A stretch of DNA of 61,352 nt from a virus: positions 1 through 61,352 of IMG/VR virus record IMGVR_UViG_3300009187_000027; one strand, given 5' to 3'. Shown piece after piece: positions 1 through 61,352 of this stretch (position 1 is the first letter of the stretch; every line of letters begins with the position of its first letter). The position numbers and the translations under genes were made by a program. Under the pieces are notes generated by a model. It did not search any database. It was not told the DNA's origin and saw nothing but the letters and a program-made list of their open reading frames with translations.

Positions 1-315
1 GTGGGGGCTGCGAGCCAACCAGTTGAAGCACCCCTACGGTGCTGGCTACCGACCCTATCAGGCTGATGCGTCGGTCGCTGGGATATCCATCCCCAAGGAG
101 GCAAGGAAGCAATCGCTGTTCTCACCCGTCACGGCAGACATGCTGGCCCGCGATCCCCACCTCGCACTGCCCGGCGGCATCGACCAACTCAGGTACTACT
201 CCACCGACAAGCGGTTCGTGAACGGGCGAGGGCTAAACGCTGCGGGAGTCAAGTACACAGATGCCGAGGTCGCAGACATCCTCCAGAAGGAAGTCCTCGA
301 TCCCAACTCAGCGTA
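1..315. repeat. Terminal direct repeat, left copy
   Basis: These bases match 61038-61352 over their full length with six substitutions, near positions 86, 103, 158, 178, 211 and 212. The matching reading frame continues across the join, so the contig closes into a circle of about 61,037 bp. The mismatches argue for two variants in a mixed population rather than a physical terminal repeat, whose copies would normally be identical. Confidence 0.93.
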
Positions 316-2545
316 TTGGAGTGCCCGGCAGAACGCGAACAGCAACTATGCGAAACTCGGGACGATGAAGTACACCCCGCAGCAGGCGAAGGCTATGGCC
401 CAACTGCTCAACCAGTTGCCGGGTGACGCTCCGATCCTCTCCAACTCCACGCTCGACGCTCAGTCGCGATATCTCGGCGGCAGATACCGCCAGATCGCCA
501 TGACACCCGAGGTGCTGGACACGCTCGCCTCCAAGGCTGTCGAGGTCGCACCGAAGAACGTGCCCGGCGGCAACTCGGTCAACCTGATAACCGCTCTGAA
601 CCAGTTGGCCCTGACCTCGCCCAACCCCGAACTCAAGGCGCTCAAGGAAGCCTACAAGGCTGCGCTTGCAACGATGCCGGGCGGCAAGAAGCCGGGCTTC
701 TGGGCGTGGGCTGCCACGCAGGATGCGTCGATCAACAGCCACATGCCGGGCTTCAAGGCGGCGCTCGCGGCAGACCCCGCACTGAGGTTCCCCGAGTACC
801 TCGCCAAGCAGGGTGACACCCGGTTCATGCCCGGCGGTGCGTCCGACAAACTCAGGGCTGCGGTCGCCAAGCGGGTGGGCAAGAACCCAGAGGACATCCG
901 CCTCTCCAACTACTCGATCCCGAGCGACCTCGTCAGCAGGATGAAGGAGGTCGATCAGTACTACCAGCAGCCCAAGGCTGCTAGCGCAATTCGGGAGGGC
1001 GTCGATCAATTCAATAGGCTGTTCAAGGCACAGGTCTTGCTCTGGCCCTCGCGTTACACCCGCGATCTCATGAGCGGCTTCGTATCCAACACACTGGAGG
1101 CTGGTGCCGACAAGGCTGCGTGGGGGTATCAAGCAGCCACGAAGATTCTCAATGGCGACAAGCAGGCGACCGCCGAGGCACTGCGTGGGCTGGAGCGTTA
1201 CAAGGGCATCGCGGATGACAAGCAACTCCTCGACGCCTTCTACGAGGACATCGGCACCCACAAGGTGCTGACCGGAATCTCCGCCGACCTCGACAAGGAT
1301 GCTGGCATCGCAGGCCAGAGCGTCACCAACATGCTGCCGGGCGTGGTGCCGAAGAGTGCATCACAGATACTCACCGACGCCGCCGGGAAGATGGTCGCCA
1401 ACAAGGGGATGCCAGACTATTTCGGCATTCAAGGAGTTGCACCGTATCTCGGAGTGTTCGGTCACAAGGCAAACACCAAAACAACTGGTGCGCTCTACAA
1501 GGCGGGCGAAGAGATGGCGAACTACACCGACGATCTGAATCGTCTCGGTGGGTTCCTCGCCATGATGTCCAATGGATTGGCCCCGGCGGAGGCTGCCAAG
1601 AGAATCGCATCGGCTCATGTCGTGTACGACGATCTCTCAGAGTTTGAGAAGGGACTGCGCCGCCTCGACCCGTTCTATGCCTATAACCGGGGCATCACCA
1701 AGTGGGGCGTGAAGGCTCTCCAAGAACCTCAAAGCAAGTTGATGCGGATGTACCGCGTCAACGACCGGCTCACGCAGAGCGACGAGGATGCGTACACGCC
1801 ACAGACGATCCGCGATTCAGGCGGCTTCGCCATCCCGAAGTGGGTGGACACTGTCACAGGGCTGCCGCTCGCTGACCTTGGCGACGGTCGCCGAGGATAT
1901 ATCAGCAACCTCGACCTGCCGACGATGGGCGTTGCCAATCTTGCATCCATCAGGAAGCAGGGCAACGACATCGATTGGTCTGGTACGGCTTCAGCCACTG
2001 CGTCGAATTTCCTGAAGCGATCTGCGCCGCTCACGAAAGCCGCGATGGAGTTGGCATTCCAGCGAGACTCATTCTCCAAGCAGCCGCTGGGCCAGAGACC
2101 GACATCGCTTGAGAACACGCTCACCGCTGTGCTGCCGCAGGCAGTTAAGCAGTACATGCCGCAGAACACAGAGGGTCAGGTCAATCTGCCGACGCTCATA
2201 GACAAGGCAGTCGAACTCGCTTACCCCGCTGGCGGTCGAGTGTTCGGCTTCACGCAGGCAGCGAGCGACATGAAGAGCCCGAGTTCGGCTGCGTCAGTGG
2301 GCAATGCCCTGTTCAACACTTTTTCGCCCGTCAAATTTAGGGCGTATGGACAGGAGACCATCAACCGTGACGCGATGCGCGTTTTGGATGACCAGTTCCG
2401 AACCTACGGGGTCATGGAGATGCCGCTCGTCTCCGATGAAGATGTCGAGAAGATGTCTCCCTCGCTCCGCAGGAACTACGAGATCAGGAAGGGACTCCAG
2501 CAGGTCGAGCGTGAGCGCCGAAAGGCGAGGGCTGCTGGTCAATAG
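1..2545 (+). CDS. C-terminal part of giant internal virion protein (continues from right end)
   Basis: The frame is open from base 2, and the TTG at 23 is not a real start. It is the same frame as the gene that begins at 59911 and runs off the right end. Joined at the repeat, the protein is about 1,223 residues. It lies last in the morphogenesis operon after two other very large proteins, the place where podoviruses keep ejected internal core proteins. A stretch reading FKAQVLLWPSRYTRDLMSG and a later FEKGLRRLDPFYAYNRG resemble motifs common in very large phage internal proteins. No enzymatic domain is evident. An ejection or internal core role is inferred from size and position. Its 3' end overlaps the convergent minus-strand gene by 62 bases. 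Confidence 0.85.
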   Translation, partial: WGLRANQLKHPYGAGYRPYQADASVAGISIPKEARKQSLFSPVTADMLARDPHLALPGGIDQLRYYSTDKRFVNGRGLNAAGVKYTDAEVADILQKEVLDPNSAYWSARQNANSNYAKLGTMKYTPQQAKAMAQLLNQLPGDAPILSNSTLDAQSRYLGGRYRQIAMTPEVLDTLASKAVEVAPKNVPGGNSVNLITALNQLALTSPNPELKALKEAYKAALATMPGGKKPGFWAWAATQDASINSHMPGFKAALAADPALRFPEYLAKQGDTRFMPGGASDKLRAAVAKRVGKNPEDIRLSNYSIPSDLVSRMKEVDQYYQQPKAASAIREGVDQFNRLFKAQVLLWPSRYTRDLMSGFVSNTLEAGADKAAWGYQAATKILNGDKQATAEALRGLERYKGIADDKQLLDAFYEDIGTHKVLTGISADLDKDAGIAGQSVTNMLPGVVPKSASQILTDAAGKMVANKGMPDYFGIQGVAPYLGVFGHKANTKTTGALYKAGEEMANYTDDLNRLGGFLAMMSNGLAPAEAAKRIASAHVVYDDLSEFEKGLRRLDPFYAYNRGITKWGVKALQEPQSKLMRMYRVNDRLTQSDEDAYTPQTIRDSGGFAIPKWVDTVTGLPLADLGDGRRGYISNLDLPTMGVANLASIRKQGNDIDWSGTASATASNFLKRSAPLTKAAMELAFQRDSFSKQPLGQRPTSLENTLTAVLPQAVKQYMPQNTEGQVNLPTLIDKAVELAYPAGGRVFGFTQAASDMKSPSSAASVGNALFNTFSPVKFRAYGQETINRDAMRVLDDQFRTYGVMEMPLVSDEDVEKMSPSLRRNYEIRKGLQQVERERRKARAAGQ

Positions 2546-2987
2546 CCATGCGACCGTTCAGGAACTCAGGCCCGATGTACGAGTAGTCTTCAGTGTCGAA
2601 CGGGCACAGTGACTCGTCGCCATCGAGCAAGTAGAACTCCTGCCTGAGAAGAAGATACTCGCTGCCGGTGAGCAGAACCCCCGCCGCCATCTGTGCCTGC
2701 TTTTTTAGGGCTGCCTCTCTCTGGCGGGCGGCTACCTTCTCGCGGCGGCAACGCTTCGCATCTCGGGCCTTCTGTCTCTCAGAGAGAAAGTCGGAGCCGA
2801 GGCAGACACCAACCCCACGACCTCGCCTCTTGATTTCAGCAACAATGTAGGCAGGGCATCTGGGGATCGAATCGACGCACCATCGAAGGTAATCGGCATC
2901 GACCTCAGTGACAGGGCAGTTCCGCCACTTCCCAAAGGTCATCACTTGAGGGCATCCGACCCGCGTTGTCTCGCTCGCTCTTTCCAT
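2484..2987 (-). CDS. DUF3820-like small phage protein
   Basis: The N-terminal half reads MTFGKWRNCPVTEVDADYLRWCV, split around residues 15-40. This matches the FGKY/W..P...V...YL.W pattern of DUF3820 proteins, a small family of unknown function common in phages. A basic, probably helical segment follows (about residues 70-100). The ATG at 2987 is preferred over the one at 2993, because AAGGAG lies eight bases ahead of 2987 and only two ahead of 2993. The product is 167 residues. The tail overlaps the end of the giant virion gene by 62 bases, tail to tail. It may be transcribed from the motif at 3361-3385 through a long structured leader. Confidence 0.65.
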   Translation of the reverse strand: MERASETTRVGCPQVMTFGKWRNCPVTEVDADYLRWCVDSIPRCPAYIVAEIKRRGRGVGVCLGSDFLSERQKARDAKRCRREKVAARQREAALKKQAQMAAGVLLTGSEYLLLRQEFYLLDGDESLCPFDTEDYSYIGPEFLNGRMAIDQQPSPFGAHARPAGVPS

Positions 2988-2999
2988 CACCATCTCTCC

Positions 3000-3360
3000 T
3001 TCTTGTAGGGCGATCTCTTAAACACAGTGGGGTAGACCCGGAGTGAGCGAGTGAACAGTGACTCCCCCCCGCAGGGGAGAGTCACGGAACAAGGTCGGGC
3101 ATCCCCGTCGTTTCGCTTGTTCACAGCGGGTGGCATAGGATTACGGGGGGCCACCATCGTTCATCACGACCTCCTACCCCGAGGTGGCGGGCACCTGCCT
3201 GCATCAAACCGCCGAGTCACCAAGCGTTTTGCTATCCACCCCACGGGCTGTGGCCCTTGCGCCAAAGAAGCCCGTGTTTACTCCACCGTTTCGACCTCAG
3301 TCTTCGGCTGGTGGAAACACCGCTGCCCCTTCCTGAATGGGGCTCTGTGCAAGCCGCCCC
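3000..3360 (-). ncRNA. Candidate structured RNA or long structured leader
   Basis: The 424 bases between the DUF3820-like gene and the PEP-CTERM gene hold no convincing reading frame but many hairpins. A perfect 7-bp stem with a C/G-rich inner stem lies at 3058-3085. GAACAAG pairs with CTTGTTC at 3087-3122 around an inner CGGG/CCCG. An 8-bp plus 4-bp stem lies at 3242-3276. A competing stem at 3274-3320 pairs GTGTTT with AAACAC and CCACC with GGTGG, and GCCCC pairs with GGGGC at 3325-3343. Two of these share bases 3274-3276 and so exclude each other. The minus strand is favoured because a promoter-like element at 3361-3385 points into the block. No known RNA family was recognised. Confidence 0.4.
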
Positions 3361-3385
3361 ATTCTAGGAATCAGGTCAACAGATC
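3361..3385 (-). promoter_or_regulatory. GATCTGTTGACCT element, copy 1
   Basis: On the minus strand GATCTGTTGACCT is followed six bases later by TAGAAT. Three further copies with the same spacing lie at 9949, 18203 and 24035. This one faces the structured block at 3.0-3.36 kb. It is either a promoter or a protein-binding site. Confidence 0.5.
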
Positions 3386-3411
3386 GGTCTCATTAAGATC
3401 GAGAAAAATTC

Positions 3412-4095
3412 TTAGAGACCCGCCGTGAACGTGCGTCCCGCCGTGACGAAAAACAGACGCACCAGAAAAGCACCCATCAGCGTGAGCATCAGGCTGCTGG
3501 GCTCTGGAATGGGATCGGGCGACGGGACTGCGGTCGCCGCCATCAAGGCCACCGAACTCCTGAGTCCCGTCTGCTGGAGCGGCTGCCTGATGAGGGACAG
3601 CAGCACAGAGCCAGTGCCAGCAGATACTTGTGCGCTCGCCCGGAAATAGGTCGTGGCGGAGACAATGGTGGCGAGGTCTCCGATGGCGACCCGAGCCCTC
3701 GCCTCGCCCGAGTAGCCGTAGAGCGAGACCTCCAGTGGCAGCAGCAGGTCTCGCGTCAGCGACAGGGTATACCCCTGACCGCTCGACACCGAATCAGGGC
3801 TCAGTGATGCGTATCCCAAGCCAGAGGACACCGTCTGGCCTCCGACAACGAACTGCGTCTGCTCGATGCCGAGCGAGCCCAAGGCGATTCGGGGGCTGCC
3901 CATGCTGATCGCGACGGCGGTGCCGCTCAAGTAGCCGCCCGTGCCCGAAAACGATGCGACCGTCGAGGCATTGTCGCCTGCCCCCCAGACGGCATAGTCG
4001 CCATAGAGGCTGGCTCCCCCGTTGTACTGCTCGACCGTGATGACATCAGCCGATGCCACCGCAGTGAGCGCAAGAAAAGCCCCGAGCAGACGCAC
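3412..4095 (-). CDS. PEP-CTERM exported protein
   Basis: A 227-residue exported protein. An N-terminal signal peptide (about residues 1-16, cleavage after ASA) is followed by a glycine- and serine-rich, beta-type body. The C-terminus has a PEP triplet at 197-199, a hydrophobic segment at about 202-219 and arginines at 213 and 221, the layout of PEP-CTERM sorting signals. In hosts with an exosortase such proteins are cleaved and anchored or released at the cell surface. The start is GTG, with AAGGAGG upstream at normal spacing. It lies 49 bases downstream of the integrase on the same strand, so it may be a lysogeny-expressed cargo gene. The substrate or partner is unknown. The signal identification is firm. 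The idea that it alters the host surface, for example against superinfection, is inference. Confidence 0.85.
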   Translation of the reverse strand: MRLLGAFLALTAVASADVITVEQYNGGASLYGDYAVWGAGDNASTVASFSGTGGYLSGTAVAISMGSPRIALGSLGIEQTQFVVGGQTVSSGLGYASLSPDSVSSGQGYTLSLTRDLLLPLEVSLYGYSGEARARVAIGDLATIVSATTYFRASAQVSAGTGSVLLSLIRQPLQQTGLRSSVALMAATAVPSPDPIPEPSSLMLTLMGAFLVRLFFVTAGRTFTAGL

Positions 4096-4144
4096 AGATC
4101 ACCTCCTTTTAAGGACACGACGCGATCCACTCGGGGCGCTATGC

Positions 4145-4978
4145 TTATGGGGCTTCATCCAGCGGCGGCGGCACCGGCACTGACTCGGTGAGTTGCGAGA
4201 AATCTATGTAGAAGCGGGCGGCGAGGAGAGGATTGCTGTGCCCGAGAAAGCGAGTGGCACTTCCCGGCATACGAGCCTCTAGGTGTGTGGCTGCCGAGCG
4301 TCTTAGCCACTGTATGGAGCCGTCTGCGATCCCGGCAGCCTTGCGAATTTTGCGAAACTCCCGGTGCATCTGGGTGGTCGAAATTGCCCAGCCGAAAAGC
4401 CTCCCGTCAGGGCTGATCTCGCCCAGCCGATGAAGCAGGTCTCTCGTCTTCTCTGAGATGGGACGCACCACCACCTGCCGGGTCTTGCCTGCGGTGACGC
4501 ACACAGCCCCTGAACGGATGTTCGTCCTCCGCAGGGCAAACAGGTCGCCACGCCTGAGTCCGGTCTCATAGCCGACTCGCAGAAAAGCCTCAAACCATAG
4601 GGCTCTCGGGCACCCAGACGGAGAAAATTTTCCTGTGGCCTCCGCCGATCTATTGACAAGCCGGATAAGATCGGATCGTGACCACGCGGGGACGGGCTCG
4701 CGGGGCACTCGGATGGCTGGGCACTTGGGTGGGTGGGCGATCAGCCCCTCCTCATAGGCCCACCTCCAGACAGCCACGATCATGCCTCGCCGGGCTGCGA
4801 GAGTGATCGGGCGATAGCGATTTCTCACGGAGGAGAGATGCGACCACACCAGATCACGGCTGATCGTCTCGCGGGTGATGCCCGCCTTCTCAAGGATGCG
4901 TCCAAGCGCCCGCATGTTGTGAGCGTACATCGCGCTCGTCTCGCGTGTTTTTAGGTATTGCTCGATTAGGTCTCGCAC
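4145..4978 (-). CDS. int: Tyrosine recombinase (phage integrase)
   Basis: A 277-residue tyrosine recombinase expected to join phage and host attachment sites. From the GTG at 4978 (GTGGAG seven bases upstream), an N-terminal SAM-like DNA-binding region covers about residues 1-90. The catalytic set is Arg142 (TGLRRGDL), Lys165 (TAGKTR), Arg226 in QWLRRS, His247 (LGHSN) and Tyr257 (ARFYID). The usual histidine of the HxxR box is Gln223. The frame stays open upstream to 5089, but that extension overlaps the divergent exonuclease start and has a cysteine-rich, unlikely composition. No attachment site could be picked out. Together with a serine recombinase at 12.7 kb this implies a temperate or formerly temperate phage. 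Confidence 0.92.
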   Translation of the reverse strand: MRDLIEQYLKTRETSAMYAHNMRALGRILEKAGITRETISRDLVWSHLSSVRNRYRPITLAARRGMIVAVWRWAYEEGLIAHPPKCPAIRVPREPVPAWSRSDLIRLVNRSAEATGKFSPSGCPRALWFEAFLRVGYETGLRRGDLFALRRTNIRSGAVCVTAGKTRQVVVRPISEKTRDLLHRLGEISPDGRLFGWAISTTQMHREFRKIRKAAGIADGSIQWLRRSAATHLEARMPGSATRFLGHSNPLLAARFYIDFSQLTESVPVPPPLDEAP

Positions 4979-5049
4979 TGCTAGACTCCACTGAACGCAT
5001 GTACATCTACATCTTTCTCTGACGGCGAGTGTTAAAAAGTTTTCCGCAC
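4979..5049. promoter_or_regulatory. Divergent control region between integrase and recombination operon
   Basis: Seventy-one bases separate the two divergent starts. They are richer in A+T than their surroundings and contain a short direct repeat, ACATCTACATCT (5002-5013), next to ATGTACAT. This is the likely site for both promoters and any operator. No clear -10/-35 pair could be assigned. Confidence 0.4.
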
Positions 5050-5970
5050 ATGTCAACCAACGAAAAAAACTTGGCCCTACTAAAAGCATGTAAGTCCCAC
5101 TCGCTGGCGGTCGGAGAGGCGTTCGTTCTCCGCGACCTGCCCAACGAGGACTACCACTCGCTCCCGATCCTGTCGAAGTCGCCAGCGTGGGACTTCCACC
5201 GACACGGGCCTCGCTGGTTCCAGCAGACCCGCATCACCAGAACCCAGCCTGCCTACGGGTCGCAGGCAATGCAAGACGGTACGCTCGTACACCTCGCTTT
5301 GGAGGTGACACCCCCCGTTTATCGGGCTAAACGCACGGTAATCCCCGAGGAGTACCAGACGGCGACCGGCGGGATGTCGCAGTCGAAGTCTGCCAAGGCA
5401 TGGCGGGCCGATCAGCCGCCCGACGCCCTGCTGGTGAGCCCGGCATCCGATGCGCTAGTCGAAGCCATCCTTGCCGAGGCGTTCACCAACCCGGCATTCG
5501 TGTCTCTGTACGAGCGTGTCGCTGAACGCGAACTCTCGGTGTTCGGCAGGCGACCGGACGGTCACCTCACTCGCTGCCGGTATGACGCGATCACCGAGGA
5601 CGGCATCGCGCTCGATTACAAGACAACGCGCGATGCCCGCCCGCTGGAGACATGGATCAAGGCTGTGATAGATCACGGCTACCACTTCCAGCAGTCGTGG
5701 TATCAGACGCTTGGAATTCTCGCGGGCGTTGTCAGCGACGAACCGCTGCACTTCATCACGCTGTCCACCACCGCACCCTATCAGGTGCAGGTCGTGACGC
5801 TGCCCGCCGCTCTTGTCGATCCGCAGGACGCACTGATCACTCGCGTACTCGATGAGATCGCCGCTCGCACAGAGACCGACTACTGGTCGCCAGATGGGTA
5901 CGGAGAGGTTCGGGAACTAGCGGTGCCTGCGTGGGCACTGCGTCAACTAGAGGAGAGCATCAATGGCTGA
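5050..5970 (+). CDS. RecE-like PD-(D/E)XK exonuclease (DUF3799 type)
   Basis: The N-terminus reads LRDLPNEDYHSLPILSKS, matching the NE.YH....S.S signature of RecE/exonuclease VIII-like phage nucleases. The core has RCRYDAI followed by DGIALDYKTT, giving the D...(D)xK metal-binding pattern of the PD-(D/E)XK fold. Such enzymes resect double-strand ends to give single strands for an annealing protein. The next gene is an ERF annealing protein overlapping by eight bases, which supports a recombination pair. The start is uncertain: ATG at 5050 gives 306 residues and GTG at 5029 adds seven, and neither has a clear ribosome site. It is the first gene of the plus-strand operon. Confidence 0.82.
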   Translation: MSTNEKNLALLKACKSHSLAVGEAFVLRDLPNEDYHSLPILSKSPAWDFHRHGPRWFQQTRITRTQPAYGSQAMQDGTLVHLALEVTPPVYRAKRTVIPEEYQTATGGMSQSKSAKAWRADQPPDALLVSPASDALVEAILAEAFTNPAFVSLYERVAERELSVFGRRPDGHLTRCRYDAITEDGIALDYKTTRDARPLETWIKAVIDHGYHFQQSWYQTLGILAGVVSDEPLHFITLSTTAPYQVQVVTLPAALVDPQDALITRVLDEIAARTETDYWSPDGYGEVRELAVPAWALRQLEESING

Positions 5971-6646
5971 TGATCGTGAAGTGTGTGACCTCGATGGCAT
6001 TCCGGTGCGGACGGTGGTGCGTGACCACAGGCTGCGTCCCGAGACCGGGCACCTGCCCGCCAGCAGCAGCGAGTTCCTCGACCTGCTGACGGCAGCAATG
6101 TCGGCGGCTCGCCCAAAGATCAGTGAGATCAAGAAGACCACCAAGGGTGCGTTCGGTCGCTACGCCCCGCTGGATGTGGTGCTGGACGCAGTGACTCCAG
6201 CCCTCTCCGAGCATGGCCTCGTCCTTCGCAGCCGCACGATCATCGTCGGTGACGAGGAGTGGCTGGTCACCACCCTGTCCCATACGTCGGGGCAGTTTGA
6301 GCGGTCGATGTCGCGGATCGCTGGCAACCCCGGCGACTACCAGAAGCGGCTGGCTGCGGCGACCTACCTCCGCCGCATGCACACCTCCTGCCTCTGCGGC
6401 GTGGCTGCCGACAGCGACGAGGACGGTGCCGGTCTGGCCCCGGAAAAGCCCCGTGGCCCGACGCCGTTTGAGTTGGCCCGCAAAGCCATAAGTGAGGGTG
6501 GCACACCTCAGTTCCGAGCCATGTCGCTCGCCCGAGCAGCGGCATCCACCGCACAGGGCCGGATCACCGAGGCCCAGTTCGGCGAACTGAAGGCGATCCA
6601 CGACTCGCTGCTGCCCAAGGAGGAGACCGCCAGTGCTGACTCATGA
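5963..6646 (+). CDS. erf: ERF-family single-strand annealing protein
   Basis: A 227-residue protein with the ERF hallmarks. KKTTKGAFGRYAPLDVVLDAV, spread over about residues 55-75, is followed by a hydrophobic LSEHGLVL. A RYxL-like segment, TYLRRMHTSCLCGVAADSDEDG (about 132-153), follows. ERF proteins coat single-stranded DNA and promote annealing of complementary strands during phage recombination. GGAG lies seven bases before the ATG. It overlaps the exonuclease end and the next gene start, so the three are likely translated together. The C-terminal helical tail is typical. SSB at 24.1 kb is a plausible partner. Confidence 0.85.
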   Translation: MADDREVCDLDGIPVRTVVRDHRLRPETGHLPASSSEFLDLLTAAMSAARPKISEIKKTTKGAFGRYAPLDVVLDAVTPALSEHGLVLRSRTIIVGDEEWLVTTLSHTSGQFERSMSRIAGNPGDYQKRLAAATYLRRMHTSCLCGVAADSDEDGAGLAPEKPRGPTPFELARKAISEGGTPQFRAMSLARAAASTAQGRITEAQFGELKAIHDSLLPKEETASADS

Positions 6647-7058
6647 GGACTTAGACGAGATCGAGGGGCGGATCACGAACCTCCATCTGGAGTTTCTGCC
6701 GCAGATCGTGACGGTCGATGTGCCAGCCCTCATCTCAGAGGTGCGGCTGCTGAAGGTGCTGCTGTTCTCCAGCGTGGAGAGCGGCGAGGAGATCACGCAG
6801 GGAGGAGATGACGATGATCGCGACCACGACGAGGCTTTCGGGCAGCCAGTGCAGGACGGTGGAGACGCTCTACGAGGCGGGGAAGACGGTGAAGCAGGTG
6901 GCGTCCTTCACGGGGCTGACATTCCACCGGGTGCGGGCGCATCTGCGTCTGGTGGGCCTGATCCGACCGGGGGTGCGGAGCCCGAGGAAGCCCGACCCCA
7001 CGCCTTCGGAGATCGAGGAGCGGGCAGCCGCGATCAGGTCTCGCTGGAGTGCCTCTGA
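6633..7058 (+). CDS. Small hypothetical protein, possibly extended by a lost stop
   Basis: The first 60 or so residues look genuine: an acidic helical start and DVPALISEVRLLKVLL, a pattern common in small phage proteins. The remainder is Gly/Ala/Asp-rich, and from 6814 on it is simply another frame of the next gene, overlapping it by about 245 bases. Either the gene really ends late or an indel has removed an earlier stop near 6810. No function is assigned. Confidence 0.5.
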   Translation: MLTHEDLDEIEGRITNLHLEFLPQIVTVDVPALISEVRLLKVLLFSSVESGEEITQGGDDDDRDHDEAFGQPVQDGGDALRGGEDGEAGGVLHGADIPPGAGASASGGPDPTGGAEPEEARPHAFGDRGAGSRDQVSLECL

Positions 7059-7113
7059 GGCGGAGCGCCGCAGGCTTGGGCGTTCGGGCAGTGTCTTTGG
7101 GAGGGTCGCCTGA
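6814..7113 (+). CDS. Small helix-turn-helix DNA-binding protein
   Basis: A 99-residue basic protein. Residues of about 15-50 (TVETLYEAGKTVKQVASFTGLTFHRVRAHLRLVG) form a resolvase-type helix-turn-helix of the GKTVKQVA..TGL....V..HL kind. GGAGG at 6801-6805 sits eight bases before ATG 6814, so this start beats ATG 6808. The stop overlaps the helicase start. It could be a transcription regulator or a DNA-targeting accessory of the recombination operon. The sequence shows binding potential but not its target. Confidence 0.7.
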   Translation: MIATTTRLSGSQCRTVETLYEAGKTVKQVASFTGLTFHRVRAHLRLVGLIRPGVRSPRKPDPTPSEIEERAAAIRSRWSASEAERRRLGRSGSVFGRVA

Positions 7114-8660
7114 TGATCGAGAGTCGTGACCTATTCAACGACCCTCGCCCACGACCGAGGGACTACCAGCAGCATGCCGTTGAGGCGATGCGTGGAGTCC
7201 TTCGGTCGGAGGGTCGGGCTTGCTGCGAGGCGGCGACCGGCACGGGCAAGACGCTCATCGAGGCGATGCTCTCGGAGCATTACCATAAGACGCTGCTCAT
7301 CGATCCGCAGATCACCCTCGTCCACCAGTTGGCGAAGGGCGTCGAGCGATACCGGCTCCGGTCGGTCGAGATCGAGCAGGCCAACAACTGGGCGAACCCC
7401 GACGCTCCCATCGTGGTGGCGAGCCTCGACACGCTGCGGAACATGCGTCGTGCCGAGCGGTTCTCGCCTGACCTAGTGATCGTGGACGAGGCTCACTATG
7501 GCCTCGCCCCCAGCACACGGGCGATGCTCGACTACTACGCCGACAAGGGAGCCCACATCGCAGGCTTCACCGCCACGCCTCATCAGAGACCGGATGGCAG
7601 CAGCCCGCTGGACTATTTCGGATCGTGCCCCGTGCAGTACGGAGTCGCTGCCGCCATCGAGCATGGCTGGCTCACGCCCATCCGAGCCCGGCGAGTAGTG
7701 ATCAAGTCGGCAGACTACACGGGCTGCAAGGTGTTCGGTGACTTCTCCTCACAGGAGGTCGAGCGAATCCTCCGCAGCGAGGCGGCACTGCAAGAGGCGT
7801 GTGCATTGGTCGCTGCCAATCACGATGCGGCTCGCAGCGGTGCTGTCTACTGTGCGTCAATAGACCACGCCGAGGACTGCCGCATGCTGCTTGAGTCTCG
7901 GCATCGCATCCCGACCGCCCTCGTCCATAGCCGTATGTCCCCAGCCCAGAGGCAGGAGGAACTTGCGAGGTTTGAGGGCGGCGAGGCGAAACTAATCTGC
8001 AACGTGGCATGCCTCCGCATGGGCTGGGACAGCCAGCGATGCAGCGAGATACATGTACTGCGACCCATCGCCAGCCTGCCCGCCTACATCCAGACGGTCG
8101 GTCGTGGCCTGCGCCCCGACCCCAAGGACTGCGAGCAGCCGACCGAGTACCTGCGGCGGCTGGCGATCAAGCAGGGCAGGAAGAGCGACTGCCTGCTCAT
8201 CGACTACACAGACACGCACCGCTACCACCGGGTGTGTAGTGCCATCGATGTGGTGATTCCGCGAAAGAAGCAGAAGTATCGCGAGGCTCTGATCCGCCGC
8301 ACAGAAGCGCAGGACATGACTCTGGCGGAACTCCAGCAGGAGGCCCGCGACGAGGAGCGTCGTGAGGCAGAGCGGGCGAGAGCCGAGATGATCGCAGAGA
8401 AGGAGCGTCGGAGCGAGTGCGTGGTCGGCGTGACCTTTGATTCGCGGTCGGCGGATGTGTTCGCCAAGCCGACCGCCGTCACGCCCAAGCGGCAGGGGGC
8501 ACGGCTCATGTGGGGGCCGTACAAGGGCGAACTGATCCGGCTTGTGCCGAGGGGTTACCTCCAGAAGCACCTCGCCCAGATGAAGCGGAGCCCCGGCAAC
8601 GAGTGGTTGGTCAAGGCGATCAAGAGGGAACTCACCACGCTGGAAAAGGAGAGGCCATGA
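7113..8660 (+). CDS. SF2 DNA/RNA helicase (ResIII/DEAH type)
   Basis: A 515-residue superfamily 2 helicase. Motif I ATGTGKT is at 41-47, motif II DEAH at 125-128, motif III TAT at 153-155 and motif VI QTVGRGLR at 327-334. A Q-like DYQQHAV lies near the N-terminus. The C-terminal part after about 375 is charged and helical, perhaps for partner contacts. Helicases of this type act in phage replication restart or recombination. The start is one base pair of codons away from the preceding stop, and the stop overlaps the following ATG as ATGA. With no DNA polymerase or primase seen, it may help host replication proteins on the phage origin (inference). Confidence 0.92.
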   Translation: MIESRDLFNDPRPRPRDYQQHAVEAMRGVLRSEGRACCEAATGTGKTLIEAMLSEHYHKTLLIDPQITLVHQLAKGVERYRLRSVEIEQANNWANPDAPIVVASLDTLRNMRRAERFSPDLVIVDEAHYGLAPSTRAMLDYYADKGAHIAGFTATPHQRPDGSSPLDYFGSCPVQYGVAAAIEHGWLTPIRARRVVIKSADYTGCKVFGDFSSQEVERILRSEAALQEACALVAANHDAARSGAVYCASIDHAEDCRMLLESRHRIPTALVHSRMSPAQRQEELARFEGGEAKLICNVACLRMGWDSQRCSEIHVLRPIASLPAYIQTVGRGLRPDPKDCEQPTEYLRRLAIKQGRKSDCLLIDYTDTHRYHRVCSAIDVVIPRKKQKYREALIRRTEAQDMTLAELQQEARDEERREAERARAEMIAEKERRSECVVGVTFDSRSADVFAKPTAVTPKRQGARLMWGPYKGELIRLVPRGYLQKHLAQMKRSPGNEWLVKAIKRELTTLEKERP

Positions 8661-8968
8661 GCCGTGACGTTGAGGGGATGATCGTGGTTCGCGACGGGGA
8701 GGCTGGGACGGTCGAGGTCATGGCCTGCTACCGCCACGGCAGGGACAGCGTCCTCGATCTGGTTGGCGAGGACTGCGGCATGCGATCCAAGGAGGTGGCC
8801 CTGATGGGGCTGCCGGTCGCCGGGCCATGCGTGATGCTCTCGGCATCGACCATCGCCCTTATGAGCGACCCGAATCAGGTGGCGGCGCTGGGCCAGTGGT
8901 TGATCAAGGCAGCGAGCGCGCTGGAGGAGGAACTGGATGCCCTCGATGAGGAGTGGGGAGATGAATAG
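8657..8968 (+). CDS. Hypothetical protein, 103 residues
   Basis: The ATG at 8657 overlaps the helicase stop, so translation is probably coupled. The protein is small, acidic at the end and mostly alpha/beta. LPVAGPCVMLSAS is a hydrophobic centre, and a helical ALGQWLIKAASALEEELDALDEE tail (about 78-100) could form a short coiled coil. No family was recognised. Confidence 0.68.
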   Translation: MSRDVEGMIVVRDGEAGTVEVMACYRHGRDSVLDLVGEDCGMRSKEVALMGLPVAGPCVMLSASTIALMSDPNQVAALGQWLIKAASALEEELDALDEEWGDE

Positions 8969-9092
8969 CACAGTGGTGACCCTCGTTCTGATCGCGATGT
9001 TCGGCTCGCTCGCCGCGACAGCGGGTCTGATTGGATTTGCGGCGGGCTACATCTGGAAGGAACTCATGGATGAGCAGACGCCAAGACCTTAG
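8961..9092 (+). CDS. 43-residue single-span membrane protein
   Basis: This small frame begins inside the end of the previous gene (8-base overlap) with GGGGAG just ahead. It consists of one hydrophobic helix (about residues 4-32, VTLVLIAMFGSLAATAGLIG) flanked by short polar ends, with a charged C-terminus. The next gene, which encodes an exported HExxH protein, starts inside it with a 23-base overlap. The pairing of a tiny membrane protein and an exported enzyme-like protein recalls a lysis cassette, but that is only an inference. Confidence 0.6.
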   Translation: MNSTVVTLVLIAMFGSLAATAGLIGFAAGYIWKELMDEQTPRP

Positions 9093-9741
9093 AGACATGT
9101 GGGCGATCATCGCCCTAGCATTCGCACTGGGATTTCTTTTCGCCGCGATGTGCCCTGCGGCGGAGCCCGAGACGCTGCGAGATGTGCTGTCGCTCCTGCC
9201 ACCGGAGGACATTCGTGCAGCCGCCGGGCCTGATGGCTGCAAGGTGACGCTGGCTCACGAAGCCACGCACTTCGTTAACTCCAAACTCAGTAAGCCGGGA
9301 GTTCGCGGGTTCTATCTCGGGGATGCAGATGTCTGGACGTTCCCGATCCCGTCACAAACTAAACTCGCGCACGTTGCAGAGGCGATCCCAAGGGAACTGC
9401 GTGGCAAGACCTACAAGACCTACCTCATCGACGCGCAGCAGTGGTGGCAGGACTGCCCGCTGTACCCGTTCGATGAAGCCGTCGCCTACTGGGCGGGGGC
9501 GAAGACCCGCATCGAACTCGGGTTGGCGAATCGGCAGGAGACCGAGCGGTTCGGCGTCGAGTTGCTGGTCTACAGCCAGCATGCCCTCGACCAGATCAAG
9601 CGGCGTGAGCCAGCGTCCTACCCTCACGCTGAACTGGATGAGTTCCTCGATGTCCTCGTCGCCCGAGCAAGGATCATCTGCCGCGAGTTCGACCGCCAGC
9701 CCTACGCCGAGTCACTGAGTGGCAGGGGGTGGATGGAGTGA
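9070..9741 (+). CDS. Exported HExxH metalloprotein (putative gluzincin)
   Basis: A 223-residue protein with an N-terminal signal or anchor (about residues 10-31, ending AMCPAAEPE). It carries a zinc-binding LAHEATHF motif (His63, Glu64, His67). A downstream YPFDEAVAYW segment supplies Glu136, a plausible third zinc ligand as in gluzincins. It would act outside the cytoplasmic membrane, possibly on the envelope. The start is ATG 9070, with AAGGAA upstream, and it overlaps the 43-residue membrane gene. The C-terminal half is helical and unassigned. Lysis or entry enzyme, protease or inactive relative are all open. The zincin motif is visible, but the role is not. Confidence 0.7.
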   Translation: MSRRQDLRDMWAIIALAFALGFLFAAMCPAAEPETLRDVLSLLPPEDIRAAAGPDGCKVTLAHEATHFVNSKLSKPGVRGFYLGDADVWTFPIPSQTKLAHVAEAIPRELRGKTYKTYLIDAQQWWQDCPLYPFDEAVAYWAGAKTRIELGLANRQETERFGVELLVYSQHALDQIKRREPASYPHAELDEFLDVLVARARIICREFDRQPYAESLSGRGWME

Positions 9742-10112
9742 GCCGGAACCGCAGGCTGGCGGAGTACGCCAGCACACACGACCGCTGTGCCGTGTGCCAT
9801 TGGCCCGCGCACAAGCGTGAGTGGCGTCGGCAACTGCAAGTCCATCACATCTGCGGCAGGCGAGGCAAAGACCCGCACGACCACCGGAACCTACTGATGC
9901 TGTGCGACCTCGACCACGACGCCTACCACGACGGCGGAATTCCCGGTCGATCTGTTGACCTCGCCCTTATCCTGAAATGCAAAGAGCAAGAGGATGGTCT
10001 TGATCTTGAATATCTGGCGGCTCTTCGGCATCGGAAGTCGTTGCCAGCCGACCCCGTACTACGCATCCCTGACCCCTTCGCGACCGAGCGAATCACCAAC
10101 GCACACCTCTAG
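9729..10112 (+). CDS. HNH-type zinc-binding nuclease-like protein
   Basis: A 127-residue protein with Cys20-x2-Cys23, His39-His40, an HxHRN turn (His52, Asn54), Cys59 and a DHDAYH segment at 62-67. This is the order expected for an HNH nuclease with a structural zinc. Phage HNH proteins nick or cut DNA in packaging, recombination or homing. It overlaps the previous gene by 13 bases. The terminal third is proline-rich and lacks an obvious domain. The coding DNA contains a copy of the GATCTGTTGACCT element at 9949. Confidence 0.75.
   Translation: MDGVSRNRRLAEYASTHDRCAVCHWPAHKREWRRQLQVHHICGRRGKDPHDHRNLLMLCDLDHDAYHDGGIPGRSVDLALILKCKEQEDGLDLEYLAALRHRKSLPADPVLRIPDPFATERITNAHL
9949..9973 (+). promoter_or_regulatory. 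GATCTGTTGACCT element, copy 2
   Basis: GATCTGTTGACCT at 9949-9961 is followed after six bases by TATCCT (9968-9973). It lies inside the HNH gene, about 160 bases before the nuclease gene at 10132, which it could drive or control. Confidence 0.45.
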
Positions 10113-10131
10113 ACCAAGGAAGGCAACGACA

Positions 10132-10509
10132 GTGAAGAGCAGCAGACAGAAGGGAGCCGCCGGGGAGCGGGAACTTGCCGAGGTCTTCCGCGAACTCGGC
10201 TACACGGCGAGGCGCACACAGCAGTACTGCGGTTCTGCTGGGGACGGCGACATCGTGGTCAACGAACTGCCGACGATCCTATGGGAGAGCAAACGTGTCG
10301 AGCGGCTCAACATCCATGAGGCTGTGCATCGAGTCGCCTACGATGCAGGCAGGACGGGCCAGATCGGAGCCGTCTGCCACCGCCGCAACGGCACCGAGTG
10401 GCTGCTGACCATCCGGCTCGCTGACATCCATCACTTTGCCGAGCGTGTGCATCTGGGGATGAAGCGCAGATGGGAGGGCAAGGATGCGCCGCAACCTGAG
10501 AGCGACTGA
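10132..10509 (+). CDS. PD-(D/E)XK nuclease, Holliday-junction-resolvase-like
   Basis: A 125-residue protein. SRQKGAAGERELAEVFRELGY (about residues 3-24) supplies the first acidic residue. GDGDIVV at about 41-47 gives the central Asp, and LWESKRVE at about 55-62 gives the ExK pair, the order seen in Hjc/VRR-type resolvases. A basic, DNA-binding surface is suggested by the Arg-rich helix. The start is GTG 10132 with AAGGAAGG nine bases upstream. An in-frame upstream extension to 9994 overlaps the HNH gene and looks non-coding. It probably resolves branched DNA for packaging. The family call is moderate. Confidence 0.72.
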   Translation: MKSSRQKGAAGERELAEVFRELGYTARRTQQYCGSAGDGDIVVNELPTILWESKRVERLNIHEAVHRVAYDAGRTGQIGAVCHRRNGTEWLLTIRLADIHHFAERVHLGMKRRWEGKDAPQPESD

Positions 10510-11008
10510 CCTGATTGTCTGTGCCCTGCTGGCGGAACGACGCAACGTCACGAAGACGGTCGCCAGCAATCGGCGTGTGCATGACGAGAGCGACTTTGCA
10601 ACGCACCTCGTCGGGGTGATGGGCGAGTATGTGGTCGCCGGGTTTCTCGGTGCGAGGGTGGATGACAGCGTCAGCCTGACGGGCGATGACAAGATCACTG
10701 ACCTCCGAGTCAACGGTCGGACGGTGCAGGTCAAGACCCGGAAGGTTCTGCATGGAGAAACGTGGCTGTACTTCAACCGGCGTGAGGACTTCAAGGCTGA
10801 CATCGCAGTGCTGGCTGCGACCGAGAACCTGACCACGGTGCATGTGATCGGATGGATCACGCGAGAGGAGTTTCTTGAGAAGGCGGAGGAGGTTGATTGG
10901 GGGTACGGCCCCCGTCACGGTGTTCGGCAGTCAGCCCTGCTGCCGTTCGCTGCTCTCGTTCAGGGCGAGGAGAGAGTTCATGGCTCTGTTTCATCGGTCG
11001 AAGGTTAA
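10484..11008 (+). CDS. Second PD-(D/E)XK-like nuclease
   Basis: A 174-residue protein. HLVGVMGEYVVAGFLG (about residues 41-56) is followed by DDKITDLRVNGRTVQVKTRK (about 68-87), giving the E...D...(Q)xK pattern of a restriction-endonuclease fold. It overlaps the preceding nuclease by 26 bases and has GGGAGGG before its ATG. Two such small nucleases in tandem suggest division of labour, perhaps resolution versus host-DNA attack. The exact substrate cannot be told. The C-terminal 40 residues are less conserved-looking. Confidence 0.65.
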   Translation: MRRNLRATDLIVCALLAERRNVTKTVASNRRVHDESDFATHLVGVMGEYVVAGFLGARVDDSVSLTGDDKITDLRVNGRTVQVKTRKVLHGETWLYFNRREDFKADIAVLAATENLTTVHVIGWITREEFLEKAEEVDWGYGPRHGVRQSALLPFAALVQGEERVHGSVSSVEG

Positions 11009-11366
11009 GGACGGTATCGCAACCTACGGCACGGGTGCCCAGCGTTCGGCGCAGGGCGTGAGGTTTGACGTTCTTTCTCCCATCGGGCTCCGCCGAGTGG
11101 CTGCCCGAGCCCACTTGGGTGCTGAGAAGTACGGAGACTTCAACGTCGAGAAGGGTCTGGCGGTCAGCGTGTTGCTGAACCACGCACTGGCCCATGTCTA
11201 CACCTATCTGGAGGGGAACCGCGACGAGGATCACCTCGCAGCCGCATGCTGGGGGCTGATGTTCGCGATCCACTCCGAGGAACTCTGGCCCGAACTGAAC
11301 CGCGACCTGCGGCAGCCGGGTTGCCAGCCGCCCGCCGCCGCGATGGGAGGTGCCGTCGATGACTGA
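10980..11366 (+). CDS. dATP/dGTP pyrophosphohydrolase-like protein (DUF5664/MazG-like)
   Basis: A 128-residue protein reading RFDVLSPIGLRRVAARAHLG, GAEKYGDFNVEKGL, SVLLNHALAHVYTYLEG and EDHLAAACWGLMFAIHSEE in order. This is the signature of the all-helical DUF5664 family, annotated as the N-terminal domain of dATP/dGTP diphosphohydrolases and related to MazG. Acidic residues in KYGD, NRDEDH and HSEE would bind metal. Such enzymes trim nucleotide pools. In Z-genome phages a relative works with PurZ, but no PurZ is present here, so base replacement is not supported. ATG 10980 overlaps the previous gene. Confidence 0.72.
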   Translation: MALFHRSKVKDGIATYGTGAQRSAQGVRFDVLSPIGLRRVAARAHLGAEKYGDFNVEKGLAVSVLLNHALAHVYTYLEGNRDEDHLAAACWGLMFAIHSEELWPELNRDLRQPGCQPPAAAMGGAVDD

Positions 11367-11682
11367 CGATGTCCCATGCCCAGACCCGGTTGATCTGAGC
11401 CACCTGTCGCGGGCGGAGGTGGCTGCGGGATACCGTCGCATCTGCGGGGCAGTCCTGATTCAGGCTGCACTGTCGCTGCGTCGAACTTCTGCGGTGCGAG
11501 ACGCCATCGACAAGTACTCCCTCGACCGGCACTACGACCGGGTGTCGGCGGAGCGTTGGGTGGCTGGCGGCGATGCGCAAATCCCCTTTGAGGAGGCATG
11601 CGAGGCTCTCGACATGCAGCCCGACTACGTCCGCGACCGCATGGGAATGGGCGAGGGGAGGGGTTTGCAGCGTCACCCGTAG
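11359..11682 (+). CDS. Small conserved-looking phage protein
   Basis: A 107-residue protein starting inside the end of the previous gene. The C-terminal part, SAERWVAGGDAQIPFEEACEALDMQPDYVRDRM, matches a pattern often met in small phage proteins with a predicted helical DNA-binding end (F..ACEAL...PDYVR). Function is unknown. A short inverted repeat (GGGGAA/TTCCCC, about 11700-11715) follows the stop. Confidence 0.65.
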   Translation: MTDDVPCPDPVDLSHLSRAEVAAGYRRICGAVLIQAALSLRRTSAVRDAIDKYSLDRHYDRVSAERWVAGGDAQIPFEEACEALDMQPDYVRDRMGMGEGRGLQRHP

Positions 11683-11738
11683 GTGCCGTCCATAAATAGG
11701 GGGAACGGATTCCCCGTTGGGCAGCACAGGGTGGTCGC

Positions 11739-12056
11739 ATGTACACTGGTCGGAAGTTCACGCATCCGCTGGATTGGATCGGGGGCAGGGACGCCCCCTT
11801 ACCCGACCGGATCGAGGCTCGCTCCCGCACCGCAGAACTGGTGTGCCTCATCCTGATCCTCGCCTTGATAGGAGCAGTCTATGGCGTCTGGCAATGGGCC
11901 TCGCGGTGGCGGCAAGCCTACGCGACGGCGGTCGCAGCGCGGAGCGTCATCGAATACGAGCCGCTCTCGGAAGCAGACCCAGCAGCAGGAGACGCCGCCC
12001 CCGGAAAGGGGAGTCGTGGCCTGTCTGGCCTTAGAGGCTGGAGATCGCGGCACTAA
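11739..12056 (+). CDS. Small single-span membrane protein
   Basis: A 105-residue protein with a positively charged start, one clear transmembrane helix (about residues 33-55, ELVCLILILALIGAVYGVW) and a polar tail. AGGGTGG precedes the ATG. The last third overlaps the next gene in another frame by 176 bases, so the C-terminal sequence may be longer than the functional part. It could be a holin- or spanin-like candidate, but no specific motif supports that. Confidence 0.55.
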   Translation: MYTGRKFTHPLDWIGGRDAPLPDRIEARSRTAELVCLILILALIGAVYGVWQWASRWRQAYATAVAARSVIEYEPLSEADPAAGDAAPGKGSRGLSGLRGWRSRH

Positions 12057-12207
12057 CCCCTGTCAGGGGTGTGATGCCCGAGCGGCGACGGTGCAGGTGG
12101 GCAGCACCGGGAGGCGTCTCCAGTGGCCCCTCTACTGCACCCTCTGCCACGAAAAGATGTGTGCCCGTGAGTGGCGTGACGCATCGTGGACTCGCTACAT
12201 GCGGTGA
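11881..12207 (+). CDS. Small basic protein with a zinc-ribbon-like end
   Basis: A 108-residue protein. The first 45 residues are Arg/Ser/Gln-rich and probably disordered. The C-terminal half has Cys-x2-Cys in NPCQGCDA and a second CTLCHEKMC cluster, a treble-clef or zinc-ribbon pattern. AGGAG lies six bases before the ATG. It overlaps the membrane-protein gene by 176 bases in a different frame. It could contact nucleic acid or the sigma factor encoded next. Confidence 0.55.
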   Translation: MASGNGPRGGGKPTRRRSQRGASSNTSRSRKQTQQQETPPPERGVVACLALEAGDRGTNPCQGCDARAATVQVGSTGRRLQWPLYCTLCHEKMCAREWRDASWTRYMR

Positions 12208-12210
12208 GTC

Positions 12211-12768
12211 GTGAGCCCATACACGCAGCGGCAACTCACGCCCGAGCAGAGTGCCAGAGCCGAGGACGCAGTCCGGTTTGTCGGGGTCTGCGTCCGCTCG
12301 TTCTTGAAGTCCTGCCCGAGTTATAGAAAGTTGGCGAGGGTCTGCGACTTCGATTCCGCAGCCCGCATGGCTGTGGTCGAGGCGTCCTTTACCTACGACC
12401 CGGCGAAGTCTCAGCCTCAGACGTACTACGGTTCGGCGGTGCGGCATGCCCTCCTCAAAGAGGTGCGCCGCTACCAGCGGAGCAGGGAGGGGGCTGACGA
12501 GAGAGTCTCGTTAGAGAGGGCCATGTCGGAGGCACCGGCACAGGCCCACCGGCAGGCAGGACTAGAGTGTCTAGCCTGCCTGCCGGATGAGGAACGCAGG
12601 CTGGTCGAAGCCCACGTTCTTGAGGGTCACTCGATGCTGGCTATCGGTCGCCAGATCGGCAGGGATTGGCGGACGGTCAAGGCACGACTGCGTCGGGCAC
12701 TACGCCGCCTGTCGGACTGTGTCGCGAGCGGGCAAACGACTGCGGATAACCGTAGCCCCTCGCCTTGA
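12211..12768 (+). CDS. Phage-encoded sigma factor (sigma-70 family)
   Basis: A 185-residue protein with a GTG start. Residues of about 20-95 resemble sigma region 2 (FDSAARMAVVEASFTYDPAKS followed by TYYGSAVRHALLKEVRR). Residues of about 120-167 form region 4 with a helix-turn-helix (LPDEERRLVEAHVLEGHSM, then IGRQIGRDWRTVKARLRRAL). It would redirect host RNA polymerase to phage promoters. It closes the plus-strand early operon, a good place for a middle or late switch. The element GATCTGTTGACCT is a candidate target. The last 92 bases overlap the convergent recombinase gene. It could be a sigma-like regulator lacking core binding, but the two-domain layout favours a true sigma. Confidence 0.75.
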   Translation: MSPYTQRQLTPEQSARAEDAVRFVGVCVRSFLKSCPSYRKLARVCDFDSAARMAVVEASFTYDPAKSQPQTYYGSAVRHALLKEVRRYQRSREGADERVSLERAMSEAPAQAHRQAGLECLACLPDEERRLVEAHVLEGHSMLAIGRQIGRDWRTVKARLRRALRRLSDCVASGQTTADNRSPSP

Positions 12769-13456
12769 TCGCGTCACGCACCGTTCGCCACGACCACCTC
12801 TTGGAGTTCGACCGCTTCCAGAACAGGGGGGCGTCCCCCGCTCTGGTCGCGATCTTCTGGAGGGACATCCCCTCGCCCAGCCAGCCAGCCATCTGGTCGA
12901 TGCGTGACCGCTCCTCCAGATCGGGCAGTAGGTAAGAGCCCTTGCCCGTGCCGTGCCTCGCCCAGCCGAACGGTATCTCCACGCACCTGCGACCAACCGG
13001 GACTCCCTTCGACTTCTTCAGCGCCATCACCTCGCGAGTCCGTTCGCTGGCGTACCTCCGCTGCATCTGAGCCAGAGCCAGCATCAGATGCAGCCCGAAC
13101 TCACCGAACGCAGTGGTCGAGTCGAACCCGATGTCGAGGGCTACGAACTCCACGCCTTTGGCCTTCAGAAGTTGGAGCGTGTTCACGCCACCCAGCAGGG
13201 AGCGGGACATGCGATCCAACTTGCTGACCACGATCACATCACCGGGCTGGGCCAGCACCCAGACCTTGGCACCCTCGATGCGGTCGGAGAAGTCCTTGCT
13301 CCCCGAGACCGCCGCATCGTAGTACCAGCCGCCGAGGGTGTAGCCCTTGGGCTGGAGGGTCTGCTGCCAGTAGCCCTCGCATGCCTTCCGCTGCACCTCC
13401 TCAGTTGCACTCTGCTTGTTGGTCGAGTGCCGACCGTAGCAATAGCAGACGCTCAT
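12677..13456 (-). CDS. Serine recombinase (resolvase/invertase type)
   Basis: A 259-residue protein with the YGRHS motif near the start (Arg9, catalytic Ser11) and VVSKLDRMSRSLLG around residues 75-90. A long helix E region reads LHLMLALAQMQRRYASERTRE, and a C-terminal helix-turn-helix domain follows. Length is between small resolvases and large integrases. ATG 13456 overlaps the previous stop, with GGAGGG upstream. It may resolve genome multimers, invert a segment or act as a second integrase. No inverted repeat pair around fibre genes was spotted. It is the last gene of the long minus-strand operon. Confidence 0.85.
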   Translation of the reverse strand: MSVCYCYGRHSTNKQSATEEVQRKACEGYWQQTLQPKGYTLGGWYYDAAVSGSKDFSDRIEGAKVWVLAQPGDVIVVSKLDRMSRSLLGGVNTLQLLKAKGVEFVALDIGFDSTTAFGEFGLHLMLALAQMQRRYASERTREVMALKKSKGVPVGRRCVEIPFGWARHGTGKGSYLLPDLEERSRIDQMAGWLGEGMSLQKIATRAGDAPLFWKRSNSKRWSWRTVRDAIKARGYGYPQSFARSRHSPTGGVVPDAVVP

Positions 13457-13848
13457 CGCATGGCCCTCCGCCTCTGGCGTTTCATCTCCATCCGCTGATC
13501 CCACCACTGGTCGTTGTCGTATCCGACGAACGCACCAGTTCTGGAGTCGATGTAGTAATCATCGAACTTCCACGCCGCCCTTCCCGCCGGGCCAAGCACA
13601 ACCTCCCTGCCGTCCAACTGCCCGGCCCAGTAGCCCGACCACGGGGTCGCCACCTCCTGCGGTGCCGAGTTCCACGGCAGGTCAGGGAACGGGACATCCA
13701 AGTCCCCGGCACATGCCGCACCGCCGAGCAGGCAGAGCAGCACCACGGGGATGCTATGCCGCGACTTGTGGCACAGCATGTAGTAGATCACGCCGTGCGA
13801 CAGAACCATCATCACGAACCAGCGAACGTCCTCAATGAACTCAGTCAT
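13453..13848 (-). CDS. Membrane or lipoprotein-like small protein
   Basis: A 131-residue product from ATG 13848 (GAGGTG six bases upstream). It has one hydrophobic stretch near residues 9-26 and a second ending in LLCLLGGAACAGD. The second would be a classical lipoprotein signal if translation began at an internal ATG (MLCHKSRHS). The mature part is Trp/Tyr/Pro-rich. Its stop overlaps the recombinase start. Two nested products are possible, but no spanin family match is evident. Confidence 0.58.
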   Translation of the reverse strand: MTEFIEDVRWFVMMVLSHGVIYYMLCHKSRHSIPVVLLCLLGGAACAGDLDVPFPDLPWNSAPQEVATPWSGYWAGQLDGREVVLGPAGRAAWKFDDYYIDSRTGAFVGYDNDQWWDQRMEMKRQRRRAMR

Positions 13849-13856
13849 CTCACACC

Positions 13857-14501
13857 TCATGCACTAGGGAGACCGCCGAACACGACGCTGCTACGAGCAG
13901 CATCGATCACCCAATCGACCGAGCCGAACTGCACCGCCCGATACTGCTGGCCCTGCCAGAAAACTGCGGGGCTGTGCATCAGCGACAAATCGAACATCAC
14001 GCAGTCACCGAGCCTGATCTCCCGTGGATCAGCGACGATGTCATCGGTCAGCGTCACGCCATCGGTCACTGGCTGGCGGACGCACAGCCACGGCTTCGCG
14101 AACGACGCGGCGTGGGAGCATCTGCGTTTGAGCAGGAACCCCCAGCACGGGACGATCATCGCACCGCCGACCACCTGCTTACCCTCTGTCGCGGCAGCCA
14201 TTGCGTAAGGCCACTCCGACCGCCAATCGTAGGGGTTCACCCGCCGCATGCCGACCTCCGTATCCACGCCCATCTGGCGTCGGAACCCGGTCATCGCGGA
14301 GTCCAACTGCATGGCGTGATCGATGACGATTGGACACCACGACGCCAGCACACCAGTTGCCTTGCGGTTGGTGACCGCAGCCTTGAGACCTTTCCGACCG
14401 AGCCTCCGCCAAATCCCCTCGACAGCCCCGGTCGTACCTACGATCTTCCGGTGCGTCTTATCGTAAGCCGCGACCAGTGATGGTCTGTCTATCCGCCGCA
14501 T
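13857..14501 (-). CDS. Hypothetical protein, 214 residues
   Basis: Not recognised. The start is ATG 14501, with GGAGG six to seven bases upstream, two bases after the VWA gene ends. The N-terminus is basic and helical (MRRIDRPSLVAAYDKTHRK). The second half is beta-rich with RLGDCVMFDLSLMHSPAVFWQGQQYR, resembling a small beta-barrel. It is probably co-translated with the VWA protein and might be an accessory of the MoxR-VWA pair. Confidence 0.6.
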   Translation of the reverse strand: MRRIDRPSLVAAYDKTHRKIVGTTGAVEGIWRRLGRKGLKAAVTNRKATGVLASWCPIVIDHAMQLDSAMTGFRRQMGVDTEVGMRRVNPYDWRSEWPYAMAAATEGKQVVGGAMIVPCWGFLLKRRCSHAASFAKPWLCVRQPVTDGVTLTDDIVADPREIRLGDCVMFDLSLMHSPAVFWQGQQYRAVQFGSVDWVIDAARSSVVFGGLPSA

Positions 14502-14502
14502 C

Positions 14503-16008
14503 TCAGCCTCCCCTCTTTGCGAGTTCACAAACCTGCATCCACGACGGGATCGGGTACGCCCCGTCCCGCTGCCTGACCAGAGCCACGATCACCCTCGACT
14601 TCAGCCGCTGCTTGGGATAGGGCGTGATGCCATCGGTGATCAGGATCATGCAGTCAGGCTTGAGTTCCCGCTCGCATGCCTCCAGCACCACGCCCATGTC
14701 GGTGCCGCCACCGTGGCCCACCTTCATCGCCTTCGCAGACCTCACGACATCGCGAGAGTGGACTCGCGTGTCGCCCTGCACCACGGTCACCTGTCCGAGA
14801 CGCTTCACCCCCTTCTCGATCACGCCGAGGGCACGGTCACGCAACTCGCTCTCATACCCGAGTTGCATCGAGCCCGAGGTATCCAGCACCACCACCGCAG
14901 ATGGCGTCTGCTTGACCACGCCACGCAGGCGAGGCCCGTCCTCCTGCTGGCGACGAGAGAGCCGCCGCAGGGTGAAGTCGGGCCTGCCCACCGGGCTCGC
15001 AACCGCACGGCAGATGCGGGACAGGAGCAGATCGAACGGGTCAACCTGCCGGGTGAACCGCAGGTCGAGAGCCTCGACCAGTTGGCTGGGGATCGAGCCG
15101 GGCGAGCCAGCCTCGATCTCCTTGATCTTCTCCGCCAAGTCCTTGTCGGCAGCCCACTCACGCTCATCGTCGGTGCCCGAGTCGGGCTCCTCCCATGAAC
15201 GAGGGATGCCGTCAGCACTGCTGCTGCCCGGCGGGTCTACGTCTGCCTCATTCCCGCCATCGTCAGGGCTATCTCCGCCCTCCGCTGCTGGCCCGCCCTT
15301 GCCACCGTCACCATCCTCCGCATCATCGTCACCGCCCGCTGATGAACCGTCGCCTTCATCGTCATCCTCATCGTCGCCCTCGCCGGGCTGCGAGTCGGCA
15401 TCGCCATCGCCGTCATCATCTTCGCTCGATTCCTCCTCGCTCTCGGAGGGAACACCTTCGCCATCCCCGTCTTCGTCCCCGTCCCCGGCATCGTCGGACT
15501 CGTCCTGCTCGCTATCGTCATCACCGTCTGCATCTGACTCGGACTGATCGTCATCGCTCTGCTCCTCATCGTTAGGCTGCTGACGCAGCAGTTCGTAGTA
15601 CTCGGTCGCTGACAGGTTCGAGGGGAACCCGTCATCCTCTGCCACCATCACGCCACTCGGTGCATCGCTGATCCACTTCTTGAGGATTCCATTCACGACA
15701 TAGTCGCAGGCCACATTCCAGAGCCGTGCATTCTCGGCGGTCGGCTTCTCGCCAAGCACCCGTCGAGCGATGCGGGCATGGCCCAGCACCACATGCAGCA
15801 CCTCATGCAGGATCACGAACGCACCTGCCGGGGTGCTGATGCGGTCGGCAAACGCCGGGTCGAAGTAGAGATTCCCCCGAGCGTCCACCGCCGCAGTGCC
15901 CAGCCCCTTCCTCTCGTAGGTGGGCATGCCGTAGACCCGAGCCGCGAGATACGGCAGGATCAAACGGGATGCGATCTTCCAAGCGGTCACCTTCTCACGC
16001 GGTTCCAT
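14503..16008 (-). CDS. Metallopeptidase-VWA fusion protein (DUF2201 type)
   Basis: A 501-residue protein in three parts. The N-terminal domain has a zinc-peptidase HEVLHVVLGH motif (His68, Glu69, His72). A very acidic Asp/Glu/Ser/Gly linker spans about 146-290. The C-terminal von Willebrand A domain has a MIDAS motif DTSGSM (Asp376, Ser378, Ser380) and GGTDMG further on. This is the DUF2201 arrangement, normally partnered with a MoxR AAA ATPase, which is the very next gene upstream. MoxR-VWA pairs act as metal-dependent chaperones or remodelling machines. ATG 16008 has AAGGAG six bases upstream. An in-frame upstream ATG at 16053 would translate the repeated GGCTGATTG element and is rejected. 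Confidence 0.85.
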   Translation of the reverse strand: MEPREKVTAWKIASRLILPYLAARVYGMPTYERKGLGTAAVDARGNLYFDPAFADRISTPAGAFVILHEVLHVVLGHARIARRVLGEKPTAENARLWNVACDYVVNGILKKWISDAPSGVMVAEDDGFPSNLSATEYYELLRQQPNDEEQSDDDQSESDADGDDDSEQDESDDAGDGDEDGDGEGVPSESEEESSEDDDGDGDADSQPGEGDDEDDDEGDGSSAGGDDDAEDGDGGKGGPAAEGGDSPDDGGNEADVDPPGSSSADGIPRSWEEPDSGTDDEREWAADKDLAEKIKEIEAGSPGSIPSQLVEALDLRFTRQVDPFDLLLSRICRAVASPVGRPDFTLRRLSRRQQEDGPRLRGVVKQTPSAVVVLDTSGSMQLGYESELRDRALGVIEKGVKRLGQVTVVQGDTRVHSRDVVRSAKAMKVGHGGGTDMGVVLEACERELKPDCMILITDGITPYPKQRLKSRVIVALVRQRDGAYPIPSWMQVCELAKRGG

Positions 16009-16040
16009 CGCAGTCTCCTTTCTGTTGGTTGTCGTTCCGA

Positions 16041-16055
16041 AACAATCAGCCAATC
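16041..16055 (-). repeat. GGCTGATTG element, copy 1
   Basis: GATTGGCTGATTGTT on the minus strand. Its TGA is the stop codon of the MoxR gene. It lies 33 bases before the VWA start. See copies 2-10. Confidence 0.8.
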
Positions 16056-17173
16056 GTCGTTCGCTTCTTCAGTTCGATCAGCGGCTTGAGGGCGGCAGCC
16101 TTGGGGGCGTAGCCCTTCTCGCTGGCGATCCGCTGGAGTTCCCCGGTGTGGCGGAGTGCCAGTTCGGGGGACGCCCTCTCACCCACGGTGGCGAGGAACT
16201 TCGCCGCCGCATCCCATCGGTCGGGGCTGAAGTCCCTGCCCGAGAGGGTCGCCATCACCGCACCCGTCACGGTGATCGTCCGGTCGGGACGAGCCGGGTC
16301 GTGGGCGAACGTGACGAAGCCGTCGAGCAGGTCAACGGGGTTGACCAGATCGTTGGCAGCCCGCCATGTCACGAACTGAAGCGTGGCGTTGTCGCCAACG
16401 CAGCCCTCGACCATCGACCGCACCATCTTGCTGCCGACCGTCATGTCGCAGCCGCATGCATCGGCGGCGGCGAGGCAGCGGACAGCGTTCGACCACGACC
16501 GTTCAGTGGGGTACGCCCACTGCGAGTCATCCTCTGGAACAACGGAGTCGAGGTTGTCCGACGCCGTCAGGAAGTCAGCGAGCAGGCCACCCCACCGCTC
16601 GACGCAGCCGCTCTGATCCCAGTTGGTGGGCAGGGTCGGGAACACGGGGTCTTCCCACTTGAGGGTGCGGAGACCAGACAGCCACGCCTTCCTATCCTTC
16701 TGCCACTGGGCGTGGAAGAACCTGTTCACCGTGGGCAGGGACAGCGGCTGCCCGTTGGGCGTGATCGCCGCCGGGTTGGTCGCCGCGATCACCACCGTAT
16801 CCCTCGACAAGTGGAAGTCACCGACCCGCAGGTCTTGAATCAGCGTGAGGAACGCTGCCTGCACGGCAGGTGCGACCGCACACAGTTCATCGAGGAAGAG
16901 CAGGCCACCCGGAGTGAACAGAGCCTCCGCCCAGCCCATCGGCAGCATTCGGCAGAGACCCTTCGCGTTGTCGGGCACCGGCAGACCGCCGATGTCCTCC
17001 GGGGAACACTGCGTCCCGAGCAGCGTGACGAACCGACGCTTCAGCGAGCGGGCCATCGCGTTGATGGTTGCCGTCTTGCCCGCACCCGGCGGGCCGACGA
17101 GCAGGACGGGGACGCCCGCCATCGCAGCGATGAGGGCGGGAAGCATCGGGTGATCGAACACAATCGCAAACAT
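16046..17173 (-). CDS. MoxR-type AAA+ ATPase
   Basis: A 375-residue AAA+ protein. Walker A GPPGAGKT is at 27-34, Walker B LLFLDE at 91-96 and a sensor-1-like VVIAATNP soon after (about 121-128). The arrangement fits MoxR/RavA ATPases, which energise VWA partners such as the downstream DUF2201-type protein. ATG 17173 has AGGAG eight bases upstream. A longer frame to 17230 reads through the leader hairpin and is rejected. The stop codon sits within the GGCTGATTG element. A remodelling role in capsid, replication or host takeover cannot be chosen from sequence. Confidence 0.87.
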   Translation of the reverse strand: MFAIVFDHPMLPALIAAMAGVPVLLVGPPGAGKTATINAMARSLKRRFVTLLGTQCSPEDIGGLPVPDNAKGLCRMLPMGWAEALFTPGGLLFLDELCAVAPAVQAAFLTLIQDLRVGDFHLSRDTVVIAATNPAAITPNGQPLSLPTVNRFFHAQWQKDRKAWLSGLRTLKWEDPVFPTLPTNWDQSGCVERWGGLLADFLTASDNLDSVVPEDDSQWAYPTERSWSNAVRCLAAADACGCDMTVGSKMVRSMVEGCVGDNATLQFVTWRAANDLVNPVDLLDGFVTFAHDPARPDRTITVTGAVMATLSGRDFSPDRWDAAAKFLATVGERASPELALRHTGELQRIASEKGYAPKAAALKPLIELKKRTTIG

Positions 17174-17205
17174 GTGAGAGACTCCTGTGGGAACCATCGA
17201 ACCCA

Positions 17206-17228
17206 GCGGGGAGGAACACCCTCCCCGC
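17206..17228 (-). promoter_or_regulatory. Leader hairpin before MoxR gene
   Basis: A perfect nine-base stem (GCGGGGAGG with CCTCCCCGC) closes a five-base loop, GTGTT on the minus strand. It follows GGCTGATTG copy 2 and precedes the MoxR start by about 30 bases. There is no U tract, so a terminator is unlikely. The loop differs from the GCGTT loops of the other leaders. Confidence 0.6.
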
Positions 17229-17230
17229 AA

Positions 17231-17245
17231 AACAATCAGCCAATC
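17231..17245 (-). repeat. GGCTGATTG element, copy 2
   Basis: GATTGGCTGATTGTT, six bases beyond the stop of the upstream gene (17252) and just before the leader hairpin of the MoxR gene. Confidence 0.8.
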
Positions 17246-17251
17246 GCCAGA

Positions 17252-18118
17252 TCAGGCGGAGATATCCGCCAGTTCCAGCATCGCGAACTTCGTGTCGAGT
17301 GCCTCGACCACCATCGCGACCTCATGCAGACCGACGCCGAACATCTGCTGGTAGGCAGCGATCTTCTGCTTCGCGTTCTCGATGTCATCCTTCCTGCGGG
17401 CGATGCCGCCCTTGGTCATGTCGTGACCGGCGAGCAGGTCAGCCTCCAGTTCCGACCGCATCGCAGCGACCTCCGCCGTGAACGCCCGCACCGCCTCGCG
17501 AGCGATGTCGGGGTTGTCCAGCAGCGGGAACCGGGCCACCGACAGACGCACCTCCGAGTCGGGGTTCGCTGGCCCCTCCTCGATCTGCCTTGCCAGATCG
17601 GTGAACGTCTGGAGCAGACCACCAGCGAGGAAGTACACGCCGCCGCCGTCACGCAGCGACGTTGCCGACCACGCCTTGGTCATGGCCCTGACGAGCAGGC
17701 TGCCCACGGTGGACGCCTCGTAGTAGTCGAGCCGATCCCGGTAGATCGTCTCGATCTCCTGACCACCCGTGATGGGCAGGCCCGCGAAGGTGACCGAGAC
17801 CCGGTCGCTGGCGTCCGCCTTGACCGTGAACTGGTAGTCGTGGGTGTTGCTCTCGACCCCCTTGGTCTCACGCAGCACCTCGAAACCCAGCACCGCCCGG
17901 TCGAGCGGCACGATCTCCCACCTCGACCTCTTCCCCGCCTTGCCGAGGTGCTGCCTGATCGCACGACCGAGGGCCATCGCCCTCTTCTCCCGGCGGGGCA
18001 GCAACTTGCTGAGACCGAGGGACATGAACGCCCGGTCGAACACCGTCTTGCGGCAGCGACCGCTGTTCAGAACGACGAGAGCCCCATCGGCGGACGGGGG
18101 GATGGAAAAAGAACGCAT
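17252..18118 (-). CDS. Hypothetical protein, 288 residues
   Basis: Not recognised. ATG 18118 has AAGGAG seven bases upstream. The N-terminal 200 residues are mixed alpha/beta with several Arg/Lys clusters. Residues of about 205-275 form long helices (AVRAFTAEVAAMRSELEADL and DDIENAKQKIAAYQQMFG) likely to form a coiled coil. It sits just upstream of the MoxR gene in the same operon and might be a substrate or adaptor of that ATPase. Confidence 0.68.
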   Translation of the reverse strand: MRSFSIPPSADGALVVLNSGRCRKTVFDRAFMSLGLSKLLPRREKRAMALGRAIRQHLGKAGKRSRWEIVPLDRAVLGFEVLRETKGVESNTHDYQFTVKADASDRVSVTFAGLPITGGQEIETIYRDRLDYYEASTVGSLLVRAMTKAWSATSLRDGGGVYFLAGGLLQTFTDLARQIEEGPANPDSEVRLSVARFPLLDNPDIAREAVRAFTAEVAAMRSELEADLLAGHDMTKGGIARRKDDIENAKQKIAAYQQMFGVGLHEVAMVVEALDTKFAMLELADISA

Positions 18119-18170
18119 GGGAAAACTCCTTGATGGAGGTGAAGAAAACAAAGGCATCACGCGATGCCAA

Positions 18171-18202
18171 TAAAAAAGGGACGCACCACAACGGTGCATC
18201 CC
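18171..18202 (-). terminator. Rho-independent terminator
   Basis: GGGATGCACC and GGTGCGTCCC pair around GTTGT on the minus strand and are followed by six T residues, a standard intrinsic terminator inside the operon. It lies only a few bases after the -10-like hexamer of the promoter-like element at 18203-18227, so the two may form an attenuator or insulated start. Confidence 0.75.
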
Positions 18203-18227
18203 AGTGTCCAACACAGGTCAACAGATC
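18203..18227 (-). promoter_or_regulatory. GATCTGTTGACCT element, copy 3
   Basis: GATCTGTTGACCT, then six bases, then GACACT on the minus strand, directly upstream of an intrinsic terminator and directly downstream of GGCTGATTG copy 3. Confidence 0.5.
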
Positions 18228-18233
18228 GATCCG

Positions 18234-18249
18234 AATCAATCAGCCAATC
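18234..18249 (-). repeat. GGCTGATTG element, copy 3
   Basis: GATTGGCTGATTGATT. Its left edge shares bases with the stop codon of the gene ending at 18248. It is followed by TTCGGA, as in copies 1 and 4. Confidence 0.8.
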
Positions 18250-18772
18250 AGCAACTCGGCAGTGCCGAGAACACTGCACTCGCCGCGATGTCCTTGCCCT
18301 GCCGCTGAACCGAGCGGAGGGTGGAGCCCCGGCAGAAATTCGACTGCCTCTCCCCGCACTCATCGACCCGAGAGAGGTACTTCACGAACACGGTCTTCAC
18401 CTTCACGCCCTTGACCGCTCGCTCCATGACACGCATCTCCACGGTGCGGATGGTGCCACAGCCCTCGATCACCTCGACCTCGATCACCCTGCCGCCGAGG
18501 CCCACGCCACGAATGTCTGCCCGCCAGCAGAGCATGTGCCACTCGGGCTGGTCGTGCATGCAACGCACGGTGTAGGTGGCACCCATGATCGCCCTCTTCC
18601 AGCCGATGCGACCGAACTTCTTCCAGCCCTCCTCAGTGGAGAGGCTGGCCTCGCATCGCGACAGCAACTTGGTGCGGGTCACGGCGAACTTCGTGCCCCC
18701 ATACCAGTGGAAACCGCCCATGTTTGGGCTCGTCGTGATCCACCACCTCGACTTGTCTCGCGTCTTGCCCAT
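18248..18772 (-). CDS. Hypothetical protein, 174 residues
   Basis: Not recognised. It is rich in Trp, Lys and Arg, with five or more cysteines and beta-type strands. KTRDKSRWWITTSPN opens the protein. GGRVIEVEVIEGCGTIRTVEMRV forms a likely beta hairpin near the middle. ATG 18772 (or GTG 18775) follows the upstream stop without a gap, with GGGGAGG upstream, so it is coupled to its neighbour. It could be a small nucleic-acid-binding beta protein. Confidence 0.62.
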   Translation of the reverse strand: MGKTRDKSRWWITTSPNMGGFHWYGGTKFAVTRTKLLSRCEASLSTEEGWKKFGRIGWKRAIMGATYTVRCMHDQPEWHMLCWRADIRGVGLGGRVIEVEVIEGCGTIRTVEMRVMERAVKGVKVKTVFVKYLSRVDECGERQSNFCRGSTLRSVQRQGKDIAASAVFSALPSC

Positions 18773-18774
18773 CA

Positions 18775-19179
18775 CTAGCCCTCCCCGGATGTGTCAATGG
18801 TCACGTTGCCGAACTTCAATTGCCCGTCCTCGCTCTCGCTGACAAAAGGGAACGGGATGTCCACGATCTGCCCCAGTTTCTTGACCTTGGCCTTCGTCTT
18901 TCGGTCAAGGTGCGAAGCCTTGACGCAGCCGATGGTTCCAGAGTCAACGCTGTACTCCCGACCCTCGTTGTCCTCGTAGATCCCGTCGCCATACGCGGTG
19001 CCGTGATAGGCCACCTCGATGCCGCCCTTCAGAACGAACCTGCCCTCAAAACATTTGTTTCGATTGGGCCCGGTTCGGATTGGGTACATGAGTTTCAGCA
19101 ACTCGTCCCACTGTGCGTCGGTCAGCACATAGCACAGATCACCGACGTAGTACCTTCCTTCAGGCATTCGCTCGCTCAT
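18775..19179 (-). CDS. Small beta-rich phage protein
   Basis: A 134-residue protein with YYVGDLCYVLTDAQWDELLK near the start, a pattern (GD.CYV....W) found in small phage and bacterial proteins of unknown role. VAYHGTAYGDGIYEDNEGREY in the middle and SGTIGCV further on complete it. ATG 19179 has GGAGG eight bases upstream, preceded by a GCGTT-loop hairpin in the leader. It overlaps the next gene start closely. Confidence 0.68.
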   Translation of the reverse strand: MSERMPEGRYYVGDLCYVLTDAQWDELLKLMYPIRTGPNRNKCFEGRFVLKGGIEVAYHGTAYGDGIYEDNEGREYSVDSGTIGCVKASHLDRKTKAKVKKLGQIVDIPFPFVSESEDGQLKFGNVTIDTSGEG

Positions 19180-19199
19180 CTCGTTGTCCTCCAGAAACA

Positions 19200-19239
19200 C
19201 AGCGACCCCGGTCAGGTAACGCACCTGCCGGGGTCGCTG
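19200..19239 (-). promoter_or_regulatory. GCGTT-loop leader hairpin A
   Basis: A perfect 12-bp stem (CAGCGACCCCGG with CCGGGGTCGCTG) plus an inner CAGGT/ACCTG stem closes a loop reading GCGTT on the minus strand. It is followed by TGTTTC and GGAGG, then the ATG at 19179. Three other leaders share the loop and the GTTTC tail but not the stem bases. Confidence 0.75.
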
Positions 19240-19255
19240 TTGGTTGTGTCTTCCG

Positions 19256-19271
19256 AATCAATCAGCCAATC
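19256..19271 (-). repeat. GGCTGATTG element, copy 4
   Basis: GATTGGCTGATTGATT, overlapping the stop codon of the gene ending at 19270 and leading into hairpin A. Confidence 0.8.
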
Positions 19272-19506
19272 ATGCGATGCCGACGATCTCCATCGCCCGC
19301 TCCGCATGGTCTCTCTCGCACCACGCTACCGCCTCCGCCTTGGTCTTGACCAGCGGCGGGTAGATCGCCTTGTTGCCCTCATGCCTCGCCGCCTGCCAGC
19401 CCTTGAAGGGGGCCGGTCGGAGGGCATAGGTCACGCCACCTCCAGCATCCGCCTCCCACCAGCGTCGATCCGAGCCGATGTAGTACCGCCGCCTCCAACT
19501 CAGCAT
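19270..19506 (-). CDS. Hypothetical protein, 78 residues
   Basis: A small basic protein with several Trp and Tyr residues (WRRRYYIGSDRRWWEADAGG). It ends in a short amphipathic helix, KTKAEAVAWCERDHAERAM. ATG 19506 overlaps the stop of the upstream gene, with GGGAGG upstream. No family was recognised. Confidence 0.6.
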   Translation of the reverse strand: MLSWRRRYYIGSDRRWWEADAGGGVTYALRPAPFKGWQAARHEGNKAIYPPLVKTKAEAVAWCERDHAERAMEIVGIA

Positions 19507-19859
19507 CACTCACCTCCCTTCACGATGGAGTCCACCTCGTCGGTCATCGAACGCAGTAGGGTGCGGGCAGCGTCAGCCACCTCGCGGTGCCGCTCGTAGT
19601 CCCGCTCGATGCAGTCGGTCACCCGCTCAACGAGCCAGTGAACCCAGCGATCCCCGTTGCAAAGTTGCACTTGCCGGTGCAACTCACGCAGCATGGCGAT
19701 CAGCGGGTTCTTGCCAACGAACCCGTCCTCCCGCATCCACTGGCGGATTGCATCAATCTGCCGGTACACGCCGACTTCTGTGAACGCCTCAGTCTTCGTC
19801 CACTTCACGAACCTCTCGACCATCGCATCGCTAACGTCATACGTTGAACGCTTCGCCAT
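19506..19859 (-). CDS. Hypothetical protein, 117 residues
   Basis: Mostly helical and charged, with DVSDAMVERFVKWTKTEAF near the start and RWVHWLVERVTDCIERDYER in the second half. ATG 19859 follows an AAAGGA sequence. It is translationally coupled to the 78-residue gene. No family was recognised. Confidence 0.6.
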   Translation of the reverse strand: MAKRSTYDVSDAMVERFVKWTKTEAFTEVGVYRQIDAIRQWMREDGFVGKNPLIAMLRELHRQVQLCNGDRWVHWLVERVTDCIERDYERHREVADAARTLLRSMTDEVDSIVKGGE

Positions 19860-19896
19860 TGCATCATCCTTTCCTGTTGGGGTTGAATCGATCCAG

Positions 19897-19911
19897 AACA
19901 ATCAGCCAATC
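19897..19911 (-). repeat. GGCTGATTG element, copy 5
   Basis: GATTGGCTGATTGTT followed by CTGGATCGATTC. It overlaps the last bases of the stop codon of the gene ending at 19910. Confidence 0.8.
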
Positions 19912-20497
19912 ACGAACGCTTTGCCTCCAGCACCACCCACTTCTGTGCCGCATCTTCCAGCGACATTGCGAAGTAGTTCTCGCCACGCAGCACGACCTGT
20001 TCCAGCACCCGCCCCGCCTCATCGCAGGTGGCGGCGACGATCTCGTTGAACTCAGCCAACGATTCGACGCTGCCGAGGCACAACTTCAGGTTGAGCGTCT
20101 GGCCCATCAGCGGAAGGGCATCCATCAGATCACCGAAACTGTCATCGCCCCGGTCGAATGAGAACCGAGCCTTCTCGCAGGCGGCGTATGCCTTGCGCGT
20201 GTAGTGCGACCACGACAGGGCGAAGTGAACCGCCGCCGCGAAATCGCCACCACCCACCACGGCACACCTGAAGAACTCGTCCGCCGCCGCCTCAACGTAG
20301 CCCTCCTTCCGATGCGTCATCGTGTCGAGCAGCACCTCGCGGAACCGCACGACCACATGCCAGAAGTGTTCCGGCTGCATGGGAGGGACGCCACGCTTGA
20401 AGTCCATGAAATTCTCATCGAACTCAGACCGGGCATCGCTGAACGCCTTGGCCTGCTTCATGATCTTGCTGGTCAGGATGCTCGTTGCTTTCGTCAT
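19910..20497 (-). CDS. Hypothetical helical protein, 195 residues
   Basis: ATG 20497 has AAAGGAG seven bases upstream. The protein is predicted all-helical with many aromatic residues (HFWHVVVRFREVLLDTMTH and FAAAVHFALSWSHYTRKAY). An acidic FDRGDDSFGDLMDALP lies in the middle. No motif gives a function. The leader includes CTCC/GGAG, which could fold over the ribosome site. Confidence 0.65.
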   Translation of the reverse strand: MTKATSILTSKIMKQAKAFSDARSEFDENFMDFKRGVPPMQPEHFWHVVVRFREVLLDTMTHRKEGYVEAAADEFFRCAVVGGGDFAAAVHFALSWSHYTRKAYAACEKARFSFDRGDDSFGDLMDALPLMGQTLNLKLCLGSVESLAEFNEIVAATCDEAGRVLEQVVLRGENYFAMSLEDAAQKWVVLEAKRS

Positions 20498-20535
20498 CGT
20501 CAGTCTCCTTTGGAGGGTGTGAATCGAACCCGTCA

Positions 20536-20550
20536 AACCAATCAGCCACG
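20536..20550 (-). repeat. GGCTGATTG element, copy 6
   Basis: CGTGGCTGATTGGTT. The central TGA is the stop codon of the methyltransferase-like gene, as in copy 1. Confidence 0.75.
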
Positions 20551-21105
20551 CGGACGGCAGTCCCGAAACATCCAGACCGGGGAGGACTTGGTGCCGCCCA
20601 CCTTCATCGCACTGTGCATGGGCACGCCGAGCGCGCTGCGGCACAGTTCGTACACCTCGTAGTCGCTGCCCGCGTGGTGGCGTGGGCTGGACGGGTGATT
20701 GAGGATCACCATGCCGCCGTCACGCACGGCACGTCCGATCTGTTTGAGCGTTTCACGCATCATCGCCACCGAAGACTGCACGTTCATCACGTTCGATGCG
20801 AAGACGAGGTCGTACTCACCGGGGTGGATGATCAGCCCCGTGTAGTTCTTGCCGAAGTCGTACTCGTGAACCTTCGCCTCGGGGTGAGCCTTGCGGATCA
20901 TCTCCGAATGCAGGAAGTGCCCGTCCTTCCCCGGCTTCCCGGCACCGAAGTTGAGGATGTTGTGGAACCCGATGCGGTTGCCGACAGAATCGGCGTGTAG
21001 CAGGTCGATCACGACACGGGGGACAAGAGCGCGGGCACCAACGGCACCAGCACTACGGGCAGTGGCATTGGCACGAGCGATGTAGTCGAGGGTCATCGAT
21101 TTCAT
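20542..21105 (-). CDS. SAM-dependent methyltransferase-like protein
   Basis: A 187-residue class I methyltransferase-like fold. NILNFGAGKPG (about residues 49-59) stands for motif I. An acidic end of strand 2 is followed by YDLVFASNVMNV (about 97-108) and GGMVILNHPSSPR (about 129-141). The Asn-Pro-type turn in the last segment is a weak substitute for the NPPY/DPPY of base methylases. The N-terminal 45 residues are helical. ATG 21105 has GGAGG seven bases upstream, preceded by a GCGTT-loop hairpin. The substrate is unknown and could be a small molecule, protein or nucleic acid. Confidence 0.68.
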   Translation of the reverse strand: MKSMTLDYIARANATARSAGAVGARALVPRVVIDLLHADSVGNRIGFHNILNFGAGKPGKDGHFLHSEMIRKAHPEAKVHEYDFGKNYTGLIIHPGEYDLVFASNVMNVQSSVAMMRETLKQIGRAVRDGGMVILNHPSSPRHHAGSDYEVYELCRSALGVPMHSAMKVGGTKSSPVWMFRDCRPRG

Positions 21106-21123
21106 TGGGGAGCCTCCGAAAAC

Positions 21124-21164
21124 GCAGCGACCCCGGCGGGAAACGCTCCAGCCGGGGCCGCTGC
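21124..21164 (-). promoter_or_regulatory. GCGTT-loop leader hairpin B
   Basis: A 14-bp stem with one mismatch (GCAGCGACCCCGGC with GCCGGGGCCGCTGC) encloses a short inner GGA/TCC stem and the loop GCGTT. GTTTTC and GGAGG follow before ATG 21105. Confidence 0.75.
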
Positions 21165-21176
21165 AATGGGTGTTCA

Positions 21177-21192
21177 GATCAATCAGCCGATC
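21177..21192 (-). repeat. GGCTGATTG element, copy 7
   Basis: GATCGGCTGATTGATC, overlapping the stop of the membrane-protein gene ending at 21191 and preceding hairpin B. Confidence 0.78.
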
Positions 21193-21670
21193 AGTCGCTG
21201 ATCACCACCGAGGTGACCTCGCATGCCACCATCCCTGCGTCGATGCCGAGGGCCAGCAGCACAGCCACCGCTGCATGGCACCCCGTTAAGGCGGCGATTG
21301 CCTCGTAGCAGTGGGCAATCGAGAGCATCAGCACAGCCACGCCGATGGCCCCGGTGATGCGAGCGAGGCTGTAGTGCCGCCGCCGATGGGTCAGCCCCGC
21401 CACCTTGCCCAGCAGCAGGACGAGCAGCGGGATGACGGCACCCAGCACGACCGCCGCCCACTGCAAACCCTCCGGGGCATGCCGCGATCCCGCCCACGCA
21501 TTCAGTGCCATCGACAGCACCGCCGAAACGGTGACGTAGAGCAGGCACCAGCGGGCCAGACCGTCACGCCGCCGGATGGTGGTGCGGGGGGGCTGCGTCT
21601 TCCGACGCCGAGACTTCTTCTCGGTGGTGACGGTGGTGACGGTGGGAATCCTGTTGATCGTGTCGATCAT
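21191..21670 (-). CDS. Four-span membrane protein
   Basis: A 159-residue protein. A Thr/Lys/Arg-rich cytoplasmic N-terminus of about 40 residues is followed by four hydrophobic segments, near residues 42-60, 68-92, 100-123 and 131-155. The layout of short loops and a basic head recalls DUF2637-like membrane proteins of phages and mobile elements, but the match is loose. ATG 21670 has AGGAGG eight bases upstream, with hairpin C in the leader. It might anchor phage proteins to the membrane or affect the host envelope. Confidence 0.68.
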   Translation of the reverse strand: MIDTINRIPTVTTVTTEKKSRRRKTQPPRTTIRRRDGLARWCLLYVTVSAVLSMALNAWAGSRHAPEGLQWAAVVLGAVIPLLVLLLGKVAGLTHRRRHYSLARITGAIGVAVLMLSIAHCYEAIAALTGCHAAVAVLLALGIDAGMVACEVTSVVISD

Positions 21671-21693
21671 GTGGTGAACCTCCTGAAACGCGA

Positions 21694-21727
21694 CAGGCCA
21701 CGAACTGGAACGCCCAGCCGTGGCCTG
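21694..21727 (-). promoter_or_regulatory. GCGTT-loop leader hairpin C
   Basis: CAGGCCACG pairs with CGTGGCCTG, with an inner CTGG/CCAG stem around the loop GCGTT. GCGTTTC and GGAGG follow before ATG 21670. Confidence 0.75.
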
Positions 21728-21745
21728 CCGCAGTGTGTGTGTCCG

Positions 21746-21761
21746 AACCAATCAGCCGAAC
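21746..21761 (-). repeat. GGCTGATTG element, copy 8
   Basis: GTTCGGCTGATTGGTT, three bases beyond the stop of the GP88-like gene, followed by CGGAC and hairpin C. Confidence 0.75.
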
Positions 21762-21764
21762 GGA

Positions 21765-22742
21765 TCAATGGCAGCCGATAGCCACCACTCCGGGGAAGAC
21801 GAACGTGCCATCGGCTTTCTTCGCACCGCATGCATGGGCGTTCTCGCCCTTGTGCGTCACGCAGGCACCGCACTTGCCCGAGCAGGACAATGCCCGCTCG
21901 TAGCCCAGAGCCCGAGCGGCTTCACGCACCGCCCGGTGATACTCAGGATCGTCGTAGCGGTCGTAGCCCTTGGCCTTCCGCATGAACTTCTTGTCGATGT
22001 ACACCGACAGAAACCGCTCACGGGTCACGGGCAGACCGAGCATCTTCTCCATGAATTCGGCATCGCCGTCGTAGATCGATCCGCTCGACACGTTTAGAAC
22101 GTAGTTGTCGGGGAACGCGGCACCCGTGGCATGCCAATCCATGAACAGCCCCCACGACTTGGAGTACCCGTAGCACAGAACGTCGGGCCGCTGGCGGAGC
22201 ATGTTCCACCAGAATTGCATGGTCGAGAGGGAATCGAAATCGCCGTCAACGTACAGCCGGAACGTGATGTCCACGGGCAGCACCTTGAATGCGTCGATGA
22301 TCGCCCGCCGATTGAACCGCAGCAGCAGGGTATTCATGAGTTGCCGCAGATAGCCGCCGGGCGTCCGCCATGCTTTCTTGGAGTAGCACCACTTGGCACA
22401 ATCGCCCGCACCTGGGCATGTGACGATGGGCAACGCCGAGAACGCCACGAACGGCAATTTCATGTTGCCATGCATGGCGAAGATGGCGAACGGCAGACCG
22501 CCGTCCCGCATGCACTGGACGAACCGCAGCATCTCTTCACGCCATCCCCGAGGGGTAGCGGAACCGGCACGGCGGGCAGCCTTGCGATTCCTCTTCTTCT
22601 GCGATGCACCGGGCAGTGTGATCGGCAGAGTGAGAGCGACAGCCTCGATGCATGCCAGTGCATCATCGAGCGTTTCAGCCCGCATGCACTGCCATGCCAG
22701 ATCGAGGGCACGTTGATTCGAGAACTTGGGAGCGTAGCCCAT
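21765..22742 (-). CDS. GP88-like Cys-rich phage protein
   Basis: A 325-residue protein. TCPGAGDCAKWCYSKKAW (Cys109, Cys115, Cys119) is followed by LYVDGDFDSLSTMQFWWNML and YGYSKSW. A C-terminal cluster CSGKCGACVTHKG has further cysteines. This order matches the GP88 family first noted in mycobacteriophages, whose proteins look like metal or iron-sulfur proteins of unknown reaction. A radical-SAM-like barrel has been a natural suggestion but is not proven here. ATG 22742 is preferred over 22754 because the upstream GGAGG lies inside the longer version. A leader hairpin with a GCGTT loop precedes it. Confidence 0.72.
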   Translation of the reverse strand: MGYAPKFSNQRALDLAWQCMRAETLDDALACIEAVALTLPITLPGASQKKRNRKAARRAGSATPRGWREEMLRFVQCMRDGGLPFAIFAMHGNMKLPFVAFSALPIVTCPGAGDCAKWCYSKKAWRTPGGYLRQLMNTLLLRFNRRAIIDAFKVLPVDITFRLYVDGDFDSLSTMQFWWNMLRQRPDVLCYGYSKSWGLFMDWHATGAAFPDNYVLNVSSGSIYDGDAEFMEKMLGLPVTRERFLSVYIDKKFMRKAKGYDRYDDPEYHRAVREAARALGYERALSCSGKCGACVTHKGENAHACGAKKADGTFVFPGVVAIGCH

Positions 22743-22760
22743 GTGAGCCTCCATGAAACG

Positions 22761-22803
22761 CGACAGCCCGCAGCATGGAAACGCTCCACGCTGCGGGCTG
22801 TCG
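22761..22803 (-). promoter_or_regulatory. GCGTT-loop leader hairpin D
   Basis: A perfect 14-bp stem (CGACAGCCCGCAGC with GCTGCGGGCTGTCG) and an inner TGGA/TCCA stem close the loop GCGTT. GCGTTTC overlaps the stem end, and GGAGG follows before ATG 22742. Confidence 0.8.
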
Positions 22804-22813
22804 GGGTGTGCAA

Positions 22814-22828
22814 AACAATCAGCCGAAT
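22814..22828 (-). repeat. GGCTGATTG element, copy 9
   Basis: ATTCGGCTGATTGTT, seven bases beyond the stop of the gene ending at 22836 and before hairpin D. Confidence 0.78.
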
Positions 22829-22835
22829 GAACGAA

Positions 22836-23162
22836 TCAGCGGGGGCGGGCAACGACCTCATGCCCGCCGCGATTCACCTCGATCATGCCGCCCTCGGCGG
22901 CGGCATCGCAGAGGGCGTCGAGGCAGCCCAAGGAGATGATCTTGTCGGTGTAGTCCTCGCCGCCCCTGCAATACTTCATCGAAGCATGCTGTTCCCCGAC
23001 GGCGAGACTGCGGAGCGTCGGAGACACACAATGCTCGATCACATCGTCGCTCCACGTTCCACTCCAATGCTGTTGAATGTGGTCGAGCAGTTGGGAGAGG
23101 TTGCAGACGTATCGGCGGACGCTGTGGGTCTGATGCTCAACGGTGACGAGAAGGAATCGCAT
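22836..23162 (-). CDS. Hypothetical protein, 108 residues
   Basis: The first certain gene of the long minus-strand operon. It opens with beta strands (MRFLLVTVEHQTHSVRRYV). A helix NLSQLLDHIQQHWS follows, and the end is DALCDAAAEGGMIEVNRGGHE. ATG 23162 has AGGAG nine bases upstream and copy 10 of the GGCTGATTG element further upstream. No family was recognised. Confidence 0.65.
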   Translation of the reverse strand: MRFLLVTVEHQTHSVRRYVCNLSQLLDHIQQHWSGTWSDDVIEHCVSPTLRSLAVGEQHASMKYCRGGEDYTDKIISLGCLDALCDAAAEGGMIEVNRGGHEVVARPR

Positions 23163-23199
23163 GGTGGTGTTCTCCTGTTTGGGTGTTTGGGTCTCACAG

Positions 23200-23214
23200 A
23201 ACAATCAGCCAATC
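23200..23214 (-). repeat. GGCTGATTG element, copy 10
   Basis: GATTGGCTGATTGTT followed by CTGTGAGACC, 37 bases before ATG 23162. No certain gene ends here, which suggests that the element belongs to the following gene rather than to the preceding stop. Confidence 0.8.
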
Positions 23215-23687
23215 CCAAAAGCCCACTAGGCTTGTCGCATGCTGCGACGGTCTTGCCATAAACCTTGTGCGGGGTCGTGGTGACACGGGCCGCGATGGCT
23301 GGTCGAAAATGGATGACGGTTTGGGTCTTCGCTGGGACATAAACCAAGCGAGAGACTTTGGGATCGCGGTACGCACATTCGGCCCCGCGTTCCGTTGCGG
23401 TCGTGCGGAAGTCCTTGCCCCGCCGCGAGTTGCGTCCGACCCCCGGCCCGGCCCCCCGCCGCATCGGCCCCCATATAACGCTCGCCCTCGCTATTTTTCC
23501 CCAAAAAACCTCATCGCCGCAGCGCATCTAAACCAAGCCCTCTCGCTGCCCGCCAAAAGCCCGATTGCTGAACAGGCGTTCACTTACCCTCCCCAGACCT
23601 GAACGCCCGTCTAATCGCATCCTAGAGCCTCACAGAGGCATGCCCGTCTTCGCCACCCTCTCTCCACAACATTGGCATGGAGGAGAC
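23215..23687. promoter_or_regulatory. Divergent control region between the two central operons
   Basis: These 473 bases separate the long minus-strand operon from the plus-strand ssb operon. A minus-strand frame at 23039-23527 crosses them, but it reads through GGCTGATTG copy 10 and overlaps the next gene by 124 bases, so it is not accepted. There is an A+T-rich stretch at 23488-23512 and TATAAC near 23475, suitable for a minus-strand promoter. An inverted repeat (GGCGTTC and GAACGCC, 23575-23607) also lies here. No origin-type iterons were seen. Confidence 0.45.
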
Positions 23688-23753
23688 ATGGAGTACGCAG
23701 AAGAGTGGGACGAGCAGGACGATGCCCTCAGTGAACTCATCGAGTTCCTCTGA
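23688..23753 (+). CDS. 21-residue acidic leader peptide
   Basis: A very short frame with an excellent ribosome site (GGAGGAG, ending two to three bases before the ATG). It is dominated by Glu and Asp with a leucine-rich helical end. It overlaps the start of the next frame in another phase. It may be a true microprotein or serve translational coupling. Confidence 0.4.
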   Translation: MEYAEEWDEQDDALSELIEFL

Positions 23754-24159
23754 GCCGCTTGATCGCGACCGTCGCTACTTCGGAGACCCGTATGACCTCT
23801 TCACCGGCAGCCAGCCGTTCGGTGACCCCAACGCATGGCTCCCAGAGTCGGTGGACGCCAAGTCGCACTCGTTGCTCTATCCGCTGGGCATGGGCTGGTC
23901 GGAGTTCCGCCCTCCTGTGATCGAGCCCGCAGCCCCTGCGGAGCCGTCGAGCATTTCCCTTGCCATCTTCGCCATCGCCATCCTCTGGCTCATGGCTGTG
24001 CGTGATTTCATCCTCGCAAGAATTTTTGACCGTCGATCTGTTGACCTCACTCGTAGGCTGGGTGAGAACGGGACGCGAGAGCCCGTGACACCCAGAGGAG
24101 AGAGCAATGATCGAGGCGACAGTGGTCGGCAACGTGGGCCAGAAGCCCGAACTTCGTGA
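23722..24159 (+). CDS. Hypothetical protein with one membrane span
   Basis: From ATG 23722, which overlaps the leader peptide, the protein has 145 residues. It comprises a polar serine-rich start, FGDPYDLFTGSQPFGDPNAW, a transmembrane helix (about residues 75-97, SLAIFAIAILWLMAVRDF) and a basic tail. The tail overlaps ssb by 53 bases and contains the GATCTGTTGACCT element in its DNA. The start is not certain (23677 is possible). The function is unknown. Confidence 0.5.
   Translation: MPSVNSSSSSEPLDRDRRYFGDPYDLFTGSQPFGDPNAWLPESVDAKSHSLLYPLGMGWSEFRPPVIEPAAPAEPSSISLAIFAIAILWLMAVRDFILARIFDRRSVDLTRRLGENGTREPVTPRGESNDRGDSGRQRGPEARTS
24035..24059 (+). promoter_or_regulatory. GATCTGTTGACCT element, copy 4 (ssb promoter candidate)
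   Basis: GATCTGTTGACCT at 24035-24047 and TAGGCT at 24054-24059, about 48 bases before the ssb start codon. Of the four copies this is the one best placed to be a promoter. Confidence 0.55.
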
Positions 24160-24478
24160 GACCAAGACCGGGAAGGTGATGTGCCGGTTCTCGGTGGCAT
24201 CGACCTACAAGTCCAAGCAGGGGGAAGAGGGCACCACAACGTGGGTCTCTGTCCTCTGCTTCGATGAGATGGCTGCCGAGGTGGCTGCCAAGGCTGACAA
24301 GGGCCAGCGTGTCGTGGTGACCGGCAGGCTGGAACTGGAGAAGTACGAAAAGGATGGCGTCGAGCGGCAGTCGCTGACGATGCTCGCCAACGAGGTCGGG
24401 CTCTCGCTGCGGTTCCCGCCGCGTGGTGCCAAGCCGAAGAACGCTGATCCCGAGGCGGAGTGGACTTCGCCCTTCTAG
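24107..24478 (+). CDS. ssb: Single-stranded DNA-binding protein
   Basis: A 123-residue OB-fold protein. MIEATVVGNVGQKPELRET opens it, then RFSVAST, TTTWVSVLCFDEMAAEV and KGQRVVVTGRLELEKYE follow in the order typical of bacterial SSBs. The C-terminus is a short acidic tail ending TSPF, similar to the DDxxPF tip that recruits partner proteins. It binds single-stranded DNA during replication and ERF/RecE-type recombination. AGAGGAG precedes the ATG at normal distance, and a promoter-like element lies 48 bases upstream. Confidence 0.93.
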   Translation: MIEATVVGNVGQKPELRETKTGKVMCRFSVASTYKSKQGEEGTTTWVSVLCFDEMAAEVAAKADKGQRVVVTGRLELEKYEKDGVERQSLTMLANEVGLSLRFPPRGAKPKNADPEAEWTSPF

Positions 24479-24501
24479 GACTCCTGTGGGGGAGGTGAGC
24501 C

Positions 24502-24750
24502 GTGCGTCAGAAGGAACTGACCTTTTTGAGGACTTTGCTCAAGCAGCCCTCATGCGGCATAGACGCCGACACGGCTCGCCTCCTTTGCCTTCTCGGTGCC
24601 TCAGTGGTTTTGGGCACCAACGCGATCCCCATGTGGTTAGAGGTCTCGATTGAGCGGCACATCCGAGGATTCGATGCGGCGGGAGATAGAGCGTCTCCGC
24701 AAGGAAGTCGAGAGACTGAGGGAACTTCTACGAAAGGCTGGCTGGCCTGA
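24502..24750 (+). CDS. Hypothetical protein, 82 residues
   Basis: A GTG start with GGGGAGG upstream. The first 55 residues look genuine: a helical KELTFLRTLLKQPS, a hydrophobic ARLLCLLGASVVLGTNAIP and WLEVSIERHI. The last 25 residues are low-complexity and overlap another frame encoding a strong heptad helix (24674-24757). An indel might therefore have separated the two halves of one protein. Confidence 0.55.
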   Translation: MRQKELTFLRTLLKQPSCGIDADTARLLCLLGASVVLGTNAIPMWLEVSIERHIRGFDAAGDRASPQGSRETEGTSTKGWLA

Positions 24751-24757
24751 TGTTTGA
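24674..24757 (+). CDS. 27-residue coiled-coil microprotein
   Basis: This short frame has GAGG six bases before the ATG. It reads as a near-perfect amphipathic heptad helix (IERLRKEVERLRELLRKAG) before ending. Such regularity is unlikely by chance. It lies +1 relative to the 82-residue frame and overlaps the next gene start by eight bases. It may be a real microprotein or the true C-terminus of its neighbour after a frameshift. Confidence 0.45.
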   Translation: MRREIERLRKEVERLRELLRKAGWPDV

Positions 24758-25223
24758 CGAGATCAAGGAAGACCTCGCTGAATTGAACCCGTTTGCCCTG
24801 CTGGCTGTGGGTCTTGAGGACGCCCTGATCGGCTACACCCTCAACCACCACGACCCGATTCGGGCGGTCTACGACTACAACAAGTGCCTCCGAGTCCTGA
24901 TGGAGCGGGACGGCATGGACGCGGAGGGTGCCGATGAGTTCCTCTCGTTCAACACCCTTGGTGCCTTTGTCGGCACCGATGGCCCGCTGTACGTCCGACT
25001 GCCCGACCTTGAGGAAGAGGTTAAGAGGCTCACCGACGAGGAGCGTGAGGCTGTGGATATTGCGTGTATGAATCTTGCGGAGACAGTCCGCAGGGGGCGA
25101 CAGAAGCAGGACGAGTACATGCAAGAGGGAGATTTGGAGGGGGGCAAGTGGACAGAGAAGGGTGTAGTTTCTCTGGTTCAAGCCCGCGACACGCTCCGCT
25201 CGCTGCTGGAGAGGCTGAAATGA
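24750..25223 (+). CDS. Hypothetical protein, 157 residues
   Basis: The ATG shares a base with the preceding stop. The N-terminal half reads PFALLAVGLEDALIGYTLNH and PIRAVYDYNKCLRVLMERDGM, a pattern frequent in phage proteins of unknown role. An acidic helical tail (LPDLEEEVKRLTDEEREAVD) follows. It is translated together with the next gene through an ATGA overlap. Confidence 0.7.
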   Translation: MFDEIKEDLAELNPFALLAVGLEDALIGYTLNHHDPIRAVYDYNKCLRVLMERDGMDAEGADEFLSFNTLGAFVGTDGPLYVRLPDLEEEVKRLTDEEREAVDIACMNLAETVRRGRQKQDEYMQEGDLEGGKWTEKGVVSLVQARDTLRSLLERLK

Positions 25224-25651
25224 GTGAACCCGTAGAACATGCCGCAGGCACAGACATCACCGCCCGCCTCACCACATGGTGCCACGCTCCACAGGCGGCG
25301 TCGGCTCAAGACATCATGGACGAGGCGGCGAGGGAGATTGAGCGGCTGCGCTGCGTTACAAAACCTCTGCCAAAAGAAATTTGGGCAGAGCATTCGTTAC
25401 ACCCCACCGACGAGGAGCGGCGAGTCCTGCGCGATCTGCGAGACAGTTACGCCGCCGAAGACGATCAGGAGTGCAACCGGATCGCGTCGGTGCTGCACGG
25501 GCTTCTGGAGAGGCTGAACTGCCGAGAGAACTTCGGTAGTTCGCCACACCTCTCCGAGCGTGACCGGGACTTACTCCGGTTCGCCGCCAACACCATCGGG
25601 GATGCTGACTGCTCAGAACTCTTCCGCAGGCTGCTGCGGGTTCTTGGTTAG
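25220..25651 (+). CDS. Hypothetical protein, 143 residues
   Basis: The start codon overlaps the preceding stop. It contains DITARLTTWCHAPQAASAQDI and MDEAAREIERLR, a short motif common in phage early proteins. Charged helices follow (EERRVLRDLRDSYAAEDDQE). No enzyme motif is seen. Its 3' end overlaps the convergent minus-strand gene by 39 bases. Confidence 0.65.
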   Translation: MSEPVEHAAGTDITARLTTWCHAPQAASAQDIMDEAAREIERLRCVTKPLPKEIWAEHSLHPTDEERRVLRDLRDSYAAEDDQECNRIASVLHGLLERLNCRENFGSSPHLSERDRDLLRFAANTIGDADCSELFRRLLRVLG

Positions 25652-26542
25652 CCCCGACAAAGCACCCGCCGCCATGACCGATGGCACCTGAACCCCACGC
25701 CTGAAGAGAACCTCTTTGAGTTGGTCGGGAAGGGAGTTGTACATCCGGTACGCCAGCAGGCTCATGGTTGGCTGGTAGCCGGTGTTCTGGAGTCTCTGCA
25801 ACCCAGCGACCCGATACCAGTTCCACGCCCGAGCAAATTCCTCTGGCGTCTTGGGGAGCCTGCCCATCTCAAGGGCGTACACCCGGCGAACCTCTGCGAG
25901 CCGTGGATCGACCTCCTGCCGCTCAAACAGGTAGTCGGTCAGTTCCTTCTGGCCCTTGCCGTACTTTCTGCCCTTCCCAGAAAGTGGAATGTTCGCGGCT
26001 GCGGCTCTCCGAGCCTCAGTGTTGATGTCGCCCACGCCCCACGGCGGCACTGAAGCCTCCAACTGCTTCAGCGGATCACTCAGGAGGCCAGCATGCGTGG
26101 ATTCGTGCCCAATCGTCATGGGGCTGTCTGGGTTGACCACATCGTGGTTCAAGACGATCCGCTTACCACCGTTAGGCATCCTGTCGTAGTGAGCGACAGT
26201 CGTGGGCTCTAGGGGATCGCTGAATCGATAGTCGGAGATCACCCGAATCGGTGCGTCAGCGTCCGACTGCGAAAACGCCCCGTACCTGTCGTTCACCCCG
26301 TACTGACCGGGGAGCCCCTTTTGGCGGATATTGTCCACGCTTGCATCAATGGCGGCATCTACGCCGCCGTCGATGTTGGCGTACCACGGGGCAATGGCTT
26401 GCCGAAACGTGGTCACTGGGGCTTCGCCTTGCCCCGCAGCCTTGAGGGCTTTCCGAACGACATCGAGGGGTTGAGAGAAGTCCCCTTCGATGACATCCAG
26501 CGGCTGGGCTAGGTTGCGGACGGCACGATCAATAACCCCCAT
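25613..26542 (-). CDS. Virion-like protein with HESTH motif
   Basis: A 309-residue protein with GHESTHAGLL near residue 145, an HExxH zinc-peptidase motif. Nearby KRIVLNHDVVNPDSP gives the strand that usually precedes it. The C-terminal third is helical and Arg-rich. It is coupled to the upstream 463-residue gene (14-base overlap). The composition resembles the large internal virion proteins, so an injected or structural zinc enzyme is plausible. No third zinc ligand can be fixed with confidence. Confidence 0.68.
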   Translation of the reverse strand: MGVIDRAVRNLAQPLDVIEGDFSQPLDVVRKALKAAGQGEAPVTTFRQAIAPWYANIDGGVDAAIDASVDNIRQKGLPGQYGVNDRYGAFSQSDADAPIRVISDYRFSDPLEPTTVAHYDRMPNGGKRIVLNHDVVNPDSPMTIGHESTHAGLLSDPLKQLEASVPPWGVGDINTEARRAAAANIPLSGKGRKYGKGQKELTDYLFERQEVDPRLAEVRRVYALEMGRLPKTPEEFARAWNWYRVAGLQRLQNTGYQPTMSLLAYRMYNSLPDQLKEVLFRRGVQVPSVMAAGALSGLTKNPQQPAEEF

Positions 26543-27920
26543 CGAGCATCCCCTCTTGAACTCGTAGTGCCCTCAGTCCCTCCTGCCGCGCCTTCTCGTC
26601 ATCGATGAAACGCTGCCGGTCGCCGGGCTTCGGTCGGACGGGCGTGAGGGCGTTGCTGCCCCACGGGAACGCAGCAGACGCAGCCAAGGCATTCGTCGGC
26701 TCCCAGATGGTCTCATCGAGAGCCACCCGCTTTGCGACTGCGGGGGCCATAGCCCGAGCGGTCTTGAGCCCGGCGAGCAGCCCACCCTTCGCCGCCGACA
26801 TGCCTGTCTTGTAGGCCATTGGCCCGACGCCACCTAGCAAGACAGTGCCGGGGTCGAGCGGAATGTACTTGAAGTCGTTGAAGAACTCCCATGCAGGGCT
26901 CATCGACCTGCCCTGCGAGTGTGCGTAATCCATCGCAGTCGGCTTGGCAGCCATCTGCGTGGCGGCGGCACGGGCGTTGATGAAGTTGTGCCGCTGATCC
27001 CCGATCCCGTCTGGCACCTTTGGGCTTGGGGATGTCGAGTCCATGAGGGATGCCGTGTAGGTGGACTCGTCCATCAACGCACCGGGGTAGTTCACGACGC
27101 CCCTGACCAAGTCCTTGGCGGTTCCCAGCAAGCCCCACATGGGCGTATTGTCTTTCCTGACAGCCCGCCCGGCTGCGTTCTCCATCATGCTCCAGTTCAT
27201 CAGACTTCGACCGATGAGCGAGTCGCCGCCTGCGGTGAGGAAGTTCGCGGCACTACCGTTCACGCCGCCATCCTCAGAGAAATTTGGGAAAGGCGAGGTC
27301 TGCGGGTAGTAGTTGTGAACCAAACTCGCATGCTTCGTCGGGCTCTCATCCGCCTGCTGGTGCATGCGGGCTGACAGCGACATGGCTGAGTCTCTGGATT
27401 GCTGTGCAATGCGTGGGTCTACTGAATACCCCAGCAATCCGCTCAAGGGCGAAGTCCCATACTGGACGGGGGTGTTGTCCAGTTTCCCCGAGGCGAGGTC
27501 TTCGATTGACGGGGCCACTCTGACTCCAGCGGCAGCCCGCACCAGATTGCTGTCCCGCAGAACCTCATACCGCTGCTGATCGCCGGGGCCAAGGGCGTAC
27601 CATCCCGATCCCGTCTGGTCGGCAATCTGCTGCCGCTCCGATGGCGAGATGCCTCTGGGCACTGGCATGCTAGCGGCGCTTTTCATCCGCTGATCGATCA
27701 AGCCGAGCAGTGCGTTCCGGTCTTCCGCGAACTCAGGCGAGCGGACAAGCAGGGTATCGACTGCCTCTTGTGGGTCGCTTTCAGGAACCCACTTCTGCAT
27801 CACCGGGGCGAGACGTTGTGCCACGGCATGCTCCGCCTCCGACTTCCTTCGCAGGTCGCTCTGGGCTGTGTCGCCCCCAAGCATCCAGTTCATCAACGCA
27901 GTGACGTTCGGCTCGCTCAT
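26529..27920 (-). CDS. Large hypothetical protein, possibly virion-associated
   Basis: A 463-residue protein rich in Ala, Gly, Ser and Asp, with long stretches free of charge patterns and no enzyme motif. NYYPQTSPFPNFSEDGG and GSAANFLTAGGDSLIGRSL are notable. A hydrophobic GTVLLGGVGPMAYKTGMSAAKGG, split around residue 365, lies in the last third. AGGAG precedes the ATG by six bases. It sits between early and late blocks and faces the opposite way to all other structural genes. Confidence 0.65.
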   Translation of the reverse strand: MSEPNVTALMNWMLGGDTAQSDLRRKSEAEHAVAQRLAPVMQKWVPESDPQEAVDTLLVRSPEFAEDRNALLGLIDQRMKSAASMPVPRGISPSERQQIADQTGSGWYALGPGDQQRYEVLRDSNLVRAAAGVRVAPSIEDLASGKLDNTPVQYGTSPLSGLLGYSVDPRIAQQSRDSAMSLSARMHQQADESPTKHASLVHNYYPQTSPFPNFSEDGGVNGSAANFLTAGGDSLIGRSLMNWSMMENAAGRAVRKDNTPMWGLLGTAKDLVRGVVNYPGALMDESTYTASLMDSTSPSPKVPDGIGDQRHNFINARAAATQMAAKPTAMDYAHSQGRSMSPAWEFFNDFKYIPLDPGTVLLGGVGPMAYKTGMSAAKGGLLAGLKTARAMAPAVAKRVALDETIWEPTNALAASAAFPWGSNALTPVRPKPGDRQRFIDDEKARQEGLRALRVQEGMLDGGY

Positions 27921-27937
27921 CTTTTTCTCCTGTCGTT

Positions 27938-27960
27938 CTTATGGCTTGCCGGGCCATAAG
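27938..27960. promoter_or_regulatory. Inverted repeat between divergent genes
   Basis: CTTATGGC and GCCATAAG flank TTGCCGG between the divergent starts at 27920 and 27997. The right side, TGCCGGGCCATAAGCC, recurs exactly at 52896-52911, also just before a gene. It is an operator or promoter candidate. Confidence 0.45.
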
Positions 27961-27996
27961 CCCTACGCAGCCCTAACCCGAGATAAGGAGATGCAC

Positions 27997-28455
27997 ATGC
28001 GGTGGTATTCCGCGCCCCTGTTGATTTTGGCCCTGTCTGGCTTCGCGAACGCTCAAGAGCCGAACCGGCTCTATCGCACTGAGTGCAACGGCACGACCTG
28101 CAAGCGGGTCTACGTCGGCAGCGAGTTTGAGAACCGAGTGATCGACATCCACAACCGAGAGCGGCAGGCAAGAGGGCTTGCCCCTCTGCGAGTGAGCCAG
28201 CGGCTGATGGACTTTGCTCGTTCGTGGAGCAACACGCAGGCCAAGCACAGACGCATGTACCACAGCGGCGGGCCATACGCCGAAAATGTTGCCGTGGGGC
28301 AGCCCAATCCCGAGTCTGTCTCGCAGGCTTGGCTGAAGTCCCCCGGTCACTACCGGAACTGGATGACACCGTCTCACCGTGAGATCGGCGTCGGTGCCGT
28401 GCGGGCTCCCAACGGCAGCATTTACTGGACAACCGTCTTCACAGGCGGCAACTGA
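27997..28455 (+). CDS. Exported CAP/SCP-domain protein
   Basis: A 152-residue secreted protein. A signal peptide covers about residues 1-19 (cleavage after ANA). Then comes a CAP domain with VIDIHNRERQARGLAPL (His52), a YHSGGPYAENVAVG segment (His89, Glu96), SPGHYRNWM (His118) and REIGVGAV. The His/Glu cavity residues of CAP proteins are all visible, and Cys30/Cys35 may form a disulfide. Bacterial YkwD-like CAP proteins are surface or secreted proteins of uncertain activity. ATG 27997 has AAGGAG at six bases; ATG 27991 is too close. It opens the late operon, ahead of the scaffold gene. Confidence 0.85.
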   Translation: MRWYSAPLLILALSGFANAQEPNRLYRTECNGTTCKRVYVGSEFENRVIDIHNRERQARGLAPLRVSQRLMDFARSWSNTQAKHRRMYHSGGPYAENVAVGQPNPESVSQAWLKSPGHYRNWMTPSHREIGVGAVRAPNGSIYWTTVFTGGN

Positions 28456-28482
28456 GCAACACCACCCCCCGAGACCCAAGCC

Positions 28483-29538
28483 ATGAGCGACGAAGAACTG
28501 ATCGAAGACGATATCCCCGAGAACGACGCACCCGAGGCTGACGTTCCCGACGAGATCGAGCCGGAAGTCGAGGCACCCGAGGCTCCGCAGCCCGAGCAGA
28601 CGGTCTGGTCAGCGTTCCGCTCGCTGCCCGAGTTCCAGAACGTGCAGGACGATAGGGCCATTGCCCAGCGTCTCTACATGGCTCTGGAGCGAGAGAAGCA
28701 GGCCAGCCACGCCCTCCAGCAGTACCAGCAGATCATGCCGGTCGCACAGGAGTACCTCAAGAACCGCCCCGAGTTTGAGAAGTGGCGGCTCGCCCAGAAC
28801 GCTCCCGCCCCGCAGGCTCCTGTTCCTGCTCCCGCTGCTGCCGAGGCTCCCAAGAAGTGGTGGAACCCGCCGGAACTGCGGGACGCCTACAAGAAGTACA
28901 TCGTCAAAGATGAGCAGGGCAGGGACACGATCCACCCGGATACGCCCCTCGATGCCCGCCATGCCATCACCGAGTTCTTCGACTACAAGAGCAAGTTCGC
29001 CAACGACTTTCTCTCAAACCCGGAGCAGACTCTCGCCCCGGTGATCGAGCGGTTTGCCCGCGAGCAGGCCCAGCAGATTGTGAAGTCACAACTGGAGGAA
29101 GCGGGCCGCAATCAGTACGTCCAGACCCTTGAAGAACAGAACAAGGGATGGCTCTACAGCGACCCGGCAAAAAAAATTGTCTCACCGGAGGGGGCTGCTT
29201 GCCAGAAGTATATCGAACAGGCAGCCGCCTATGGCATCGATTCACCCGAAGCCAGATGGAACTATGCCCTTCAGATGGTCGAGCGTGACCTTCTGATTCA
29301 AGTTCAGCAGGCTCAAGGAAGTCAGGCACAGCGACAGGCATTCCAGCAGTCGCTTGAGGCAGTGGCCCCGCCGCAACCGGCGAGGCAGTCTCAGGCGGAA
29401 GCCAACATGGAGTACCTCCGCCGGGCCGCTTCGCGGACAGCCAATCGCGCTCAACCGGCTCCTGCGGACACCGCTCCAAAGGGTCGGACGTTTGAAGAAC
29501 AACTGTTATCGACACTGGAAACCGAACGACTGATCTGA
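28483..29538 (+). CDS. Probable scaffolding protein
   Basis: A 351-residue protein directly before the capsid gene. Residues 1-35 are almost all Asp, Glu and Pro. The rest is helical and Gln/Ala-rich with long coiled segments (ERFAREQAQQIVKSQLEEAG, then QVQQAQGSQAQRQAFQ). An acidic head, helical body and position immediately upstream of the major capsid gene are standard for podovirus scaffolds. No clear ribosome site precedes the ATG. Confidence 0.78.
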   Translation: MSDEELIEDDIPENDAPEADVPDEIEPEVEAPEAPQPEQTVWSAFRSLPEFQNVQDDRAIAQRLYMALEREKQASHALQQYQQIMPVAQEYLKNRPEFEKWRLAQNAPAPQAPVPAPAAAEAPKKWWNPPELRDAYKKYIVKDEQGRDTIHPDTPLDARHAITEFFDYKSKFANDFLSNPEQTLAPVIERFAREQAQQIVKSQLEEAGRNQYVQTLEEQNKGWLYSDPAKKIVSPEGAACQKYIEQAAAYGIDSPEARWNYALQMVERDLLIQVQQAQGSQAQRQAFQQSLEAVAPPQPARQSQAEANMEYLRRAASRTANRAQPAPADTAPKGRTFEEQLLSTLETERLI

Positions 29539-29566
29539 AAGGTCGGTCACACAAAGGAGCGCTCGC

Positions 29567-30685
29567 ATGGCGACAGAGACTGATTGGGCTCGCGCAATTG
29601 GCACGACGATCACCAACTACCTTCGGCAGGAAGAGATCGCCGTCCTCCGCAAGTACCGGGTCTACGCCGCCCTTGAATCGAGCGGCAACGTCCTGACCAA
29701 TCAATCGGGAAGGGGCTTTTCATGGGAGGTAAAATTTCGCCAGCAGCCCGTGAGCGGTAACAATGGAGAAACTCCTCGCACGTTCGCCCGCCACAACCTG
29801 TGGAAGACCGCGAAACTCGACTATCGCGGCTATCAGGTCACCGACGCGATCTATCGTCGTGAGATGCTGGAAAATCGCGGTCAGCAGGCTCTGATCAACG
29901 TCGCTGGCAAAATGGCCCAGCGTCTTCAGGAGTCGATGGAGTCCCACCTGTCCCGCGAGGTCTACGTTGACGGCGATCAGGTCGGCAACGAACTCCGGTT
30001 TCAGGGGCTGGACACCATGTTCGGCTACGACGGCACCATCAACGTGAACGATGGTACGAAGCGGGCCTACAACGCTGCCGATCCGTTCTGCTGGCCCAAG
30101 GACACCTACGCCGGTCTCTCGACCGAACTGGGTGCCGAGGCGGGCTCGCAGTTGGAGAAGGGTTCGTGGCCCAACGTCGCCTGCGATCCTGAGTACGACT
30201 ACTACTCTCCGATCATCTGTGCCTACAACTCGTCCTACTTCAAGGGACAGTCGGCAACGTGGAAGGATCAGTGCGTCGAGGCTGTCCGCGAGGCGATCCA
30301 CCAGACCAAGCGGAACGACACGAAGGAATCCGCCATCGACCTCGTTCTGGTGGATCGTCGGATGTACATCGACTACATGAACCGGCTCGACTCCAAGGAG
30401 CGGGCCATCGTCACCAAGACGGCGGGCCTGAAGTCCTACGGATTCGGTGATGTTTTCGAGCAGGATGGCGTCGAAATCTCGACCGAGTACGCGGTGCCCA
30501 CGGGCTGTGGCTACGGGCTCTCCATCGGCAACATGTATCTGCATGCGATGGAAGGCTCGCTGATCACGGCTGAAGGCCCCTATTACAGCGAAACGAATCA
30601 GTCCTATAGGTACTGTGCTTCTGTTCTCGCCAACCTGCGATTCGTTAGTCCTCGCAACTTTTTCAAACTGGTCGCCGCCAAGTAA
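29567..30685 (+). CDS. Major capsid protein
   Basis: A 372-residue protein after the scaffold gene, with AAAGGAG seven bases before the ATG. Features expected of an HK97-fold capsid protein are present: a helical N-arm (WARAIGTTITNYLRQEEIAV), a long spine-like helix in the middle (LINVAGKMAQRLQESMESHL) and a conserved-looking C-terminal beta region ending LANLRFVSPRNFFKLVAAK. Size and position strongly favour this call, although no single diagnostic motif exists. Strong codon bias toward C/G endings suits high expression. Confidence 0.85.
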   Translation: MATETDWARAIGTTITNYLRQEEIAVLRKYRVYAALESSGNVLTNQSGRGFSWEVKFRQQPVSGNNGETPRTFARHNLWKTAKLDYRGYQVTDAIYRREMLENRGQQALINVAGKMAQRLQESMESHLSREVYVDGDQVGNELRFQGLDTMFGYDGTINVNDGTKRAYNAADPFCWPKDTYAGLSTELGAEAGSQLEKGSWPNVACDPEYDYYSPIICAYNSSYFKGQSATWKDQCVEAVREAIHQTKRNDTKESAIDLVLVDRRMYIDYMNRLDSKERAIVTKTAGLKSYGFGDVFEQDGVEISTEYAVPTGCGYGLSIGNMYLHAMEGSLITAEGPYYSETNQSYRYCASVLANLRFVSPRNFFKLVAAK

Positions 30686-30706
30686 CCCCCAAGGAAAGCA
30701 AAGACG

Positions 30707-31189
30707 ATGTCATATCAACTCGATCCCGGTTTCGGTCGCGGCGAGGTTCTTGGTGTTCTGTGGGATCATCCCATCGAGAAGACCGATCCCACCAAGACGG
30801 GAGCCTCTCAGGTTCTCACGACCAAGCAGTTCACCGACGTTGACCCGCACACGGGTTCCGTTCTCTCCAACGAGATCGTGACCTGCGTGGCGGTTCGCAA
30901 CGACACGGGTGCCGACCTCGTCGCTGGCGAAGAGGCGACCGTCTCGGGCTACAAGGGCGTCGTGGATGAGTACCTCACCAAGGACGTTCCCGAGAACGAG
31001 GTCTGCTGGCTGGTTGTGGCTGGCCCGACCCAGAAGCCGGTGGGCACCCGAGTTCGTCTGACCCCGGCTGCGGCAACGGACTTCGCCCTGCCCAAGATCG
31101 GCGGCGACGATGATGCCGATGTCACCCCAATCGACACCACCACCGATGCGGTGCCGGTCACCGCCCCCGACACCACCACCACCCCGTGA
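30707..31189 (+). CDS. Possible capsid decoration protein
   Basis: A 160-residue protein directly after the capsid gene. It is beta-rich with VTCVAVRNDTGADLVAGEE near the middle, and ends in a Thr/Asp/Pro-rich flexible tail. Small beta proteins in this slot often coat the capsid. No family motif was recognised. Confidence 0.62.
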   Translation: MSYQLDPGFGRGEVLGVLWDHPIEKTDPTKTGASQVLTTKQFTDVDPHTGSVLSNEIVTCVAVRNDTGADLVAGEEATVSGYKGVVDEYLTKDVPENEVCWLVVAGPTQKPVGTRVRLTPAAATDFALPKIGGDDDADVTPIDTTTDAVPVTAPDTTTTP

Positions 31190-31197
31190 GGTCAGTC

Positions 31198-31446
31198 ATG
31201 CGTCTTGCCCTGATCGTTCTCCTTGCTCTCGTCTCGACCGCTGCCTTCGCTGACACGAAGCCCGCCGAGGATCGCAAGGAACTGAAGTACCAGAAGCACG
31301 TTGCCAAGCGCAGCGGGCGGATCGAGAAGCACGAAGCCAAGCGGGCCTTCAAGGCCAAGCGGCTTGAGAAGCGGGCGAACTTCAATCTCTCCGAGAACAA
31401 GAAGTTCGACGCGAAGAAGGACGCCCTCAAGGAAACCGTCAAGTAG
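31198..31446 (+). CDS. Exported lysine-rich small protein
   Basis: An 82-residue protein with a signal peptide (about residues 1-18, cleavage after AFA). A very basic mature part follows (KHVAKRSGRIEKHEAKRAFK). TGAGGT precedes ATG 31198. An exported basic protein among head genes is unusual. A role at the envelope during exit is possible but unsupported. Confidence 0.6.
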   Translation: MRLALIVLLALVSTAAFADTKPAEDRKELKYQKHVAKRSGRIEKHEAKRAFKAKRLEKRANFNLSENKKFDAKKDALKETVK

Positions 31447-31470
31447 CACTTGACCACTGGAGCGGACACA

Positions 31471-31511
31471 GAGGGCGGCGGGCTGACGAGAGTCGCCTGA
31501 CCGCCCTCTTT
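31471..31511 (+). terminator. Putative weak intrinsic terminator
   Basis: GAGGGCGG pairs with CCGCCCTC across a 22-base loop and is followed by TTT. It would reduce transcription after the capsid group. Confidence 0.5.
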
Positions 31512-31519
31512 GCTGACAC

Positions 31520-32068
31520 ATGCCAACCGACGAACACATTCGGAAAGAAGAGCCGAAGGATAAGGGCTTCGCACCGAAGGCTCCCGAGCCGAAGGTGAAG
31601 AACGGGCCTGCGGCAACTTTGGCCCCGCTGCCGAGGATGCCCGATCCGCCGGGGGAGCCCAAGAAGCCGCTTGAGCCTCCCGAGATGGAGAAGCCGCCGA
31701 AGCAACTGGCGCATGCCAGCAAGTTGACCCATGAAGCCCCGTCGTATGGCTGGGACGTATCCGACAGCGCCCAGTTCGCCTACCCCGGCGAAGCGGCAGC
31801 CTACAAGGCAGGGCAAGAACTTCAGGCAGCCCAAGCCGAGTACGCAGACGCCCTTATGAGCAACCCTCTTGCCATCACTGGCATTGGGAGGCGTGTGCAG
31901 TCTCTTTCCAACTACCTCAATGCGTATCGCGCAGGCGTTCAGTTGCCCGACCAGCATGTCCTGCCTCGCGCCCAGATGACGGGCTACCACACCCGAGCGG
32001 GTTTTGACACTAACCCGGCGCAAAGTCAGTTCATCCAAACCCCCCACTGGCACGAATTAGAAGGGTAG
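31520..32068 (+). CDS. Proline/lysine-rich virion-associated candidate
   Basis: A 182-residue protein. The first 65 residues are Pro, Lys and Glu repeats and probably unfolded. The rest contains a helical AAAYKAGQELQAAQAEYADAL and a conserved-looking C-terminal part. It lies between the capsid and terminase genes and could be a minor head protein. The start lacks a visible ribosome site. Confidence 0.58.
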   Translation: MPTDEHIRKEEPKDKGFAPKAPEPKVKNGPAATLAPLPRMPDPPGEPKKPLEPPEMEKPPKQLAHASKLTHEAPSYGWDVSDSAQFAYPGEAAAYKAGQELQAAQAEYADALMSNPLAITGIGRRVQSLSNYLNAYRAGVQLPDQHVLPRAQMTGYHTRAGFDTNPAQSQFIQTPHWHELEG

Positions 32069-32070
32069 TT

Positions 32071-32631
32071 ATGGGATACCTCGATCAAGACCTTGAGTCT
32101 GGCTACGCCCGCAAGCAGATGCTTTATGACGGCATGCAGCGTGGTCATGAGCAGAGGCGCTTGGAAGCCCTCATGGCCTTGCGTCGGGCCGAGGACGCTG
32201 GCAACCCGACCGGGTTTGGCATGGGTGCTTCGCAGGTTCAGCACTACAACGCCGCCCACGAAGGTCAGATTTACTCGATGGGCGAGGATGTCATGCGGGC
32301 CGATTTGGACGCAGGGCATAACGCCCGCGATTGGGGCAACTGGGCTAGCGGCAGGCAACTCCAGCACGAACGCAACCTCCAGAACAACGAGTCGATGACC
32401 CGCCAGATTTCCGCCCAGCAGCCCAGTATGGTTGCCGCCCAAGAGGCAGCCGCCACGGGGCAGGTCGCCAACGCTATCGGCGGCATGGGCAACGGTTTCC
32501 AGTTGGGTCAAGGGACGCCCGGTCTTGCTCAAGGCAACCTCTCGATCCACGACCACCAAGGCAACCGGATTGGTGGCACCTACCAGCCCCCGCAGGGCGC
32601 TCTCAGCGGACTCATCAGGCGTAGGCGATAA
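32071..32631 (+). CDS. Gln/Ala-rich hypothetical protein
   Basis: A 186-residue protein. A charged helical start (DQDLESGYARKQMLYDGM) is followed by a Gln/Asn/Gly-rich body with QQPSMVAAQEAAATGQ and a basic RRRR end. It is similar in style to the internal virion proteins at 52.9-53.8 kb and perhaps part of the same structure. It begins two bases after the preceding stop. Confidence 0.58.
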   Translation: MGYLDQDLESGYARKQMLYDGMQRGHEQRRLEALMALRRAEDAGNPTGFGMGASQVQHYNAAHEGQIYSMGEDVMRADLDAGHNARDWGNWASGRQLQHERNLQNNESMTRQISAQQPSMVAAQEAAATGQVANAIGGMGNGFQLGQGTPGLAQGNLSIHDHQGNRIGGTYQPPQGALSGLIRRRR

Positions 32632-32632
32632 C

Positions 32633-32689
32633 CCCGGCGGAAGCCGGGTCTCGGGGCCACACCGTGGGGACGCCTGCGGTGTGGTTTCT
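32633..32689 (+). terminator. Intrinsic terminator between head genes and terminase
   Basis: A GGAA-tetraloop hairpin (CCCGGC/GCCGGG, 32633-32648) precedes a second stem, CCACACCG with CGGTGTGG (32657-32684), followed by TTTCT. The second is a good terminator in front of the terminase gene pair. Confidence 0.7.
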
Positions 32690-32699
32690 AGGCTGACTT

Positions 32700-33266
32700 A
32701 TGGACGCTAACCAGCAGTGCTGTCAGGAGTGCGGAACAGTTCGCCCACGGGGGGCAACGCACTTTCCTCGCTACAAAGGCCAAGACCTTCTTTGCATCTC
32801 CTGCGTGGGTGCAAAGAAGCGGATGCGGCAGGAGGCCAAGCGGGAGGCCCGCGAAGCCAAGATGCGTTCGCTGGAGACCCGAGCCGTAGACGCAATGCTG
32901 GAGGCGGCGGGCAAGGGCGGATCGAACATCCCGCACTCTGCGGAACTCCTTGAGACCGTCATGGGCCACTTTGGTGGCGTGAATGGATTCTCCTCGCTCC
33001 TGCTCAAGCAGTACTTTGAGTCCAAGCCGGGCAGTGCCACCCGCACCAAGATGCTGGAGATGATCACGCGGCTCGTCACGACCAATGCCGATCAGGGTGG
33101 CTCGCGGAAGCCCCTTCAGTTCTGGAGCGAGGAAGAACTGGAGAACGAACTCCAAGGTCGCCTGATCGAGGTCGCCGCCACGGTCGTGCCTCGACTCAGC
33201 CACATCACCGAGGTGGAACATGCAGCCCCTGCCGACAGTCCAGCAGGCGTCGAAGTACTCCCGTGA
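32700..33266 (+). CDS. terS: Candidate small terminase subunit with zinc ribbon
   Basis: A 188-residue protein whose end overlaps the large terminase start by 47 bases. It opens with a Cys-x2-Cys...Cys-x2-Cys zinc ribbon (CCQECG and LLCISCVG). A basic helix and a helical body follow with ETVMGHFGGVNGFSSLLLKQ, KPGSATRTKMLEMITRLV and WSEEELENELQGRLIEVAA. The position and helical core fit a DNA-recognition subunit of packaging. A zinc ribbon is unusual for TerS, so the call rests mainly on context. Confidence 0.62.
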   Translation: MDANQQCCQECGTVRPRGATHFPRYKGQDLLCISCVGAKKRMRQEAKREAREAKMRSLETRAVDAMLEAAGKGGSNIPHSAELLETVMGHFGGVNGFSSLLLKQYFESKPGSATRTKMLEMITRLVTTNADQGGSRKPLQFWSEEELENELQGRLIEVAATVVPRLSHITEVEHAAPADSPAGVEVLP

Positions 33267-34923
33267 TCGCCTCCTAGAACTTCAGGGGGAAATCAGCGAG
33301 CGGCGGATCGAGGCGTTGCGGCTCTACCACCCGAGCCCCAAGCAGGACGATTTCCACGCCTCGACGGTGAGTGAGCGTCTGGTAATAGGCGGCAACAGAA
33401 GCGGCAAGACATTTTCTTCCGCAATGGAGATTGCCCGAGCCGCCACTGGTCAAGACCCATATAAGAAGTACCCGGAGCGGGATGGAGTCATTGCCTGCGT
33501 CGGTCGGAATTGGTCGCACATCGGGATGGTGATGGTGCCTTACCTGCTGCGGGCAGGGGCGTACAAGATCATCAGGGACGAACAGAGCGGCGAGTGGCGG
33601 GCTTTCGATCCGGTGCGAGACGTTAACCGCAAAGCACAGACGAAGCCCGCTCCACCGCTCCTTCCGCCCCGGATGATCAAAAGCACCTCTTGGATGCTGA
33701 AGAGTGCGGGCTACTGCAACAACATCGAGTTGCACAATGGCTGGCGCATCTTCTTCTTCTCGGCAGAAGGCGAAGCGCCCCAAGGATTTCAAGCCGACCT
33801 CGTATGGTGTGACGAGGACTTGCTGAATGACTCGTTCCTGCCCGAGTTGCAGGCACGACTTGCCGACCGTAAGGGGCGGCTCGTCTTCTCCGCCATGCCG
33901 CACAGCAAGTCGGACTCCCTTCTGGGGCTGTCCGAGCGAGCGGACAGGGCTGCCGAGAGTGGGGTCGAAAACCCGACCATCAAGAAGTGGGTGTTCCGAT
34001 TCCTCGACAACGAGTACATCGACGGGGAAGAGAAGTCCAAGATGATCGAGCGGTGGGCGGCTCAAGGGGAGGAAGTCCTCCGCATGAGAGCCGAGGGCGA
34101 GTTCACCACCGACTCAGTCCTGATGTACCCCACCTTCCATTCGTCAGTGCATGGCTACGACCGGGAAGACCTGCCCAACAAGGTCTCTATTCCCGAGGAT
34201 TGGACGCATTACGCCAGCATCGATCCGGGGCACACGGTGGCTGCTGCCGTGTTTGCCGCCGTGCCACCGGACAACTCGATGATCCTGATCTATGACGAAC
34301 TCTACCTGCGGCAGGCCAATGCCCGAACCTTCGGTGAGGAGTTCGCCAAGAGGGTCGGGTCTCAGCCATTCAATGCGTTCATCATCGACATGCACGGTGG
34401 CAGGATCACCGACATCGGCTCTGGCAAGCAGGTGGTTCTGCAATATGTAGAGCAACTGCGGGATCGGGGCATACGCTCCGCCACGACCGGGTCTGGGTTC
34501 ATCGCCGGTTGCGATGACATTGCCGCCCGCACCTCTGCCGTGCGTACAGCGATGCACATTCGCCCTAGCGGGACGCCCAAACTTCGCGTCCTCCGGGGGA
34601 CATGCCCGAACCTGATTCGGGAGATCAACCGCTACAGGAAGAAGACCGCGACGGTGAACGGCATGGTCGTGGTCACCGACACCCCGAACACACGGGGCGA
34701 GGTGCATGCTGTCCAGACGATGGAGTACCTCGTCGCCTACGAACCAAAATTCGTGTTTCGCAAGCCCGATCTTAAGGAGACCGATCCGCTTCCGCCGTGG
34801 TTCAATGCATATATGGCTCGAAAGAGTCAGAGAGAGAAGGGGTCGGCGGTTGTGTATTTCGGCCCCGAGAGTGACCGCACCAATGACATGGAGGCCAACC
34901 TTGGCATCGCAGAATGGGTCTGA
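33220..34923 (+). CDS. terL: Large terminase subunit
   Basis: A 567-residue packaging motor. ATPase part: Walker A GGNRSGKT (57-64) and Walker B LVWCDED (194-200). Nuclease part: YASIDPG with Asp335, and FIIDMHG with Asp390, as expected for the RNase-H-like fold that cuts concatemers. GAGGTGG precedes the ATG. It translocates DNA into the prohead through the portal encoded at 35.3 kb. Confidence 0.95.
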   Translation: MQPLPTVQQASKYSRDRLLELQGEISERRIEALRLYHPSPKQDDFHASTVSERLVIGGNRSGKTFSSAMEIARAATGQDPYKKYPERDGVIACVGRNWSHIGMVMVPYLLRAGAYKIIRDEQSGEWRAFDPVRDVNRKAQTKPAPPLLPPRMIKSTSWMLKSAGYCNNIELHNGWRIFFFSAEGEAPQGFQADLVWCDEDLLNDSFLPELQARLADRKGRLVFSAMPHSKSDSLLGLSERADRAAESGVENPTIKKWVFRFLDNEYIDGEEKSKMIERWAAQGEEVLRMRAEGEFTTDSVLMYPTFHSSVHGYDREDLPNKVSIPEDWTHYASIDPGHTVAAAVFAAVPPDNSMILIYDELYLRQANARTFGEEFAKRVGSQPFNAFIIDMHGGRITDIGSGKQVVLQYVEQLRDRGIRSATTGSGFIAGCDDIAARTSAVRTAMHIRPSGTPKLRVLRGTCPNLIREINRYRKKTATVNGMVVVTDTPNTRGEVHAVQTMEYLVAYEPKFVFRKPDLKETDPLPPWFNAYMARKSQREKGSAVVYFGPESDRTNDMEANLGIAEWV

Positions 34924-35251
34924 GCAGTACGTTCCGCCGGAAGTTTCTGTCGGTGATTGCGTTCTGTATCACGACAATCCGACGATTCATAACGACCCGA
35001 GGGTGGGCTACATCTGCCGCCGACCGGGGATGTTCACAGTCTCGATCCTCGTCTTCAGCCCTGATCAGGGGTGGATTGAGAAGCCATCGGTTCGCCACGC
35101 CGACGATCCGGGGCTGGAAACCAACCCCGCGTGGCGGCAGTGGGGTTCGTGGGAACTGCACCCAACCGCCGCGCTGCTCAAGCGGCTCGACGGGATGATG
35201 CCCCAACTGACGGTACTTCTGGCCCGAAATGGCGGCAAGGGCCGCGATTAA
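34901..35251 (+). CDS. Small conserved-looking protein between terminase and portal
   Basis: A TTG start at 34901 with GGAGG six bases upstream gives 116 residues and a 23-base overlap with terL. VSVGDCVLYHDNPTIH, then VSILVFSPDQGW and SWELHPTAALLKRLDGMMP suggest a small beta-barrel plus helix. Function unknown; related-looking genes are frequent next to phage terminases. Confidence 0.62.
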   Translation: MASQNGSEQYVPPEVSVGDCVLYHDNPTIHNDPRVGYICRRPGMFTVSILVFSPDQGWIEKPSVRHADDPGLETNPAWRQWGSWELHPTAALLKRLDGMMPQLTVLLARNGGKGRD

Positions 35252-35278
35252 GGCCATAAGGTCTGTTGGAGGAACCCC

Positions 35279-37390
35279 ATGCCCAGCGACATTGGCGACG
35301 ATTATTCCGCAGGTCTAGAGCCCACCCCCAAGCAGCCAACGCTTGATGGAGACTCGCCGCTGCGTCGTATCGCCGCCAACTGGCTGAAGAACATCGAGGC
35401 TGCCCGCAAGGCCAAGAGGGTGTTCGACGCCGACGCTGCCGAGTCCATGCGGTTCTTCGATGGTGGTCAGAAGTATCTCTTCGATGCTGGCTGGAGGGGG
35501 CAGGGGCTCATGTCCCGCCCCATTCCAGCGCCAGCGTTTCGGATGTCTGTGAACCGTGTTTTTGAAGCGGTCAAGTTGCTGGGCGCTGTGATCTATAACC
35601 GGAACCCGAACCGGACTGTAACGCCCCGCAAGTTCCCCGTGATCCCGCCAGACATTCTCGGGATCAGCCCAGACGGGATGACGGTAGACCCGATGTCTGG
35701 CATGCCCATGCCCGACCCTGCGGCTCAGATGTACATGCAGACCTCGCAGGCTGTGGGCATGCAGGAGAGTGCCAAGCAGACGCAGGCCAAACTCCTTGAG
35801 GCGTACCTCAACTTCACGCCTCTTGAGAACGACCTGAAGTTGCACAGCAGGCTGGCGGTCGATGAGGGCATTATCAAGGGGGGCGGAGTTCTCTGGACTG
35901 AGGCTCTGGAGTATCCGAACGTCCCGCCCGCAGAGCCGACGATGACGGTGGGCTCGTTCTCGGACAGCGTGGACAACCTGCTGCTCGACCCGGATGCCCA
36001 GACCATCGAGGAGATCACTTGGTGTGCCAAGCGGTGCTACGCCCCAATCGACATGGTTGCTCGCCAGTATGGCCTGACGAGAGACGATCTCCGCAAGCAC
36101 CTTGAGTCGTTCGACGAGCAGGCGAGGGCTGGCGACACCGACCCGAACAACACCACCAACCCGAACAACAACAAGCGTCGGGCTGGCAAGACTAACGAGA
36201 TCGTCTGCTACTACAAGATTTGGTCGAAGTGCGGATTTGGTGATCGCCTCAAGAGTGCCAAGAAAGAGGATCGCGGACTGTTCGATCCGCTTGGCGACTA
36301 CGCCTACATCGTCGTGGCGGAGGGGCTGGAGTACCCGCTCAACGTCCCTCCGAGCGTACTGAACGAGCAGCCTGATCAGGATGGAGTCCCTCAGAGCATG
36401 CGGGCCCGGGCGGCATGGCCCATTCCTTTCTGGGCGGATCGTGGCGGCTGGCCCTTCTCGATGATTGCCTTCCACCGCAAGCCCAACTCGCTCTGGCCCA
36501 TCTCCCACATCAAACCGGGTATTAGCGAATTGAGATTCGTGAATTGGTGCATGTCGTTCCTCGCACAGAGGATCAGCATCAGTTGCGAGACGCTGATTGG
36601 CGTCTCCAAGGCTGCCGATCAAGACCTCAAGCAGCAGATACTCGCCCCCTCCGAGTGTGGCTTCAAGATCGTGGAGATCAGCGAGGCTCTCGGTCGGAAC
36701 GTCAACGAGATCATCAGCATCTTCCAGCAGCCCGGCGTTTCTCAGGACATCTGGCAGATTTGCAACGCCGCCATCGAGTTGTTCGACAAGCGGGTTGGGC
36801 TCACCGAACTCACTTACGGTCTCACTCGGGCGAGCCTGCGATCTGCCACAGAGGCACAGGTCAAGTCCGACCAGATCAGCATCCGCCCCGATGACATGGC
36901 GGAGCAGGTCGAGAACTGGCAGACGCAGATTGCCCGCAAGGAGGCGATGGCTGCCCGGTGGCTGCTGCGGGGCACCGATGTGGCGTCTGTCCTTGGCCCC
37001 CTTGGTGCCGAGGCGTGGGACAGGCAACTCGCAAGCAACACCGACGCCGATGTCTCTGCTGTTGCGAGGGAGTTTGACTACCGGGTCGAGGCTGGCACGA
37101 CACGCAAGCCGAACAAGGGCACACGCATTCAGCAGGCCAACGAGGCGCTTCAGGTTCTGGGGCCAATGCTCCAGCAGGTCGCTGCCTCTGGCAACGTGCA
37201 GCCCTTCAACACGCTTCTCTCGTACTGGGCCGATGTCAACGACTTCGACGCCTCTGGGATGCTCCTCCCCCCGCCGCCGCCACCTGCTCCCCCGATACCG
37301 TCCGGGGTGTCACCGGGTGCTACCTCCTCTCCTCCAGCGCCCGAGAGCAGGGGCGGCGGTGGGGCCGCTCAACCGGAGCCTGTGGCGTGA
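35279..37390 (+). CDS. Portal protein (podovirus type)
   Basis: A 703-residue protein after the terminase. GGAGG lies six bases before the ATG. Length, AEPTMTVGSFSDSVDNLLLD and ETLIGVSKAADQDLKQQIL segments, a helical C-terminal barrel region (WQTQIARKEAMAARWLLRG) and a Pro-rich flexible end fit the long portals of short-tailed phages. It would form the dodecameric DNA channel at the capsid vertex. The overall fold is inferred from length and position. Confidence 0.85.
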   Translation: MPSDIGDDYSAGLEPTPKQPTLDGDSPLRRIAANWLKNIEAARKAKRVFDADAAESMRFFDGGQKYLFDAGWRGQGLMSRPIPAPAFRMSVNRVFEAVKLLGAVIYNRNPNRTVTPRKFPVIPPDILGISPDGMTVDPMSGMPMPDPAAQMYMQTSQAVGMQESAKQTQAKLLEAYLNFTPLENDLKLHSRLAVDEGIIKGGGVLWTEALEYPNVPPAEPTMTVGSFSDSVDNLLLDPDAQTIEEITWCAKRCYAPIDMVARQYGLTRDDLRKHLESFDEQARAGDTDPNNTTNPNNNKRRAGKTNEIVCYYKIWSKCGFGDRLKSAKKEDRGLFDPLGDYAYIVVAEGLEYPLNVPPSVLNEQPDQDGVPQSMRARAAWPIPFWADRGGWPFSMIAFHRKPNSLWPISHIKPGISELRFVNWCMSFLAQRISISCETLIGVSKAADQDLKQQILAPSECGFKIVEISEALGRNVNEIISIFQQPGVSQDIWQICNAAIELFDKRVGLTELTYGLTRASLRSATEAQVKSDQISIRPDDMAEQVENWQTQIARKEAMAARWLLRGTDVASVLGPLGAEAWDRQLASNTDADVSAVAREFDYRVEAGTTRKPNKGTRIQQANEALQVLGPMLQQVAASGNVQPFNTLLSYWADVNDFDASGMLLPPPPPPAPPIPSGVSPGATSSPPAPESRGGGGAAQPEPVA

Positions 37391-37776
37391 GCCCAAGGGC
37401 TGCGATAGCCAGAAAGGGAAACAGGTCGGACGCTGGGCGTCTGAAGGAGGCTCTGCGTAAACGTCGCCACGACCTGTGGAAAAAGTTCGCCCTTATACCG
37501 GAGCAGTACGAGGCTGCCTCTGAGCGTCAGGGTGGTGTGTGTTCGATCTGCAAGCAGAAGTGCCAGACCAACGAGCGTCTGGCTGTAGACCACGACCATG
37601 CGACGGGCCACTACCGTGGGCTTCTGTGCCGGAAATGCAACACCGCCCTTGGACTGTTCTCGGACTCTCCAGAGATGCTCCGAAGGGCAGCCGCCTATCT
37701 GGATCGCGGCGGCTCTGATGACTTCTGTTTCGTCACCTTTACCAAACTCATGGAGGAGCGATGGACAAAGAACTGA
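37387..37776 (+). CDS. Endonuclease VII-like recombination nuclease
   Basis: A 129-residue protein of the T4 endonuclease VII family. It shows GGVCSICK (Cys52, Cys55), LAVDHDHATG (68-74), GLLCRKCNTALG (Cys81, Cys84, Asn85) and FSDSPEMLRRAAAYL. It would cut branched DNA before or during packaging, which suits its place between the portal and tail genes. GTG start overlapping the portal stop. Confidence 0.9.
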   Translation: MSPRAAIARKGNRSDAGRLKEALRKRRHDLWKKFALIPEQYEAASERQGGVCSICKQKCQTNERLAVDHDHATGHYRGLLCRKCNTALGLFSDSPEMLRRAAAYLDRGGSDDFCFVTFTKLMEERWTKN

Positions 37777-38363
37777 TAAACGACATTGCCGATGCCGCAG
37801 GTCTTGGGCAGCACTGGGTGGAGGAGTTTCCGCCAGAACTGCGTGGTGCCTCGCAGGAGTCTAAACGCATCTATCGGTCGGCTATGGCAAACGGGTCAGG
37901 ATACAAGTTCGCCATCATGGTTGCTCTCCAGCAGCCGCCGGGCACCCGTGGCACCGACCGTACACTGATGGAGGGAAAACTCAGCGGCGGCGATCTCGAC
38001 AAACTGCCGACCCGACAGGCCCAGCGAATGGTCAGGGAGGCCCGCGCCGCCGGGATCAACATCTCGGGCAAGACCTACATGTCTGGCATCGCCAACAAGT
38101 CTGGTCACTGCGATCCGAGGGCGTGGGTGTCCAGCGTGGATGAGGTCAAGAAGGTCTGCAAGGATCGTGGCCTGAGTATCCGGGGTGCCGTCAACTTCGA
38201 CAGCCCCGAGGTGGCCCCCCCGAAGAGCGTCCCGATCAACCCGAAACTGGAGCGGCAACTGATCAAGGATTATCAGGCCAAAAACCCCGGCATGTCTCGG
38301 CGGGACGCAAAGCAGATCGTCTGGGACAAGCACGTTCCGCACTGGAAAAAGACCGGCAAATAG
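37761..38363 (+). CDS. Hypothetical protein, 200 residues
   Basis: GGAGGAG precedes the ATG, which overlaps the nuclease end by 16 bases. Helical N-terminus, then PTRQAQRMVREARAAGINIS and YMSGIANKSGHCDPRAW in the centre, and a basic C-terminus. The middle could bind metal or nucleic acid. No family was recognised; head-completion and DNA-related roles are both open. Confidence 0.65.
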   Translation: MDKELINDIADAAGLGQHWVEEFPPELRGASQESKRIYRSAMANGSGYKFAIMVALQQPPGTRGTDRTLMEGKLSGGDLDKLPTRQAQRMVREARAAGINISGKTYMSGIANKSGHCDPRAWVSSVDEVKKVCKDRGLSIRGAVNFDSPEVAPPKSVPINPKLERQLIKDYQAKNPGMSRRDAKQIVWDKHVPHWKKTGK

Positions 38364-38422
38364 CCTGCCGTTTCCGCAGACAAAAAGGCCACAAACAGGG
38401 TGACCCCCTATGGAGAGCCCTG

Positions 38423-38737
38423 ATGGCAAGGATCGAGCGGAACAGCGCAACTTTCCCGGTCAAGATGACCGCCGATCTGGCTACGAGTCAGGTCATCCCC
38501 TACGCGGCTTCGGCGGCGGGCGTTTTCGTCTGCACCGAGGGCGCTGGCAAGGTCGAGTGGCATGTGACCCACGACCCGGATTCGCCAGCCGTCCCGATGT
38601 TCGACTCCAAGAACGCCCCGGTGACGAGCGACGTTTCCGCCGGGAACGCTGTCGAACTGCCGAGTGCCCTTTTCGCCGCAACCTACATCGTGGGCGTTGG
38701 GGTTGACTGTGAGGGTTTCCTCTGCGTTTCGGGGTGA
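38423..38737 (+). CDS. Hypothetical beta-rich protein, 104 residues
   Basis: A Thr/Ala/Val-rich small protein (ADLATSQVIPYAASAAGVFV) predicted to be mostly beta. GGAG sits nine bases before the ATG. Its place ahead of the fibre genes suggests a fibre-attachment or tail part. Confidence 0.6.
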   Translation: MARIERNSATFPVKMTADLATSQVIPYAASAAGVFVCTEGAGKVEWHVTHDPDSPAVPMFDSKNAPVTSDVSAGNAVELPSALFAATYIVGVGVDCEGFLCVSG

Positions 38738-38740
38738 CGC

Positions 38741-38899
38741 ATGTCCCAAGACCAGAGGCTCCTGATCAACGGTTCGGATGACAGCGGTGGGCCGCCCCTG
38801 CCCCCGCCGCCGCCAGTGACCTACCGCATCCTGCAAGAAGACTCGTTCCTGATCCTGACAGAGGCTGGCTTCCCGCTGAGAAAAGAAACGAACACCTAA
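38741..38899 (+). CDS. 52-residue protein before the fibre genes
   Basis: A short frame with a polyproline stretch (PPLPPPPP) and an ending YRILQEDSFLILTEAGFPL. The repeated ILxED/ILTEAG pattern is common in small proteins upstream of phage fibre genes. It begins three bases after the preceding stop, and its own stop abuts the GTG of the next gene. The function is unknown. Confidence 0.55.
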   Translation: MSQDQRLLINGSDDSGGPPLPPPPPVTYRILQEDSFLILTEAGFPLRKETNT

Positions 38900-39697
38900 G
38901 TGGCTGACACACGCATATCCGCTCTGCCCGCTGGCGTAGCCGCCGCCACCACGCTCTTGCCGGGCGTCAATTCGGGCACTACGCAGCGTATCACCGTGCA
39001 GTCGGTGCTGGACTTGGTTGGCTTGATTCAAGGCCCGCCGGGCGTGGACGGGGCACCCGGCGTACCGGGCGCAGACGGTGCTGACGGTCTGCCGGGCGAG
39101 AGCGTCACCGTCTTTGAGAGCGCCACCGAGCCGACCGCCGCCCGCATTGGCGACCTCTGGATCGAGCCGCAGCCCGATGGGCAGTTCCGGCTCTACGTCT
39201 GGACAAGCACGGGCTGGGAGGTTGTCTCGTCTGGAACGGGCAGCCCGACTCTCGTCTCTGAGGATGAGCCCACCGGCGCGTTCCCAGAGGGCTCTCTTTG
39301 GATCGACCCGACCTGTGACCCGACCGTCACTGGCACGGGGACATTCTCCAACCTGAATCCGCCGGTCTACGTTGATCCGCCTGTGACGCAGCAGGCGAAC
39401 GGTCTGTCGATTGGCCTGAGTCCTGACGGGCTTGAGTACCACGAACCGCCAGTGGTTGGGGCAGTGCCGGTATCAGTTGGCGGCGTGACCTACCTCATGC
39501 CGCTGATTGAGGCTCCGAGTGACCTTCGGGCCGCTCCTCTGTTCACGTTCGATGACCCGCCCACGACCCAGACTTTTGCTGGCGACTACATCGGGGTATC
39601 CCCTGACGGTCAGGTCTATTTTGAGCCATCGACCGTTGGTGGAATCCCGGTCGTTGTCGCTGGCAAGACCTATCTCCTACCACTCTGGGAACGCTGA
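38900..39697 (+). CDS. Collagen-like fibre protein 1
   Basis: A 265-residue protein with a GTG start. MADTRISALPAGVAAATTLLP is a typical fibre N-terminus (RISALP). A short Gly-x-y stretch lies at about residues 45-67. A VGDLW-type module (RIGDLWIEPQPDG) follows, then two repeats containing GLSPDG/GVSPDG and VYFEP/EYHEP followed by GGVTYLMPL/VAGKTYLLPL. It probably forms a trimeric stalk. Confidence 0.75.
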   Translation: MADTRISALPAGVAAATTLLPGVNSGTTQRITVQSVLDLVGLIQGPPGVDGAPGVPGADGADGLPGESVTVFESATEPTAARIGDLWIEPQPDGQFRLYVWTSTGWEVVSSGTGSPTLVSEDEPTGAFPEGSLWIDPTCDPTVTGTGTFSNLNPPVYVDPPVTQQANGLSIGLSPDGLEYHEPPVVGAVPVSVGGVTYLMPLIEAPSDLRAAPLFTFDDPPTTQTFAGDYIGVSPDGQVYFEPSTVGGIPVVVAGKTYLLPLWER

Positions 39698-39698
39698 A

Positions 39699-41789
39699 AT
39701 GCCCGCACCGACTCGCCCGCAGCCATATCGCGTTGAGCCCAATGCCCTCTCGGTTCCGAAGGGGCTGGTTGGGGTGTACACCGACGCCGAGATCGACGCA
39801 CTTCTGGCTGCCCTGCCTGCCGGTGGCGACCCTGCCATCACTGTCCACGCTGGGTCGCCCCCTGTGCCGCTCTCCGGTGACCCAACCCCGCAAGAGTTGG
39901 AAGACTCCTTTGCCGTCCTGCCCAATGGGTTGCATTACTATCCCGACAACGGCTCGCTGGTTGCCGTCTTGCGCGGGGAGTATCAGACAACCATCACGAT
40001 CACTGGTGCCGTCAAGTCGGTCGCCCAGATCGTCAAGTCTTCGGCTGGCCTGCCCACTCCCGAAAACCCGTCAATGATCGTCACGCAAGCCGCTGACGGG
40101 AGGTGGCTCCGGGTAAGGGGCGACAGGCTGGATCAGCCGTTTGGCGACCCAGAGATAGTTGACATCTTCAAGTTGGTCGCCAGCGGTGACCTGACGGTTC
40201 TGAATGCCTACTACACGGCGCTGGAGGTCGATGCCCTTCTGGCTGCACTGCCGACCGGCGGCGACTGCGACACCTCCAACTACTACGTCAAGGAGGACGT
40301 AAACGTCTTTCTGGCAGACAAGGCGGATAAGGAAGACACATACACGAAGCCGGAAATCGATGCCATCCTAGTGCCCCTGCAATCTTCCTCAGACAATGCC
40401 GCTGATGCTATTCGGGAACTGGCAGCCAAGTGCATTGAACTCAAGAAGACCACCTACACGAAGAACGAGACCGACGAAGCCATCGCTGCCGCTGTCTCAG
40501 GTCAACTCACGCCTGAACAGATCGAGGAGATCATCTCTCAGGTCGGCCCGGTCGATCTGACGGCATACTTCAAGAGCGAGGACTTCACCGGGCCAAACGT
40601 AGCCCTCGCCCTTCAGGGCCAGACGATTCAGGCGGACGGGCTGACAACTACGAACTTCATCCTGAGTGACCATGCGATTGGTGCCAGTGGCGGTCGCATC
40701 GTCACGCAGGAACTGGGTGGCCCCGAGAACACGGTGGCCTACCTGTCTGACATCGTGGCTCCCGACCTGACTGCATACGCGAAGGCACAGAGCAGCAGCC
40801 AGAACCTCCTCACCAAAACCATAACTGCCGTAGGCTATGGGTTTGGCAGCACAGTCACGCCCCCAGCCGCTCTTTCCTACACCGACACGGGGGAAGGCTT
40901 TGGCACCCGGCTGGTGTTAACCGTTGGCTTAGTTAACGACTATGTAGCCCTGCGGTCGGACTTTGAACCGATCAAGGCCCGCATGGATGCAATGGAGAGC
41001 AAGGGTGCCCCGACCGTCGATCTCTCGACAACTGCCAGCAAGGAGTCGGTCGATCTCCTCCGCAGCCAAGTGCAGACCATCTTCGACTCGATCTACACGC
41101 GGGTCGAAGCAGATGCCCGATACCCGGAGCAGGCGAAGACCTACACGAAGGCTGAGTGCGACGGCAAGTTCCTGACGATTGTGGACATCAACCAGTTCGC
41201 CTACAAGGCTGACGTTTACACGCAGAAGCAGACCGATGACCGCTTCATGCGGATCGAGCAGGCTTTCAGCAAGGTGGACTTCGATAACCAGATGGCGTTG
41301 ATGCTGTACTCCCGCAAGCAGATTGATGACCGGCTGGCTGCCATCAACCCTCTCGGCTCACCGTCGATCAACAACCCGGCCCTAGCGGAATTCAAGCAGT
41401 CGGTGCTGGATGAGGTGAAGTTGATGCTTGCAGGCGGCACGAAGCAACCGCCGCCAGACATTGATTGGACATGGATGATTCGCATGGATGGGGCGAAGGA
41501 GTCTGTCTCTACCGAGATTCAAGCGCGGATGATCGGTGGGTTCATAGAACTCAAGGGGACTCTGTCGTTCAATGCTGGCAGCGGCGCGTGGGTGCCGCTG
41601 CGACTGCCGCCACAGTTTCCGCTGGCGGAACTTGAGGCGAACTATCCGCTTGCCATGCGGCTCGTTGGGTCTGCCGTTACCTATGGCTACTGCACCGTCA
41701 GTAACAAAGACCGCAACATCTCGTGTAGTCCCGGCGCACGTTCAAGCGAGGCGGCATTTTCTGGCATTCGCTGGAAGGCGGCTTACTAG
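39699..41789 (+). CDS. Tail fibre protein with repeated YTKxExD modules
   Basis: A 696-residue fibre from ATG 39699. It contains at least five copies of a (Y/T)Y(T/S)K..(T/E/I)D motif (TYTKPEIDA, TYTKNETDE, TYTKAECDG, VYTQKQTDD and LYSRKQIDD), a pattern seen in the stalks of trimeric phage fibres. The C-terminal 110 residues form a distinct domain with SFNAGSGAWVPLRLPP, probably the receptor-binding tip. The same frame is open upstream to 39507, but that part overlaps the previous gene and is rejected. Confidence 0.82.
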   Translation: MPAPTRPQPYRVEPNALSVPKGLVGVYTDAEIDALLAALPAGGDPAITVHAGSPPVPLSGDPTPQELEDSFAVLPNGLHYYPDNGSLVAVLRGEYQTTITITGAVKSVAQIVKSSAGLPTPENPSMIVTQAADGRWLRVRGDRLDQPFGDPEIVDIFKLVASGDLTVLNAYYTALEVDALLAALPTGGDCDTSNYYVKEDVNVFLADKADKEDTYTKPEIDAILVPLQSSSDNAADAIRELAAKCIELKKTTYTKNETDEAIAAAVSGQLTPEQIEEIISQVGPVDLTAYFKSEDFTGPNVALALQGQTIQADGLTTTNFILSDHAIGASGGRIVTQELGGPENTVAYLSDIVAPDLTAYAKAQSSSQNLLTKTITAVGYGFGSTVTPPAALSYTDTGEGFGTRLVLTVGLVNDYVALRSDFEPIKARMDAMESKGAPTVDLSTTASKESVDLLRSQVQTIFDSIYTRVEADARYPEQAKTYTKAECDGKFLTIVDINQFAYKADVYTQKQTDDRFMRIEQAFSKVDFDNQMALMLYSRKQIDDRLAAINPLGSPSINNPALAEFKQSVLDEVKLMLAGGTKQPPPDIDWTWMIRMDGAKESVSTEIQARMIGGFIELKGTLSFNAGSGAWVPLRLPPQFPLAELEANYPLAMRLVGSAVTYGYCTVSNKDRNISCSPGARSSEAAFSGIRWKAAY

Positions 41790-41829
41790 TGATTCTCTCT
41801 AACCACCACATCATCGAGGACAAGAAGTA

Positions 41830-43011
41830 ATGGCTTGCATGTACTACTGGTCGGGCACGGCTTGGCTCCCGGTCTCCTCTGGTGGCGGCGGCTCCGACTC
41901 GGCGCACATCGTCTCCGACACCGAGCCGACAGGAGTGGCGGCGGTGGGCGACTTGTGGATTCAGCCGAACGGCACTGCCCCTCCGGGTTCACCGGGCGAG
42001 GGTGAGCCCGGCCCGCAGGGCGAACCGGGCCTTGCTGCCACAATCGAAGTGGCTGAAACGATCACGATTGGTGCTGGACTTCCAGCCTCAGTGATCAATG
42101 TCGGGAACGAGAACAAGGCATCTCTGTCATTCAAGATTCCTCAAGGCTTGCCCGGTGCGGCTGGCCCGGCTGGCCCGCAGGGCGTTCAAGGCGTGGACGG
42201 GATTCAAGGCCCGCCGGGCGTTCAAGGCGTGGACGGGATTCAAGGCCCGCCGGGTCTTGGCATCCGATACGCAGGCACGGTCGATGCTCAAGGCGACCTT
42301 CCCGCAACTGCCACGCAAGGCGATCTCTATGTTGTCTCGACTCCCGAGCCCGCTAGGGGTTTTGTCTGGGATGAGGTGAAGGCTGCATGGCAAGACTCTG
42401 GCCCGGTGCAAGGCCCGCAGGGCGTGGCTGGCCCGCAGGGCATCAAGGGCGACACTGGCCCCGCTGGCCCCGCCGGTGCTGATGCTGCCATTGTTCCCGC
42501 CACCGCCACTGTACTCGGCGGCGTGAAGATCGGCTCCGGCGTCACGGTCGCGGCTGACGGCACCATCTCTGTTGCCGGTGGTGGCTCTGGCTATCTGCCT
42601 CTGTCTGGCGGCACCATGACCGGCACTATCGTTGCTGGCACTGCTGCAACCTTCGCCACCAATTCGGCTGGAACCTACAAACTCAGTCTTGCTGGTGGTG
42701 GTGTTGCTGTCATGGCTGGCAGCAACTTGACGGTGTGGACAGGTGCCCAGATCACGAACTATGTGCCCCTCGTTACTCCCGGCACTGGCACCGGTGTGCA
42801 GTTTGGCAGCGGTGGTGGCTCACTGAATCGCGGCAGTGTGCTGGGGAAGATCGCTGCCACTGGCATGATCGAACTGCCGACCACTCCACCGGCTGCGGGT
42901 GAGGCTGTCAGGCGCGACTATGTGGACGGTCGAGTGATCGCACAAGCCGCTGGTGGTGCCGCCCCCGCTGTCACCGGACTGAACGCTGGAACCCTGTGGG
43001 TTGAATACTGA
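41830..43011 (+). CDS. Collagen-like fibre protein 2
   Basis: A 393-residue fibre. The N-terminal module is YYWSGTAWLPVSSGGGG, shared with other fibres here, followed by a VGDLWIQPNG module. Two collagen-like regions (about residues 52-68 and 106-138) and a third (about 193-215) lie further on. The C-terminal region of about 170 residues is Gly/Thr-rich beta with LPLSGGTMTGT, as in trimeric fibre tips. It contains a 36-base exact tandem duplication. Confidence 0.8.
   Translation: MACMYYWSGTAWLPVSSGGGGSDSAHIVSDTEPTGVAAVGDLWIQPNGTAPPGSPGEGEPGPQGEPGLAATIEVAETITIGAGLPASVINVGNENKASLSFKIPQGLPGAAGPAGPQGVQGVDGIQGPPGVQGVDGIQGPPGLGIRYAGTVDAQGDLPATATQGDLYVVSTPEPARGFVWDEVKAAWQDSGPVQGPQGVAGPQGIKGDTGPAGPAGADAAIVPATATVLGGVKIGSGVTVAADGTISVAGGGSGYLPLSGGTMTGTIVAGTAATFATNSAGTYKLSLAGGGVAVMAGSNLTVWTGAQITNYVPLVTPGTGTGVQFGSGGGSLNRGSVLGKIAATGMIELPTTPPAAGEAVRRDYVDGRVIAQAAGGAAPAVTGLNAGTLWVEY
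42181..42252 (+). repeat. Tandem 36-bp duplication within collagen-like region
   Basis: Two exact 36-base copies (42181-42216, 42217-42252) encode the same 12 residues of Gly-x-y. In-frame slippage here would lengthen or shorten the fibre. Confidence 0.9.
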
Positions 43012-43424
43012 TGACCGTACAAGTCCTCAACTCCGGTGCATGGAAAGAAGCCACCCCGAAAGGTGTGCTTGTTGGTGGTGCATGGGTCACTCCCAAGAAG
43101 ATGTACAGCCTCGTTGGTGGTGAGTGGAATCTCGTCTGGGAGGAAGCCTCCACTGAAGAGCCGCCTTACCTCTATGCCTGCGATGCCGTCTACAAGCCGG
43201 GATATGTAGTTGACTTCACAGCCCGCATCGGTGCCCCCGAAGACCCCGAAGAAGCCTTCATGTTTCGGTGTGTGCAGATTCCGCGAGATGGCTATGTCGG
43301 TCGCACCTTCTCAAAGACATGGGCGGAGGGGTTCACCAAACTGGATTGCACACTTGAAGATGTGTCCAACGTGGCGGGTCGCGACCGACGCAAGATCGAG
43401 TTCTCCATCAACCCAAGACCCTAA
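43011..43424 (+). CDS. Fibre-associated protein, 137 residues
   Basis: It begins with VLNSGAWKEATPKGVLVGGAW and YSLVGGEWNLVW, two short strands of the (G/S).W type also seen in fibre attachment parts. DVSNVAGRDRRKIEF ends it. It overlaps the fibre 2 stop as TGATG. It may be an adaptor or chaperone of the neighbouring fibre. Confidence 0.6.
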   Translation: MTVQVLNSGAWKEATPKGVLVGGAWVTPKKMYSLVGGEWNLVWEEASTEEPPYLYACDAVYKPGYVVDFTARIGAPEDPEEAFMFRCVQIPRDGYVGRTFSKTWAEGFTKLDCTLEDVSNVAGRDRRKIEFSINPRP

Positions 43425-43666
43425 TGGCACACAACCTCTACTACTTCGACGGCACAGGCTGGCAGCCGATCTCATCGGGTGGCGGCGGCAGTGTTGGCCC
43501 TCAAGGCCCACAGGGCGAGCCGGGCAAATCAATCAACGTCTTCGTTCAGCAAACCACTCCCACCACTGCCAGCGTGGGTGACCACTGGATCAACGACGGT
43601 GTGACGAAGACGTATCGAACGCTTGATGAAGTGAAGACCTACCGAACTCTTGATGACCTAACCTGA
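43424..43666 (+). CDS. Short fibre module protein, 80 residues
   Basis: It carries the shared N-terminal [17 protein letters not shown] module, a very short collagen run and VGDHWINDG. It ends with a duplicated [18 protein letters not shown]. It looks like a fibre reduced to its attachment part. Start overlaps the previous stop (TAATG). Confidence 0.62.
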
Positions 43667-43673
43667 AAGGAAC

Positions 43674-44279
43674 ATGACTATGGCTGATGTCCTTGTATAC
43701 AACGGAACCGAATGGCTGTCTCTGCGTGGCCCCGCTGGTGCCGATGGTGTCGCCGGTGCGGACGGTGCGCAGGGCGAGGTCGGCCCCGCAGGCCCTGCCG
43801 GTGCGGACGGTGTTGCTGGTGAGGCTGGCCCGAAGGGCGATCCGGGCGAGCAAGGCCCTGCCGGTGAGAAGGGTGACAAGGGCGACTCGGGCAGCGGCGT
43901 GACCATCAAGGGCACTGCCACTGCGTTCCCGCCTGACGCTGCTCCTGAAGTCGGTGATATGTGGCTTGCTGGTGATCCGGTGCCGGTTGGCACTCCTGCC
44001 AGCGCGAGCGGCCCTGCCCAGCCCGGCGACGGGATCGTGTGGGATTCGGCGGCGTGGATCAACGTCGGCCCCGTGCGTGGCCCGGTTGGCCCGCAAGGCC
44101 CCGCTGGTGCGGACGGCGTTGACGGTGTCGCCGGTGCCGATGGTGCGAAGGGCGATCCCGGCGAGAAGGGTGAGGCTGGTGCGGATGGTGCCGATGGCGT
44201 GTCGCAGGAAGTCTATGGCCCGCAGCCCAACGAGCCGGTCGGTGCCGCGAAGGGCGCGATCTGGTTCCAGATTCCGTAA
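43674..44279 (+). CDS. Collagen-like fibre protein 3
   Basis: A 201-residue protein. It has the shared [11 protein letters not shown] start and collagen repeats at about residues 19-74. [11 protein letters not shown] module follows, then a second collagen stretch at about 136-178 and a short end [16 protein letters not shown]. It is probably a thin stalk that attaches to another fibre. Start ATG 43674 or 43680. Confidence 0.75.
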
Positions 44280-44290
44280 CGTCATCGAAG

Positions 44291-44315
44291 AGGGGGCTGC
44301 AATCTCGCACCCCCT
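44291..44315 (+). terminator. Inter-fibre hairpin
   Basis: AGGGGG pairs with CCCCCT, with inner TGC/GCA, in the 59-base gap between two fibre genes. There is no T run, so it is a weak terminator or mRNA-stabilising hairpin. Confidence 0.45.
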
Positions 44316-44338
44316 AGCACCTCTAAGGCTCAATCATC

Positions 44339-46159
44339 ATGGCTGATCCCAACCCTCATATCTTCGACGGTACGAAGTGGCTCTCGCTCAAAGGTGCTGA
44401 TGGGCAACCCGGCCCCACGACGGTCAGTGCAGATGCTGGCAACGCTACTAGGCTGGGCTCTGACGGGCGAATCTACACGCCTACCGTCACGCCGCCTGCC
44501 GCCTCTACAACGCCGCCAATCACTGATGCCGCCACCGCTGCGGTTGGTACGTCTGCCGCCTATGCCCGAGCCGATCACGTTCACCAACTGCCGACCCTAG
44601 CCGCTCTCGGTGCTGCGGCTGCCAACCACACTCACAAACTGGACGATCTGACTGACGTTGCCGTCACCACTCCAGCCACCGGGCAAGTGGTTCGTTACAA
44701 CGGCACCCAGTTCGTGAATGCGGCTCTGGCCTATACGGACATCACTGGGACTCCAGCGATCCCTGCCGCAGTCAACCCCTCTACCGTTGCCGGTGCCGCT
44801 GACTCTGCCGCTGGTGCCGTTGGAACCGCCACGACATACGCCCGTGCCGATCACTCGCACCCCTTTCCAACCGCTGCACAGGTCGGTGCGATCACTCAGG
44901 CACAAGCCGATGCCCGATACGTCGAGGTGGCTGGCGACACGATGACGGGGCCGCTCACCGTCGCCACGAATCTCAGCGTCGATACGACCGGCGGTGTTGG
45001 CATCGCGGAGATTGCATCGTTGCCGGTGTTTGCTGCTGGTGCGAGTGGCCCGGTGTTGACGCTGGAGAACACTGCCGGGCGGGCGGCGATCCGGCTCGGT
45101 ACGTCGGCGACGGCTACGAATAATATCTTCATCGATAGCATCGGCGATGGGCGGCTTGCTCTGCGAACTGGCAACGTCGGTACTATTCCAGAGCAATTGA
45201 TTGCCGTTATCGGAAAATCTGCTGTCGGTTGGAATACTGACGGCTTCACAGTCTCCACTGCTGCGTTAGTGCCTTACTGTCAGTTTGCCCCTTCTACGTC
45301 TGCAATCACCACAAACTCGCTTTCGATAGTAACGTCGGACGGCGCGTCGATTGCGAATTTTACCAAAAATGGCATTGGATTTCGTACTGACGGCTTCAAC
45401 GTACTTACTCCTGCCGGAACCACCCCCTACTGTCAGTTTGGCCCACTCGCCAGCGCAATCTCAACGGATGCGTTTACAGTTCGTGACACCGCTGCGCAGA
45501 CTCGTCTGAATGTCTCTACGTCAGGCTCTCGGGTTGTCGGCCCAGAAGTCGTTATTATCGACGACGCTGGCTACCGTCTTGCTACGTTCAAGGACAGGGC
45601 GCTTGCTATCGGAACGCTCGACGCGCTGGGGGATGCAGCGGCGGCTCAGATCGTTGTAGTGGGTGACGATCTTGGAGGCGTGGCGGCGTCCGCTGCATCT
45701 ACGCTGGCTCAAAGCAACACGCGGGCCACAGTCTCGATCCGCCCTAGTCCATACAGCGGATACACGCTGGCGATTGGTCCGGAGTCCACGAATAATGCTC
45801 CTTACATACAAGGGGTGACCTACGCGGGAGGCTCGGCGGCTTCACCGGTTTCGATCAATCCGTTTGGCGGCGGGATTGGTATCGGGCTCATTCCTACTGT
45901 GGCTGGCGTCGAGGCGGAAGTCGGTGGTGATCTGCTGATTCGCGGCGCGGTGAACTGCTCTGGAAACATCACCAGTACCGGCACCGCTCACGCATTCGCG
46001 GCTGGCTCGATCCCCAGCCCTGCGGTGATCGGCAACACACCGAGAACCATCGCCGCCACTGGCTCGGCTGGCTTTGCGGGCCAGATGGTATGGGACGATA
46101 ACTTCATCTACCTGAGAACCACCAGCGGCTGGAAAAAAGTAGCCCTCACGGCGATCTAA
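44339..46159 (+). CDS. Large tail fibre protein
   Basis: A 606-residue protein with the shared IFDGTKWLSLKG attachment module. A short collagen run and Thr/Ala-rich shaft follow, with ARADHVHQLPT and ARADHSHPFPT repeats. A long beta region containing GDTMTGPLTV, typical of phage fibre shafts, comes next. It ends in a GFAGQMVWDDNFIYLRTTSG and GWKKVALT head domain, a pattern of receptor-binding fibre tips. It is the likely main adsorption fibre. Confidence 0.83.
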   Translation: MADPNPHIFDGTKWLSLKGADGQPGPTTVSADAGNATRLGSDGRIYTPTVTPPAASTTPPITDAATAAVGTSAAYARADHVHQLPTLAALGAAAANHTHKLDDLTDVAVTTPATGQVVRYNGTQFVNAALAYTDITGTPAIPAAVNPSTVAGAADSAAGAVGTATTYARADHSHPFPTAAQVGAITQAQADARYVEVAGDTMTGPLTVATNLSVDTTGGVGIAEIASLPVFAAGASGPVLTLENTAGRAAIRLGTSATATNNIFIDSIGDGRLALRTGNVGTIPEQLIAVIGKSAVGWNTDGFTVSTAALVPYCQFAPSTSAITTNSLSIVTSDGASIANFTKNGIGFRTDGFNVLTPAGTTPYCQFGPLASAISTDAFTVRDTAAQTRLNVSTSGSRVVGPEVVIIDDAGYRLATFKDRALAIGTLDALGDAAAAQIVVVGDDLGGVAASAASTLAQSNTRATVSIRPSPYSGYTLAIGPESTNNAPYIQGVTYAGGSAASPVSINPFGGGIGIGLIPTVAGVEAEVGGDLLIRGAVNCSGNITSTGTAHAFAAGSIPSPAVIGNTPRTIAATGSAGFAGQMVWDDNFIYLRTTSGWKKVALTAI

Positions 46160-46162
46160 GGC

Positions 46163-46366
46163 ATGACAACCATGAATCAAATCGAGACGGCAGAACCAAA
46201 GCAGATCGTCATCGCTGACGCGGACGTAGCCGCTCTGTTGGCACTTCGGCAGGAGTATTATCCCGGCGAGGAACTGCCGCCCTACTACCCGCTCAAGGTT
46301 GAGCAGCCAACGCTGACTCCGCCGGATTTGCGGACGCCGATTGAGGATGCAGAGAAGACTGCTTAG
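46163..46366 (+). CDS. Hypothetical acidic protein, 67 residues
   Basis: It begins three bases after the fibre gene. It has an acidic helix (VIADADVAALLALRQEYYP) and a Pro-rich second half. It could be a fibre assembly chaperone by position. No family was recognised. Confidence 0.55.
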   Translation: MTTMNQIETAEPKQIVIADADVAALLALRQEYYPGEELPPYYPLKVEQPTLTPPDLRTPIEDAEKTA

Positions 46367-46410
46367 TTGGGCAGCCCCATAGTGTACAATGGTTCATAAG
46401 GAGACCTGAG

Positions 46411-47376
46411 ATGATGAACGCGACCTACTGTGCCCACGATGTCATTGACTACCTGATGCAGTCCGTTGGCGGCGGAGCGCAGGATCAGGAGCATCGCGTC
46501 CTGCGGGCTGCCACGCACCACTCGTACCGGGATGTGTGTGCCGCCAAGGATTGGCTGTGGCATGTCACCACCTCCACGATCACCACGGTGGCAGACCAGA
46601 ACACCTACCTGCTGCCCGAAGACTGCTCCAACGTGGACTCGCTGGTGCCGCCCGACAACACGACGGTCACCTCGTACATTGCCCCAGCCGAGTGGCTGCG
46701 TCTTGAGCAGAGCAACCTGACGCTGGGCGAGCCGACCTATTACACGGTCATGAAGTCGGACGATGCGAAGACGTTCGACCGATGGGTCATTCGGATTGCG
46801 GGCAAGGTGAAGGCGGGCATCGAGTTCCGGTACACCTACCGACGCCGCCCGAAACCCTTGATGCTGATGGGCTACGAGACGCAGGCTCGCACTGGATACG
46901 CCACCGTCACTGGCACGACCATCACGGGGAAGAACACCGCTTTCCCGCCAAAGTCTGCCGGGGCGATCTTCCGCATTGGCACACCGGGCAACTACCCGGA
47001 GCCAATGACGGGCATGTACCCGTATCAGGAGCAGGGACGAATCGCAGCCCGAGTGGACGATGACTCGCTGACCCTTGAGGTTCCATTTGCTGGAACCTAC
47101 ACCGACTGCCGGTTTGTGATCTCCGACTATCTCGATGTCTCGCCGGGGATGTTCACCGCTCTCCTGACGGGTGCCGAGATGTGGCTTGCCCGACTTCAGG
47201 GCAAGAACGTCGAGGGTGCAGTCCAGATGTACACCCGAGACCTGCGTCTCGCGATGGAGAATGACGTTGTCGCTCCCATCTCCGGTCGCCGGGCTCCGTT
47301 CGACCGAGTGCCCGATGCCGATGGGGCGAGGTATGCGGGAATCTATTCCCCGCTTGGCCCAGACACCGGCAGTTGA
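46411..47376 (+). CDS. Probable tail adaptor (tubular protein A-like)
   Basis: A 321-residue protein with AAGGAG seven bases before the ATG. The helical start (DVIDYLMQSVGGG, HRVLRAATHHSYRDVCAAKDWLW) is typical of podovirus head-tail adaptors (A..HAY..V....DW.W). Beta segments and helices around AMENDVVAPISGR follow. It precedes the large tail protein and would form the ring below the portal. The call rests on pattern and order. Confidence 0.68.
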   Translation: MMNATYCAHDVIDYLMQSVGGGAQDQEHRVLRAATHHSYRDVCAAKDWLWHVTTSTITTVADQNTYLLPEDCSNVDSLVPPDNTTVTSYIAPAEWLRLEQSNLTLGEPTYYTVMKSDDAKTFDRWVIRIAGKVKAGIEFRYTYRRRPKPLMLMGYETQARTGYATVTGTTITGKNTAFPPKSAGAIFRIGTPGNYPEPMTGMYPYQEQGRIAARVDDDSLTLEVPFAGTYTDCRFVISDYLDVSPGMFTALLTGAEMWLARLQGKNVEGAVQMYTRDLRLAMENDVVAPISGRRAPFDRVPDADGARYAGIYSPLGPDTGS

Positions 47377-47383
47377 GTGACCC

Positions 47384-47662
47384 ATGCTCCGAATCAATAA
47401 GTTCACCGGACTCATCACCCGTGCATCGCCTTACGCTGTGCCGCCGGGAGGATCGCAGTCTCAGGTCAACTTCGTGGTGAGTGCCCCCGGAGAAATCCGC
47501 ACCCGAGGCGGCATGGCTGGCATCCGATTCAAGGCTGGGCGTCTTGGCGGCGGCGTGGTCGAGCAGGTGTTCCCGATCTCGGGTGGTTACGACCGACCGG
47601 ACAGGGCTGTCGTGATCGACTCTAACGGAGAGATCGAGATCGTAGACGGCGCAACGCTGTGA
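47384..47662 (+). CDS. N-terminal part of tail tube protein B-like (separate frame)
   Basis: A 92-residue protein matching the expected start of the large tail protein: GSQSQVNFVVSAPGEIRTRGG resembles the QN..V...G.L..R.G pattern of phage tail tubular protein B. It ends one base before the next gene, in another phase. It could be a separate small subunit or the N-terminus of the same protein split by a frameshift. Confidence 0.6.
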   Translation: MLRINKFTGLITRASPYAVPPGGSQSQVNFVVSAPGEIRTRGGMAGIRFKAGRLGGGVVEQVFPISGGYDRPDRAVVIDSNGEIEIVDGATL

Positions 47663-47663
47663 G

Positions 47664-50549
47664 GTGCCAGTGTCTCTCTATCGTCTTGCAGCCAACAATC
47701 CCGCCACGCTTGCTGTCGGGAAGCACCAGTTCGCCTATCTGTATCAGGGCTATGGTCAGCGACCGCTTCGCATAGACCTCCTTGATGGCACCATCACGCC
47801 TAGTGGCATTGACGAGCCTCCCACGCCGCCGGATGTTGCGGAGGCTGGCCCGGTCAAGTACTACGTTGCCCGCGTGGACGTTGGCTACGGTGGCAGGCAA
47901 TACACGCTGCCTCCCGTGATCCAGTTCGACGGCACGGCAGAACGCAAGGCTGTAGCCAGATGCTTTCTGGATGGCGACCGGATCGGCTCTGCACTCTTGG
48001 TGGACGGCGGCAGGGGGTATCTGTCTCCGCCAGACGCCACGCTCGACGCCACGCCCGGCAGCGGGGCGGTGCTGGAGGCTGTGCTGGCTGGCATTGCTCC
48101 GCCGACCACGGGACTCAATGCGGCGGAGATCATTCGCAGTGCCGACTACGCCCCGTGCCTGCCCCCCGTGGACTATGACGGTGTGCCGTGCCCCGGCGGG
48201 ACGCCTAGCCCTGCGTGGACTGCGCAGGACACCAAAGGCAACCCTTGGAGGTTCGTAAAGAGAGCCGGGACTTCCCTGACATACTCAGTGAAACTCGCAC
48301 AGACGTTCGGCTCCGCGACCACGACCTACACCCGGATTGCCGAGGCGGAGATCACGTTTGATCAGACGGTAACCGTCAACGGTCTCACCTACCCGCTCAA
48401 CGCCACCAATCGAGGCGTGAGGATCGTAGATCAGGGTGCGGACTATTCTGGGGATGTGATCATCGAGGTTCGTGGGGCACCCCGTGGCTCAAACGGAATT
48501 CCCGACCAGAGCCTGTGCGGGTCTACTTCAACGCAGCCGCTCGTAATCTCGTTCACGCGAGCCGCCGTCGTGACCACAGCGTCTCGACCGATTGCCAGCG
48601 TCATCGTCAGGGACGGCGGGTCGGGTTACGCGGGCACGCCATCCATTACTGTCTCGACGCAGTACGGCTCCGGGGCGACCCTGCGAGCCACGACATCGAG
48701 CGGTCGGATCACTGGCGTGTCGGTGGTCTCTGGTGGCTTGTACACCGACACCCCCGATCTGGCTGTGGACAGCGGCGGCGGGGCTGTGATCCCGATTGCG
48801 CGGGCTCACCTGCGTGGCGTCTATCAGTGCTGCTATCGCTACGTCGATGACACTCCCGAAGACCGTGGTGGCCCGATCTGCTCTTCGATATCGCCCATCT
48901 TTGAACTCGACTGCGGGGAGGGTGTTGGTGCGGTGGCGTGGGCATACGCAGACCCTCCCGTCGTTGATGGGCGCACGTTGAGGGTGGAACTGTGGCGAAC
49001 GACCGGGGATCAGGCATACCAACTCTACCGGCTCCCTGAGAGTGCCAAGACTCTCGATGACCTGACAGACTCGGAACTGCAAGACCCCAACCGGGAGAAC
49101 TACCTCTCGATGCCGATCCTCCTGCCGAACGGTGAACTCAACGCCGGTCGGTTCGGAGTGCCGCCGTCCGACAAGGCTGTGGCCTGCATGTTTCAGGATC
49201 GGCTCTGGATCGCGGGAGACACATCTGGCCTTGAGCCGAACACCCTCTACTACTCGGAGGTGGACGAGCCCGAGAGCATCCCCGATGTGAACGATCTCGT
49301 CCTCCAGACGAACGTGAAGGGGCACGACGCAATCACTGCCCTCATCCCATACGGTGGCTCGCTGGGGGTAATGCAGGCTCACCACGCCTATCGCCTGTCA
49401 TATGTCGCCCAGCCGCTGATCGACGCCAATCTCCAGATTGCAGCGTTCCGGGGGTGCGTCAGCCAGAGGTGCTGGGACGAGTACGAAGGCGTGATCTACG
49501 CAATGGACACTGACGGGGTGTATGCCCTCGACCAGAGCGGCAAGGTCGAGCCCATCAGCGAGGCGATCTCCGACCTGTTCATGTACAGGATCGACTTCAC
49601 TGACCCGAAGTGGTTCTCGGTCGTTGCGGACAAGAACCTCAATGTGCTGCGTGTAAGCGTCAGGCTGATCGGAGACGAGCCGGGGGAGTACCCGACGAGG
49701 CAGTACTGCTACTCGTTTGAGACTCAGGCGTGGTGGCAGGAGCGTTACCCGCACCCGCTGGTTGGAGGCTGCAACCTCACTGACTCGACGGGCTACTACC
49801 GATGCTTTTACGGTGGGGCGGAAGGGCAGGTGTACGGGGTTGCCTACGGAAATGCGGACGTAGCCTACAAGACAGTCACCGGCATCACCGTCACCAACCC
49901 CGGCAAGGGATATAGGAAGCCGCCTGCCGTCAGGATTCAGGGCGGCGTGGGGGCGGTAGTCGAGTCTGCCGTTCGCGGAGACGGCTCGCTGCTGGGCCTA
50001 TACGTTCGCGCTGGCGGCTACGGATTCGACGCCCCGGTGGTTGTCATTGATCCCCCGGATGACCCGGATGGGGTGCAGGCGGAGGCCACCTGCACCGTGG
50101 ATAGCGGCACCACTGCCATCCCCTGCTGGTTCAAGACGGGCAACTTGGAATACCCGTCCGACTCGATAGCACCGGGCGGCAAGGTGGATGCCAACCGGGG
50201 AGTCGGTGTGCTGTTCTCACCGACCCAAGGCGAGAGCCAACTGCGTCTCAAGATGTACTACAACGGGCAGGTGTACCCCCGTGCCAACGTCGCCTACCGG
50301 GATCGAGGCGACGGTGCGATCTACAGCGACACCGAGCCATCGGTCGTGATGGACATGGACAAGGGGAAGCAGCCCGAGGAACTGTCATCTGGCATCTGCC
50401 GGGCTCTGTTCTCGGGCGGGACAATGGATGACTTCCGGGGCAACGACAGGCATGTGGCTGTCGAGTTCTACGGGCACCGCGATGACGCTGGCCCGGTGGT
50501 TCTGCACCAGATCGATGTCTACGGCATCCCGACGCCGGGAGGTGGCTGA
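47664..50549 (+). CDS. Large tail tube/nozzle protein (tubular protein B-like)
   Basis: A 961-residue protein. The order of features (LYQGYGQRPLRIDLLDG early, then YRLPESAKTLDDLTDSELQD, SDKAVACMFQDRLWIAGD and YSFETQAWWQERYPHP) fits the propeller and platform of podovirus nozzle proteins. Several inserted repeats of the DGG(S/R)GY...P type (near residues 115, 315 and 755-800) look like carbohydrate-binding or lectin-like beta modules. GTG start at 47664 or 47670. It would line the tail channel. Confidence 0.75.
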   Translation: MPVSLYRLAANNPATLAVGKHQFAYLYQGYGQRPLRIDLLDGTITPSGIDEPPTPPDVAEAGPVKYYVARVDVGYGGRQYTLPPVIQFDGTAERKAVARCFLDGDRIGSALLVDGGRGYLSPPDATLDATPGSGAVLEAVLAGIAPPTTGLNAAEIIRSADYAPCLPPVDYDGVPCPGGTPSPAWTAQDTKGNPWRFVKRAGTSLTYSVKLAQTFGSATTTYTRIAEAEITFDQTVTVNGLTYPLNATNRGVRIVDQGADYSGDVIIEVRGAPRGSNGIPDQSLCGSTSTQPLVISFTRAAVVTTASRPIASVIVRDGGSGYAGTPSITVSTQYGSGATLRATTSSGRITGVSVVSGGLYTDTPDLAVDSGGGAVIPIARAHLRGVYQCCYRYVDDTPEDRGGPICSSISPIFELDCGEGVGAVAWAYADPPVVDGRTLRVELWRTTGDQAYQLYRLPESAKTLDDLTDSELQDPNRENYLSMPILLPNGELNAGRFGVPPSDKAVACMFQDRLWIAGDTSGLEPNTLYYSEVDEPESIPDVNDLVLQTNVKGHDAITALIPYGGSLGVMQAHHAYRLSYVAQPLIDANLQIAAFRGCVSQRCWDEYEGVIYAMDTDGVYALDQSGKVEPISEAISDLFMYRIDFTDPKWFSVVADKNLNVLRVSVRLIGDEPGEYPTRQYCYSFETQAWWQERYPHPLVGGCNLTDSTGYYRCFYGGAEGQVYGVAYGNADVAYKTVTGITVTNPGKGYRKPPAVRIQGGVGAVVESAVRGDGSLLGLYVRAGGYGFDAPVVVIDPPDDPDGVQAEATCTVDSGTTAIPCWFKTGNLEYPSDSIAPGGKVDANRGVGVLFSPTQGESQLRLKMYYNGQVYPRANVAYRDRGDGAIYSDTEPSVVMDMDKGKQPEELSSGICRALFSGGTMDDFRGNDRHVAVEFYGHRDDAGPVVLHQIDVYGIPTPGGG

Positions 50550-51064
50550 TGGCATTCACAAAACAGGGAGGTGCTATCGAGCAAGCCTTGGTCACGGGCG
50601 GTTTCTCGCCGCTCCAAGCCAACTCGCTCATGTACGCCATCGCCAACTGCGCCCAGCCCCTTGAGCATCGAGGCCCGTTCACGATCAGTTATGTCCCGCA
50701 GCAGGTCAGGCTCGTAACGCCCGAGAAGGAAAAGTACGCCTACGAGAAGTTCAACTTCACGACGAGCGAGGGCGAGCGTCGTGCGTTCCAGCCTGCGCCC
50801 CCCACTGATTTCTGCACCCAATACCCAGACGCCCCTGAGTGTATCGAGACGCCGGGATGCGACCTGTCTACAGCCTGCGACAGGCTGGACGGCATCGAGC
50901 GCAGGCTTGATGACATTGACGAGTTTCGCGACGAGGCAGGCAGAACCTTCCGAGAAATTGCCGACCTGCTCGCGGAAGCCAACAGGGCTGTAGCGGAACT
51001 ACAGAGCGGATTGGCGGAGATACGGGAGTTCCTCCGCAACACCACAGACTGCCCGTCCCCATGA
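50549..51064 (+). CDS. Coiled-coil tail-associated protein
   Basis: A 171-residue protein. The first 75 residues are mixed. A Cys-containing segment (FCTQYPDAPECIETPGCDLS) precedes a long heptad helix (DGIERRLDDIDEFRDEAG and REIADLLAEANRAVAELQSG). It overlaps neighbours on both sides, and it is probably a trimeric spacer next to the Cys-rich protein. Confidence 0.62.
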   Translation: MAFTKQGGAIEQALVTGGFSPLQANSLMYAIANCAQPLEHRGPFTISYVPQQVRLVTPEKEKYAYEKFNFTTSEGERRAFQPAPPTDFCTQYPDAPECIETPGCDLSTACDRLDGIERRLDDIDEFRDEAGRTFREIADLLAEANRAVAELQSGLAEIREFLRNTTDCPSP

Positions 51065-52452
51065 CGCTCTACCGCTGGGCGAAGCAGTTACTGGTACGAA
51101 GCAAGTATGGCGGCAAACTGGCTGCCAGCGCGGAGTGCTGCTGCAAGAAGTGGTATTGCGTTTTGACAACAGGTAAGGCTTACGAGTGCCGCGACTCGGC
51201 ACCCGACCCGAACACTGGCGATCAACTCCTCTCAGAGCATCCCAACGAGAAGGCATGCAACAAGGAGTGCTACGAGCGTTACTTCTGCGTCACGAACCCT
51301 TCGGGCTCAAAGGAGTGTGTCAAGGAAGGCGAGGTCAACAACCGTCCTGCGGACGGGCCTTACAAACGGTCGGAGTGTGACGAACGGTGCCGAACGTGCC
51401 CTCACTGCGGGGACGAAGCCTGTCAGGCGGAGGCGAAGGGCGACTTCAGCATTCTCGACACTTGCTGCTCATCCGCCAGTGAAGTCTGGGAGTTCCGGGG
51501 CGGGCAGTGGGAGATCATCTCCAACTGCGGCGGCGACCCGAAGTCGTTCTGCGTGGGCGAGGTGATCGACCCGTTCCCCGCCTCACCCAACGAAGGCGAC
51601 CAGTTCACCCTGCGATGCACAGGTCTGGGCAATGTCGATCTTCCGAGCGGCAAAGACTGCCCGAAGTGCAAGTGGGGCTGCAAGACTGACTCATCGACAG
51701 GCGAGAAGAAGTGCGAGCGGGACGAAGACGGGGACTACGACACCGAAGAAGAATGCAAGCCGCCGTGCGCTGGGGTCTGGTACTGCAAGGACTCATCAAC
51801 GTGCGAGCGTAAGACCACGCCGCCATCCCCCGGAAAGCAGGGGTACGACACCGAGCAGGAGTGCCTTGACAAGGCTCCCGAAGAGTGCCCAGAGAAGCGA
51901 TGGCGATGCGAGAGTTCAGACGCTTGCATCGCGGAGATCGAGCAGGCTGGCACGGCATACTTTGACACCGAGCAGGATTGCCTCGATGCGGCACCCGACC
52001 AGTGCCCTCCGCCATGCAATGGCTGGCCTCCGAACAAAATCACCGGAGACCCACTCTCGGGGAACTACACATCAGTGCGATACCTACCAGACTACCCGCC
52101 GGGATTCATGCCAGACCCAGTTCCCGGCGACCCGCCTCCTCCGCGAGCCCCTCGTCGCTGGAGGACTACAGCCACCGTCACCACGAACAAACGCGATCTT
52201 GTGCCGGGACAGTGTGCCATAGAAACCACCATAGTCGAAAAGACAGTCCTGCTTGAGTGCAAGGGCGGCGACATCAACGAAGTGGACTACGCACCGTTCC
52301 AGCCAGCGCCTGCGATATGGGACATCAACGACCCCTGCTGGACGGGTGCGTCTGTCCTTGACCGCAAGCAGGAGACGCATCAAATCTTCGACGGGTTTGG
52401 CGAGAACGGCGAGGAGTACTTCGGGCCAACCGAATGCGGGCTATGCCCATAG
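51061..52452 (+). CDS. Cysteine-repeat virion protein
   Basis: A 463-residue protein with about 39 cysteines. At least five related units follow the pattern (W/Y/F)xC...C...Y(D/K).(T/S)E.(E/D)C...C, for example WGCKTDSSTGEKKCERDEDG then YDTEEECKPPC, and WRCESSDACIAEIEQ then YFDTEQDCLDAAPDQC. A final Pro-rich and Cys-poor domain follows at about residues 330-460. Such regular spacing suggests disulfide-linked mini-domains, which would oxidise only outside the cytoplasm. It lies directly after the tail genes, so a surface-binding or tail-tip role is plausible. No known family was matched. Confidence 0.78.
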   Translation: MTLYRWAKQLLVRSKYGGKLAASAECCCKKWYCVLTTGKAYECRDSAPDPNTGDQLLSEHPNEKACNKECYERYFCVTNPSGSKECVKEGEVNNRPADGPYKRSECDERCRTCPHCGDEACQAEAKGDFSILDTCCSSASEVWEFRGGQWEIISNCGGDPKSFCVGEVIDPFPASPNEGDQFTLRCTGLGNVDLPSGKDCPKCKWGCKTDSSTGEKKCERDEDGDYDTEEECKPPCAGVWYCKDSSTCERKTTPPSPGKQGYDTEQECLDKAPEECPEKRWRCESSDACIAEIEQAGTAYFDTEQDCLDAAPDQCPPPCNGWPPNKITGDPLSGNYTSVRYLPDYPPGFMPDPVPGDPPPPRAPRRWRTTATVTTNKRDLVPGQCAIETTIVEKTVLLECKGGDINEVDYAPFQPAPAIWDINDPCWTGASVLDRKQETHQIFDGFGENGEEYFGPTECGLCP

Positions 52453-52462
52453 GAGGTGTACA

Positions 52463-52876
52463 ATGGAACAGATGCTCCACGAATACACAGTCCGCCCCGC
52501 AGGTCGCCTTACGATCTACCGCTGCCGCCACTGCGGGAAGGGTGTGGCCCGCGACACCCCGCCGCCTGACGAGGCTTGCTCTAAGAGGGAGTCCCCGCCC
52601 GCTCCGCCTGCTGGGGCGGGTACGGAACTCTCTCGCATGCTGTCGAGCATTGGGATCAAGGCATCACCGAATTGCTCCTGCCGAGCAAAGGCCCGCGAGA
52701 TGGACACCCGTGGAATTGCGTGGGTTGAAGCCAATATCGACCTGATTGCCGGGGAGGATGGCTGGCTGCACCAGCAGGCCAAGGCCCGCAAATTGCCCTA
52801 CTCAGTGATGGTGGGGCGTCGGCTCGTTCGGGTGGCGGTTTCGCGGGCAAAAAAGAACCCCAACGCCACCCCTTAA
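52463..52876 (+). CDS. Small Cys-x2-Cys protein
   Basis: A 137-residue protein with AGGAGG before ATG 52463. Its zinc-knuckle-like YRCRHCGKG, then GTELSRMLSSIGIKASPNCSC, RAKAREMDTRGIAWVEAN and a basic end, form a pattern seen in several phage genomes with unknown role. It might chaperone the Cys-repeat protein. Confidence 0.65.
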   Translation: MEQMLHEYTVRPAGRLTIYRCRHCGKGVARDTPPPDEACSKRESPPAPPAGAGTELSRMLSSIGIKASPNCSCRAKAREMDTRGIAWVEANIDLIAGEDGWLHQQAKARKLPYSVMVGRRLVRVAVSRAKKNPNATP

Positions 52877-52926
52877 TTCTGCCGCTTTCTCGCTCTGCCG
52901 GGCCATAAGCCTGTCAGGAGCGAGAT

Positions 52927-53334
52927 ATGGCTGGGCTGAATTACCAGACGGGTGTGCAGGCAACGCAGGCCACCAATCCCGGTGCGCTTGCTGGACTCTT
53001 GAAGTCCCCGGCTCGCTCCCCACTGGGCTCTGCCACTGGGCAGAGGGCTGCCCAGCAGTTCTTCAAGCAGAACGCCCTCAACGATTGGGGGCAGATGTCC
53101 ACCTCTGTGCAGCAGGCCAACGCACAGCAGTTCATGTCCTCCCAGAAGTTGCGGTCGGAAGCCGCAATGAACGGGCTTGAGTACCTCAACCGGGTCAACT
53201 CGGACTTTAACGAGCGAGCCCGCAATCAGGCATCTCTGGGTGCTGACGTACAAGCCTCCAACCTTGGCTACCAGTTCGGGGCACAGGCTGCCGCTCTGCG
53301 TCGTGCCGCCAACATCAGGAGGAATAACCCCTGA
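52927..53334 (+). CDS. Gln/Ala-rich internal virion protein candidate 1
   Basis: A 135-residue protein rich in Gln, Asn and Ala with helical stretches (AQQFMSSQKLRSEAAMNGLE and SNLGYQFGAQAAALRRA). It overlaps the next gene by one base. The position just before very large proteins and its composition resemble small internal core proteins ejected with DNA. Confidence 0.58.
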   Translation: MAGLNYQTGVQATQATNPGALAGLLKSPARSPLGSATGQRAAQQFFKQNALNDWGQMSTSVQQANAQQFMSSQKLRSEAAMNGLEYLNRVNSDFNERARNQASLGADVQASNLGYQFGAQAAALRRAANIRRNNP

Positions 53335-53786
53335 TGGCTATCGCGTCTGACCCAACGCTTGGCAACGTCGCGATGCAAACGACGTACAAGCCGCCGCAGA
53401 AGATCGATCCCTCCGCGTCGATCACGAACACGCTGGCGCAAGGCGACCAGATGGCGGACTACCGCGCCAACGTCAAGGGGCTGGATCGGGCTGGCTTCTC
53501 GCGTGGCAAAGGCCAGCAGTACGCCGCCGGTCTGGCGGGCATGAAGGCCATCGGTGATTCGCGCCAGCGCGCCGCTCAGTCGCAGCAGGAAGCCGACACA
53601 GTCAACGCTCAGATGCAGACCGACTACGAGTACGGTCGCGAGACCGAGGCTCAGAAACTCGCGATGGTTCAGCAGGCTCAGAGCCAGAGCGATTGGTCTG
53701 TGCAGATGGCACAGCAGCAGGCGGCGGCTCGCATCGCATCCGCACAGCAGTCGGGGCAACTGCAACTTCTCACTGCCCTCGTCTAG
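53334..53786 (+). CDS. Gln/Ala-rich internal virion protein candidate 2
   Basis: A 150-residue protein with long Gln/Ala helices (RQRAAQSQQEADTVNAQMQ and KLAMVQQAQSQSDWSVQM). It is similar in style to its upstream neighbour and probably part of the same core. No enzyme motif. Confidence 0.58.
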   Translation: MAIASDPTLGNVAMQTTYKPPQKIDPSASITNTLAQGDQMADYRANVKGLDRAGFSRGKGQQYAAGLAGMKAIGDSRQRAAQSQQEADTVNAQMQTDYEYGRETEAQKLAMVQQAQSQSDWSVQMAQQQAAARIASAQQSGQLQLLTALV

Positions 53787-53795
53787 GAGACCTCC

Positions 53796-54137
53796 ATGCA
53801 TTCCTTTGATCTCGATGACCTGCGCCCCAGCGCCCTCAAGCGGATGCTCAAAGAGGCACTTCTCAAGGGCGACCTCAAGGACAAGGCGAAGCACAGCGCT
53901 CAAGACGATGAGGACGCACGACGCGAAAGCCTCGTAGACCTCCATGAGTCCAAGGGCGACAGCAAGCCGCCAAAGGTCACCAGCGATGACCTCCCCGAGG
54001 AACTCCGCAAGGTCGCCTCCGAGGATGACTCGGATGAGAAGGAGCCGCCCAAGAAGAGCGGCAAGAAGGTTCCTCCGCAGTTCGCAAAGAAGGGCTCCAA
54101 GAAGAACGCTCCCCCGTTCGCCAAGAAGGGGAAGTGA
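53796..54137 (+). CDS. Highly charged Lys/Glu/Asp-rich protein
   Basis: A 113-residue protein with alternating acidic and basic runs. The C-terminus is almost purely Lys with Pro and Phe (GKKVPPQFAKKGSKK). It is probably disordered and nucleic-acid-binding; it could coat or organise packaged DNA. Stop overlaps the next start. Confidence 0.55.
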   Translation: MHSFDLDDLRPSALKRMLKEALLKGDLKDKAKHSAQDDEDARRESLVDLHESKGDSKPPKVTSDDLPEELRKVASEDDSDEKEPPKKSGKKVPPQFAKKGSKKNAPPFAKKGK

Positions 54138-57100
54138 TGGCAGACCCCCGTAAGTTCATCAGCGCACTCAAGGCCCAGAACCTCTCCGACTTGAGTGACG
54201 CGGAGAAGGCTGCCGCCCCCGGCGGGCCTGTCTTCCAGCAGGGCGCAAAGAAGAAGAACGGCGAGAGCGGGAAGATTTCCGTTCGCGGCTCTGGGAAGAC
54301 CGACGCCGAGGCGATCATGCTCGCCATTCAGAACCCGGAGGCGAGGGGGTTCATTGCCAACCTGCCGCCCGACGAAATCGCCGACCTCTACGACCGCATT
54401 GCCGAGGTCAACAAGGGCTGGGCTGACGAGTTCTCTGGGATCATCATGGACGGCAACCCTGCCGTCGCCCTGCCAGAGACCGACGAGAATCCGCTTCGTG
54501 AGCGACCGGGCCAGATTACAAGGAACACTCCCGAGCCGACCAACAGTCTTGCGGATCGGCTGGATGCCGAGATCGAGATATCGGATCGCAGGGATGACGC
54601 TCGACTGAGAGGGCAGCGAGACACCCTCGACCAGATGAAGGGCGTGAGCCGCCGCGATCCACCAACGACTGCCGCCGACGCAGTCGCCAACAAGGCTCCC
54701 GAGCGTGTCTCGCCGCCAGCCTACAAAGACGAGCAGATCGTCATCTCTCGGTTTGAGAAGGGGAAGGGCAAGGGAAAGCCCACGAAGGTCACGCAGAGGA
54801 TATCTGGCCCCAAGTCCGCGCCAGAGGGACGCTCGCCCGCCAGCCGCACCGCTCCCGTTGGCGAATACCAACCCGACAGGCGTCTCGGAAAGGCATTGCT
54901 CCAGTTCTTCAAGGATGTCGCTAAGACGGGATGGACTGTACCCGAGGACATCGAGTGGAGCGTTCCAGCCAAGGGCGACAAACCTGCCAAGACGGTGACG
55001 TACAAGGCTGGAGACAAACCCTCCGCTGCCGACCTGCAAGCCATATACCGCAGGAAGCCTGAGTGGCTGCGTGACGTTCGCGTCTCGCTCTACAAAGACC
55101 CACGCAGTCGGGCTCGCGGTCAGGTTCTTCCGACAGGAGAAGAGGCTGCCCTGCCTTCCGCCCCACGCTCTGGTTCGCCGGGGAAACTGGGGCGGATGAA
55201 AGAGGGCTACTACGGCAACAAGACAGGCACGACCGACAAGAAGGGTGCCCTGCTCGATGCTCGCTCCAACAACTCAAAGCAAGAGACGCTCGCCCGAAAG
55301 GTGACAGAGGCTTCAGGCTTCAATCCCGCCGCCGCCGAGGGCATGGGGCTGACTCGCTCCCGAGAGGAAATGATCGAGGGCGGCTTCGATCCCGGCGGCG
55401 TTAAGTCGCCCGTTGGCGATTCCAGAATGCAGGGGCCAGAGAAGCGAGTTGATACAGCGCACTGGCTTGTCAGGGACATGTACAAGGAGAAGGGGGACGC
55501 GATCCTTGAGTTCCTCCGCACCGCCCCGGATGAATCCGCACAGCGTCAGGCTCTGAAGGTCGCACAGAGCATCGTCAATCGGAACACCCCGACAACGGAT
55601 CGCATCTCGCGGGTTGCCGCAGCGGACTCGGTGATGGGTGTGTTCGATGCCTTGATGACGGGTGCCGGTCGGAAGTCCTACGTTCCCGGCCCCGACCTCC
55701 AGAAGTTCCAGCGTGAAGCCGTTTCGGGTGATGTCGAGGCGGGACGCATACCTGTTTCCAGCCCCGATGTCACGCCCACCCGAGTGATGGACATTCACCC
55801 ATACAACTCCCGCCCCATCACCGTGGCTGGCGGATTGGCTGTGCCACTCGACAAGGTGAAGTTGCGTTCTGGCTTGTCGAACGACGCACCTGCGGATGTG
55901 ACCCGTGTACCGATGACCGTAGACCTGCCCAAGTCCACGGCGACACCGGGCGTCTACGCGGGCAAGGGTGCCGATGAGATGGTGGCGATCTTCGATGCGA
56001 AGTACAATGGCATGGGCCTTGACGAAGTTCGCGACTACCTCGATGAGGCAATCAAAGCGGGCAAGAACGCGGGCGAGGATGTTGCCGAACTGGAGTTCGA
56101 CCGGAACGCCCTGCTGGACGCCCGCACCGAGCGGAAGTCTTTTGAGGAGATGCTCGCTGGCCTCGACCGGGCGGATGCGACGAGTCGTTACGACAAGTTC
56201 ATACAGCCCAGAGAGAAAGCCGTCGAAGAGAAGCCGAAGCGTGGCGGCAAGAAGACCGTGGCAGTGGAGAAGCCCCTGCCTCTGGCGCAACGCGGAATCC
56301 GATACGTCCGAACCCGAGACGCAGACGGGAATCCCGTTGTCACCGAAATCCGCGAGCCGGTCGCGGCAACGTCAGAGGTTCCTGTGGCGGAGACACTGCC
56401 TCAGAACACGACGCCGAGCGAGCCAACGCCTGCGCCGACTCCAGCACCGACCCCCGCTCCGACGCCGACTCCAGCGCCGACACCGACGCCCACCCCGACT
56501 CCTGCATCCACGCCTGCCGCACCCAAGGGTGGTCTGGGCGAGGACTACCGTGCGCTCGCCTCCATCGCCGCTTCTGGCGACACGCCGCACGAAGACCTCG
56601 TCTCGCTCATGGCTGACCTCGACTCCCAGTACTCTATGGAGAAGGATGCTGGCGGACCGTCCAAGGAGATCGACAGGCTGCGAAAGGCAGCCGCCGCCGC
56701 AGTGAAGGCCCGAGCCCCGAGGAAGGGCAACACCCGAGTCCGACAGGGTGCTACGACCAACCTGACCCCGCCACCGCCCGCTCCGACTCCGACGCCTGCG
56801 CCCACGCCTGTTGCCACGAGCGTTCCTGCCGAACCGAGCGCAGTTGCGAAGCCGGAAAGAAAGCCACGGGCACCCGCAGCGCCGCCGCCTGTCGATAGCC
56901 GTGGGTTCCCGACATCGACCTACAGTGAGCCGCTGGGGCCGGGCGGGACACCTCAGTCCGACGCTTGGTTGTTCGACCGTCGTGGCACCGATTTGCTGGA
57001 TGTCTCTTATGGGGACGGCGGCAAGGTCAACGTAGACTCGACCATCATGGGCTTTCCGCCCGCTGACTCCACCGAAGGATGGCTGCCGCTTCATGCGGAG

Positions 57101-57928
57101 GCGAAGAGGAGGTTTGGTGGAGATTCGCCCGAAGCACAGACGCTGAGAGATGTGCGTCGGGCACTGTCATCTGCTGGTGCTGCGTCTGCGGAACCCAGTG
57201 ATTTGATGAGCGCTCTCGGGATGGACGGCTATGACTCGCCCGAAGTCCTGCCTGATCGCATTCCGCCCAGCGTTGGCGACTACAACGTCCCTTTCCCCGA
57301 GGGTCTGTCATCGCCTCTGACTCCACCTCTCCGATCATCTTGGAGCCCGGCGGGAGCCCACTCGGTTTGGGTGCCGCCGACGCCGCCACCAAAACAGAAC
57401 CCACCGGGGCAATCGTCTGAGTGGTTCCCGGCGGGTGCGTCCGAGCCTTTCTCCAACCCTGTCTATGGCCCTTCGCTGCCGCCAGATTGGGACGGCTCCG
57501 CACTTGGCAATGCGGCGCGGAATGCCGATTCTTCCGCATTCTCAAACCCCATGCAGGGGCCACCGCTGCCGCCGGGATGGAACGGATCGTCTGCCGCACA
57601 GGCGGCTGTGCAGGCTAGTCCCTCCACCGCAGCGCCGACCCCCGGCATGCTGACTCGCCTGTGGAGAGGCACGACGCCGGGCAGGGCGATTATTGGCGGG
57701 GCGGCGGCGCTGGGTGCGCTGGGTTATTGGAACAGAGGCGACAACGGGCCACAGGAGACGGGTCTCCAGCCGTGGACTCCCGCCGCTCCAACGCCAGTAC
57801 CTTCCGATACGGAAGGCGAAGACATCGGCAGGGCGATGGCAGCCCTCAAGGCGATACAGGCGACTAGGGAAGACCGTGGCGGCAGCATGGGCTACGCCGG
57901 TTTTGATTGGCGAAACGGAGGTCGGTGA
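54137..57928 (+). CDS. Very large internal virion protein 1 (Pro/Thr linkers)
   Basis: A 1,263-residue protein from ATG 54137 (GTG 54134 adds one). An N-terminal region of about 750 residues is helical and charged. Long Pro-Thr-Ala linkers run at about 761-795 and 877-893. The C-terminal region is Pro/Gly-rich, with two related PxSxPSLPPGWNG-like repeats (about residues 1105-1155) and a small hydrophobic segment near 1190. Size and order (before two further giants) match the internal core proteins of short-tailed phages. No catalytic motif was found. Confidence 0.78.
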   Translation: MADPRKFISALKAQNLSDLSDAEKAAAPGGPVFQQGAKKKNGESGKISVRGSGKTDAEAIMLAIQNPEARGFIANLPPDEIADLYDRIAEVNKGWADEFSGIIMDGNPAVALPETDENPLRERPGQITRNTPEPTNSLADRLDAEIEISDRRDDARLRGQRDTLDQMKGVSRRDPPTTAADAVANKAPERVSPPAYKDEQIVISRFEKGKGKGKPTKVTQRISGPKSAPEGRSPASRTAPVGEYQPDRRLGKALLQFFKDVAKTGWTVPEDIEWSVPAKGDKPAKTVTYKAGDKPSAADLQAIYRRKPEWLRDVRVSLYKDPRSRARGQVLPTGEEAALPSAPRSGSPGKLGRMKEGYYGNKTGTTDKKGALLDARSNNSKQETLARKVTEASGFNPAAAEGMGLTRSREEMIEGGFDPGGVKSPVGDSRMQGPEKRVDTAHWLVRDMYKEKGDAILEFLRTAPDESAQRQALKVAQSIVNRNTPTTDRISRVAAADSVMGVFDALMTGAGRKSYVPGPDLQKFQREAVSGDVEAGRIPVSSPDVTPTRVMDIHPYNSRPITVAGGLAVPLDKVKLRSGLSNDAPADVTRVPMTVDLPKSTATPGVYAGKGADEMVAIFDAKYNGMGLDEVRDYLDEAIKAGKNAGEDVAELEFDRNALLDARTERKSFEEMLAGLDRADATSRYDKFIQPREKAVEEKPKRGGKKTVAVEKPLPLAQRGIRYVRTRDADGNPVVTEIREPVAATSEVPVAETLPQNTTPSEPTPAPTPAPTPAPTPTPAPTPTPTPTPASTPAAPKGGLGEDYRALASIAASGDTPHEDLVSLMADLDSQYSMEKDAGGPSKEIDRLRKAAAAAVKARAPRKGNTRVRQGATTNLTPPPPAPTPTPAPTPVATSVPAEPSAVAKPERKPRAPAAPPPVDSRGFPTSTYSEPLGPGGTPQSDAWLFDRRGTDLLDVSYGDGGKVNVDSTIMGFPPADSTEGWLPLHAEAKRRFGGDSPEAQTLRDVRRALSSAGAASAEPSDLMSALGMDGYDSPEVLPDRIPPSVGDYNVPFPEGLSSPLTPPLRSSWSPAGAHSVWVPPTPPPKQNPPGQSSEWFPAGASEPFSNPVYGPSLPPDWDGSALGNAARNADSSAFSNPMQGPPLPPGWNGSSAAQAAVQASPSTAAPTPGMLTRLWRGTTPGRAIIGGAAALGALGYWNRGDNGPQETGLQPWTPAAPTPVPSDTEGEDIGRAMAALKAIQATREDRGGSMGYAGFDWRNGGR

Positions 57929-59904
57929 TGGCTGAAACAGAGGCACAGCGGATCGAGCGACTCAGGGCGAGGCGCGACGAACTCAATCGGCAGGGGAGGC
58001 CCGCTCCGAAGTGGGAGCCACAAGCACTCGACGGCGCACCTGAACCGCCGCAATGGGAACCCCCCGCCCTCGACGGCGCACCCGATGCGATGTGGGAAGC
58101 CCCGCGCCGCACCTATTCGCCACCGGGAGCATACGAGCCACAGACCGCACCGCAGCGTCCCGCCGCCGCCGCGCCACAGCCTGCACCGCAGCGTCCCGCC
58201 GCACAGGTTGACGCTCCGCACCCAGACATTGCCTCAGTGGCGTGGGACGCCAGCGGCAATGCACTGCCGAACCAGCCACGCCCCGTGCCCGTCACGCCGC
58301 CAGACTCAGGCATCGTCCCTCATCAGTGGACTGACACCACCGGGAATTACTCGCGATTCGGTCGGATGACGGGCTTCGACACCCAGAACGGGGTCGTGAG
58401 AATCAAGACCGCCACTGGCGAGACGTATGTGCCGATGTCTCGGCTCTCGCCGCGAGACCGCGAGTACGTTCAATCGCAGCCCGAGATGCCGTGGCAGGCT
58501 GACCCGAGGCAGCAAAGCATCGCAGAGCGTAAGCGACCTCAGTACGTCGGCAAGCCCAAGCCGCCGATTGTCGGGGACGCGCCCAAGCCCGTGAAGGCCA
58601 AGGCCCAAGTGACTCCCGAGACTGCACCAACGCCAGACGCTGGCGGGAAGTCCGCTCGCGAGGTCGCTGCTGCCGTGGTCAGGCCCGAACTGACGGGAGA
58701 CTACGACGCCGACGTTCGTGCCCTCCACTTTTTCCATCTCGGGAACGGGATGACTGCTGAAGAGGCGAGTCGGCAGGCTGTCAAGGATGTGATGCGTGGC
58801 AGTCAGGAGGCGGATCGCAAGTCCCGTGCAGACGCCGCCGCCGCGCAGGAGGAGGCGAGGAAGAACGCCACAGTCGCACCGCAGCGCCGATGGGACGGCT
58901 CTGTTGTCACGGGCGAGATGCATCCCGGCCCGAACCTCCTCGACCCGACAGAGCAAGACCTCAAGGAGATGAGCCCATCTGAACTGGGCTTCCACCAGTG
59001 GGTGAACGAGCAGGGCGCTGGCTCCGCAAGGCAGGGCAGGTATAACCCCGCAGGATTTGAGCGGAACCAGCAGGCGATGGTAGCCAAGAAGTCCGAGTGG
59101 GATCGCAAGCAGACCGAGAAGGATCGGCTAAAGCGATGGGACTCAAACGGCGACGGTTTTCTGTCCCCAGAAGAAGAGAAGACGGGCAGGGACGCGGTCG
59201 CGAGGAATGCCGAGCGTCAAAACTTGATGCGTCAATACACGAGGGTTGGTGGGCAAGACGCTCTCGACATGGAGTTCCATGAGTTTGAGCAGAAGCCCGA
59301 GCAACGCCAGAACGCACTCTTTGAGGCGCATCAGGAAAAGTTGGCTCGCTTGGATCAGCAGGATGCCCGCCGCAGAAACGATTGGCAGGAGATGCAGGCC
59401 ACCGGACGCACCTACCGGCAGATCACTGCGTTCAGGACGCTGTCGAACCCCAACGCTTCGCCCGAAGAGAAGTTGGCTGCGGCGGCGGAACTAGGCCCAG
59501 AAGCGTCTCGCAACTACCGACAGCAGGTTGCGACTGACGCATGGGCACGGGCGCAGGGCGGGAACAAACCCAGCGGCAAGCCGAACCCCTACAACGCTGG
59601 CATCGATCTGGCGAATACCTATACCGGCGACGAGCCGTATGATGTCGCTCATACCAACCTCGCCGGGACGATGGCTGCTAACGGTCTGGATGCGACTGCT
59701 GCCAATACGCAAGCCACGATCATCATGCAGCAACTCGCATTCAGGGAGATTCTCGCCGGGAGGGAGCCGTCGCCCAATCAAATGCCTGCCCTGAGAATGC
59801 CGGGCAAGAAAAAGGAAGAGTTCCGAGCCTTGGCGGCAAGGCACGGCGTTCACGATCCCGCTGTGGCGGATGCGATCTATGACAAGTACCGACTCGGGGA
59901 GTAG
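57928..59904 (+). CDS. Large internal virion protein 2 with an EF-hand
   Basis: A 658-residue protein. Two short N-terminal repeats (PKWEPQALDGAPE and PQWEPPALDGAPD) precede Pro/Gln/Ala linkers, and the rest is helical and charged. Residues 405-416 read DSNGDGFLSPEE, a complete EF-hand loop with ligands at positions 1, 3, 5, 7, 9 and 12. This suggests calcium binding in the virion. ATG 57928 has GGAGG upstream and overlaps the preceding stop. Confidence 0.78.
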   Translation: MAETEAQRIERLRARRDELNRQGRPAPKWEPQALDGAPEPPQWEPPALDGAPDAMWEAPRRTYSPPGAYEPQTAPQRPAAAAPQPAPQRPAAQVDAPHPDIASVAWDASGNALPNQPRPVPVTPPDSGIVPHQWTDTTGNYSRFGRMTGFDTQNGVVRIKTATGETYVPMSRLSPRDREYVQSQPEMPWQADPRQQSIAERKRPQYVGKPKPPIVGDAPKPVKAKAQVTPETAPTPDAGGKSAREVAAAVVRPELTGDYDADVRALHFFHLGNGMTAEEASRQAVKDVMRGSQEADRKSRADAAAAQEEARKNATVAPQRRWDGSVVTGEMHPGPNLLDPTEQDLKEMSPSELGFHQWVNEQGAGSARQGRYNPAGFERNQQAMVAKKSEWDRKQTEKDRLKRWDSNGDGFLSPEEEKTGRDAVARNAERQNLMRQYTRVGGQDALDMEFHEFEQKPEQRQNALFEAHQEKLARLDQQDARRRNDWQEMQATGRTYRQITAFRTLSNPNASPEEKLAAAAELGPEASRNYRQQVATDAWARAQGGNKPSGKPNPYNAGIDLANTYTGDEPYDVAHTNLAGTMAANGLDATAANTQATIIMQQLAFREILAGREPSPNQMPALRMPGKKKEEFRALAARHGVHDPAVADAIYDKYRLGE

Positions 59905-59910
59905 CCGCTC

Positions 59911-61352
59911 ATGGCAATCGGCGTCCCTGCCTCCGAGTCCAGAAAAGCCGAGATGGCAGATGCCATCAAGGCTGAAGAATTGCGCCGCCTAACCTCCGGG
60001 TCGAGCGGCATCGAGAATTTCTTCTGGGGACTCGACACTCTCGACGCCACCGCCCGCAGTGCGGTGGATTTCTTGCAAGATGGAACATGGAATAACCCGC
60101 TCGATCCCAACCAGCGGGTGACCGGAGAGCAGATCGTTGCCAACGCTGGCCTGAAGTCGGGCAACGGTGCCCTCGACTTCGCGACGGGGCTGGCGACCGA
60201 GATGCTGCTCTCCCCGACCAACCTCATCAGTGGCCCGCTGGGTGCCCTCCGCCCTGCTGGCAAGGCTGCAAAGGCTGCCGGGCTGCTCGACAACGCAGCG
60301 ACCATTGCATCCAAGCGTGTTGTTGCCGCACCCACGGCGGAGGCGACACGCATAGCAACGGCTATGGGCTCGACACCCGCCGACTATCTGGAGCATGCCG
60401 CCCGTCCGCTCGTCGGGCCGCGAGTGGCGCAGAAATCACTCACCATCCAAGACCTCATCGATGAAATCGCTGACCCGGTCAAGAAGGTGGAAGCCCAGAG
60501 GGGCATCGATGACTATGCGAGGACACAGGGGCTAACCCCGACAGACCTTCAAGGCCCACTCGGTGCGGACATAGGGGTCGATTACCTTGCGGGCAGCGCT
60601 ACGGGCAGCCTGCCGGGCGGCGACAAGATTGCGTCGGCTCTGGATTCCGCTGGCGACCGAATCATGTGGAGTCCAGCACTCCGATTCGGCAGCCAACTCT
60701 TCGACAAGAACGTCGCTGGTAGGTACGACGCAGAAGACCAAGCGATGGCGATGCGGTTCAACACCGCCGGGGCGGCAGGCGATAAGAGCGCACGCCTCAT
60801 GACGGTGCAGGATTTGAACAAACTGCGTGACGCACAGATTCCAGACGCTGTGGCTCAAGCCACCGGCATCAAAAGCGTCACCTCGCCTGAGTCATTCGCC
60901 GCTATCGACCGTCTCCTTGAGGGTGTTGCCCACACCAAGTCTGACGAGGCGTACCTTGCGGGCGTCCCAGAGGTAGCAGCCTATGTGGACGCCCTCAAGA
61001 ACGGTCGCTTCCCACAGGCTCTCGCAGACAGCAAGGAGTGGGGGCTGCGAGCCAACCAGTTGAAGCACCCCTACGGTGCTGGCTACCGACCCTATCAGGC
61101 TGATGCGTCGGTCGCTGGGATAGCCATCCCCAAGGAGGCGAGGAAGCAATCGCTGTTCTCACCCGTCACGGCAGACATGCTGGCCCGCGATCCCAACCTC
61201 GCACTGCCCGGCGGAATCGACCAACTCAGGTACTACTCCACCGACAAAAGGTTCGTGAACGGGCGAGGGCTAAACGCTGCGGGAGTCAAGTACACAGATG
61301 CCGAGGTCGCAGACATCCTCCAGAAGGAAGTCCTCGATCCCAACTCAGCGTA
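59911..61352 (+). CDS. N-terminal part of giant internal virion protein (continues at base 1)
   Basis: ATG 59911 starts a frame that is open to the right end and continues from base 1 to 2545, giving about 1,223 residues. The N-terminus is helical (AEMADAIKAEELRRLTSG), then NFFWGLDTLDATARSAVDFL and a hydrophobic ATEMLLSPTNLISGPLGAL that could insert into a membrane. No enzyme motif was found. It is the third and last of the giant internal proteins. Six bases of gap separate it from its neighbour; the start has no strong ribosome site. Confidence 0.85.
   Translation, partial: MAIGVPASESRKAEMADAIKAEELRRLTSGSSGIENFFWGLDTLDATARSAVDFLQDGTWNNPLDPNQRVTGEQIVANAGLKSGNGALDFATGLATEMLLSPTNLISGPLGALRPAGKAAKAAGLLDNAATIASKRVVAAPTAEATRIATAMGSTPADYLEHAARPLVGPRVAQKSLTIQDLIDEIADPVKKVEAQRGIDDYARTQGLTPTDLQGPLGADIGVDYLAGSATGSLPGGDKIASALDSAGDRIMWSPALRFGSQLFDKNVAGRYDAEDQAMAMRFNTAGAAGDKSARLMTVQDLNKLRDAQIPDAVAQATGIKSVTSPESFAAIDRLLEGVAHTKSDEAYLAGVPEVAAYVDALKNGRFPQALADSKEWGLRANQLKHPYGAGYRPYQADASVAGIAIPKEARKQSLFSPVTADMLARDPNLALPGGIDQLRYYSTDKRFVNGRGLNAAGVKYTDAEVADILQKEVLDPNSA
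61038..61352. repeat. Terminal direct repeat, right copy
   Basis: Matches 1-315 with six substitutions. Of the affected codons, two change the residue (Ser to Ala and His to Asn) and the others are silent, as expected for variants of a functional gene. Confidence 0.93.

Follow-up and report, generated by a model that had tools for sequence, protein, structure and literature searches.

The hairpins with a constant GCGTT loop that a preliminary description had reported in four leaders are part of a larger, composite element, in which an 18-bp box (GATYGGCTGATTGTTYYGGA) occupies the first half of the leader and the hairpin the second half, directly before the ribosome-binding site (RBS). This box-hairpin-RBS unit contains a conserved RNA fold and persists where the genes that follow it have been swapped for others.

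The composite leaders of one operon

In the window, the whole stretch of 61,352 nucleotides that was analysed, the box occurs at exactly 10 sites, all of them on the minus strand and all before genes of a single operon, with PWM scores of 23.6-31.6 bits against 10.7 for the next best match; 0.7 copies of the box 9-mer were expected from shuffles. In each of the four phages compared, the gene presumed to open the operon has a box ahead of it; in the window this is apparently gene 22836-23162, and its box (GATTGGCTGATTGTTCTGT; 23196..23214, 29.6 bits) has no hairpin. Four boxes are followed by the GCGTT-loop hairpins, all present on the minus strand, with the loop and the GGAGG after a short tail as previously claimed. 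The type D hairpin, of 19 bp (22761..22803; box at 22810..22828, 25.9 bits), lies upstream of the GP88 gene with 18 nt between its end and the ATG, and this interval holds the tail CGTTTCAT, the Shine-Dalgarno (SD) sequence GGAGG and a spacer (22743..22760). The same distance of 18 nt separates type C (21689..21732; box at 21743..21761, 26.1 bits) from the ATG of gene 21191-21670, with the tail (G)TTTCA, GGAGG and spacer at 21671..21688, and type B (21124..21164; box at 21174..21192, 28.3 bits) from that of the methyltransferase-like gene, with GTTTTC, GGAGG and spacer at 21106..21123; for type A (19199..19240; box at 19253..19271, 31.1 bits) and gene 18775-19179 it is 19 nt, with (T)GTTTCT, GGAGG and spacer at 19180..19198. 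These extents refine the earlier ones, among which 21694-21727 for type C was too short by a few bases on each side.

Three more boxes lack a hairpin, before gene 19910-20497 (20533..20551, 23.6 bits), gene 19506-19859 (19893..19911, 31.0 bits) and a VWA/metallopeptidase gene (16037..16055, 31.6 bits); of 13 hairpin-free leaders, 11 have 28-37 nt separating the box from the start codon. In the leader of a MoxR-like ATPase gene, the last bases of the box (17227..17245, 31.6 bits) overlap the stem of a related hairpin with a GTGTT loop (17206..17228, minus strand; constrained fold of -22.9 kcal/mol). The tenth box (18231..18249, 31.1 bits) precedes a DUF6744-like gene, and the place of the hairpin is taken there by a U-tract terminator with a stem of 11 and TTTTTT (18178..18202, minus strand). 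The upstream boxes, the GTGTT-loop hairpin and this terminator were absent from the preliminary description. At the DUF6744-like gene the terminator or hairpin follows the box 60-70 nt before the start codon, an odd place for a promoter of that gene.

Regarding the genes served, the earlier GP88 call was corroborated (Pfam PF17338, 4e-18) and the product listed as unknown is a phrog_20074 protein of unknown function; the methyltransferase-like call rests on a weak match (0.0012, under Pfam's cut-off), and the supposed membrane protein matched no family. The phage, which encodes an integrase and in which no repressor was identified, belongs to an uncultured lineage that possibly infects planctomycete bacteria. 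Its major capsid protein (MCP) had no match among 50,697 phage records, and related phages were found via TerL and MCP queries; the ATPase query retrieved no viral relative on its own and, as an alignment, only the relative G006.

Covariation and stability of the hairpins

Constrained folds of the four window hairpins range from -35.9 to -40.7 kcal/mol. In the window and G006 together, seven hairpins with a GCGTT loop are more stable than -25 kcal/mol, whereas any of the other 29 permutations of these letters gives 0-3. Eleven further hairpins occur in three related phages (G006, G010 and G011), giving 15 copies in four phages, with stems of 17-20 bp that form near-perfect duplexes. A covariance search, which the preliminary description had named as a refuting test should it yield no related copies, detected copies in all three relatives and so left the proposal standing. 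The strict loop-to-RBS pattern had zero matches because the spacing varies, and no Rfam covariance model matched near its gathering score in positions 13000-24500. The hairpin model was also run against 199 genomes from the family of a Pirellulaceae MAG, where it gave two weak matches in unrelated contexts that we judged to be chance.

The covariation previously claimed for four leaders was borne out and extends to all 15 copies, thus showing that the fold of the leader hairpins is conserved at the RNA level. As shown by the alignment, 14 of the 18 pairs are altered on both sides with pairing kept, and 91.9% of the cells are paired, which none of 500 shuffles equals; when the structure is slid along the alignment as a control, pairing drops to 41-52%. 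Double changes also occur within orthologous hairpins, such as A-T to C-G and G-C to A-T in type A, and this within-type argument is carried by types A, B and D, since the double changes of type C are partly a register slip in one row. In the coding sense the fold contains 17 G-U pairs and a single A-C mismatch, and the sense strand is the more stable one in 13 of the 15 copies. Such G-U pairs in the coding sense show that it is the mRNA that folds. In addition, the invariant loop suggests that a protein or an RNA also reads the hairpin.

Exchange of genes and coherent change of the box

The hairpins recur before different genes. Type D orthologues stand before genes at the GP88 position in G006, G010 and G011. 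Type A hairpins are 84-100% alike across the four phages, the window copy having 84-86% identical counterparts in G006, G010 and G011, and the first genes behind them have no mutual blastp match. Copies 79-86% identical to the type B hairpin precede an unrelated gene in the same three relatives, and a hairpin related to type C precedes an unrelated DUF6744-like gene in G010 and G011, at the place where the window has the U6 terminator. Between G010 and G011 the edges of homology lie at leaders, and in one case an 81-bp island of box, hairpin and RBS remains between non-homologous stretches.

Between the near-identical relatives G010 and G011, five of six leaders have undergone a joint switch of the box core. 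The leaders compared have mostly identical flanks, and the differences affect 16 of the 24 bases of the core but 5 of the 84 bases elsewhere in the box. This coherent switch indicates a trans-acting reader. The more distant relative G013 has a different box (GTTCGGCAGGTG), followed by hairpins with a TCGTT or ACGTT loop and then the RBS; a T6 terminator lies just upstream of one such leader, so a promoter is to be expected there. Among the contigs of viral_contigs, the box pattern gave one match per contig among the matches listed, which is uninformative.

A candidate partner of the box is a phage sigma-70-family factor encoded at the end of the convergent operon (12211..12768, plus strand; Pfam Sigma70_r4_2, 4e-9), which is 50-59% identical in G006, G010 and G011 and 34% identical in G013. 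As the sole reader of the box it is unsupported: G010 and G011 have different boxes but nearly the same sequence in the region 2 and 4 segments of the factor, so that box specificity is not obviously explained. No sigma-70-type promoter was found in positions 16000-26000 of the window, nor any conserved -35-like block upstream of the box.

Possible roles of the leader and known counterparts

As judged from the sequence, the box is most likely a phage-specific promoter, or an operator inside one. We favour, with about an even chance of being right, a mobile leader cassette in which the box is a putative phage-specific promoter or operator and the hairpin an element of the 5'-UTR, in the order of an oriented 18-bp box, a short CA-rich stretch, the covarying GCGUU hairpin, UUUC, the Shine-Dalgarno sequence and the start codon. 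A trans-acting factor would transcribe each gene, or short group of genes, from its box, and the hairpin would lie at or near the 5' end of the transcript, where it may stabilise the mRNA and shield the RBS just past the stem from upstream pairing. Since the cassettes share sequence, recombination in or beside them would allow genes to be swapped under ready-made control. Against this reading stand the lack of a sigma-70-type match, the position of the box at the DUF6744-like gene and the small size of the predicted gain in SD accessibility. A further step, which we put forward tentatively and regard as somewhat improbable, is that two factors would be at work, a dedicated one of the phage for the box and another for the GCGUU loop, giving each gene of the operon a two-part control label for transcription and RNA; the labels would be inherited as fixed slots while genes turn over, and the whole code could be switched within the lineage, as between G010 and G011.

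Translational control, as the preliminary description proposed, would have a phage protein or small RNA bind the GCGUU loop and stem and block or promote ribosome binding 16-21 nt downstream, in the manner of the coat or replicase-control proteins of other phages. The part of that proposal describing a covarying RNA fold directly before the RBS stands, and the fixed loop on variable stems suggests recognition. In 13 of 15 copies the stem ends 16-21 nt from the start codon, which places it at the footprint edge of the ribosome, and CGTT is kept in the loops of G013. As for control itself, the SD lies outside the hairpin, uncovered by the stem, and its predicted accessibility is barely altered, being slightly higher with the hairpin than with the hairpin shuffled. 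Besides, the same operon has leaders with a box only, or with other-loop hairpins 28-43 nt from the start, and no binding protein was identified. We hold this reading to be unlikely. A switch that sequesters the SD is unsupported, no alternative fold pairing the SD being evident.

In cluster A mycobacteriophages, stoperators bound by the phage repressor are found genome-wide, oriented with transcription in short intergenic regions, and their sequence changes coherently between close relatives. The boxes are similarly short, asymmetric and oriented, lie in short intergenic regions and change together between related phages, and an integrase is present; they might be sites where a prophage repressor blocks elongation, the hairpin being a separate intercistronic element. 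However, the boxes are limited to one operon, tied to start codons and hairpins, and, in leaders lacking a hairpin, keep a nearly constant distance of 28-37 nt to the start codon; no repressor was identified, and the L5-type stoperator consensus gave weak scattered matches only, none at the leaders. We consider this explanation improbable.

It is decidedly unlikely that the leader is a termination or antitermination module, with the hairpin and UUU as a weak intergenic attenuator and the box as a nut-like or put-like signal. In 14 of the 15 copies the stem runs directly into TTT; at the DUF6744-like gene a real U6 terminator in the window and a GCGTT hairpin in G010 and G011 take the same place; and a linear box with a hairpin of five loop bases behind it is reminiscent of boxA and boxB of lambda nut. 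Nevertheless, the U-runs are of 2-4, against at least six in terminators of the same phages and six at 18178; stems of 17-20 bp exceed the usual terminator length, and the hairpin adjoins the RBS. GCGUU is not purine-rich, unlike lambda boxB loops, and the copy number (ten boxes) and the position at start codons also differ from nut. As for the near-perfect duplexes at gene junctions of one operon, a role as intercistronic processing sites of the RNase III type, known from the T7 early region, is very unlikely, since cutting of a duplex leaves the invariant loop and the box unexplained.

The cassette resembles the PeSLs of T4-type phages and the ESAS of cluster K mycobacteriophages and belongs to neither. 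In a PeSL cassette the early promoter is sigma70-like and the stem-loop a terminator, whereas here stems are present with only the short U-runs, no sigma70 promoter matched, and a hairpin of invariant loop adjoins the RBS. These promoter-early stem-loops (Arbiol 2010 and Comeau 2014, as cited in PMC4503421) are similar in being many-copy cassettes of a promoter-like element and a stem-loop in a plastic region where recombination shuffles genes; breakpoints at cassettes were likewise found between G010 and G011, here in a lineage that is uncultured and whose genomes measure about 60 kb. In cluster K, the start-associated SAS repeat lies by the RBS of non-structural genes only, about half of the copies have an inverted repeat just upstream (ESAS), and the site sequence varies between subclusters (PMC3203893). 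The repeated start-associated motif beside the RBS is common to both systems. The ESAS, however, is a repeat of conserved sequence (a 17-bp inverted repeat with a spacer of 4-13 bp) for which its authors found little support for mRNA hairpins (PMC3203893), while here the stem is variable with compensatory changes and the loop invariant. For the 13-bp SAS GGGATAGGAGCCC, the 61 kb contained a single match, with 2 mismatches, where 2 are expected by chance. In the haloarchaeal virus HGTV-1, a promoter-like box and an inverted repeat precede most genes of one genome arm, a leader motif likened by its authors to PeSLs; that box is TATA-like and archaeal, and the accessible text reports no covariation test (PMC3950731).

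This phage leader cassette thus has the covariation support at the RNA level for its stem-loop that is explicitly missing for the mycobacteriophage ESAS. The whole set of sites is altered together between close relatives, which points to a regulator, and the leaders are better conserved than the genes they serve.

Leader hairpins and their fold

In the window, a minus-strand operon of ~12 genes starts near 23.2 kb and ends near 12.7 kb. Its products, in gene order, are an unknown protein, a member of the GP88 family, a protein that matches no family, a methyltransferase-like protein, several further unknowns, a DUF6744-like protein, a MoxR-like ATPase, a metallopeptidase/VWA protein into which a long acidic low-complexity segment is inserted (14503-16008, minus strand) and a serine recombinase with a resolvase domain (12677-13507, minus strand). 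The metallopeptidase/VWA gene adjoins that of the ATPase, a pair kept in relatives, and the phage has a second recombinase, a tyrosine integrase (4145-5089, minus strand). As the preliminary description had reported, four operon junctions carry leader hairpins with a GCGTT loop, here types D (22761-22803), C (21689-21732), B (21124-21164) and A (19199-19240), each with a 17-20 bp stem followed by (Y)GTTTC or GTTTTC, the Shine-Dalgarno sequence GGAGG and the start codon. Strong GCGTT hairpins numbered seven in the window and G006, against 0-3 for each of the 29 alternative orderings of these five letters.

Related uncultured phages were reached via the terminase and capsid proteins. Three long records, G006 (62.6 kb), G010 (57.5 kb) and G011 (61.5 kb), contain the same operon and hairpins; a fourth relative, G013 (62.8 kb), also has the operon, its box being different, and its corresponding leaders show TCGTT and ACGTT loops, the latter in one possible fold. 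Neither the capsid protein nor the type B leader matched any INPHARED record. Capsid relatives occur in two Planctomycetota genomes (L209, JAGYIQ010000016.1, and L217): a Pirellulaceae MAG has a gene of 60% identity on a 55 kb contig, and the other genome has a distant relative on a contig measuring at least 125 kb. As the sole host lead for this lineage, these genes make a planctomycete host a lead rather than a result.

RNAalifold recovered the same stem from 15 aligned copies, with both-side changes at 13 of 16 pairs. For a named 18-pair structure, both sides had changed at 14 pairs and 91.9% of cells were paired, bearing out the covariation first proposed from the window. None of 500 shuffles reached these values, a test that alone could mislead since the copies are kin; free of this weakness are changes within orthologous hairpins and the slid-structure control, in which pairing dropped to 41-52%. 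In the coding sense, 17 G-U pairs occur against a single A-C mismatch, and 13 of the 15 hairpins are more stable as the sense strand. On this comparative evidence, the hairpin folds as RNA. The covariance search set beforehand as a test recovered related copies: across 795 kb, the model returned the 15, one extra G006 leader hairpin with an altered loop and few others, not counting weaker matches to the complementary strand of these hairpins. Rfam held no family resembling the GCGTT-loop hairpin.

The box and its coherent change

Directly upstream of each window hairpin, and also in hairpin-free leaders, lies an 18-bp oriented box, GATYGGCTGATTGTTYYGGA. A weight matrix found exactly ten sites in the window (23.6-31.6 bits; next best match, 10.7), all on the minus strand and within this operon. 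GCGTT stems start no more than about 20 nt from the box, and their ends lie 16-21 nt before the start codon, except in the DUF6744-like leaders (at least 63 nt); in 11 of 13 hairpin-free leaders, 28-37 nt separate box end and start codon. The box of G011 is nearly that of the window, and the cores of G010 and G006 are GGCTTGTAG and GGCTAGTAG, respectively. In the type B leaders of these three phages, the hairpin is present and the box is not recognisable. In G006, one full box of that phage's type (28.7 bits) lies away from leaders, within an HNH-like coding region (L138:4324-4342). At the same leader positions in G013 (L206 and L205), GGCTCGTTCGGCAGGTG or a close variant precedes the hairpins (record positions 18830, 20656, 23253 and 25340), possibly as a diverged form of the window-type box.

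Across much of the operon, G010 and G011 share about 97% identity. In six homologous leaders, the four-base box core differs at 16 of 24 bases, against 5 of 84 for the remaining box bases; in five of the six, a TTGTAG-type core has become TGAT-type (TGTG at the ATPase gene), with most adjoining DNA unchanged. Since boxes in separate leaders changed in step, a trans-acting, sequence-specific factor would be expected to read them. An obvious candidate is the phage sigma-70-family factor (12211-12768, plus strand; region 2-like and region 4 segments), although these segments are nearly alike in G010 and G011, whose boxes differ. The factor is kept in all relatives carrying that genome part.

Possible function of the leader cassette

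The comparisons establish the fold, the layout of the leaders, the confinement of the window's boxes to this operon, their coherent change and the retention of the cassette. Beyond these, we hypothesize that the box serves as promoter, or as a promoter's operator, within a leader cassette of box, hairpin and RBS, and that the hairpin would act as a 5'-UTR stem-loop, protecting the transcript and keeping the ribosome-binding site insulated; its loop may also be recognized. In G013, one box directly follows a T6 terminator, ahead of a hairpin and gene, where a promoter should lie, which supports the promoter reading. This reading is weakened by the DUF6744-like leader, where a terminator or hairpin separates box from gene, and because no sigma-70-type promoter was found in the operon. 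Accessibility calculations indicated that the Shine-Dalgarno sequence gains only slightly from the hairpin.

Such a cassette would work like the promoter-early stem-loops (PeSLs) of T4-type phages, and its layout resembles the start-associated motifs SAS/ESAS of cluster K mycobacteriophages. Nevertheless, tests showed it to lack defining features of each, among them the sigma-70-type promoter of PeSLs, none being found in the operon. The ESAS authors argue against an mRNA hairpin from uncompensated departures in the stem (PMC3203893); in this phage the departures are compensated, the opposite of ESAS on that point.

Retained leaders and exchanged genes

By sequence, the hairpins form four types, whose members are 86% identical to one another and 71% identical to those of other types. 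In all the phages, type D stands before the GP88-position gene, whereas type A is followed by four different first genes in four phages, and behind types B and C the window gene is not that of the relatives. Between G010 and G011, an 81-bp island with non-homologous DNA on both sides is retained, and it comprises the box, the hairpin of type A and the RBS; in G011, an additional gene is inserted immediately after this RBS. Further homology edges coincide with leaders, a weaker argument because selection for intact genes partly predicts breaks at gene boundaries; the island is the stronger argument for cassette retention. As read from these genome comparisons, the leaders are slots whose genes get exchanged.
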